A stretch of DNA of 64,000 nucleotides, taken from positions 5,330,001-5,394,000 of the forward strand of contig JAPXFQ010001662.1 of assembly GCA_028564705.1 (NCBI GenBank). Reading direction: 5' to 3'. Origin of the DNA: Apricaphanius iberus (Eukaryota; Chordata; Actinopteri; Cyprinodontiformes; Aphaniidae). Shown one piece after another: positions 1-64,000 of the stretch. Below the pieces are notes generated by a model. It made no database searches and had not been told where the DNA came from. It saw only the letters and a program-made list of their open reading frames with translations. Positions within the stretch are counted from its first letter, which is position 1; each line of letters begins with the position of its first letter. Both the position numbers and the translations under genes were made by a program.

Positions 1-2516
1 GTTATCTGCACTTCACATTGCCACAGTCCAAGGTGAAGCAGCTCCATTCACACCTTGTCTTCACTTCTAACTGTACTTACTGCCCCATCTAGACAGCTGA
101 GCTTCTTTGATTAAGTCTGTGGATGTGCTTCCTCTTCGACTCAGGCTGCCTTCTTACACCCCACTAACTGCTTTATAAACAACCTCCACTAGGGTTTACT
201 CTGTTTCTGCTTCTGCTTCCCAATTTCAGCCCATCTCCAATCAATGATTGCGTGAAGTGTTCATATAGCCTCACGCTGTCAGTTGACATTACAGTCATGG
301 CGTGTGCACACACTTCACACCTCAGAGACAGACTGAAACATTTTCCAGCACCTACACCGTCTTTGCAAGTTTAACTTAGCATATGTAAGAGGAAATAGGC
401 TGTCTTTGAAACTGTTTGCTTGTAGACATTTTCTCATAACATGTCACAATTGCAAGATTTTTGTGCTTTCAGAAAGAGCACAGTATAGACATTTCTGTGA
501 AAAGAATTTGGCTCCTTACAGATTTCCTTGATTTTGCTTTTTTAACAAACTCAAAATTGGTTTTCAAATGATTATTTAATTTATTAAGAGAAAAATGCTT
601 TCCAAATCATCCCATCCCTATGTGAAAATGTCATTTTATTGAATCAAGAAATTACTATGAATAACAGTAATGCTAATTTTGGTAAGTTAAGTTTAATTTG
701 ACTCAGGTGTGATTACCACTGGACCAGTAGAATTTAAAAAATGGGTCAGATAGAACGTCTCTTACAGCATGAAGGAGGCTGAAAGATATCAGAAAGCAAC
801 GCATTATGTCCCAATCTGAGTCCGAGCAGATGAGAAACAAAGTCAGTGAAATCTTTTCTGGAAAGGTTAACAGAGCCAATTCTAAGGCTTTGGGTCTCCA
901 GTGAATCGTCACTGTTCTCTAGAACTGCATGGTGTCAAAAACAATAATTATTTGCAATGCTTTTAATGATGTGACAACAATACAGAGAACAATTAACTGA
1001 CGTTTTTTTTTCAGGTTTTTTTCTTTTCCATCACACAATGCCTCCAACAATCTTTAAAAGCTTTAATATTTCAGCAATTAATCATAATTCTTCGACTTTT
1101 GCCTTTAGGGGTCCTAATGCCTCACTTCCTGAACGGAACAGCAATGGTTCGGTATGGTTCAGTTTGGTATTTTGACTGTTTCCATTGTAAAAAAATGGCC
1201 CATACAACCAACTTATGCCGCACCATTCCTGTGCCTCTTTCAGTTGTGGGTCAGCATAAGACATACTAGTGCATTAGGCGTTCTGGGTTTGACCCCACCT
1301 GCCCAATTGCGGTAGTACCTCCATTTGGGCGCTAGGCCCCCATTGAAAAGCATTGGACTTTAGACACGTTAAAAAAAACTTTAATGCCTGGTTTCAAATT
1401 ATTATTATTTTACTTTATATTGCTACATATTCCTCCTGAGATAACGCTGGGCTAGTCAAAAAAATAGAAACCAGGCTGGTTTTCGTAAGATAATTTTTTG
1501 AAATCTTGCATAATTAATGAGGGGGCCGGACTTGATTGACAGGCTGTTTCGTTTGAATTTAATTATAGTAACACTACATTTTAATAATTATTTCAAGTTA
1601 CTAGTTCTTAAATTTTGAGGTTTGAGAAATAGGAGAACCGTCGGAGGAGCGCAAATACGGCAGCAGTCAGGCATGGGGCTATTAGCCTTTAGCTTAGTTA
1701 GCCAAGTTTAGCATCAGAGCTAAAGACGAGGGAGCAGAATGGGCGTGATTACGACCAAACTACACGCCCATACATGCCCAGCGAGGGCAGAGTCTACAGT
1801 GAAGATCCCGCCCCTATACCCTTTTTAGGAATATGCTCGTCAGAGCTGGGGAGGAGGAGTCTGTAAATCCGCCATGAATTCCCCCATATGAACGTGTGTC
1901 ATTCTGGTAAACGGGGAGGAGTGAGGAGACGTTGTCTATTCTTTTTTACAGTCTATGGTGATGCCTGACACTTCAAATATAATACCCCACCAGATATTGC
2001 ATTCAAGCAAACCTTTGCAGTTGTTTAAAACATAAACTGACCCTGCGGGGTGGGTGGGCATGTTTATGATTCAACAATAAGAGAGAGAAAAGACAAAATG
2101 GCATCTGTCACAGAGCTTTAAGTTAGAAACCATTTCTGTAAGAAAAATAAATAAATAAAAGCCTGCCGTTTCCAAAAGCGCCTCACAGATCTCCAACACA
2201 TGTGAAAATATTTAATAGACTAAAAAGACAAAAGGTGAAGTTTTATGGAACCTTTTTTACATCTGGTGTAAATCCAGACAGCATTTTTAAAAAAACATCA
2301 TGCTTATACTGGGGCGGCTTTGCTGCTTAAACATCTGGTCAACTTGTCATAATTAAAGAAACTCTAAATTCTACTCTCTTGCTGGAAATGATAATGATAA
2401 TGAAGTGGTAATGTCTGGCCATCAGACGTTGTGGCATGGTTGCTGAAAGGCTGTTTATGCTCGTATAGAGTCATCTTCTTCCGTTGACAAGATGCGTCTT
2501 GTCTTAACTTTTGCAG
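1..2516. other. Gene-free stretch, probable intron of the first gene
   Basis: No supported coding exon is visible. The stretch ends at an acceptor (polypyrimidine-poor, TTGCAG at 2511-2516), so much of it is probably intron of the gene whose exon follows. It holds AT-rich DNA and some repeat-like text: around 1090-1370 (a stretch resembling the ends of teleost DNA transposons, with a lone B-box-like motif near 1287) and a GC-richer block at about 1620-1940 that looks like a dispersed repeat. I could not place these in a family. Confidence 0.4.
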
Positions 2517-5164
2517 GGGAAGGTGTGTTTTGATGAAGACCAACTTGAGCAGGTGTGTGAGTACCCTTCAGAGACCTTCATGCTGATGTCAAGCCCCCTC
2601 CCTTACGACCTTGAGAAAAAAGAGAAGGAGGCCCATAAGGATGATGGTGCAGGTGAGGGGGCAGCAGTTGTATTGAAAAGCATGAAGAGCAGAGGGACTG
2701 CAACTGGACCTCGCCTGAAAGTCGGTCAGTGTCAACCCCGTCTCAGAAGACATAAAGTGTAATAAATGTTTTCAGTATGTCTTACAGATGTCCACATGGC
2801 CATGAGAAATCTCCAGGGTTTGACTTCATTCTGTTAAAAAAAAGATGTTTAGTCAAGTTTTTTCTCCTGTGGAAGCTGCAGTTGGTATCATGAAGTAGAA
2901 AACACATGGGGAAAAACAGTAAACAAACATGTATACAGGTATATATCCTCACCTCTAATATACTGACTACTTTTGCAATCCAAAAGTTGGGGGTTTGACT
3001 CCAGCATGTCACAAGTTGATTTACCCTGGGGAAAGGACTTAACCACATCTTGCCTACCAGTCTACATGTCTGTGTTTTAACATGTGAGAGGTTGTGAGTG
3101 TATTTCATTGAGCGTGGCTCTAGTTTGAAGTACTTTCAGTAGTTAGTATGAAAAGAAAAGTACAATATAAATACAGTTCATTTACCATATACACATTACT
3201 GAAATATGCTGCTTTATTATTAATATTTTTAGGTTTGGCATACGTTTTTTCCCCCCCAGTTTTTTTGTCTTTTTTTTTTACTCTGCAATCACAGCCGTAT
3301 TAGATATTTAACAAATTGTATAAAACTCCTTTTTTTTATTAACTGTACGATTTGCTCCTGGAGGTAGCACCAGTTGTTTGTACAAATATTTGGACTCTGA
3401 ATGGTGTTTATTATTATTACTATTATTTAACTTTGTATTTCTAAACTGTTGTGGTCAAACAACATTTCAGGTATTCAAACTGTGTGCTAGCATAATAGGG
3501 ATTATACCCTGTCATGTGAGTCCCTGCCACTGCTTGAATAAGACATAATCTATAAGAAGGGAAAATTAATAGTTTTGTGCAACTTCCACCAAGTTTTATT
3601 GATGTGGAAGGGATATTTTTTATTTAAGTAATCTTAAGGTGAGGAGACCTCTGACTTCCAAAATTGATATTTGATAGCATAGGGTGTTTATGTTGATTTT
3701 TCCAGCTTGGAACTCCAACATTTCTATTTCCTATTACATATTTCTTAAAATGAATGCGACAGCTTATTTTGGTCTCAAAACCTTTTTTTTAATATACTGT
3801 TTATTCCTAATAGTATTTATCTGCCTATAAGGTGATTTGTTTGATTATTAAAAGCATTTAAATTGGTGGAAATTAAACTCTAGCAAGTTGTTTGTTAGCA
3901 TACTAATAGGCTTTGCTAACACATTAGTCTGGAACAATGAATTGAAATATCTCAAAATCTTTTTTAATGCTGCTTATTTCCCCTATGTAATTTCAGGATC
4001 TGTTCAAGTTTGTTATGTATTCACTGGGAGTATTTTAAAGTGTCTCTCTAAGTTATCAAAGTAGTTTTCTTTAGCATGCTATTTAATATTGCAGATATCA
4101 GTTAGTTAATGCTTCAAGAGGAATGCTGCTCTGTATATTTATTTTCAATGTTGTTTATTAGCGCGATGCCTTTAAGAACGTTCACATTATTTATTTAAAG
4201 CATATAAAGCAAAAAATATATTACAGTATGACAGAGTTAGCCTTTCTTAAGCATAGTTAACATTCAAGTTTGCTTCAGATCTAAGGGGGATGTTTTAGCT
4301 TTAAAAGGTTTGAACCTGTCTTTGATTTATTTTGAATGTCTACAGTATATTAATCCAGTTTGGATTTGTTTAGATAATTTTGAAGTGATTCAAAAAATCT
4401 TCCCAAATTACAACATTAGACTACCTTTGACATACTATTAATATTATGGAGATAAAATAAATAAATAAAACCCCTGAAAGGCCCAAACAAGGTTTTAAAA
4501 TCTCTTTTCTACAGTTGATTTAGCCTACATCTTAGTTAACACAATGTATGTTCTTATTAATTACATTTAATGTAAGTAAAAAAAGAAATGACTCAAGTTA
4601 ATTCTCATTTAGCATGGTCTTTAGCATTGTAGTGAACTTTTTGCTAAAGCTTTAAGAGTACCTCTGCTCGCAGCATTTTTTTAAACTCATTTTGTTATGC
4701 ACATGCATGTACTGGATTTTATGACTTTTAGTCTAACTAGTAAAAGTTTATCCCCATATGATCAATTGAGTCTTCCTTTAGCATGCTAGTTAGCTTCAAA
4801 ATTAGGAGTATTGTAACCATTTACATCATTACCTTGCTAAAGGTTTTTGTGCTGATATTTTAATCTCTAGTTTTAAAGCAGAACATATAGATGAATAAGA
4901 ACTGGTCTTCTTAGAAAATAAGGTACAATTGCAAATAAATATGTAAATAAAAGGTGATCAATGTGGGCAAGCTCATTATAAAGAAGAAGAGTAAAACTAT
5001 ATAGAAATTATGGAAATTCTGTCTTTTGCAAAGCCACAATTGGTCATTTTAATGAATGCTAATTAAATTTAAAATTTACTTGTATTCAAAAATCCAATAT
5101 CTATTAAATATTCACTTTAATTTCCTTTCATCTCTGTCTTCCAGATGAGTCTTGCCCTCGGTAG
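2517..5164 (+). CDS. Last two coding exons of an unrecognised gene (partial)
   Basis: Two exons are seen: 2517-2724 and 5145-5164 (ending in TAG at 5162-5164). The first follows TTGCAG and ends before GTCAGT. One base carries over so that the last exon reads Asp-Glu-Ser-Cys-Pro-Arg-stop. The visible C-terminus, about 75 residues, is hydrophilic and charged. It has an acidic start (FDEDQLEQV), a YPSE tetrapeptide, and a Lys/Glu-rich then basic tail. No membrane segment or enzyme motif is visible. The YPSE-containing segment vaguely recalls the C-terminal part of the taperin/phostensin (PP1-binding) family, but this is a weak impression and no name is assigned. Upstream exons lie outside the window. 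The reading frame runs on past 2724 to a stop near 2762, so an unspliced or alternatively spliced end is also possible. Confidence 0.5.
2725..5144 (+). other. Intron with SINE-like insertion and recurrent AGCATG text
   Basis: This is the intron between the two exons of the first gene, AT-rich with no coding evidence. A SINE-like repeat is at about 2950-3190. From about 3480 to 4850 short motifs related to TTTAGCATGCTA recur at roughly 3487, 3894, 4073, 4610 and 4777, as if a unit had been duplicated and diverged. Confidence 0.45.
2950..3190 (+). repeat. SINE-like dispersed repeat
   Basis: A B-box-like GGGTTTGACTCC (2991-3002) is followed by text that recurs widely in fish genomes. It ends with a tail reading TATAAATACAGTTCATTTACC. 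The order (tRNA-like promoter half, body, conserved 3' tail) fits a tRNA-derived SINE. The A box is degenerate and no target duplication was found, so the limits are approximate. Confidence 0.45.
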
Positions 5165-6017
5165 AAGCCAATCATCTTCAACAAAATTGCCCATGTGATG
5201 AGATCATCTACAGTTTATCAAAAAAATCATATAATTGTTTTTATTGTCTATTGATTTATTGGTTTGTTGTATTCCCTTTGGCATGTAGAATCAGCTCAGT
5301 TAGTTGGGTTAAAGGGAAATAATTTTGTTTACCGTGGGAACATTTGCTTTAAGGGAAACTGAGGTACAGCTGTGAATGTTAAAGCATGGTACTTAGGTTA
5401 AAAAAAACTCTCAGGTGTGAACAGTTGAGTGATGAAGATCACTGGTCTATGCAATAAGACGAAAGAAAAAAGATGTTATTTTTCAGCTAATATATTTTAT
5501 AGTTTCTTCTATATTTGTTTTTTGCAGTGTTAGTTTGCTATGAATAAAATAGACTTGAAGTGATTTTTTTATGTCATCTGGATCTATGTGCCTGCTGGAT
5601 TAGCTCATACAGATGACCTAAAGATCAGTTTAATGTAAACTATTAGTTTAAAGCATGTTTATTAAACCTCCTACCATTTGGTTGTGCTGCAATGTGTGAC
5701 ATTGTTGCTCTTATTTTAGGTTTAATAGAGCCTTGCTGTTTACAGAATAAGGTTGTGAATATGGACTCTGTCAAAGGTTTTATTTTTGAAGTTTTTACTA
5801 TATAAATGTTGACTAAATGGATTCCATGAGAGGAGGATTTTATAACAGCCCAGATAACAGATGCACTTCAGCATATTACAGCTGATTTTGAACCTTTATA
5901 ATGTTTTATGTAATTTAAAACGTTTTAAGTGGTGAAATATGGTGCAAATTCTGTGCAAATTATCATTTTGCTATAATGGTTGAAGAAGCTGGCTTCAGTA
6001 GAGAAAAAGCTAATAAA
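5165..6017 (+). other. Probable 3' UTR of the first gene with two polyadenylation signals
   Basis: AT-rich DNA after the stop at 5162-5164. AATAAA occurs at 5543-5548 and 6012-6017. The second is followed by a GT-rich stretch (TTCTTTGTGCTGGTG), the usual downstream element, so the transcript may end near 6030. Confidence 0.45.
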
Positions 6018-6369
6018 GTCTTTTAAAACGGTTTTATGTCCTGTTCTTTGTGCTGGTGATGAGAAGTGAGTGTTGCAGAAATGTTTCTCTACAGTTTCTA
6101 TTTTCGATCAAAACTACTTTTCCCAGATGTCTTTTCAAAATGATTTTAGTAGGCTACTAACTTTCTTTGAAGTATTGGGGATTATGAAAGTATGCTTTTG
6201 TTTAAATGGAAGCTTCTGGTTGACTCTTATACTTGTCACCAGATATCCCACATTATATATTCCATGAAGAAATCAGTTATACTTTTTCAAAATATTTTAA
6301 ATGGATGATTTAGTAAAGTGCTGTAAAATGCATCCAATGACTTTGTTCAAATAACCCATAAAACTTCTT

Positions 6370-8205
6370 ATCTTATCTTAGTCTTATTCAACTTTATTGT
6401 CATTTAGCAAAGTACAGGTACATAGCCAATGAAATGCAGTTGACATCCAACCAGAAGTGCAAAGAAGCATTAAGTACCAAGTGCAGGTAGAGTATGGCAG
6501 TGTAGACAATATATAAATAGTGTACAGTATATGGTTGGGTAATACTGGTTATCCAAGTGACATGTCTACAGAGATTGAGTGGAGTATATACAGTATGCTG
6601 AGTAAAAATATGTATACAAGTAATATACATATGTACAGTATATTGCACAGGTTTATAGGCAGGAATGGAATATAAAAATAACAAGTAACAATAATAAGTG
6701 TATATACAGCATTGAAATTGTGTATTAGTAAACAGTAGTAAACAGTACAGGAGTGAAAAAGCAAAAAAATTTAAAAAAGAAGATTTCACTACTCTTTGTA
6801 GTGCCTTGCGATCGACAGCATTGCAGTTGCCGTACCATACAGAGATGCAGTTAGTGAGTATGCTCTCGATGGTACAACGGTAGAAGTCTGTTAGGATCCT
6901 GGGGCATAGGTGTGCTTTCTTCAGAGTTCGTAGAAAGTGAAGGCGCTGATGTGCCTTCTTCACCAGGCTGGAGGAGTTGAGAGACCATGAAAGATTCTCA
7001 GTGATGTGTACTCCAAGGAACTCAAAGCTAGACACTCGTTCCACCTCAGCACCGCTGATGTGGAGGGGGACGTGTGCCCTGCTCTTCGCTCTCCTGTAAT
7101 CCACAATGAACTCCTTGGTCTTCTGGGTATTGAGTGCCAGGTTATTGTCTTTGCACCACAGAGCTAGATGCTGCACCTCATCTCTATATGCTGTTTCATC
7201 CTCCCCTCTGATCAGGCCCACTACTGTGGTGTCATCTGCAAACTTGATTATAGCATTGGAGCTATAGACAGGGGCGCAGTCGTGGATGAATTGGGAGTAG
7301 AGCAGGAGGCTCAGCACACAGCCCTGTGGCACGCCAGTGTTCAGAGTGGTGATGGAAGAGGACAGACAACCTATTTTAACAGTCTGGGGTCTGTTAATAA
7401 GGAAGTCCGTAATCCAGCTGCAGAGTGAGTTGTTGATGCCAAGCTGGGTGAGCTTGGAGATCAGCTTGGAGGGGATCACAGTATTGATTCTGAACTGAAA
7501 TCAATGAACAGCATTCTGACATAAGTATTGGGACTGTCCAGATGGGTGAGTGCCAGATGGAGTGCTGTTGTTATGGCATCCTCTGTTGATCTCTTGCGAC
7601 GGTAGGCAAGTTGATATGGGTCCAGCGTAGCAGGCAGACATGATTTCAGTTCTGAGAGGACCAGCTTCTCAAAACATTTCGTAATGATGGGAGTCAGTGC
7701 AACTGGGCGGAAGTCATTCAGATCTTTGGCAGCGGAGTGTTTAGGCACCGGAACAATAGTCGCAAACTTAAAGATGTGGGGGACTGTTGAGTTTGCCACT
7801 GACATGTTAAAGATGTTGGTGAAGACACCTGCCACTTGCTCCGAGAAGGCTTGCAACACACGTCCGGGGACGCCATCAGGGCCAGCAGCTTTCCGAGCAT
7901 TTACCCTGCCCAGGATATTGCATACCTCTGAGGTGGAAAATTGGAGTATGTCCTTGTCCGGTGAAACAGCTGGCTTGCAGGCAGCCGCGATGTTCTCCCG
8001 GTCAAAACAAGCGTAAAAGTGGTTCAGCTCGTCTGGGAGGGAAGTAGTGGAGAGTTGTTTGGGGATTTGTTGGTGATTGTATGTAGGCCTTGCCACATAC
8101 GCCGGGGGTGGGAGGAGTTTAAATGCTCTTCAATCCTTTCCTTGTAGTGGAGTTTGGCCCTGGATATGCCTTTCCTCAGGTTGGATATAGCCGCCAAACT
8201 TGTCT
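6370..8205 (-). mobile_element. 5'-truncated non-LTR retrotransposon (CR1/L2/Rex-like LINE), broken RT
   Basis: The minus strand encodes reverse transcriptase of the jockey/CR1/L2 group. Reading from 8096 downwards, recognisable blocks are RKAAGPDGV, NDFRPVALTPI, LAYRRKRSTEDA and LFIDFSS. After a frame change near 7485 come [21 protein letters not shown] (the catalytic Asp-Asp) and FEFLGVHI. The frame change falls inside the FSSAFNT block, where about one base is missing. No endonuclease domain is present, so the 5' end was lost, as is common in LINE insertion. The 3' UTR runs to a short CTTAT-type tail near 6362-6390 on the plus strand. The element is dead as it stands. Confidence 0.85.
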
Positions 8206-9530
8206 ACGAACAAAATGAAAAATATTTTGTAAAAGTTAGAACCTCACTTAAACCTAATAGATCCCAAATTTTTTGCACACATATGGTTATATTGTACTGA
8301 ATAAGAGATTAATTAAAGAAATGAGGAAAGACATATATTCATGTGATTATTTTAACAAAATAGGAAATACACACATTTTATGGAAATAAAAAAACAGTAC
8401 ACAAAGTATAAAACAACTTTGTAACTTTGCTAAATACAGAAATAATTACTGATTATTTTAATGGACAAATTATTTTAGTTTCAACCAAAGATTTAATTAA
8501 TTATTTACATATTTACAAGAAGTTTGATGCTGTTTTATTTATGTAATATAATAGTTACAATCTTATTTGAAGTTATTTTATTTTTATTTCTTTTTTTTTA
8601 TACGAATCAGTAATGATTTATTGGACAGATGATTAAAAAATGTATGTATTGTTTATGGAAATCAGATATAATTATAAAGACACTTTTTTATTATTTCATG
8701 CCATCTTATTCATACATTTATATATGTGACAATTTAAAGAAAATGAAAAGATGAATAAAATATATTTAGAAATTTATTTAGAAAATTCTTCAACCAGTTA
8801 ATCTTATATATATATATATAATTATTTAGATTTAGAAAGAGCATCCTCTATCATTAAATGTATAAATCATCAATTAAAATGTAAAACTATTATTTGTCAA
8901 AATAACATGTGTTCTAAATCAATTTATTCATCCATCTATACGTTATATATGCGGTTTATTCTCAAAGGGTGGTGGGGGGCCTGGTGCCTATCTCCTGGGA
9001 TCATTGGGCAAGAGGCAAGTTCCACCCTGGACAGTTTGCCACATCATCCCAGGGCAGAGGCAAGCACACACACTCACACTTAAGGGCAATTTAGGGAGAC
9101 CAAACAGGACATGAATTTGGATGGTCAGAGGAAGTAACTGGAGGGAATACATGCATACAAAGGGAGAACATAAAAGCTCTTTTTCAAGATTTGAAAGCAG
9201 ACCTTCTAGAGAGGTGACAAATTAAGTCAATACATCAATTTAATTTGGTCAGCCCTAACCATCAAAATCAGTTGACGGGGCCAATGAATTGTTATTTCAG
9301 AAGGTGAGTTAACAAATCAGATGTTAGCCATAGTGAAAGTTTACAACATATCTTGGAACCATGAAACAAGTGGGAAAAAGTGAAATTATATTTGCTTGTG
9401 ATATAAATTTTTTTATTTTTAGACGCAATTAACAGTGTATATTAACTATGCATAATTTAAGTTAAAAGTATATTTTATTTAAAAGATTAGATGTGTAAAT
9501 ACTGATCTATTAATTGTGGCCCTTTTGTTG
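8206..9530. other. AT-rich intergenic DNA with one dispersed repeat
   Basis: No gene is visible. 8206-8920 is very AT-rich with a short TA run near 8806. 8925-9180 is a common teleost dispersed repeat, listed separately. The rest holds nothing I recognise up to the GC-richer promoter region of the next gene. Confidence 0.5.
8925..9180 (+). repeat. Common teleost dispersed repeat
   Basis: The text runs from CATCCATCTATACG through a GGTGGTGGGGGGCCTGGTGCC block, CACACTCACACTTA and GGCAATTTAGGGAGACCAA to GGGAGAACA. This order recurs many times in teleost genomes as a LINE-tail or SINE-like repeat. It is diverged here and its class is not settled. Confidence 0.5.
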
Positions 9531-9534
9531 AGAG

Positions 9535-9970
9535 AACGGGCGTAACAGCGGCACCCTTTGCCCAAACGGGGTACTGCAGCCTGAGTTCGCGGGTCTCACA
9601 CGTAGCTGTTTACGGAAACATTTTACGTCAGCACGTGTTCAGCGGCGGCGACAGGCTGCAGCAGTAGTCTTCCTTCGAGCTTCTGTCCACTACGTGAGGC
9701 TCTGCATGCACCCTACACGAAGGAACAACCACGGGAGAGAAGACGTGTTGTTTTCCGCCCCGAAACGACGACTTCCCTCAGAGAGCTGTGCGTCGAGCGA
9801 TGAGGGCCGCCGTGTGGCTCCACGGCGGAGAAGTAGGAGGCGGTCAGGGCTTCATTTTGGCAATCTGACGCTGCGCGGTCCGAGATATAAACGTCTGTGG
9901 ATATAAAAGGAGAAGGTGCCTTTTTGTGCCCACGCATGCTCCACGGAGTGAGGCGCTGATCCGAGGAAAT
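9535..9970 (+). promoter_or_regulatory. Promoter and 5' UTR of the CRAT-family gene
   Basis: A GC- and CpG-richer island stands out of AT-rich flanks just before the start codon at 9971. A TATA-box-like TATAAAAG lies at 9902-9909, with a weaker TATAAA just upstream near 9886. Transcription would begin around 9930-9940, giving a 5' UTR of 30-40 bases. The ATG is preceded by A at -3. No specific factor site is claimed. Confidence 0.55.
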
Positions 9971-12900
9971 ATGATTTTCAAGAATATTCACCCGAGAACT
10001 TGCAGAGCATGGCTGTCTCTGGTAGGTCTTTTGTTTTGTGGAGTTGTTTTCATGCCGTTTCTGTTGACCTTCCTCTAGCCTCAGTGACAAATGGACACTC
10101 GTCGGCTATTTCTAACAGCACCACAGCTGGTGAGCAAATAGGAAGTAGCGGATCTTGTTTCCAAATTTCCTGCTTGTGATCCGCTCCGTGGACGCGGTTT
10201 GCGTTTGGTCAAACTCCGGTGGCAGACAGTCAGGCGTACAGTGAACAGATAAACACACTCTGCTCCTCTTTGTGCAGGTTTCTCCGAGGCAGGAACCGTG
10301 TTTCTACTCCACGGTGCCCCCCCAGCCGGTGCCCCCGCTGACCCAGACCCTGCAGGGCTATCTGAGGGCCCTGGAGCCCCTGCTGCCCCCGGAGGAGCTC
10401 AGCCACACCCGCAGGACGGTGCAGGAGTTCGGGAGGCCCGGAGGGCTGGGACAGCGGCTGCAGGAGGGGCTGGAGAGGAGAGCCAGGCACACCAAGAACT
10501 GGGTGTGTGAAGCAGACACATGTGAAAGCTGGTTATGGGCGGATGCATCGTTGCTATTGGTTAAAAATTAAACCTAAAGTCCAGGATGACTGGAAAACAC
10601 AGAAAGCGGGTCTCTGAAGTTACTGAATGAATCAGACAGAAGTGTCATAGCAGGGAAGCTACAATAACGGACAAATGCTCACAAAAATCAAAAAAGTGCA
10701 ACTACATTCATCTGGTAATGATAATAGACCATGCCATCTTATATTAACCATGTTCCAGTTTCATACTGGGAATATTTGCCTAATTCCCCCTAATCTATAC
10801 TGGAATGATGAGTGATTTGGTATTGCAAAAAAAAAAACAAATATTTAGGAGAAAATGTACTGCCTGTAAAATGATATGTCAAATGATAGCTAAATAAATC
10901 TCAGGTTCATAAACAACTAGAAGTTTATTTTACAGTAAGTAAACACAATATTATTATAAATTACCTTAACCGTATAAAGTCGAATAAATCTTATTAATCG
11001 CACTTTTTACTTGTAACCATAATTTTTTATTATTAAGAAAAATGACAAAGTTTAGGAAGGACATACTGAATTTAAAATAAATGGAAATTTTTCAAATAAT
11101 TGAAAGTTTTTATCAAAATGTCAATATTTAAGGGGTACTTTGTCATTTCAAATATTATGAGGTTTAATGAAAAAGGAAACTGTTCAAATTAGATGGTAAT
11201 ATAAACGTAGATTATAAAAAATGGTTTAGATGTATTTATAAATGCAGCTGTTTGAATTGAAACATAGCTGAATTAACTATGAATGAATAATAAGTTTAAA
11301 GATTTTAATCCAGAGAAATTATCTAAAGAAATGTATGCATGTGAAATGAATCATTTTATCTTTTTTTTTTTTCATCCAACTCATTTTGTATTTTGCAGAT
11401 AAACTAATTTAAACTAAAATTTACATTTTATTCAAACATTAAATTATGGTTCCCTGCCTCTCGCCAATGACTTGATGGATGGATGTTAAATTTAGTAAGT
11501 ACTACTGATACAATATGTATACATTAAATGTATTTAAAATACTTTTATACATTAATAACTTAATTTATGTAACGGTTATGCTACATAAAAATGTAGATGT
11601 TTTATATTGGTACTGAAAATGCAATACTTGTGTACAAAATTCATAAAACTTTGGAAAAATCTTAAGAAAATAAATATTAGAAGAAGAAAAAAAATGACTA
11701 AATTATTAAGGAAGCAGTGAATAATATCATATAGATAATATTATCTCTATGTTTGTGGAGGGGCCTAGCCTCTTTGGGTCCCGGCTTGATCTTGAATTTC
11801 CTCACTTAACTCTTGGTCGAACTCTTGGTCGTCCTTCCAGATCTCAGACTGGTGGGTGCAGTGGGCGTACCTGGAGAGCAGGCAGCCTCTTGCGGTGCAC
11901 TCCAACCCGGCCATCTCGCTGCCCCGCAGGGATTATAATGACTGGAGGAGCCAGCTGCTGTGAGTCCTGATGGTGACACTTTTCCTACCGTTAGACACAT
12001 AATCAGCAGCGACAAACATGCCTGAAAAAGCTGTTTACTTGTCTGGTTAAGACTTCCTTATCTGTGTTGAATAGAGCAGTGGTAGTCAAGTCGTTGGGTC
12101 TTGTTTTCTTCTGCAGAAGGGTCAGATAATAGAGGCGTCACTTATCAGGAGAGGATGCATTCTGGCTGATAACTATTAAACATGAGAGGAATGTGGACAG
12201 AAATGTACTGAACAGGCAGTTTTTCCCTAAACAGACTATTTTATCTCAGAGGTGAGGTCACAGGGGTACCGCTGCCTTCATTAAATGTTCAATAATCCTG
12301 TTTCTTTTTCGCAGATTTGCATCAAAATTGATCGCAGCAGTTCTGGACTTCAGAGCCAAAATGAACAGGTGAGTTTTATGTTATAATAACTCAGTAGGAA
12401 CACATGGAAGTCATCCTTCTTCCTCTTTTCAGGAGCTGCAGGTATCATTTTGCAACCTTGTTGTTGTCTGTCTTCTTGAGTTTCATCCAGCTGGCGTCGC
12501 CGTGTGTTCGGCTGCCATATGAAGTTAATCTGTGGCTAAATTTACTTGGACTGACAGTAAGAGTATCTGCAGCTCAGTACAGGGACCTGATCTGAAACCT
12601 TAATGGATTATAGGATATGAACATGCTGTTAACCTCCTGATGTATGTTAGTTTTAGTCATTTATTCACGGATATAGGTTTTCCATTTTAGTTTATCAGTA
12701 ATTTTTGCCATTTCTCTGATTTATTCAATGTTTATTAGCTCACTGCTAGGACTGGTTACAATATTTTAAACTCTAAATTAAAAGTTTCTAATATGTTGAA
12801 TACCTCATGCCTTTGAGCTCAAGATCCAGTGGTGATTTCCATCAACAGAGAGGTCTATCATTATAATTACCATTATTTGAAATCATTCAAATTTTCCTGT

Positions 12901-15900
12901 TTTGTGAGGAAAGCTCATTGTTTCTTCTACATAAGACCAAGACGGCAATGTTTTCAAAGTCTTGTGGCAGAGGGGAATTTTTCTTCAACATCTGGGAACT
13001 GTCATATTTTTGGCAATGAATTTGTCAACTTGTCCGAAATAGATAGAGAGAAATTAAGATTTTTAAGTGCCTCAAATCAAGCATGCAGTTTGTGTTTTTT
13101 TGGGTTCAAAATATGTAAGAAACGTGTAGTACAAGTTTAGCAACAATTATACCTCAACGGTTGAGTCAGCTGATAACGATTTGTAGAAAGCGTTGAGATT
13201 AATTCATCTTTTTTAGCTGTTGCAAGTTTTTCTGGCAGACTCCACCAGAGTATTTAAAATCTTTTAGTATGTCAAAGAAATTGAAGACAACCTGGATCCT
13301 CCAAAAAAGTCGACAGAAGATTTTTCCATATATGCAGCCTCTGTTTCACAGGTCATTCAACCGAGTGAGTCATTTATTGCTGAAAAGCTCTTTCTTGCTC
13401 TCCTCTGACCAAGCTGCTCAGCTCCAGGTATAATTGAGCAAAATCCAAATGTTTATGCTTGTGATGATGGGACAAAGTTACCACAGGCAGATGGCATCGA
13501 GATGGGTTGTTATGGAGAGATGGTGACCATCAGCTGTCCCATTGGTGTAAATCACTAGCAGCGAGCTTTGGATGTATTTTTACCTCCCTTACAATCATCT
13601 TTATCATTCCGCTTTTCCAGCCAGTGGGTAAAAGAAAAGGGCTTCCGTCATATCCCGTTTAACCCCGTGGGAAACAGGAAGTGAAAAGGGGCAAAGTAGA
13701 AGCTTTTATTCGGGTTCTCTTAAAAAAGGAATGTGTTTTTAAGCAATGTCACATGTGAAGGGATGCTGTTGTGCTGAATAAAAGCACTGGTGTGATTTGG
13801 TCATAGGCACGAGGCCGCGGATAATCACACCAGTTAGGGCCTCAGATCTGTATTGCGATATAGTATAAAGCATGTGCTGTAACGATATGCATTGACGTAT
13901 ATCTCTATTTTTTCTTTATGTCAAAATGACTGCTTTTGAACATTCTCACTTTCCAAATACATTGCAGGAGAACAATTTCAAAATGGTTTATAATGCCATT
14001 TAAAGAACATTTATTGTCCAAAATGCATTAAAAAATATCCATTCTATTTCCAAAATAATGCAACCCAAACATTTTGATAACATAAATAAAGATTAAGATA
14101 TTTTAAATAAAATAAAAGCTAGATATGAAAATAAAGTTCAAAATTGTCTGCTGTCCTGGTGAATTATTTATACATTTAATATCGCATAAAAAGGAAACCT
14201 GCACATATTTGAAATAAAAGTGCGTGAAAATCACAAGGTTTCTTTTCTGTTAAATGAAAAGAAGCAGCGAACTTTAAATTATCAATATCTAGTATGAAGA
14301 CAAACTCTGAACATCAGTATCCTTGCATAACTGGTTAAAAGTATATAGGCATAGCCTGATGACCTCATAAAAAATGCATAACGGTGGTACGGCGGTAGTC
14401 AAAGTCTCTACCTTTGGGTAAATGTATATAATTTCTACCTTTTTATATTGCCCACTACTAACACCAGTGCTTATATGCTGCTCAACAGCACAGCCTTGAG
14501 TGTGATTGCTTTCATTTAAAAAAAAAAAAGTAGTACAAGCGCATTTAATTATTAAACTATAATGGGCAAAAACAGATTATGATTAGTTTGTTAATTTTAG
14601 CATTTATTTAGCTTCGCCAACTCAAATGGCTCCAACTGTAAGGGAGATAAGGCTGCTGTTAGGCAACACAAACATTTCATACACATAAACATTAAATCGC
14701 CTGTGCAGCAGAGGGATGAGGGCTGTAAAAAGTCCCAGTGCTGTTGTGATAATATCAGCACTCATTGAATGTCTCTTGTCGAACCAAATTACTATGTCGG
14801 AACTAACTGTTGTATGAATTAAAAATAATTATTTGGCTTTAGTAATTTTTTTGTCTGAAAATGTCTATATGTAATCCTGTGAATTTTTCGATTCTAATTA
14901 GGTTTAAAGTTAAAGGCATCACACAGAGATAAAGTTTTATCTCTGTGTGATGCCTCTACCAAATCCTCATAATGGAAGAATATAAAAACCTAAACATGCA
15001 TGGTGCTTCATTGTTAGGGTTTGTGTTTTATTCCGATGTTGTCAACAGATGTAAAAAAAAAAAATATGCCTCCTCCTTTCTTGGCTGTCATTTATACGAG
15101 ATCTACGAATGACGACTTTAAGCCTCAAAGACAACCTCCTAAATCAAATTTATTTGTCTTAAATGTTTAGCACTGTTAATCCAGTACTTCTTATGTCTTT
15201 ATCTGTTCATTTATTTATTTATTTTTAGAAATACATTAACAGTCATTGCTTTATGTTTTGTTCCGGCTGAGGTCTTAAGATATTTCTACGATATTATTAA
15301 GTCCCACGATGGCGGCAGCAATGTGGCCTTGTTGTATTTTTTTTTCTAAATATAAAACTTGTTCATTATCTACCATTACCTCCTTTGTCAGGAAAAACAT
15401 TGGAAAAAGGCTTGAATGAAAGGATTATATATATTATTTTTTTTAATGATAGCCTAAACCCCATGTAAATAAAGTTTATAAATCTGTCTACATGCGACAG
15501 AGCTGTGTTTCTGTGCACTGCCCTGCATATTGTAGATGTTTAACTACTCTAAAACACCTGCTTCAGATGATTGCTGTTCAATAAGAACCTGTTCATGAGC
15601 CATCAATTTAAATTGGGTATGTTGAAGCAGGGAAGCATCTAAAACATCCAGAGCTGTGTGCTCTGAGGGCCAGGGTTGGGCACCACTGCTGTAGAGAAGC
15701 TGTGTGGTAGTCACATGTCAGTGGTTAAAAATCACCAACCTAAGCTGACAGTTATATTAACCTTATTTAAATAACATGATTTAGGTTATTTAGTGTAGGT
15801 CTGCAGGCTTTGGCAAATTCACAGAAAAGTTTGCTTAACTAGAAGAATTATTTAATACCAGCATGGGTTCGTGATAATACCCAATGAAACTTTTCATTCA

Positions 15901-18900
15901 AGCGTTTGTTTGCAGTAGCAACATCGCAAGTTTTGATTTTTGTAGCAAATTAAATTGAATATTTTGTGGAGCTGTAATTTAAAATAAAAAGTACAGGGCC
16001 CAGTACTCATCCCTGTGTGTCGCCTTTACTAAAACTTTAAAGAGAAACTTCTTGAAAGACAAAAACTAAACATACATCATGCTTCCATTTTTAGCTTTTT
16101 TGCATTTATTCTGTTGCCAAAAGATTACAGGTATGTATAAAATATATAGTTTGACTAATGGCCACTTGGCTTTAGTTTACTTTGTGTGTTGCTACTCTAA
16201 GAATATTTGCTAACGTGGCAGTAGCTAAGTGAACTCTACTCAACAGTTTTAATGATGATGAATGAAGGACACATCTTCAAAGCGTAATGGGTTGTTCTAT
16301 CTACGTCTTTCTCCCATAGTGGTGGTTTTATTGTAAAACAATGGGAGTTATACCAGTTGCATGTGTTTGCCTCTTTCTCAGTGGGCAGCTGCCAGTCGAG
16401 TACATGCGGGGGAAACCTCTGTGCATGGAGCTGTACCCGCTCCTCTTCTCCTCCTGCAGGATTCCCGGACCCAAACACGACTACGTCTCTCACCACGGCA
16501 ACTCCCGACGCTCGCCAACACACATCACTGTGGTCAGGAACTACCAGGTGGGAGGCGTCTCCACCTTTGACTCGGCATCGGTTTTCAGCCACAGTGCTGA
16601 TGTCATGTTTTCTTTTCATTGCTTTTGCCTCACTCCTGAAAAGGTAGTTTTCGTGTTTTTATCACAGATTTGTGTGAGTTTTGGTTTTAAGTATACAGTA
16701 CAGACCAGTATTTTGGACACACCTTCTCATTCAGTGCTTTTTTTTTTTTTTTCATGACTATTTACATTGTAGATTCTCGCTGAAGGCATCAAACTATGAT
16801 TGAACACATATGAAATTATGTAGTACTGTTTCAAAAGAAGTGTGAAATAACCTGGCCTCCAAAGTCACCGGACCTGAACCCAATCGAGATGATTTGGGGT
16901 GAGCTGAACCGCAGAGTGAAGGCAAAAGGGCCAACAAGTACTAAGCATCTCTGGGAACTCCTTCAAGACTGTTGGAAAACTATTTTGGGTGAGAATGCAA
17001 AGCAGTAATGAGAGCAAAGGGTGGCTACTTTGAGGAATCTAAAATATAACACATGTATTCAGTTATTCCACCCTTTTGTTTAAATACAAACAGTAATTTG
17101 ATGCATCATGTGTTCATTCATAGTTTCGATGCCCTTAATTGAGAATCTACAATGTAGTTATTAAAATAAAGAAAATGCATTGAATGAGAATGTGTGTCCA
17201 AACTTTTTGTCTGTACTGTATGCCTGGAAAAATCTACCTGATTATCCAAAGATATGTGACCTAGAGGGGTAAGAATGTGTTTCTTCAGTTTCAGGAGTTC
17301 AGCTGTCTCACCAGCAGTTTATTGACCTCTCTGACTACGAAGGGTTCATCCACTATAGACACTCTTAGACACCAGGGGATTCTTTTGGTGGTTAAAATAA
17401 ATCAGACTGAACCAAGGTCGGGTTGAAGTCCTGACTCCCCAAGTGAAGTATTCCTAACCAGAAGGTGCAGAGAATTGGGTCCAGCTAAACATTTTTAGTC
17501 TTTTGGCTGGCCTTTACAGCGAGTGCTTCACTGTCCAAAAAATCTTTGCCAATTTGGCTTTAGTTAAAAAACCACTGTATGTCTATCAGCTGTGGTAAAC
17601 CAAATTTAGGACACATTCTTTTGCTATCTTTGTGGAGCTACAATGGTCATCTGTCAAACCTACCACCAAGGTCAGAGTTGATGGGGTATGAATTTTGAAC
17701 GGAACTGAAGCCAGGTTATCAGAGGAGTCTAATGTCTGTCTGTATTCTTCGTTCCAGATCCAGCTTTGATCTGTGTTTGTGGTCATAATAATCTTTCAAA
17801 ACACATTTGTATCCAAGTTTAAACAATCTGTCAGAAATCATCACCCTCAGGTGGAACAAATGTTGTTATGATGTTCAGGAACATTTTAGGAACCATTCCA
17901 AATTGAGTTGCTTTCCAGAGGGAAGGAAGTCTAATATCAGCCAGTTTGTACTAAACTAGTTTCAGGGAAAATCCACGGGCTCGGTGTCAGCCATTGTCTC
18001 CATACAGAGTGGGCTCTTTAAGGAATTAGGCAAGGTAATTTTATTTGTACAGTACACTTTCAACACAGGGCAATTCAAGGTGCTTTACATATGATTAGAA
18101 TAGAAATGAGCAGTTACAATAAGAAAATAATCAAGAAAATACAACAATGTAGGGACAAGTGAGTAAAAAACAGGTTTAGTTCATTAACTGATCTTGCTGA
18201 AGAAAGCTTACAGGTTTTAACATAAAGCATTTACAGTAATTAAGACAATAATTCGTGTGACAATTAAAAACAAGCAAGTAAAAACAATTACTCATAAGCG
18301 AGTCTAAATAGGTACGTTTTAATTTTAGATTTAAAAGAGTTCAGTGTCTCTGCAGCTTTGCATTCTCCCGGTAGTTTTTTTCAGATATGAGGAGCATAGA
18401 AACTAAAAGCTGCTTCTCCGTGTTTGGTTCTGGTTCTAGGGATGATCAGTAAACTTAGCGAAGAAGTCCAAATATTGAGACAATTTCAGCAGTCAGTGAA
18501 GTCACTGATCAGCACCAAAAGACGCCCACAGCAGCGGAGAATAATAAAAGGTCGACAGTGGAAGGAGGAGGGTTTGTTGCCGCTTTTCTTTGCTATGTTC
18601 AGCAACTCTACCGATTTCACAAAGCCGGTTGTTTGATGACGTCTGCTGATGTCACTTCCCACTGACTTAAAGGAATACTTTACCGCTGGAAAGATGAATG
18701 TGTATGTAAAGTGGGTCAGATGTGCAGTAGAAATTTGAAATTGTTTTTGAATTTGGAGTATTCTAGACTGAGAAAAGCCAGAAAATGTATTTTTTACTCA
18801 TGTGGCTGAAATACAACAACTCCCAGAATGCACTTTCTTTGCTGCCCTGAGGCCATTCAGAAACCACGCCTACAGGCTTGCTTTCACAATTTCTCTAACC

Positions 18901-21900
18901 TGAAACATTCTTTAGGTTAACATATACTCTAAAATAGCAACACTAAAGGTTTATAACAAACAAAACAAATGTGATTTTTAACGTTTATTTAAAAAGTAAA
19001 TAAAATAAATTTTTTAACACTCAAAGCTCTTCAATAGCTACGGCAGTTTCCTGATATCCACAGTATTGACCGTCATGAGCGGGGTATCTTCGTCTAATGA
19101 CCAAAACAACATAGGTAGGCAAAACTAGACGACAGCCTTTGCCAAGTCTCTCGCCTTGCAGGACCCACTCCATAAAGTGACGGGAGGCTTTTAGACTGTA
19201 TTGTCTGCAAAACAGTAAGCTCAACGTTAGCAATGCAAACTATTTCCACCTACAGAATGCTAGAATTATGTTAATGTAACAACAATAGCTCAGCTGACTT
19301 CGTGGGGAGAACGCTATGATAATGCCGGGTGTACAAACTCAGTACATGACGTCTTAGTAACAAAAAGAAAAACAAACAAAATACTAACTTTACACTGACC
19401 CGTCCGTTTGGACTATATTTCGAAAATACTGCTGGTTTTCTACTGATACAAAGCTTAATGCTAAATGCTGAAGTATCCCTTTAAAGTCAGTCATCACTAG
19501 TCCTGCCCTACGAGTCTGTCGGGCCACTTTTGAGTACACACTCCAAGGCAGGTACTCATTTGGTTCCTGAAATGGCCCAGAAGGTTAGTGGTCAGTTCTG
19601 TCCGGTAAAATTACCCCCGAAATTTCGATAGTGGAGAAGATGAAAGAACATGGAATGGAATGAACATGGAAGAGTACCACCAACACAATGGACCCTGCTC
19701 TGGAGAAATGTTGTTTGCGCTCAGTCGAGGCTCAGATTGAAATATTTGAGTCATGGTGAGGCTTTTAAAGCAAAGAACAGTGAAACAGTTGTCATGCATG
19801 GGGCTGGCAGCAGCAGTCTGTAGGACTGTTTCTCTGATAGTGGTTCAGTTTGCGTTCCTCATGGGGAGGAATGACTTATAATTCAATTTTATCTCAAATC
19901 GGACCCTAATGGCTCAAAAACTGAGCAGAGCTGGACGTTTAGTTATACAGAGCACCCAGTTCTGATCTGAAGTGAGGTCAAAGACCAAGCTACAATTAAG
20001 CAGGAAGATCGTTAATAGCAACAAAAAGTTTGTGGTTTAGAGTGCAAATATGCTTAAGGGACTTTTACCCAAATACTGCGGTAAAGTTAATAGATATTTT
20101 AGCCTGTATGAATGATTTTCACCATAAGAAAAGGGGATTTCTTTAATAAATTACTTTTTCTCAAAAAAACACTAATTGTTCAAAAGTTGCATAATCATTC
20201 CAGGCTGGAAATACCTGTTAAAATTAATTGTAGAAAGCCACAAATGAATGTCTTGCAAGTTCTGACTGGAGCTATATCTCCATCTTCTCCCAGTTCTTCC
20301 AGCTGGAGGTTTACAACAGTGATGGATCGCGGATGACCGAGAGTCAGATTCACAGTCAGCTGCACAGAATCAGGTCTCAGTCCTGGAAAACCGACAAGGA
20401 GCCCATGGGCATCCTGACCAGCGAGCACCGCCACACGTGGGGGGAAGCGTACAACCGCCTGCTGAGAGGTTCGATTAAACATCATCACATGGACGCTTCC
20501 CAAAAAGTTTACTCAGGAGGCTGCTGCTGCGTTAAAGCAGAAACTAGTTTCATCTCAATGCAAATCATGATGATTATTAAACATTCAGGTAGAATAAATG
20601 TAAAAAGCTCTTAATTTTTTCTGATTTTTTCTTTCTCTTCTTTTAGACAAACTCAACCAGGAGTCGGTGCGGATGATAGAAACAGGACTTTTCTCACTCT
20701 GCTTGGATTCTCCTGTCATGAGGATATCTGATGAGAAGTATGTGCACAAACACACATTCTCGGGTGTTTCTGTGTTTGCTGAATCTATTGCCTAATCTCT
20801 CTGCAGATATGATTGTGCCGTGTGTTGACGTTTGCCTCAGGGAGCAATTGTCTTTTTCCTGTATTTGAACTGAAACTACAGATTGTGAAATGCTGAGCTT
20901 CTTGTGTCACAATCGAAAACCGCGTTCAGAAATTGCTTTCTTTTTGTCTTTTTTTTTTTTTGTCTTGTGTTTTCATTGTTTTGTCTTGCAGGTACGCCAG
21001 TCGCAAGGCAGCTCAGATTCTGCATGGAGGCGGGACGTACTCCAACAGCGGCAACCGTTGGTTTGACAAAACACTGCAGGTGGGTGCGAGCGCAGTCTAA
21101 TAGAGCAGCTTTGGAGACGCTGATTGAGCGTTGGCAGTAGGCTGACTCTGTACTGTGTTTGTTTGAACAGTTTGTTGTAGGCGAGGACGGCTCATGGGGC
21201 CTCCTGTACGAACAGGCCACAGCTGAGGGCCCGCCCATAACAAACCTGCTGCACCATATACTGGAATACTGGTGAGATTAAACTTTCAACATCCTGCAAA
21301 CTACTACTGCCGCTGCTACCACCACAGCTTCTGCTGTTTAGCTGGTAGTAGGATTGTTGGACAACGTTGAACCTAATAAAATGGCTTTATACATTGAAGA
21401 GCAACAAAAATAATCTGGTCTGCCTTTAAAGGGGACGTATACTCCAGTAAGCTTGTAGAACCACCTCAAACAGTAAAATTTATACATGTATTTTCTGACT
21501 TATTCCAGGATCTTACTTTGGTCTTTATTTTATTGTTTATTTAATATAATTATTATTTATTTCTGTAGATTTCTTTTGAAATTTTACTACAGAGCTTAAA
21601 TCAATTTAAGGTCTGGGATTTGATTGGCCCGTTGCAACACCTTGAGAAGGTTTAGTTTTATGATCCAGGAAGTTGCCTTCAAGTTTGGATCAAGACCAGC
21701 GGTTTACAACTCCGGTCGTCGAGTACAGCTGTTTGTTCACCTTTGTATGGATAACTGCTCAAAACACCTGAATAAAAAGGTTAAAGTAACCCTTCATTTA
21801 ATTGAAGTGTGTTGGAGCAGAGATGAATCCAAAAGAATCCTGCTCCAGAACGTTTGCTACACATGGCTGGCTTGGAGACCTAAGAGTATCCAGGACTTTT

Positions 21901-24900
21901 GTTGCATAACGGGCCCAAATTGTCAACCCTCCACCACTGTGCCCTTAGAATGAGCTTGATATGCTGTGTTTGATTTTCTGCAATTATTGCAATGGGAATT
22001 ATGGTCAAATATCGTTATTTTGCTGTTTTTTGGAGAAGTTTTGGTAGTAATTCACACTACACTTTTCCGATGCCGGTCATTTTGACTGACTGGGTCAAAA
22101 AATTCTGATCTCAATTTAACATAAAATAAAACTTAAAATAAAGTAAATATTCAACATAAACAAGCTGAACAAAGAATCCACGTATTTTCTCCCACTTCAA
22201 GCACCTGGTGTGACCTGAACGCAGTCTTACAACTTCCTGGTCCGCATGAATGAAAACTTTTTTCATATGTAGCACCCGTGCGACAGCTTTGCAAGCTGCA
22301 ATTTTTAGGTTTTTTGTACTGTAAGATACCTCAGCGACCGTTGTATCTCAACGATACATAGTGGCTGGCTGTAGTTACTACGTACAGTCATGTGACTTCA
22401 ACCCATTTGGTCTATAACAAGGAGGGAACAGTGCTGCCAACTAGAGATTCTTTCCCCCCCAAAAAAGTGAACAGCGAGAAATCTAGCAACTTTTTATGGT
22501 GTTATTGGAGACCCTATGGAAACTGATGTCAAGCACGCATCATTGTTACTGTTCTCACCAAGCAGCGATGCTGCTATGGGCCCAGAGAGCTAACAGCATC
22601 CAGCTCCACCCGCCTCTAAGCCCTGTTAACCCGCTGAGTCCAGAATGCTGATAAAACGCGTACGCTTGAAGCCACCGCTAGCTGATGTGAATGCAAAAAA
22701 AAGAAGAAAACAATCTGTCTTAAATAAACGACTGCACACTAAATAAATCAGTCACTTCACCTTATCTGTGTTGTTGACTCTCTCTGTGATGGACGTTAAA
22801 CAGTCTCTGTCTAAAGTGGAGTTGTCTTAGGCCAGGACTGGCAGAAGTCCTGCTTTATAGAGTCAGTCATAAAAAAGATCAATTTATTAAGTGTTCTTTG
22901 GCTTTCTTTTTGTTTTATAAATGATTATGTGAAATATATTTGCATTTGAGGCCTGCATAATCCTAGAATTCCAAGAGAGGTTTGCTGTCTTTTTACCATG
23001 ACTGTAAAACAGAGCAGATCATGACACAACAAGGCAAGGCAATTTTATTTATATAGCACACTTTCAACACAAGGCATTTCAAGGTGCTTTGCATGGGTCA
23101 GTGGTAATGCAACCAAGTACATGATGAAAATTAAAACAGATCAAAGCATAAAAAATACATTTAATTAGAGAGTATGAAATGTAACCAAAGTAAGCCTTTC
23201 CTGGAAGTTTATATCATCAAGCCGCATTGATCCGTCTCACAGGATCGTAGAAACAGAGCCTCTGGGATGCTTGTTTGTTTATTAGCACTTAATCTGAACT
23301 GAAACACCAAACACGTTACACACAGAGCCAGATAAACAATTGGAGGGATAACTGTATTTTAACCTGAAGCCCTTCTGAAATCTGTCAGTTTGAGTTTCCT
23401 ATTGGTTTGATTCATTGGTGTTTTGAAGAACCTATTAAGAAATGCTTTACGGTCAAAATCTTTATGCTTATCCCAACTTTGAGGTTTACTTTACTCTGGA
23501 TCGGTTTGGAAAAATAAATCTGGAGAAATGTTTGTACTTCCGTAACTAATTTCTTTTATTACTTTACATTAATTTCTCTGTGCAGCCATTCCTCCATCTA
23601 ACCGCTCTTTTATATTCATCCATTCATATGTACTTCCATCTAACCGTCCATCCGTTAATTAATCTGTTCATCTGTCCAACCTTGTGTCTATTTGTTCATC
23701 CATCCATGCAGGCAGATTTCCACACATTTGCAGATCTAACTTAGTTTCCTCCCAGTGGAGAAATAGAATTGTTGTCATTAACGTTAGAAAATAGCATCCA
23801 AACGGCTTTTAACTTATTATTTTTGTTGTTGTTTATGTTCGCAGTGAGAAACCCGACCCAAAGAGAGCTCCACTTGTTCCTCTCCCGATGCCCAAGAAGC
23901 TCTACTTCCACATTGACCGAGACATCAAGAGGGACATAGAGCAGGCCAAGCAGAACTTGGACATGTGAGCCTTGTGTAAATGTTCTGTCCTGATTTAGAT
24001 GAGGTTGAGCTTCAGCTCTGGCCTCCTGCTAGATGTTTGCTCTTCTGAAACATGGAGAGGAAAACCACAGTAGTTAAAGCAAATGGATCTTCTCTCCGTT
24101 TATGAAATTCATTTTCCCAACAGTGTGTTCCTGACCACAGACTAAACACTGAGGCTCCATACTGGCCTGCATAATTTTAGAACGTTCATAAATCATTCAT
24201 CGTCTCACATTGAGGCGATTTCATGTGGGCTCGTGTAAACTGTGCAAAAATATTGTTTGTTACAACCCGCACACAAGTATGGAGAATTTAATACCTCCCC
24301 ATGAACGTTGTTCTGGACTGACCACAAAAGCCAGGAAACTACGGTTTATTCCTCTGTCTAATAATACCATCAGCAGGCGCATTTATGGCATGAACATAGG
24401 AGCACCATCATGATGAACTATGGCTGCTGTTTTGTGAGAATCCGCACAGCATTGTACGCCATTTTAAACAAACGATGTCAAAAAAATCCTCTCATTATAC
24501 ATTTTTATCTGTCAATTTTTAAAATGATAGACGCATTCAAGGGAATTTTAATTTTCATTCATTTTAATTAGGCCTAATGTTTAGTCCCAACAAGCTCATC
24601 AGAGATTCTACATTGTGTCATCAAACATCCAGCAGATAATTACATGGGTTACATATTCACATTTCACCTGCTGGTCGTTTTTCAAAATAAAACATCGTCT
24701 ACACTCTGATAATAAAGAAAGGAAATGCTGATAAATTAAAGGTACAGCGGAGGATTTTCAATGAATTTCAGGATGGAACCACCTTCTCCACTTTTAGAAG
24801 AAATCTTTCCATGAAAGTGGCCATATAGACGTAGATAACTTAGTCTAGCAATAATCTGAAATTCATTTCTACAAATAACAAGGCAAATTTACTGCGGTGA

Positions 24901-27900
24901 AGTTAGTTGGATATTCAACACACTAGAGGCCGACCGATATGTTGTTGTTTTTTAAGGCCGATACCAATTTATTTTTAATCTGGATGCCGATGGCCGATAT
25001 CAAAAGCCGATTATTAACACTGCTTTCCAAGGCTGATATATATACTTTTTAGCAGCACATTGATTGTGAAATTGTTTATAAATATAAAACAACATAAAAA
25101 CAAACTAAAAATAGTAACTTGAGTACAAATGGTTTCAGAAAATAGGAAGATGAACCAGATTCAAGTTTCGTTATACAAAATAAAATAAATGTAAACGGTA
25201 ACCAGAATAATGATGCGAATAGCTGGCTGATGTAGAATCTTGACTTCAAGTATTAAAGAAAAATCACCACAGAGTAAAGGACCACTGCCACATGATAGTA
25301 AATGATCAAATCTAAAATATAGATAAAAAATAGTGCTTACGGTGGTTCGGAGTGTGTGAGGGTCCTTCTTTCAGTCAAGTAGTGGCTGCAGCTGCCCACA
25401 CAGGTGGCTATTATTTGTGTGTGACTTTTTTTTCTTAAAATTTCGGCCGATTGTCGATATAGAGAAAATTGAATATATCGGTCGGCCTCTACAAACACAT
25501 TAATTTCATTAAAACGGAGAATCCCTCCAACGTCTCACCGAGAGCTGTGCTCATGGAGCGGATACATCACTGCCGAAGGCTCGCTCCTGAAGGTGGTGCA
25601 TTTGGTTAGGGACCATCGTTAAATTTCTATCCATCACAGAAAAGAAATAAATACGTTTGTGATCTCTTGGCGAAGTAATCCCAAAGTTAAGCCTACCTGC
25701 CAAGTAGAGACCTGGCGATGGAGGAATCAGTGCAGAGCCCAACCTATGCTACAGCACACACCATTGTTGGAATCCTGCTCTGGCACACTGTATATATCTT
25801 TCTCCTCTGGTTCCGTATAAACAGATTAAATGAAATCTTGTCAGATTATTAAAAGTTTATAAAAGATGACTGTATAAGTTTTGGTTAAATTAAAAGGGCC
25901 TATCCTTCACGTCTCTTTCAGACTGATCAACGACCTCGACGTCCACGTATTCAACTTCAAAAAGTTTGGCAAAGAGCTTCCCAAGGAGAACAACATGAGT
26001 CCTAACTCTTTCATTCAGGTTGCTGTGCAGCTCTCCTATTACAGGTCAGTACCGGGACGGCCACATAAATGCAAGTATTTTCCATAAATGAACGCTCCGG
26101 GTTTTTCAGTGCAGTAAAACTGAAAATAAGATTCCATCGCACTACCGCTACTTTAGAGGGATGCTCTGCCTTCTCGTAGGAGAAGAGGAATCTCTAGGTG
26201 GCCAAGTAAAGCTTGTTTTTGTTTGGTACCATTTTATGCCCATTCCTCACTCATGCAGCTGGGCAACACATACATTTTCATGTAGAAAAGCTGGTTAAAC
26301 TATTGTCTCAAATGCAGCACAACGTGACGTTTAAAGCAAGCTGCTGCATCATTGCTCTGTGGCAAAAAGGTTTTACTTTGGAGAGGGCTAATTAAAATCT
26401 GGCTTTTTTTTTGTGGGGTGGGGACAAATTTAACATTTCATTTAGCAAAAATGCAGGTTAGACCAACATTTTTACACTTTGGGTCCAAAAAACATTATCG
26501 TAGTGTTTTCAAACTTCCGATACTCACATTTGCTGCTGCTGATACAAACGTTAAACCTGATATTATATGGCGGGAGCAGTAAGACCAAACAGATCCTCAG
26601 TTTTTCTGCAGATTAGCCGTATAACCACTTGAGGGAGCCAAAAAGGTTAGAAGAGCTCTGAGCTGCAGTGCCAGTGCATGAATTTTACTTTCTGGACTGA
26701 AATCAGCCTTATTTTTTCATGAGAATTACACTTGTTTCAGGACTCTACAACATATTTGAACTTTATAATCTTTTCCTGCAGAGTTCACAACGAGGTCTGT
26801 CCTTCCTGCGATATCGCCTCTCAAAGGATGTTTCGCGGAGGACGGACAGAGTACATCCGCTCGCCGACAAATCAGACGCTCAAGTTCATCCTGGCCTTCG
26901 ACGATCAGAGAGTGTCGGTGAGAAACGGCTCGGTTTGACTCGTCCGCGTCTTTCTGACGTGATCCTGTTTTGATTTGATGTTTTTCTCCACAGAGAGAAG
27001 CAAAGCTGGAGCTGCTCAGAGAAGCAGTGGATGCTTATGCAGAGCTGACTACACAGGTAATTACCTCAAGAAGCTGAGTACTCCAGCTTGTTTACTGGAC
27101 TGCACTGTCAGATGTTGATCTTTTCTTTGTGGTGCTGCCTAGGCTCTAAATGGACGCGGCATCGACCTCCACCTGCTGGGGCTGAAGCTGCAGGCCATCG
27201 AGGAAGGTCTCAGCATTCCCAAACTCTTCATGGATACAGCTTACGGCCTGGCGACGCACTGGAAGCTGCGGACAGGACAGGTCTGTTCACTCCCAGTTGG
27301 AGGATTAGGAAAGAAAATGAGTGTTCTAAATTTTAAGATTTCTAATTATAACATTTTCATTTTACTTTTCATTTTACAATGTTCCTTTCTCTTTTTATTT
27401 CGGGAAAATCCAGCTTTCATGTTGTTTTAAAATGAAGATCATATGATCAGTGTCATATTTTGTCTGTAATAATCATGCAGCATGTGACTTTAGATGTTTT
27501 TATTTTTGTTTTTTAATGACCATGAAGTTACATTTATTGCCAGAACACATTTACAGTGTTGTTAAATTATCCTGTTTTCCATCGTTATCTGTCACTTTGG
27601 TATTTTTACTTTTTTTTAAAAAAGGAACTACAGCTGTATCTCAGTGAATTACAATAACTTACATTCATTTCAAAATGTTAAGTTATATCACTTCATTGCA
27701 CACAGAGTGGTATGTTTCAACTATTATTATTATTAGGGATGCAATCATACAACATTTTTCAAACCAATGCGATACCGATACATGGATCTGAGTACAAATG
27801 GCGATACTTTTATCAAACAAAAAAAACTATTTGGAAGTAATTTTCTTCTCTGCTTGTTACAACATATGATGGTGAATTAGATGAACAATAAAATAAAAAT

Positions 27901-29313
27901 AACCACAAAACAAAAACTCCAAGCAAATTTTTTATTTTTTTGTGTGAAAATATTGCAGTTTCCACATTTTAAGTATCAGTTCATGTCATCAATTAACTGA
28001 TACCAATACGAATACATGAGAACGGTTTCAGCCCCGATTCCCAATACCAGTATCTGTATTGGTGCATCCCTAATTTTTATTTATTGATGAATGTGGCTTA
28101 TTGGTTTAAGCAAGCAAAAATCCCTAGTACTGAAAATTCAAACTTTCTATAAAGATTTTTAGTTTTGAAATATTGGCCTACTTAAAAAAGATGTCCATGT
28201 ACTTTATCGTATATGCTTTCAATTTGGTCGCGGCTCCTTTTGCATAAATTGCACGAAGAAAGCACAGGTTTTTTTAATGGTGGTTTTGAAGTCATCTGAA
28301 TAACTGATGCGATCTTGACAATTCCCCATAGAGTCTCATAAGCGTCTCCATGAAGTTTGAAAGCAGAAGGTAGCATGAAGTGCTCTAATTTTTCCTGGTT
28401 GACCACTACTCTGACTTTTGAATTTGTTTAAACGCAGTGGACCAACAGAGGTTCAGACATGGAAGCTTCACATTAAACCTCAGTCGGCTTTCTTTACCTC
28501 TCCACGCTGCAATGTGCACTTATTCATGCTGTTTGTGCACATTTTTTCCCACCACAGTTTTTCTTTCCACTCAACTTTCCATTTATTTGCTTGAATTCAC
28601 TCTTCTGAACACCCAGCTTCTTTCTCTGTGTTAAAGGGATATTCCATCCCTATCTAAAAAGTTGTTTGTTGCCATATCAGGACTGCTGCCAGATCAGGGG
28701 AATTACTGGGCTGGCTTGAAAATGCTTTTTTCTCACTTATCTACCTCTAGGGAATATGGCAACAGACACACTTTTAATGAGGACTGGAATATCCCTTTAA
28801 AAATCATTTTTGTTATTATCTATAATTCAAAATTAAAATGAATTAATGCAGTCAATATATCGCTCTGTGTGAAATAGATCCATCAATAATGAGTTGAGCC
28901 AGTATTGTGCTGGCTAATTCAGTGTAAATATGGTCGGTTTATGTTTAATATGCACATTTTCTAGTTTAACTTTAATATTTAACATCTAATAGAGATTTGA
29001 AAAAATGTTTTAAGCGTATTTTTTTTTAAACTAATTTAAGCTGTCGCACCGATCTTAACATAAAGAATCGGCCTTCATCCTCATCATCTCGTTTTTTTTG
29101 CGCCTGCAGGTTCCCGCTAACACAGACAGCGTGATGTGTTTCGGGCCGCTCGTTCCCGACGGTTACGCCGTGTGCTACAACCCCCAGGCGGACCACGTCC
29201 ACTTCTCCGTCACCGCCTTCAACTGCTGCGAAGAGACCAACGCAGAGACAATGGCTCACACTTTGAAAGAAACCCTGTGCGACCTACAGGAGCTGCTGCA
29301 GCCTACTGTGTAG
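9971..29313 (+). CDS. Carnitine O-acetyltransferase-family protein, catalytic residues lost (likely pseudoenzyme)
   Basis: Fifteen coding exons join in frame: 9971-10021, 10278-10502, 11841-11959, 12315-12368, 16382-16547, 20294-20468, 20647-20737, 20992-21079, 21171-21271, 23845-23964, 25922-26044, 26782-26917, 26994-27056, 27143-27280, 29110-29313. This gives about 617 residues, against about 626 in human CRAT. The family swaps acetyl groups between CoA and carnitine in mitochondria and peroxisomes. CRAT identity shows in PVEYMRGKPLCM, GILTSEHR, SGNRWFDKTLQ, PLVPLPMPKKL, HLLGLKLQAIE and VPDGYAVCYNP. The Met of the short-chain acyl pocket is kept (M559). The basic N-terminus resembles a mitochondrial presequence, and no C-terminal peroxisomal AKL is present. 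By eye alignment, active-site His343 is Gln338, Tyr452 is Cys447, Arg518 is Leu513 and Ser552/Ser554 are Arg547/Gly549. Thr465 and CoA lysines 419/423 (K414/K418) remain. The intact frame argues for a functional non-enzyme rather than a pseudogene. Confidence 0.93.
10503..11840 (+). other. CRAT-family intron 2, AT-rich
   Basis: Begins GTGTGT and ends CCTTCCAG. Strongly AT-rich, with nothing recognised beyond short A runs. Confidence 0.5.
14914..14955. repeat. Perfect 20-bp inverted repeat, 2-base loop
   Basis: The arm AGGCATCACACAGAGATAAA (14914-14933) is followed by GT and then its exact reverse complement (14936-14955). All 20 base pairs match. The loop is far too short for a pre-miRNA. 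It could extrude as a cruciform, or be a young palindromic duplication. Confidence 0.85.
15540..15692. repeat. Palindromic MITE-like repeat, copy A
   Basis: The text reads as CTAAAACACCTGCTTCAG through to GCATCTAAAACATCCAG and GGTTGGGCACCACTGCTG. It is one half-diverged copy of a teleost palindromic repeat whose arms end in CAGTGGTGCCCAACCC-like sequence. A second copy lies near 56443-56605. The left end is worn. Confidence 0.5.
16696..17218. mobile_element. Internally deleted Tc1/mariner element with TA target duplication
   Basis: The left end starts CAGTACAGACCAGTATTTTG (16696 onwards). The right end finishes AAACTTTTTGTCTGTACTG (to 17218). Both are flanked by TA. The inverted ends continue through GGACACAC and TTCTCATTCA. 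Inside, a plus-strand stretch near 16853-16980 still spells the end of a Tc1 transposase: PPKSPDLNPIEMIWGEL, containing the third acidic residue of the DDE triad, then WELLQDCWKTI. The front of the transposase is missing, so the copy cannot encode its own enzyme. Confidence 0.85.
18028..18455. repeat. Dispersed teleost repeat, copy 1
   Basis: The start GGCAAGGTAATTTTATTTGT and the blocks ACACTTTCAACACAGGGCAA and CAAGGTGCTTTACAT match the start of the repeat at 23031. Later text (AAAAGAGTTCAGTGTCTCTGCAG, then AGCTGCTTCTCCGTGTTTGG) belongs to the same well-known fish repeat. Its class is not settled. Confidence 0.6.
18665..19487. mobile_element. MITE-like element with AAAGG(G)ATACTT ends
   Basis: The left end reads ACTTAAAGGAATACTTTACC. 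The right end, reverse-complemented, reads ACTTTAAAGGGATACTTCAG. The ends are inverted with a few mismatches. Nothing coding lies between, and no clean target duplication was found. Confidence 0.5.
21272..23844 (+). other. CRAT-family intron 9
   Basis: Begins GTGAGA and ends TTCGCAG. It contains the second copy of the dispersed repeat (23031-23170) and a degenerate CATC-type microsatellite at about 23585-23710. No coding exon is seen; the open frame at 21624-21953 has no homology or splice signals. Confidence 0.5.
23031..23170. repeat. Dispersed teleost repeat, copy 2
   Basis: GGCAAGGCAATTTTATTTAT, then ACACTTTCAACACAAGGCAT and CAAGGTGCTTTGCAT, match copy 1 at 18028 closely for about 70 bases. 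Confidence 0.6.
23965..25921 (+). other. CRAT-family intron 10 with a hAT-like element
   Basis: Begins GTGAGC and ends TCTTTCAG. The only structure recognised is the inverted-repeat element at 24924-25491, listed separately. Confidence 0.55.
24924..25491. mobile_element. Non-autonomous hAT-like element (GAGGCCGACCGATAT ends)
   Basis: The left end is TAGAGGCCGACCGATATG. The right end is ATATCGGTCGGCCTCTA, its inverse. The inner arms also mirror each other (GGCCGATATC against TTCGGCCGATTGTCGATAT). The flanks CAACACAC and CAAACACA could be an 8-bp duplication after a 1-base indel, as in hAT elements. No transposase is present. Confidence 0.7.
26045..26781 (+). other. CRAT-family intron 11
   Basis: Begins GTCAGT and ends TCCTGCAG. 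No repeat or gene recognised. Confidence 0.5.
27734..28072. mobile_element. hAT-like MITE with 8-bp target duplication
   Basis: Ends are TAGGGATGCAATC and GGTGCATCCCTA. The 8 bases before (ATTATTAT) and after (ATTTTTAT) match at seven of eight positions, as expected for hAT. The inner arms (GCGATACCGATAC against CCAATACCAGTATCTG) are loosely mirrored. 339 bp, non-coding. Confidence 0.8.
28310..28455 (-). pseudogene. Tc1/mariner transposase fragment
   Basis: The minus strand reads KLEHFMLPSA, then HGDA, then LWGIVK. These are blocks of a Tc1-like transposase that normally lie far apart; the middle, including the catalytic acids, is deleted. It seems related to the fragment at 57838-58180. Confidence 0.55.
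28631..28800. mobile_element. 170-bp MITE with perfect 16-bp inverted ends
   Basis: TTAAAGGGATATTCCA (28631-28646) is exactly inverted at 28785-28800 as TGGAATATCCCTTTAA. No coding content. The family, with AAAGGGATA ends, is common in fish and is distantly like 18665-19487. Confidence 0.8.
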
Positions 29314-30314
29314 AGCTGCTGTTGCCACGCCAACAAACATGATGAACCCTCCTTTCAATAAGGGGGGGAGAGAGGCTTTCTTAATGTTTTCTATGAGGCT
29401 TGTAGCTCAGTTATGCTTTTTGTCACTCTTCTATCAGAGCCTGAAGACTGAACTCTGTGGCTCAGCAGTGCTTTTGATACATTTTTACTATTAGTCTTTC
29501 TCTTTCAGTATGAAACTCTTTAAGTGATTAAACGCTGGCTTCAAATGTGAAAGCAAAACAAGCTACCTGACACTCCAGCATGAACCAAAGCATTAAATCG
29601 CTGCACTCCTCTTTTTACGAGTCAGGAGACGGCCAGCAACCTTCCTGGTACTTTCCACCATGAAACCACCGTTTGCTCCGTCAGCAAAGTTATTTGGAAT
29701 ATTTGATTTATTTCCTTTTGTAGGTTAACGAGTCCCTAAAATGGACCAAAGGATGTTATTGTAAAAGTGGATGGGGGTAAGAAGTTTCTTTTTCACCAAG
29801 CTCAAAAACAGACAAAGCCTGATCTACGAAGCAGGATGTGCCATTTACGTGTGGATTTTCACCTTTGCTTGGCTAAAACCTAATCAACAGATGTGAAAGC
29901 TCTGACTTTACCTACGGGTCTTTATTTGGCATGGTTCCTCACACTTCCTGTTGTTTTTAGACTTCAGTTATTGCTCTGACTGTAGGTAGGGCCAAGTTTA
30001 GCCATTTGCTAAAGTCCATGTTCTCTTGTCTTTTCCATCTTGAATAGGAAATAAATGGATGGGCTTCTGTGCCACAACAAGGAAAAACAAAGTCATGTAT
30101 TACCAATTTCGTATATATTGCATTTTAAAACCTGGATTGATTCACTGATGTGATAACCAGCATAACAATGCTATTAAACTTGATCTTGATTATCTGGATT
30201 AGCTCAATTTAACCTGGGTAACCGATTCTTATGTATGTATTTGAAATGTTGAGGTTTGTCCACTCATTTGGCTCTTTAGGTGTTTATTTTTAACCTGCAG
30301 GACTCATAAATAAA
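29314..30314 (+). terminator. 3' UTR and polyadenylation signal of the CRAT-family gene
   Basis: About 1 kb follows the TAG at 29311-29313. AATAAA is at 30309-30314, followed by a T-rich and GT-containing stretch, so cleavage is likely near 30325-30340. An earlier AATAAA-like hexamer near 30050 could give a shorter form. Confidence 0.6.
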
Positions 30315-30879
30315 AGTGTGATCATTTGACTTCCTTTTTTCTTTTTGCTGTGTGACATTAAAATATTTGGGCATATGAAAGTTTAATATTAATTTTAAGG
30401 ACACTGAAACATGATAATATAACTTGATATTAAAAGCTCCTAATAAAGTCCTAATAAATTAGGATTTAAACACATTTAGTCCCACTTGAAATGACAAATT
30501 TCTCTGAGACATCATTACTCTGCATTTTGAAGGGGTGTGTCATATTTAAACCTCAGAAATTTGAGATACATTTCATTCTTTGGAACTTAGATATTCTGAG
30601 TTGGGAAAAGGAACGATGGAGGAACACCATCAGCTGTCTTAGAAAGTCATATTGTAGCAGTTTTATAATTTATGGTGCGTTTCATTTAACTTGAAGCAGC
30701 ATTTGACGTCACACCCCAGTAAGTAGCCTTACAGTAAACGTAGTTGGAGAAGTCAGGATTTCAGTATGGCGACCCCTAGGTTGCCAACCTTCCTAATCAT
30801 AGAGCCAGGAAGAGATTTAAAGCAACTGATTGTGTCATCCCGAACATGTTATAAAATATCCTATCTGCTGGCTTTATAG

Positions 30880-31075
30880 CTTGTCACAACAGTCATGCGA
30901 TGGTCATACAACAACTGTCTTCAGTCAGAGGCTTCCTCTGTTTTGTGCAAGACTGACTGCTACCAGATCCTTCCTACCCACAGCATCACCATTCACGACT
31001 TGTTAAACAAACTTGGATGAGTTACATTTAATTTCCCTCTGGGACAAAGTATTTATGTTTAATTTTAATTGGGTT
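30880..31075 (+). repeat. LINE 3'-end fragment
   Basis: CTTCAGTCAGAGGCTTCCTC, AGACTGACTGCTACC, CACAGCATCACCATTC and TTCCCTCTGGGACAAAGTAT are the usual closing text of a fish LINE family. It resembles the fragment at 59945-60125. Confidence 0.55.
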
Positions 31076-31380
31076 GTTTTATTACTCCACCAACTAATAA
31101 TTTATTTGCAAAGTAGAAATTTTGCTTTTACCTGAAACACTGACTTGCATTGTTATGTCAGAATGCGGGTTTTTTTAAGGACGTGTCTTAAAAATCACCT
31201 CCTTTGTACTCTTCACATTTAAGAAAATATTTACTGCCACACTCTGGTAAGGTAAGGAGTCACAAATGCTGTTAACTTCTGACACACTGGTGAATGCATG
31301 CAGCTTTTAAATGAGAACCTGGTAGCAGAAGAAACATCTGTATTATAAATGTTAATCTGAAGAGTCTGTTTTTTAAATAT

Positions 31381-32822
31381 TCAATTCCATTCAAAAATAC
31401 TTTTTTGATCCCAAAAGGAAATTAAGTGTTGTAGCTCAAACAAACTTTTAGTTTCCTAAAAGCCTCTCAATTAAAATGTCGGATTGAATAGTATTAAAGG
31501 AAGATGAAAAAATTTTACCAATAAAGGCTGAGCATATGTTCCCTTTCCTACAAGATGTTTAAAAAGTACATCCAATAAAGTGACTGCGGCATCCTCGACT
31601 CCCCGAAGTGGTCTGCACGCAAACTGCAGAGAATTCAAGGCATTTTCTTTCTTAAGATTTCAGATGTCACCAATCACCAGCCTAAAATGTGTTAAATGCA
31701 CTGGAGAAATCAAGGAACACGATTAGTGCTGCCTGCAATGTCTACGCAGATCAGTGTTTCTCAACCGGAGGTATGCGTTCCCTAGTGGTACATGGTGGTA
31801 TAGCAAAGGATCATTGATAATAAAATATTAATATATATATAAAAGATCCTTAAATATTTATAAGAATAGATGATTATTTTACTCAAATGTGACCGAGACC
31901 TTTATCTACTTAAACTACAGAAGGTAACATGACCTTCTTTTTCTATGTCACAAGTGTAATAAATTGCTCAGGTGCTGGTCATAAAATGAGAACATCATGA
32001 AAAAGATTATTTATTTCAGTAATTGCATTTAAAAAAGCGAAACTTGTATATTAGATGAATTTATTACGCATATAATATATTTCAGATGTTTTTTTTTTCT
32101 TTAGTTTTCATGATTAGGCTATAAATGAATCCCAAATTCAGTATCTCAGAAAATGTGACTATTGTAAAAATGTTCAATATTGAAAACATTTATACAGTAT
32201 TTTTCAGAAAATTGTACCATCATAATGTTACATACATATTTCTGAAAAAAAATTTTTTTTTTGTTCCTATATTTAAAAGTTATTGCATCTGTTGCTGCTG
32301 CATATATATCCTGTCCTGGTACATATTTGTGGAAACTGAATAAATATGCAAAGGGGCTACTGCCGATTGATGTTTTTGTTCTGGAAATTACAAATGAAAG
32401 CTTATATTTGCCTCAAAGAATGAATAAATGCCACAATGCAATTCAACAGTATACCTCTAAATCCCCCGCCTCCCCGGAATGGAGGGTCCTCAGAGTTAAT
32501 CAAAAATATGCAAGGGGTCCAGGAACCCAAACAGATTGAGAACCACTGGTCTAGTGAGTTGGTTGAAGCAGGTGGATGATAACATCTCCTACTCCAACTC
32601 CACTACGATAAGCAAACGGCTGCAGGCCCTGATATGTTCTTGTTTGTTTACTCAGCTGGGCCAACAGGACTCTGGACTTCCTGATGTGGGATGTCAGAGC
32701 AACAGGTCTACAGTCGTTGGTGACTGATGAGTGATTTTTCTCTGGTACTGGAACAAGGCAGGGTGTATTCCACATAACTGGAACCTTCTCCTGCTAATGT
32801 TGAAGAGGTGCTGCAGTATCTC
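31381..32822 (-). mobile_element. LINE fragment with RT remnants, interrupted by a hAT-like element
   Basis: On the minus strand, 32775 downwards reads CLVPVPEKN, NDCRPVALTSHI and LQPFAYRSGVGVGDVI, which are RT blocks. It breaks off at 32549 and resumes after 31752 with [11 protein letters not shown]. The two halves are in correct order on either side of the insertion at 31752-32548. The 3' end, near 31381-31440, has the TTAATTTCC...GATCAAAAAAGTATTT-type LINE tail. Many stops; inactive. Confidence 0.75.
31752..32548. mobile_element. hAT-like non-autonomous element nested in a LINE
   Basis: Ends are CAGTGTTTCTCAACC and GATTGAGAACCACTG, mutually inverted with two mismatches and typical of hAT MITEs. 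The interior is AT-rich and non-coding. The 8-bp target duplication is not clear; a shared GTCTA lies a few bases off on each side. Confidence 0.7.
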
Positions 32823-33093
32823 ACCGAATTATATATGATAAAATGACCTTAATATAGAGCTTTTTCTTCTTTATTTGTGTTAGACCTGTTATTACCTCTG
32901 AAATAATCGATACTATCTTACAAGGCTGAACAGAAACGTGTTAAAGCACCTTGTTGACTTCAGGGCTGTACATCATGCAGCAGAAACAAACCGCCGTCGC
33001 TCCGCATCCATAGACTGTAAAAAAGACGCTGATTGGTGGAGCTGAGACAGGATGTGTCGTTGGCAGCAGCCGTTTCACCCTCAATTTAAAACA

Positions 33094-33382
33094 GGTGTTG
33101 TGCGAGAATCTGTTCCCCTGAAATATTCTGTTCCCCCTGGTGTTACGCGGGTATGTTTTCCCTAACCTTTTGTCGTTTCTGATTGGCTGACCGGTTGATT
33201 TCTTACTAATCTTAACATTCGAGAACAATTACCTAACCCTAAGTCATTTTCTAATCCTAACATTGGATGAGCATTACCTAACCATAAACTGACAATTTTC
33301 CCAACCCTGCTCTTTGGGAACCAGTGCCTAAACCTAACGGGGGAACAGAATATTTCAGGGGAACAGATTTTCGCACTACACC
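33094..33382. mobile_element. MITE with about 40-bp inverted ends, just upstream of ppt2
   Basis: The left arm runs GGTGTTGTGCGAGAATCTG then TTCCCCTGAAATATTCTG. The right arm is its inverse with few mismatches, ending TTTTCGCACTACACC. The core carries short CCTAACCCTAA-like runs that mimic telomere repeat but are part of the element. It ends about 295 bases before the ppt2 start codon. Confidence 0.75.
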
Positions 33383-33677
33383 GGAACAAACAAGAGGAGT
33401 TCAGTCGATGACCGGTCAAGTGTTTATGCAGCTGTTATAATACCCCGTTCTATTTGTCCAACGAACTCAGTGATCGAAGGGACAGTGTGTGTTATGTAGC
33501 ATATATGAAGGGAATCTTATCTAACGGGATGTTTATCTGTACCGCAGCTGGATACAACTTCAAAATGATACCTCAAAATTAGATAAACATCAGTATGTAT
33601 TATTTTAATTTCACCCAACTGGTTATTTTTTATGTGTAGGTGTTTATTTTAGAGGCTTTTAATACACCTGAGGTGCA

Positions 33678-36600
33678 ATGGAGGGTCCAACGTTTGCTAG
33701 AACGAGGAGGCGAGTCAGCGAAGCTGCCGGGCTGCTGTGCCCGCTGCTCGGTGCGTGCCTCTGGGCTGCGGTGGTCGGGTACAAGCCGGTGGTCATCGTG
33801 CACGGCTTGTTCGACAGTTCGGAAGATTTTAAGATCTTACAGCGGTTCATCAACGAGGTGAGAGGCTAAAGTGATAAGAAAGTAATACAATTACTCATTT
33901 ATTTTCAGAAAGTTATTTTGAATTTATTCTACAGGCCTCCATATGTGATTAAAAAGAAATGGAGCCTAGAGCGGTTTAAGTCCAGAATATACAGTTTAAG
34001 AAGTTATTACTCTATAAATATAAGTGTTATTCAATTTAAAATATGTAAAAGTGTTATAAACTTGTGAAATGCTTCTATTTATTCAGTATCAGAGCGTCAG
34101 TGCTGTAATTTGCATTTAAAAGCAGATTATTTAGGGGGAAAGTGACCCAACTAGTTAAGCATAGATTTCCAATAAATACAGCGGACTGTCAGTAGATTGA
34201 TAGATGTATTTCCTATATTCACTTATTTTTTTTTTTTTCCCCTAAATTATTTTTGCATATTCATTTCCCTTTCTCTCTTAATTTTGAATCTACTTTTGTT
34301 TCAATTTTCTAAAGACCATGGGAACTTTTTGTTACAGTAGCACAACAAAGAAAACATTTACAAAGTGTTAAACCATAATTAATATAACATATTAAAAGTG
34401 TAATTAATAGAGGAATAAATGAGTAAGAATAATTTTAAAATGGTAGTAAAAAATAAATAAATATACTTTCTAAGGCAGAGGGGTAATAGAAGAAACAAAC
34501 TAGTTGGAACAGTATGTGCAGGATGTCATGATTCAGGTAGGTCAATAATAATAATGTAAATGTAGTATCGGTTCAGAAAAGGAAGTTTTTCCGGTTTTTC
34601 ATCAAACCAAAATGGTTAGACAAACTTGAAGGTCCTCTTTTTCGTCTGTGTAGCTGCAGACCAAAACCAGACATATTTATAGATCAGAAAACAATCTAAA
34701 AATAAACTTTTTTCAGCTTAGTGGTTCCTCCTTTTCTGTTCTGCAGTCCCATCCTGGGACCAATGTGACGGTCATCGACCTGTTCGACAGAGGTGCCAGC
34801 CTCGAACCCATGTGGAAGCAGGTAGAGGGATTCAAGGCAGCAATTTACCCGATAATGCAAAACGCTGCAGATGGAGTTCATTTTATCTGCTACTCTCAAG
34901 GTGAGTGAGTACATTCCTGAAGGGCAGATAATACAAAGGAAAAAGCAGCACCATTGATCTTACAGAAACAGTTGACTATAAACTGTAAGTGACTCTCTCA
35001 GCGCTTATTGATGGATGCATTTTTTATGATGTTTTGGGATTTCTGCTCCAGTTTATCAGCTGGAAACTTCCAAAGAGCAGCTTTCAGTTCAAACCACTCC
35101 AGCAGAAATAAGAAGGCAAATTAGACCTTTAGACTTTTTGCAAATTTCTTTATCAGGTGTGTTCTCAGACATGCATATCTCGGAACAGGTACGCATAAAT
35201 GGGCCTTTTTTTCATTTCCTAAAAGTGTTTAGTTTTGACATTGAAATTTAAATTACTAAAATTAGATTTATTTTTGTTTCTCATTTTTACTTGTTTTTCT
35301 TATTATATTGTAATTATAAAAATGGTTTATTAATATGTATCCATGCCCCGCTGAATTAATGAAGTAAATCAACCAAAAGGAACTCTAACCAAGGATTAAC
35401 TGTACAGTATATGGACATACTTTTGAGCCAAGTGACATTTTTGAATTAAAAGTTTTTTTATGGGTCTTGTTTAATTTTTGCATTTACAGATAAACTGAAT
35501 TTTTGGTTATCATTTGCTTTGAGCCAAGCCAATCATCAGGATTCAAAACTAATTGCTTTAAATGTTGTGTGTAGGATGTGTGTTTTGAAGGGGACTTACT
35601 GAAATGAATTACTTTTTTAAAATGATATTCACATTTATATAAAAGCATCTGTATTCAGATTTATTAAACTAAATTTATGATCTCACGAAGCCACCACTGA
35701 GTATTGATCTTAGTTGTTTTATTGCCCAGAGAGCTAATATATAAAATAAAAGAAAGAAAAATTGCATGTTTCATGTAAGTATTTATTATGTAGCCGAAGC
35801 ATTATTAAATTACTTATTCCTCGCAAACCTCTAATATTGTTGTTTTAAAAGTTTAAAATCCTCCACTGAACTCCGTCACTTCCTGAACATGAACTCCATA
35901 AAAGCTTCTTTCTTTCTTGTTACTTCAGGCGGACTCGTTTGTAGAGGGATCCTCTCCACTTTGCCTAACCACAACGTCCACTCGTTCATCTCTCTCTCGG
36001 CGCCTCAGGCTGGGCAATATGGGGGTCTGTCCAACTTGAATCTAGAAATTATAACTACAGGTGTCACATAATTATTATTATGGCTTGTTTCTGATGATTA
36101 TAACTTGTGTTTCTTATCTCCTCTCAGACACAGACTACTTAAAGTATCTCTTCCCTCAGTTTGTGAAGTCAAACCTCTACCACCTCTGTTACACTGCTGT
36201 CGGTCAGAGGGTTTCCATCTGCAACTACTGGAACGGTAAGCCTTCAGACAGGATCTCCTCCTGGTGGACTTTCTGATTTAGACCTTAACGTATCTTGTTT
36301 TCTTCCTTCTGTCCGCAGACCCCCACCACAGAGACCTGTATGTAAACAGCAGCGAGTACCTGGCTTTAATTAATAGCGAGAGACCAAATCCAAATTCAAC
36401 AGGTCAGGAAAGGCTCGGCTGTGTGCTACTTTGTTGTATTTATCTTGTCATTTTGCCACTTATCAGCTACCATCCTCTGTGTATTTTACTGTGTTTTAAT
36501 CAGCTAAAATATGTGCTTTATTGTAAAATGGAAAGAAAATTATTTTTCATCACCTTTAAATTCACTACACTCAAGTAAAACATGCAGCTGCAAAATAGAT

Positions 36601-39600
36601 CGAACTCAGTGAGATTAGATGGAGAGAATCTGCATCATTTCAAGGCCTGCCAGACCATTACAGACTACAGGAGCCCATCCCCCCACCCTGTGGGGAGCCC
36701 CCGCCTGGCTGAAGACCTCAATTACTTTTTTTCCAGGTTTGAAACAACTTTCACACCTTCCACCTCCCCCACCATCTCCATCACAAAAGGCCTAGCATCA
36801 CCCCAAACCACCCCCGTACCTGACCCCCTGCCTGCGTTGAGGATCTGTGAACAGGATGTGCGTCAACTATTTCAGAGACAGAGGATTAAGAAGGCTCCGG
36901 GACCCGAGGGTGTGTCTCCATCCTGTCTGAAAGTCTGTGCTGACCAGCTGGCTCCCATCTTCACTCAGCTCTTCAATAACTCCCTGGAGCTGTGTGATGT
37001 CCCCTCCTGCCTCAAACGCTCCACCATCATTCCGGTTCCAAAGAATTCCCCTGTCAAAGGATTAAATGACTACAGACCAGTCGCCCTGACATCTGTGGTC
37101 ATGAAATCCTTTGAGCGACTGGTACTGACCCACCTGAAGGACATCACAGATCCCCTGCTAGACTCTCTGCAGTTCGCCTATAGAGCAAACAGGTCAGTGG
37201 ATGATGCAGTCAACATGGCTCTCCACTACATCCTGCACCACCTAGACTCTGCAGGTACCTACGCTCGGGTCCTGTTTGTGGACTTCAGCTCTGCGTTTAA
37301 CACCATCGTCCCAGAGCTCCTCCATCAAAACCTGTCCCAGCTCACTGTGCCTCCCTCCACCTGCCAGTGGATTACCAGTTTCCTGACTGACAGGAGGCAG
37401 CAGGTGAAACTGGGTAACTTCATATCCAGCAACCGGTCCCTCAGCATCGGCGCCCCCCAGGGATGTGTTCTCTCCCCACTGCTCTTCTCCCGTTACACCA
37501 CTGACTGCACGTCAAGGGACCCTTCTGTGAAACTCCTGAAGTTTGCAGATGACACCATCATCATTGGACTCATCCGTGACGGCGACGAGGTCTGCATACA
37601 GAGGGGAAGTGGAACAGCTGGTCTTCTGATGCAGTCACAACCACCTGGAGCTAAACCCGCTCGAAACTGTGGAGATGACAGTCGACTTCAGGGAGAGACC
37701 CCCATCAACATCTCCTCTCATAATCCTCAACAGGTCATTCCCCACAGTGGAGTCTTTCAGGTTCCTAGGATCCACCATCACACGGGACCTGAAGTGGACC
37801 TCCCACATTGACTCTATAAGGAAGAAGGCCCAGCAAAGGCTGTACTTTCTGCGTCAGCTCAGACAGTTCAACCTGACTCAGGAGCTGCTGACCATCTTCT
37901 ACACAGCAATAGTCCAGTCTGTCCTGACCTCATCCATCTCTGTCTGGTCAGGATCCGCCACCGGGCAAGACAGGGACAGACTGCAGAGAACAGTCAGGTC
38001 CTCAGACAGGATCATAGGTACTGATCTTCCCTCCATTCAGGACCTTTACCAGTCCAGGATCATGAAGCGGGCCAGAAAAATCACCACTGACCCCTCACAC
38101 CCTGGCCACAACCTGTTTAGGCTTCTCCCCTCAGGCCGGCGTTACAGAGCGATGTACGCCAAAACCACCTGACACAAGAACAGCTTTTTCCCCCAGGCTG
38201 TCGCTCTGATGAACTCTGAATAGTCACAGAGTGTGAGTCCATTCACATGAACAATAAACTATAACTCTGCACTGCTGTATACTTACTGTACAATAACCCC
38301 GGTTTGGTCTATATATTATCCTTTTTTATTATTTATTTATTGTATCTATTTTTTATTCCACTTTTTAAGTCTGTACTAGTGAGAAAAGCTGCCAGAGTCA
38401 AATTCCTTGTATGTGTCATACTTGGCCATTAAAGCTGATTCTGATTCTGATTAATTTGATTACATTCTGGACTTGGACTTTGATTCTGACTGTAATTTTA
38501 TGGAGTCATCATCCTGGTAGAAGCCAAAGCTCCACCCTGGTCTCGGGTCTTTTGCAGCCTTTAACAGCTCTCCGTCCGGTCCTGTCCCTGAAGAAAAGTG
38601 TCCCGCATGATGCTGCCACCACCATGTTTTACTGTGTCTATGACAGGTTTATGGCGAGGTGTAGTGCTGGTGTAATGGTAAAAATTAACTCAGGGTTCTA
38701 AAAATAAGGTGAGACAGAATCTTTGAAAACATTTTAGAGTATTTATTACTAAAATGTGTTCTGCCCAGAAACAGAGGGAATACGCTTACCCTGTACATTC
38801 CCCAACTCACCCACCCTAAGTTACACCTTAAATAAATAAACACTTTCACAGTCTTAATCTTTAAGTTGTCAATCTCTTTGCTCCAACTCAGGTCTCCCAA
38901 TGAGGCAGCATGCGTTTAAGCAGATTGTGTCGATTGCAGGACGAAGCTCAGCTTGTCCAAACGTCAGAATGTTCCCGTAGATTTCCTGTGTCAAGCAGAT
39001 AAGCTGTGGTTCCATCAGATGCATACACATTATCTCGTTCTTGACACAGTTTTAACAGTTTGTCCCATGTTGCTCCCGATCCAATCTTGCTTTTCTGACG
39101 AGTAGCCAATCCAATCTCCTTCAGATTAGGACTGTCCCGGTTTCAGTGAATCATTATCAACACCCTCTAACCCACTTTGAAGGGTCATTTAGAAGAGAAG
39201 TTATATTCAGATTTCAAATTTCCATAACGCTGGTTTTCTGCCACACTTGCATGTAGGGCAGAAGGTTTAATGTTGCTCTGATCTGAGTACAGCATCTTCT
39301 TATTCTCTCTTATGGTTTATGTTCAGCTAAAGTTTTCTTTCTTTTCTTCCTCCCACAATAGATATGAATACCTCGGCATTGTATTTGTTTGTTTATATGA
39401 ACAAAAATTAATATTTTAAACATTATTTAAAAAGTATATATTTAATAATAAATATTAATATTTTAAAATTAATAAGGTCTGAGAAACTTTTTATGATTTA
39501 CTAGGTGTACACGTTTTTTCCATGCAACTCATATTTTTAGTCTAAAAAATTCTTACTGGAAAAAGTAAAAGTAAGAATTCTTCTCGTGGCATTCTGCTTT

Positions 39601-42557
39601 AAATAATTATACAGACTCTGTTGTCTGTTACTTTTTTTTTTTTGCTTTAATAATTCCAATCCCACTTTCAGAGTGGAAGGAGAACTTCCTGAAAATCCAG
39701 AAACTGGTGCTGATCGGAGGACCGGACGATGGCGTCATCACCCCCTGGCAGTCGAGGTGAGTTGACATCAGACAACTAAGGTATCGTTTCTGTCTAGAGC
39801 TGAAGATCTTTTCCTGACCCGGGCCGGGTTTCGGGCTTAATTTCTATCATTGTCTTGGGTTGGGCTCGGGCTTTAGCGGTCAGCTGATCATCTCATTAGT
39901 GCAATAATTTATAATAAAGCGCTGCAGTGGGCTACTAACATTATTCCGAATCTACCTGTCAAGATGTTGCCGGCACATCGCATGCGTCATGATGTGAAAG
40001 ACCCACTCCTCTCATATCAAAACAGAAAACATACTCTGACTGTGGCACTGCGCTCTCACAGAAAATGCCCAAGTGTAAATGCACTATTATCCCAACTGTC
40101 AAGTTGCAGAAGTCTCCTGCATTTATATAGCAGCTCCCTGATGCCCAGAAGTCACATAAAATCTCCTGAAATCTAGAGGAAGCGGTCAAGAGCGAACACA
40201 GAAACGCAAGCAGGCGAGACAGACTTGTACACAGCAGAAGGATCTAAAGCTTCCTATAGCTGTAGACTATTAAAAAAAAGATTTATGAAGATGAAATTAT
40301 TCTTATTCATTTATCTTTTTAAGCTTCAGATAACAGGCCTATTTGACTGGTGTTTCAAACATTTGTCCAGTAAATTGAAAACCTGCTGGTCACGTTGTCC
40401 GGTGCCAGTTTTTTCTAGCAAGAAAATGTCGGGCTTAATCGGGTTCTTGTTTTATTAAGCTGTCAATCAAAATATACTCTTCGGGTCGGGTCGGGTCGGG
40501 CCCAACTTTTAAGGCCCGATTACAGCTCTATTTCTGTCTGATAGTGAAAGGTCGGATGAGTAGTGTGACAGCTGAAGCAGAATCCTGTGCTACACTTCTG
40601 CTCTTCTGCTAACCTAAAGCCAAATACCTCACCTCTCAGTAGAAGGTTTTATGGTTTTAACGTCCTCCTATTCCCATGGTCATAATAATCTTTTAAGCTC
40701 CGATCACGTGTTTAATCTTTCTTTTTTTATGATGGGTTTTTCCTTAGACTTCATATGGTCTTCTTAATCTCACATGATTCTCACACTCTATGTCTCGCTC
40801 ATGTTTTGCAGTCAGTTTGGATTTTATGACGACAATGAGACCGTCGTTGAGATGCAGCACCAGGATGTGAGTAGAAATCAGACACACACCTCCAACTGCA
40901 GACAGTTTTCCACTCATGAGTGATTTCCTGTCGTTCTTGTTTGTGCTTTCTGAGATGACTTAAAGACCACTGATGTGACTAATTACAAGACCCAAAGCAA
41001 ATTTAGCTAATAAATGAGACGTTAAAGGGGACCTTTTATGCATATTTTTTTCATCCTCTAAGCCTACTTTATACTTCTCCGTCAGCAAGTTTGCACCTAC
41101 ACACACATATTGACAAGAGACATTTTCCTTTTATACTTCTCCATTGGCGTTAGCATTGCAAAGCAATTCCCCATCAGGACAGCAGGGGATCCAGACCTTT
41201 TCTGTCAGGTCTGCCTACCATTCAATGATGTCTCTGGTCGATAACCGTAAACACACATTTATTCATGGAGCAATGGCAGACAGAGAGCGAGTTTTGATTG
41301 AGCTGGAAAGGTTTTTACTACAAGTGCAGCTCAAAAAAATGCTATAAAAATGCATCTAAACAAACACAGCAGGCTGTTTTGTTGTTCTCTACACTTCCTG
41401 GTGTTCAAAATCACCAAAAGACCATATTAGATAAACTGGCCTTGCAGTATATAGCGTCCAGTGCCTAAAATCTACATTGTATACTAATTACATCAAATAC
41501 AGAGGTCTGTTCTGGTGAAATGATGTTGGGCTGACCAATGACAGACATGCGCTCACCGTTGTGTTCGTCGGATCGTTAAAAAACTGGGCTCTACTCTGTT
41601 TGTGTGAGTGACAGAGTCCTTGCGTCATTGGGTAATGGCATTGTGTATCTTCACACCTATGCTGGCTGAGAAGTATAACGTAGGCTTTAGTGTGGCTGTT
41701 CAGTTCTTTGCTGTCTCTACAGACACTTCTACCACGACTAAAAAACATCTTTCCATTTTTTGTGCTTCTACAAGCCGTTTAAAAAAGTTCCTTCACAAGA
41801 AGCAAAACTTACATAAAACTGCACTCACTTTTCAAACTCTGCCAATCAATTCCATGTTTTAAAAGAGTCATAATATGTTATCTTTATTAATTTGCTTTAG
41901 TTAAAAAAAAATCCTCAGTGGTTCTATTTCTTTGTATGTAAAACAATTTGTTTTAATAAACTATATCAAAATGTGTTATGTTAAATCTGTCAAACAGAGA
42001 CACATAAGAGAAAAATATAAAATGGTCATACTTCCTCTAATCTGGATTTTGATAGTTTTATCATGGTTATAGTAATAGATTTACTTCACACTATAAGACA
42101 TATTTTATCCCAAAACGCATTACATTCATGTTAAAAAGAATGTACATCCTTTTCTTACGGTTTCGCCGTAAAAAAACAACACCCTCACCAGAGTCTAACA
42201 TAATAAGTTACATTTAACCTGAAATATAAAACACAAATCAATATTATTCATTGAACAAAAAATGTCCAAACAGAAACACTGCCTCTGAAAAACTTAGTAC
42301 ATCCTTGCTCTATCCTTTAGGAGTTCCAAAAACGACTGGAGGTTTGTGAAATCTGAAGAGTTTCCGACTGTGAGAACCCCTGCAGTAAAAATCCTTGTGT
42401 TTTGCTCCACCAGCTGTATCTGAGGGATGTCTTTGGCCTGAAGACGCTGGCGGCCCGCGGAGATCTGATCTTCTGCACTGTTCCAGGCGTCGAGCACGTC
42501 TGGTGGCATTCGAACGACACGGTGTTCCACACATGCATAGAGAAGTGGCTGGTGTAG
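33678..42557 (+). CDS. ppt2: Lysosomal thioesterase PPT2 (palmitoyl-protein thioesterase 2)
   Basis: Eight exons join in frame: 33678-33857, 34747-34900, 35929-36024, 36128-36235, 36319-36402, 39672-39756, 40812-40866, 42414-42557. They give 301 residues against 302 in human PPT2. PPT2 is a soluble alpha/beta-hydrolase of the lysosome that cleaves acyl thioesters, with best activity on short, unbranched acyl-CoA-like substrates. A signal peptide is visible at about residues 14-34 (hydrophobic [15 protein letters not shown] after a basic stretch). The catalytic triad is in place: Ser110 in CYSQGG, Asp227 in [11 protein letters not shown] and His282 in VEHVWWHSN. Other hallmark blocks are [30 protein letters not shown] and SICNYWNDPHH. 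The ATG has G at -3 and +4. Intron 5 carries a LINE and intron 6 a hAT element. Nothing suggests loss of function. Human PPT2 lies in the MHC class III region, so its place near ddah2 fits conserved synteny. Confidence 0.96.
33858..34746 (+). other. ppt2 intron 1, AT-rich
   Basis: Begins GTGAGA and ends TTCTGCAG. No repeat or gene recognised. Confidence 0.5.
34901..35928 (+). other. ppt2 intron 2, AT-rich
   Basis: Begins GTGAGT and ends TTACTTCAG. No repeat or gene recognised. Confidence 0.5.
36578..38456 (+). mobile_element. 5'-truncated LINE (CR1/L2/Rex-like) in ppt2 intron 5, sense strand
   Basis: The RT frame runs from 36582 to about 37600 with [66 protein letters not shown] and [12 protein letters not shown] (catalytic Asp-Asp intact). 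One frameshift near 37595 moves it to a second frame, which holds an in-frame TGA near 37628. It then continues ([39 protein letters not shown]) to the stop at 38170-38172. The 3' UTR ends in three CTGATT-type tail repeats at about 38431-38452. The endonuclease domain is missing. It is less damaged than the LINE at 6370-8205, so a younger insertion. Confidence 0.88.
38520..38690 (-). pseudogene. Probable Tc1-like transposon relic
   Basis: TCCACCCTGGTCTCGGGTC, TTTTGCAGCC and CATGATGCTGCCACCACCAT are stretches commonly seen in antisense of fish Tc1-type transposase repeats. The copy is short and heavily changed. 38700-39330 may belong to it, with less certainty. Confidence 0.4.
39795..40530. 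mobile_element. Non-autonomous hAT element with perfect 8-bp target duplication
   Basis: TTTCTGTC stands directly before (39787-39794) and after (40531-40538). The ends are TAGAGCTG and CAGCTCTA. The subterminal arms carry GGGCCGGGTTTCGGGCT on the left and TCGGGTCGGGTCGGGTCGGG plus GGCCCGAT on the right. No transposase frame is recognised inside. It sits in ppt2 intron 6. Confidence 0.85.
41023..41886. repeat. Possible host MITE around a second MITE in ppt2 intron 7
   Basis: The left edge TAAAGGGGACCTTTTATGCA and the right edge AGTCATAATATGTTATCTTTA are roughly inverted, like the AAAGGGGACATATTATG ends of a common fish repeat. The better-supported element 41060-41687 lies inside it. The outer pair is diverged, so this is tentative. 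Confidence 0.4.
41060..41687. mobile_element. MITE with TTTATACTTCTC ends, copy 1
   Basis: The left end is AAGCCTACTTTATACTTCTC. The right end, inverted, is AAGCCTACGTTATACTTCTC. Inside are ATTGCAAAGCAATTCCCCA, GGACAGCAGGGG and TAGATAAACTGGCCTTGCA. The same internal blocks in the same order appear at 63006-63365, so this is one family with two copies in the window. The target duplication is unclear. Confidence 0.7.
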
Positions 42558-45500
42558 GCACACACCAGGACAGATGTTCTCCAGTTAATTAAGCTCATAT
42601 CCTCATAACATATTCACAATCCCAGTTGGATCTGATTTAAGGGCACAATCTCACCCTGTAGAATCAGATATCAAATAGTGGTTTCAGGATTTATATCCTC
42701 TCTTTTTACACTTGCAGGTGAAAAATAACTTAAAGAAGTTGTAAATGTATTTGTTTGATCTCAGAGGAAAAAGAGGGACAAGTCTCCACAGTCATAAGAA
42801 GCTACCGCCAACTTTTTACCTCCCTTTTACACAAAGTGCAACAAAAACCCAAAATTTATATTTAAAATTTATATTGTTTTTTCCAAATAATTAGTCATTT
42901 TTATCAACCTACCAAAATTTTAAGACCACACAAAATGGTTTTATCGTTCAGAGCAGGAATACACACATAAAAATCCAGTGGTGAATCAGAATAAGTGATG
43001 ACTTTTTGGTGTAAACACTGTTACTGAGTTGAGAAGACTCAAACCCTGACATTTTCATTGTCAATGAAACCTCAACAAGGTATTTTAAAGTATTTTCTAA
43101 AACAAGCCAGGACGTGTCTTCAGTCTCCGACAGAGAGCAAGTGTTTCAGCAGATAACAGGAAGGCTTATGGAGTAGATGGAAGTTCCTTGTTTTATATTT
43201 TTTAGGTTTTTGTCACAAGAAATGCCTGATTTGGAAAATGTTGGCAGAATTAAGAAAAACCATCAAAGTTCGTAAATGTTAGCCGCCTAATCACCAAACT
43301 AGGAAACATAGTTTAAAATGTCAACTCTGTTCTCATTTCGTGTTTGTATTATATAATAATTACTGCTCACCGTACAAACACTAAAAATAATATTTTAATA
43401 GTATTATATTATAATGGTTTTTAAATTGGGATTAGGTTTAATCTGTACTGGTCAAAATTTTCATAACAAAATGTTCAATTACCCACAAAATGATGGCTGG
43501 TGTATCTCTACTTATTTTTTCAATTAACTTTATGACACAGCTGGCCTTATGTAGTTCAGTGTTCTTCAGAAATCACACATCCAAATGCAGGCTTCCTCTT
43601 TAGCCCTCTAGTGGTTTCTCAAGTGATCATATTTATTGTCCCTTAATTTTACACTGAAGTTTTAAGTGCAAACTTTAAACTGTATTGTTACAGTTGAACA
43701 AAACTTTATGTGCTAAATTACTTTTAATTAAATATTTGACCTCCCAACCAACAGCAGGATGGAAATTCAGGAAGTAAATCATAATATTTAACTTATTGTA
43801 TAGTTGTATATAATATGCATTATGGAATCATTGTTACTGTGTTCATGAAATGGGTTGCACCCTCTAAATGAAGATGATTTATGGTAAAGTTAAGCTGGAA
43901 ATTTTAAGGATTAAGTTTATTCAATCTGCATGGAAAAAACTTGCAGCTAAATTGGAATTTAAAGGGTTTTTCCAACTATTTCCCTGGTCATTTTCACAGA
44001 TTAAACCCTTTGAAATAACAATTTTAGTTCAAAACATGTCAAAGATCCTGAATGAGAAAGTGGTTATTCAGTTGTTATAAAGCACAATTAACTCCTCTAC
44101 AGTGTAATTCAGTGGAGTGGCAGAGGCTGGCCAACAGTTTGTAGCACAGACAGAAATCTGAACAGGAGGTGGTGATAAATTCACCCCATTGCCAAGAAGA
44201 GCGTAAGATTAAGTAGTGACTATGGTTCTATATATTTTGTTTAGTCTGCCTGAGCTTTTATGAATCTTAAAGTTGATATTCATACCTTTTTGTTTTGTAT
44301 AAAATGCTATTTGTGTTGACGCAGACAGTAATATGTGTAATGTAATGGTGTCTGTCAGACATATCTCAACAACACCATGCAAACCCGATTGTGCCTGAGC
44401 GACCTGCTCTTGTCCTGAACAGATGATTACTGCCCTGCTCATCTTATGATGCAGACATTTATACGATGTTTAACAAGATTCAGAGCTTTATTAACCTTTT
44501 ATTATTAGTGTGCATGAGTAATCTGATCATTAGTATCAGGGGTTTTCTCAGCTTCATGCAGTACTCTTCAGATGTTCTCCATCCTCTTTAGTAGATTAAG
44601 CCTTAAGTGTTTTTTTCCCCTACATGCCTCAGTGTTTCATATCCGAAGTGCTCTGACACACTGCCTCAGCGACGGTGCTAAAAAAAAAACATTATATAGG
44701 AAAAATAGGGAACTAGTGCATAGCAACCAGTCAAGCAGTGGTGCATTACTGGTCCACAAAAACCTTAGAGTTCTGACCAGACATATATACTACACTCCTA
44801 ATGTGCATGTGCAATGGTGAACACACCAGTTTAAGTAAGTTGCAGATCAATTACTGACATTTTGTAGCCACCAACAAGCTTCTACAATAATTTCCTGTTT
44901 GATATTTGTCTGAGTTTTCTTTGGCAGAATTGGTAGAATCAATTTAAATATGTTGTTTCCAGACACGGAGCTGGTTGTCAAACGAAGTACAATGAAGCCC
45001 CGGCATTGGCAGGGATGACATCAACCTAAAGATTGCTTATAACTGCCTATTTTAAACTACAGACACCAAATATACCTTAATATACATTAAACACACAGAG
45101 TAAACCATCTTGGCACTACCACAGAAGCTAAAATCTACAGTCTTCCTCATCTCTGGTCTTGGGGTACAGCTAATCAGTGCTAAGAAAAATAAATGTCCCT
45201 CCTGGATTGGCTCATTTGCAAACACCAGTCATTAGGGTGTTACGTAGCATTGCATCTAGGTAGTTCCTCTTCCAAAGCTGCATTTTCTTTTAAGTATTGT
45301 AAATTTTTTCTACAAAAAAAATATATTAATAACAATATTTGCCACTATTCTTACTAAAATGTATAACTATTCTCAAAATAGAGACAACACAGAGTACTTC
45401 AGGCATTTATGTATTTAATAGAACACATTTTATGTACTGTTTTGTCATATTTCCAACCTTTTCTAATTCACCTTAAATAGCATTTAGCAATCGCTGTTTA

Positions 45501-47714
45501 TTTTCTAACAGCATGAGCCCCGCTTCATTTTCAGTTTGCATGAGATCGTTGGCATTCAAGAACCTTAGTACTGGCCTGCTTTATTAAGTCCTAAACCAGT
45601 TCTAATGTGTTTGAGATCACTGTCTAGTTAAATTACTCGGTTGGTCTAAACTAGTACCACCAGTTTAGTTTGTTTATTTGGTGAAGGCGATTTGGAATAT
45701 AGTTCTTCTGCAGCAAACCAGCCCAAAATATACTACTTCATAACTGTAGCAATGTTTCGTCAGAATGACCAAGTAGATGCCTTTTTTCTGCTTTAATATT
45801 ATTGAGGTTACTTGATTTATCCAAATTCCAGTTTACTTTAAGAGGGTGCTATTCTTTCTTACTGTAACGCCTTGTTTCCACTAAGCTGGTGGGTGTGGTT
45901 TGGCACGATATTTTATGGTCCTGCGTTTTCAGAAGAGTGTTTCCACCACCAATTGGACTCTTCCTAGGGATGCGGGATGAAGCACAAACGACTAATACGG
46001 CGTCATACTAGTATCAACTAATAGAACTGTGAGAAACTAATGTCTCATGACGTTTTTCTGTCCCCCAATCTGTGGACAGCCACCCTAATCATGCCTTACT
46101 GTTGTACTACAGAGCTACACCTGAAGGGGGCCCAGGAACAGTGCGGTATCGCCTACAACGACCCGTGCTGGACAGCTCAACGGAAATGAAGCATTAGTCC
46201 CCATTCAAATTAACCTCACTTATAATTGGATGGTGAATCTGGTGTTCCAGCATCTCCAGTACATGATGGGCTTTGTCCTTTGGAGTAGATAAATTGTAAC
46301 ACAAGTACAGGCAATTTACCATTGCCTTTTATCTGAGAAATCAGGCGGTTGATTGTTAGACATAACAGGTTGTTCCAACTGGACACTGATTTCAAACACA
46401 TTGGATCTGTTTAAAAATTGATAAAGCGGGCTGACATTTTGGTTCTGGAACAATCCTGACCTCCTTTCTATTTAAAGTTTGTAGGAAAGGTCTCATGAAA
46501 CCAACACATTTTAAGGGGCTCCAAGAAAATGTGTTCAACCTTCTAAAACATGTAGGTGTATGCATATATCTGATGCTCTATTTATAACTTTGACCCATTG
46601 TAAATTGCAGGAAATCCGCAATGAATCCAAACTTCTGCATCTTGTTTGTACCAAATATTATCATCCACCCAGAAAAAGTGGTTCATGTAAACCATTAAAG
46701 CCTGTGTCCATGATGAGTGAATAGTTTAAATGTCTGAGCAGAACCGTTCATGTGGTACTTTTTTACCCTCCATCACATTTAGATGGCTTAGGCATGTCAG
46801 TGATTTTAATATTTAATATAAAATTGATTTATTTTTTTCTTTAACTTGTTGCTTTTTTGTTTCCTGATTCTGTAGGATATTTTATGCATGTATATTTATC
46901 AAAAGAAGGGAAAAGGATGAAACAGAAAGTGAATTATGAAAGCGTGGATTGCACAAGGAACAAAAAAGGGAACTCGTGGATATTGAAAGGTTCCAAAAGT
47001 GTTCAAGCTGCTTGATTTGTTAGGTTTTTTTAATGTTATTTGTCATTTATTACATGAAACCCATAACTAATGAGCAAGGGAAGCCCTCGATGTTCAGTTC
47101 TGTTTTTGCAAAAAGTTACTGTAAATAAGGAACATTTTTAAAACTAGAATGACTATTTTGAACGTTTTTACAGTGTTCTGAAAATTAAGGAAAATAAAAT
47201 AAACAGAAAATGACATTTTCTCAATAAATACCTGTTTGAACATAAAGTTTGGTTAATTTTGTTTCATCCAGTTTTTTACCACACCTCAGGTTTGAAAAAA
47301 TGTAAAATAAATTCGAATGGATTGATAAAATATACTGAAGCTGAAAATAAGAATAGCTGTGAGCCAGAAGGAGGGGGGATCGCGCCCTCATCTGGAGGTT
47401 AAAGTTAGGTTGTTTGTGACTGCTGGGTGGACAGATTGGGGCCTCGTCTGCTGCAATAGGAAGTTCCACCCATAAATTAAATGACAGCGAGATACAGATC
47501 ACGGCTTAGATAAAGAGTGGCCTTTGGCTTGTGGATAGAACCGCTGCTTCGAAAGGAGTCATCCTAGATGATTAAGGCATATGAATAGGACAGATTCTCA
47601 AGGATTTACTGATGAATATGAAATATATTTCCTTTCCACACCATGAGCTCTGAGGTAGTTCTCTTCTAGACCAACAACATTGGATAAACAGAAGAAAACG
47701 GATGGAAAAAAGGA
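42558..47714. other. Gene-poor spacer between ppt2 and rps5
   Basis: AT-rich, with no supported exon. Open frames at 43868-44080, 44209-44442, 44572-44820, 46216-46401 and 47221-47502 have no homology I recognise and no splice context. 45870-46200 has the look of a DNA-transposon fragment (TTTCCACTA-type text) but I could not find its ends. The poly(A) signal of ppt2 was not identified with confidence. Confidence 0.5.
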
Positions 47715-48245
47715 GAGAATGATCATCCATCCATTCATTATCTTCCGCTTAATCTCTGGTTGGGTTGCAGAGGCAGCATCCTAAACAGAGAGACCCAGAC
47801 TTCTCTCTCTCAAAGCCACTTGTGCCAGCTCCTCCAGGGGAATACGAAAGTATTCCCATTTTAGCTGGGAAACGTAGTCCCTCAGCATTTCATGGGTCTT
47901 ACTCTGGGTCTTCTCATGGTTGAACGTGCCTGCAACACCTCACTAGGGAAGCATCCAGGAGGAATCATGACCAGATACCCGAGCCACCTGATCTGGCTCC
48001 TTTTGATGTGGAGGAGTGGCGGCTCTATTCTGAGCCCCTCCCGGATGACCAAAGTTCTCACCAAGTCTCTAGGGAAGAGTCCAGACTGAGGAGATTCATT
48101 TCAGCGTCTTGATCTGGTTCTTTTGGTTACTAACAGATTGGTACAGCGCTCACATCACTGCAGACTGAGGCTGCACCAATCTGTTTGTCAATCTCCCGTT
48201 CCATTTTCCCTCATTTGTGAACAAGACCCAAATCATTTATATAAA
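47715..48245 (-). mobile_element. C-terminal remnant of a non-LTR retrotransposon ORF
   Basis: The minus strand from 48064 to about 47882 reads GLRIEPPLLHIKRSQIRWLGYL and on to RRPRVRP. Plus-strand text beyond it (CTCACTAGGGAAGCATCCAG, GCCACCTGATCTGGCTCC, CAATCTCCCGTTCCATTTTC) belongs to the same very common fish LINE. This is the RT ORF end, probably of a Tx1/RTE-type element; the class is not settled. Frameshifted and dead. Confidence 0.6.
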
Positions 48246-49044
48246 ACATGGTTAAAATATTTTGGTTCTTCCTCTACTGCTTCTAGTAAATAATGGGGAA
48301 CCGCATTACAGGAAGTCGCCTGCTATCAACTGGGAATCTGTCTGGAGCATACCCCACTTCTCAACCAATGGCAGCTGGAGGAAGGCACCAGACAACTTGT
48401 GAAAAAGGACAGAAGGGTGTGTATCTATGGAGGCTGGGTTAGTGTGTGCAGTTATTCTGTTGGCATTCAAAAGTTATGAATAAAAGTCTAACTATTTCAC
48501 GATTCAGGTAGGTTCCAAAATCTTAATTGGCCTAATGTGTGCTGAATGTGCACCAGTATTCCCATGCACCACTGAATAATCTAGTATTTTGTCTGGTAAA
48601 AAAAAATTTTTTTTGATTATATTTAGCTAAAAAGAAAATATTGAGGAATTTTTTTGCATGGGCGTTAATAAATTCAGTTTTATGGAATGCCATTTCCGAC
48701 AATATAATATGTATGAGATTCTAATTTGGTTGTTTTTACACCAGAGTGGTGGAAATTATCTTTCATGGAATCACAATAATTCAGAGTTTACAAAGTTTCA
48801 AAGTTTTCAAGTTAAAAAAAGCTTATTTTGTGAGTAAAAACGTAGAAAATGTATCTATCATATTCCTGAAGTGAATAGACATTGCTGTTATTGAATTTCT
48901 GTGATTTTAGTTAACATTGTTTGGCGAGCATATTCCATATAGATAATTTTTAGTCCATGATCTATGAGCTGAGAGGGTTAAAAACATCATTTCCCATCGT
49001 GCTTCACGGCTTGAACAGCGGATATCCGTTGGCGGCGCCACGGA
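48246..49044. other. Spacer upstream of rps5
   Basis: AT-rich, with an A9T9-like palindrome near 48600. It turns GC-rich at about 49010 into the rps5 promoter. No other feature recognised. Confidence 0.5.
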
Positions 49045-49092
49045 AAGGCCCTTTTCCGTCTCAGAGAAGTGTGGTACAGAACGGCAGAAACA

Positions 49093-49093
<1 letters not shown>
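49010..49093 (+). promoter_or_regulatory. rps5: rps5 promoter and 5' terminal oligopyrimidine (TOP) first exon
   Basis: A GC-rich core (GGCGGCGCCACGGAAAGG) leads to CCCTTTTCCGTCTC at 49049-49062. This is a TOP tract, as in vertebrate ribosomal protein mRNAs, whose translation is controlled through mTOR and LARP1. Transcription likely starts at a C in 49049-49051. Exon 1 runs to 49093, where GTGAGT begins. Its last base is the A of the start codon. Confidence 0.75.
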
Positions 49094-55528
<6,435 letters not shown>

Positions 55529-55543
55529 AAACACATTTTCTGT

Positions 55544-55549
55544 CGGAAT
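55544..55549 (+). terminator. rps5: rps5 polyadenylation signal
   Basis: AATAAA 15 bases after the stop codon, followed by a GT-rich element. The very short 3' UTR is typical of ribosomal protein mRNAs. Confidence 0.85.
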
Positions 55550-56442
55550 ACGGAATAAATTTGGAGAAATTTCAGACGAGTGTTTGTTTTGATTTTTGCA
55601 ACATCTGATTAGAGGTAAATGCTGAGGAGCTGAAAACACAGAAGGTGGTTTGATCTGTTCATGACTATGATAACCAACCATAGAACTAATAACCTTGGTG
55701 TGGTTTTCCCCAAGAAATTTCTCTGTTCAGCATCAAGAAGGTATTGGTTACACATCTTCCCCTTTTGATTTTAATAAGATTGAAGCTTTACCTGAGATTT
55801 CCAAAACTTTGATTTAAAAAAAAAAAGCTTATTTTAGTCTTAACAGTGTAACTCACTAATTATTTTGCTGATAAACTACAGGAGTTTCTAATAGTACTGT
55901 CTAAAAGTATGGTCAATTTTTGGTATTTTAAGTAAATTTTAGTAATGCATTTTCTACGACAGATCATTGTGGCGCCCTCTTGAGGTCAAAACCTTAGATT
56001 GCACTTGCATTTGAATCAGGCATTACTACTGGCTAAGCCCTCCCGCTGCTGTAAAGTATAAAACGGCCCGTTTCCACTATCTGAACTTACTCCAATTTTG
56101 ATGGTATCCACAGGTCTCTGTTTAATCAGGCTGGTCTGAAATGACCACTTTCTAACCATTTATGGAACCAAACCAGCACCAGCCTTGGGATATAAATTTG
56201 GCATGGGCCTAGTAGAGTCACTGGGCAGGACTTGTGGTTAACTGGTGATTGGTTGACCGAAATATCAGCAGGCGTCGCCAAAATTAAGCCTTTGAAAAAT
56301 TGGAAGTATTCAAGTATGATGAAAACCCATTTAATTATCAAAGGAAGATCAAGTCTGGTTAAAAGTTACATTTTATTCCCACAACTACAAATTTTATTCT
56401 GTAGGAAGCTAAAACATCCTTTACTGAGCTTTTCGCTGTAAC

Positions 56443-56605
56443 GTTTCCCAACTCTGTTCCTCAAGGCACACAGCACTGCATGTTTTAGATTTTACCCTGC
56501 TTCTGCACATCTATTCTCAATAGCTGATTAAAACGCCTTTACTGGACAGGAATCATCTGGAACTTTAATGCAGAGAAAAGTCTAAAACATGCAAGGTTGG
56601 GAAAC
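56443..56605. repeat. Palindromic MITE-like repeat, copy B
   Basis: The left arm GTTTCCCAACTCTG, then GCATGTTTTAGATTTTACCC. The right arm GTCTAAAACATGC then GGTTGGGAAAC. The arms mirror each other. It is related to copy A at 15540-15692. Confidence 0.65.
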
Positions 56606-56608
56606 ACT

Positions 56609-56870
56609 GTTAACATGCAGCCACTATCTGGGTTAAGATCGCCATTTGGGTTTCTGAAACATTCGGAATAACCCGGTTACATGTGAGAACAGATGCATGG
56701 AATTTGTGAAGTACACCAATCAATGTTTCTTTTTAAGGCGATATGCAGATACGCGTTTCCATGACCAAATACTTGACCAATACCTGTACACCAGGAATCG
56801 TATTCCTGTGAACATATTCAGGTTTATCCCAATATTCTGGTTTTGAGTGGGTTATTGGCTGCATGTAAAC
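56609..56870. mobile_element. MITE with GTTAACATGCAGCC ends
   Basis: The left end is GTTAACATGCAGCCACTA. The right end inverted is GTTTACATGCAGCCAATA. Inner arms TCGGAATAACCCGG and TTTATCCCAATATTCTGG are loosely mirrored. Non-coding. Confidence 0.7.
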
Positions 56871-57453
56871 TTAGTGAGACTACACTTGGTTATAAACATT
56901 TAACAGATTAGTCAGATCAGGTGCACCTAAAAGAGAGAAATTGATAAGTTTTCTAGTTTAGTCAGTTATATTTAAAACTTTTGCAGTCATTAAAATTAGA
57001 TTTGTTCATTAAAATAATTTTTAAGTAGTTTTTGAAATTTTCCAGAAGCTAAATGTTTGTGTTTTTTGACTGAATATTTCTGTTAAAATACCAACTACAG
57101 GTTGATCTGAAAGTAAAATATGAAGAAACTGCTGTAACTCACTTGTGGTCTGCATGGTCTGATTAAAAATATAACACTGCAAATATAAAAAATTCATTCC
57201 AAACCATCTGGGTTTCTTCAAACCCTGCAGAAAAAATAGCATTGTAAAATGAACTTAAAGACTAACTGAGCTTGGTGGTTCTATACAAATACTAGCTCAG
57301 CAGGGGGTAGTTCAGCTGCAGCGCGTATCTCATATCTGCAGCACTGATTCCACAATTATTAAATACATTTTTTAAATTTATTTGGCGGATGGTGACTTAT
57401 GTGAGCCACCGGAATGAAAAGCAGCGTGTTTTTTTTGTATTATAGGCGCGTCC

Positions 57454-64000
<6,547 letters not shown>

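Follow-up and report, generated by a model that had tools for sequence, protein, structure and literature searches.

A cratb gene of Apricaphanius iberus without the catalytic histidine of carnitine acetyltransferases: a putative retained pseudoenzyme of teleosts

The window, a 64,000-nucleotide stretch of Apricaphanius iberus DNA, holds a complete gene on its plus strand (9971-29313; Table 1). The spliced model comprises 15 exons encoding 617 residues (coding length 1854 bases, no internal stop), and all 14 introns are of the GT-AG type, in agreement with a sequence-only reading that had described 15 open exons with good splice sites. The Pfam domain Carn_acyltransf (PF00755) spans residues 34-604 (profile positions 2-574 of 574, E 4.4e-183). 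Three proteins compared with NCBIfam matched none of its families. The gene is cratb, the first among the best 120 of 1220 matches being carnitine O-acetyltransferase b of Cyprinodon tularosa at 95% identity. The protein ends in LLQPTV, lacks a peroxisomal PTS1 and is presumably mitochondrial. A 114-base query from exon 9 finds a single place in the 1.195-Gb assembly. The intron between exons 7 and 8 (20738-20991) is missing from the modelled crata, third CRAT and one CHAT of the same genome; it represents a gain or else repeated loss elsewhere.

Table 1. Features of the window, with the residues of cratb set against their CRAT equivalents
Feature	Positions	Strand	Basis or remark
Phostensin-like exon (ppp1r18)	2508..2759	+	Pfam Phostensin E 1.8e-4, under curated cut-off
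cratb exon 1	9971..10021	+	Spliced model; ATG; basic N-terminus, mitochondrial-type by eye
cratb exon 2	10278..10502	+	GT-AG model
cratb exon 3	11841..11959	+	GT-AG model
cratb exon 4	12315..12368	+	GT-AG model
cratb exon 5	16382..16547	+	GT-AG model
cratb exon 6	20294..20468	+	GT-AG model
cratb exon 7	20647..20737	+	GT-AG model; fused to exon 8 in modelled own crata, third CRAT and one CHAT
cratb exon 8	20992..21079	+	GT-AG model
cratb exon 9	21171..21271	+	Catalytic segment YEQATAEGPP; single assembly place
Codon 338, CAG = Gln at catalytic His343 position	21213..21215	+	Protein alignment and codon reading
cratb exon 10	23845..23964	+	GT-AG model
cratb exon 11	25922..26044	+	GT-AG model
K414 (25971-25973) and K418 (25983-25985), the kept CoA-binding Lys419 and Lys423	25971..25985	+	143/143 listed cratb
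N425 replacing Asp430	26004..26006	+	Codon reading
cratb exon 12	26782..26917	+	GT-AG model
C447-D448-I449 replacing Tyr452-Glu453-Ser454	26807..26815	+	Codon reading
cratb exon 13	26994..27056	+	GT-AG model
cratb exon 14	27143..27280	+	GT-AG model
L513 replacing Arg518	27167..27169	+	118/143 other listed cratb keep Arg
R547-T548-G549 replacing Ser552-Thr553-Ser554	27269..27277	+	RTG in 143/143 listed cratb
cratb exon 15	29110..29313	+	Carries the stop; C-terminus LLQPTV
ppt2-like, outermost recognised exons	33672..42554	+	Last exon Palm_thioest E 1.7e-4, under curated cut-off; first exon by eye, no Pfam match
rps5 exons	50361..51003	+	Pfam Ribosomal_S7 E 6.6e-9; PDB ribosomal protein S5 matches
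ddah exon	63426..63743	-	Pfam ADI E 4.9e-4, under curated cut-off

Besides the neighbours tabulated, a Ly6-type exon (under the curated Pfam cut-off) and a CLIC gene, with CLIC1 as its best PDB match, lie around cratb, and more ddah coding sequence follows just beyond the window (L018:2-358), matching DDAH1 in the PDB at E 1.6e-21. Identities are firm by PDB match for the ddah sequence beyond the window, CLIC and rps5. A 410-codon open frame at 36579-37808 encodes a reverse transcriptase domain (RVT_1, E 1.1e-25) and is LINE-like, and a similar-looking frame was seen by eye in a further segment (L028).

Codon 338 of cratb specifies Gln where CRAT has its catalytic His343, as the sequence-only reading had claimed. 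In a phmmer search of the PDB, 409 of the C-terminal 412 residues align without gaps to mouse CrAT (1t7q, E 5e-155; 1ndb, E 9e-155), placing Gln338 opposite the His of YEHAAAEGPP. Orthologues were gathered from the best 120 of 1220 matches to the window protein and the best 120 of 1169 matches to Denticeps cratb, giving 143 distinct proteins, isoforms and contig-derived records included. Position 338 is occupied by Gln in 123, His in 14, Pro in 3 and Ala in 2, with a gap in 1; a non-His residue is found in 128/143. Whether teleost orthologues share the Gln had been left for checking, and they do so for the most part, the 14 with His excepted. Gln338 is common to Scleropages, Megalops and Anguilla through the killifishes, and on this sampling it is old but not universal among cratb proteins. 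It reads as neither an error nor a private mutation: a sequencing or gene-model error was rejected because orthologues share the Gln and the exon sits at one place in the assembly.

The His-bearing proteins comprise 10 records of named Cypriniformes (which we take to belong to that order by name), 2 further contig records, Paramormyrops and Mola; zebrafish is not among the names in the cratb matches listed. The Mola case was judged a faulty gene model, as CRNIH precedes ATAEGPP in place of WGLLYE-Q, and a CAG looks as if it had been taken for a splice acceptor. A record of Epinephelus coioides entitled 'catalase' in fact represents a cratb protein with Pro at the catalytic position, the name being probably a mix-up over the abbreviation CAT.

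That His is universal in active relatives, another claim of the initial reading, agrees with the ordinary CRATs, where His343, Tyr452, Arg518, Ser554 and Asp430 are each present in 119/119 other listed proteins, and with the crata, third CRAT and two CHATs of the same genome, which all have His. The 119 sequences (tetrapods, non-teleost fishes and teleosts) come from the best 120 of 2154 matches, the remaining one being a known cratb; the query was a consensus bearing the usual active-site residues and favours such sequences, so that exceptions lower among the 2154 matches are possible.

The initial reading saw one altered residue, and further catalytic and carnitine-pocket positions are changed too. 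Crystal-structure work has assigned carnitine-pocket or oxyanion roles to Tyr452, Thr465, Arg518 and the Ser-Thr-Ser (STS) motif; two inhibitor papers searched for these residue names contain none of them. In the available text of PMC11852590, His343 is the general base, Lys419 and Lys423 contact the 3′-phosphate of CoA, and Asp430 and Glu453 form a hydrogen-bonded pair, mutation of either of which can lower activity. The Asp430 position holds Asn in 133, His in 9 and Ser in 1 of the 143 listed cratb proteins, the Glu453 position Asp in 138/144 (window included) and the Tyr452 position Cys in 138/141 without a gap there. Thr465 is kept in the window as Thr460, and the two threonines alone are kept of the carnitine-pocket and STS positions named. 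Glu347 persists in 141/142 listed proteins without a gap there. The protein thus belongs to the family PF00755; of the marks of a catalytic CRAT, the two CoA 3′-phosphate lysines are present, and His343, the Asp430-Glu453 pair and the carnitine pocket with the STS motif are missing. Since Asp430 and Glu453 also shape the pantetheine site, CoA binding by cratb may be weakened. Of 267 CRAT columns at least 98% fixed, 51 hold the CRAT residue in less than 20% of cratb proteins; His343, Asp430, Tyr452, Glu453 and Ser554, five of ten named catalytic or pocket columns, are among those 51 (Fisher p 0.025, for positions chosen after some had been seen).

Two His-bearing CRATs, crata and a third CRAT, are kept in the same genome, as modelled from the assembly with the intron phases of the window gene. 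The crata protein (G000:C590:21800-31200) ends in SKL, by eye a peroxisomal signal; the third CRAT (G000:C367) lacks one. The available text of PMC8919083 describes a PTS1 (AKL) in zebrafish Crata and none in zebrafish Cratb. The His of the two CHAT genes was read in the translated exon; the assembly has further family members, the state of this residue having been read in the two CRATs and two CHATs. The third CRAT carries Tyr at the first STS serine (Ser552), where Tyr or Cys occurs in 5/119 listed CRATs. The crata of this species is fast-evolving, with 68-72% identity to eight teleost crata proteins that are themselves 79-92% alike, and an end branch of 0.51. Elsewhere in the assembly (G000:C1656:1294354-1296451), a pair of long Carn_acyltransf matches, separated by 0.36 kb and five stops and together spanning profile positions 2-492, may represent a processed family pseudogene.

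Judged at the protein level, cratb is nearly as conserved as ordinary CRATs and slightly less so than crata. At a level of 98% or above, 269 columns are conserved among 144 cratb proteins and 267 among 119 CRATs, a near-equality that flatters cratb, as the CRATs range from fishes to amniotes and the cratb proteins are all from teleosts. Pairwise identities were tabulated for hand-picked proteins (10 cratb, 8 crata and 3 of the third type) together with those of the window species. In 28 species pairs without the window species, cratb identity falls short of crata identity in 24, the gap reaching 7 points, matches it in 1 and exceeds it in 3; in pairs with the window species it is higher in 8/8 (76-82% for cratb vs 68-72% for crata against other teleosts). 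Compared with the third CRAT, cratb identity is higher in 5/6 species pairs and equal in 1/6. Residue loss within an otherwise conserved orthologous clade, together with purifying selection as seen at the protein level in samples of unlike composition, is the pattern of a pseudoenzyme. The earlier proposal of a kept pseudoenzyme and not a decaying gene is therefore the one favoured by the open frame, the shared non-His residues and a conservation near that of His-bearing CRATs.

The location of the gene bears on its origin. Phostensin, PPT2, DDAH2 and CLIC1 are, as we take it, genes of human 6p21.3, where RPS5 is presumably not found; CRAT, PTPA and IER5L are assumed to lie at human 9q34. In the accessible part of PMC1309616, 6p21.3 and 9q33-q34 are recognised paralogous regions and chromosome 19 of zebrafish carries ppt2 and a ddah gene; the part available of PMC12729821 assigns grass carp cratb to chromosome 19. 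The neighbours of cratb are mostly MHC class III-type genes. In the window species PTPA lies near crata and an IER gene near the third CRAT. With the human positions as assumed above and the paralogy as cited, cratb thus sits in an MHC-type block and the CRAT copies in a 9q34-type block, an arrangement that suggests an early-vertebrate origin of cratb by duplication of CRAT.

Phylogenetic trees group the cratb proteins together (support 99-100), with a long branch leading to them, and split the teleost CRATs in two, one group with the crata of the window species (95) and one with its third CRAT (86). The first tree used a hand-picked 28/143 cratb proteins plus the window protein, 30/119 CRATs, and the two CRATs and a CHAT of the same genome; rooting with this CHAT was rejected, its branch of 4.4 being too long to trust. 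The rows used for the AU test were the same minus the CHAT and the crata of the window species, the latter for its long branch. The free tree sets cratb and tetrapods apart from ray-finned CRATs (97), while a tree holding cratb with the teleost CRATs improves on it by 0.85 log units (AU p 0.547). An origin of cratb in the teleost duplication is not rejected by the tree, and sequence alone gives no date. Tetrapods appear to lack cratb, to judge solely from its absence among the tetrapod proteins in the matches listed.

Several observations point to expression of cratb. Sixteen cratb proteins (584-623 residues) are known only from contigs of source 'lgn' of 2.0-3.3 kb; these contigs are taken as transcripts, since the gene spans 19 kb with its introns. 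A tilapia 'CAT' cDNA whose expression was measured in liver carries, in the part of the report available, MSPNSFIQVALQLAYYR and QRMFRGGRTE (PMC11050330); its 461-codon ORF is not as long as that of the window cratb. The cDNA motif MSPNSFIQV...QRMFRGGRTE is of cratb type, with Asn at 430, vs MSPDAF or LSPDAF in ordinary CRATs, so such mRNA data, collected under fat and carnitine diets, may track a non-enzyme. Within the accessible text, a table in a hypoxia study (PMC12729821) gives cratb of grass carp as increased in liver, and a tilapia diet study lists crata/cratb, labelled cact, as regulated in both directions (PMC13303720). A literature search found no description of the residue loss in cratb, its coverage being mostly titles and abstract beginnings with subscription journals largely outside. 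Databases name the gene carnitine O-acetyltransferase b even though its product is probably doing something else.

The order of the losses was approached by equal-cost parsimony at position 338, on a tree built with that position masked from a hand-picked 58/143 cratb proteins, the window protein and 6 CRATs. The changes within cratb take 6 steps with a Gln root and 7 with a His root, rising to 9 if regain of His is barred. These counts do not settle the order of the changes, and regain of His in some cratb lineages is possible. RTG and Cys447 are found in all 14 His-bearing cratb proteins, with Asn or His at 425; change of the pocket may therefore have preceded release of the base.

Taken together, cratb is probably no longer a carnitine acetyltransferase. 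The account we consider the likeliest, with fair though far from full confidence, is that it is a retained and expressed mitochondrial pseudoenzyme, an early-vertebrate duplicate that still binds CoA or acyl-CoA and acts as a CPT1C-like sensor. Cratb would have arisen in the early vertebrate genome duplications as the MHC-paralogon partner of CRAT and been kept in teleosts. Loss of the general base, the Asp430-Glu453 pair, Tyr452 and both STS serines would abolish acetyl transfer to carnitine, and the kept 3′-phosphate lysines would preserve binding of CoA or acyl-CoA. The carnitine pocket would have been exchanged for another conserved surface with an invariant Arg547, and the catalytic position would then have drifted between Gln, Pro, Ala and His while RTG stayed fixed. 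Crata and the third CRAT would do the chemistry alongside, leaving cratb to sense or regulate the CoA/acyl-CoA pool without catalysis, in the manner of CPT1C. An AlphaFold model of the window protein plus 65 proteins was poor (mean pLDDT 59.7) and lent no support. A more detailed version, which we put forward only tentatively, holds that the MHC class III-block duplicate became a sensor of CoA esters whose new pocket, the invariant Arg547-Thr-Gly549, would accommodate an anionic ligand, and that the catalytic residue was lost later, with His perhaps regained without restoring an enzyme.

The pseudoenzyme reading has to be weighed against a somewhat unlikely alternative, in which cratb would still be an enzyme with a new acceptor or reaction. 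A pocket of Arg547, Gly549 and Cys447 would bind an anionic acceptor, and the chemistry would be independent of His or rely on Glu342, a lysine or substrate assistance. The invariance of the two CoA lysines and RTG, the near-invariance of Glu347 and the many other columns fixed to cratb-specific residues would suit such an enzyme. However, the base position is Gln, Pro, Ala or His depending on the fish, variation that suggests no catalytic demand there, and the Asp430-Glu453 pair has been replaced as well. Quite improbable is a lineage mosaic, in which the His-bearing Cratb of Cypriniformes and Paramormyrops would be catalytic and that of other fishes a pseudoenzyme: 13/14 of the His cases, all except Mola, are credible, but the His-bearing proteins without exception share RTG, Cys447 and the altered 425, which means a changed carnitine site in these fishes as well. 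Relaxation or decay of cratb, or a sequencing or gene-model error, has next to no standing, as the variability of residue 338 among percomorphs (Gln, Ala, Pro), the loss of Arg518 in the window with its variation elsewhere and a conservation slightly below crata in most pairs are outweighed by a Gln common to Scleropages and Anguilla through Cyprinodon, an intact frame with 14 intact introns, conservation near the CRAT level and a single assembly place. The natural Gln, Pro, Ala and His variants at 338 make the pseudoenzyme claim directly testable.

Among known systems, CRAT shares with cratb the PF00755 domain, the gapless C-terminal alignment, the CoA lysines and a similar exon structure; cratb differs in lacking His343, Asp430, Tyr452, Glu453 and Ser554, and in the window Arg518, and in having no PTS1, whereas the crata of the same genome ends in SKL. 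CHAT belongs to the same family and is the next PDB match after CRAT; its modelled copy in this genome keeps the His and the STS motif, neither of which cratb has. CPT1C, which we take to be a membrane protein of the CPT1 branch with its catalytic His kept, differs from Cratb, a member of the soluble CRAT branch that has lost this residue. The proposed likeness lies in function: according to the available text, CPT1C has no acyltransferase activity, binds malonyl-CoA and is a proposed malonyl-CoA sensor (PMC5934389). A paralogue kept without acyltransferase activity that binds a CoA ester may thus serve as a working model for Cratb. If this is true, cratb would stand beside CPT1C as a further carnitine acyltransferase pseudoenzyme, one without the catalytic His and found across teleosts.
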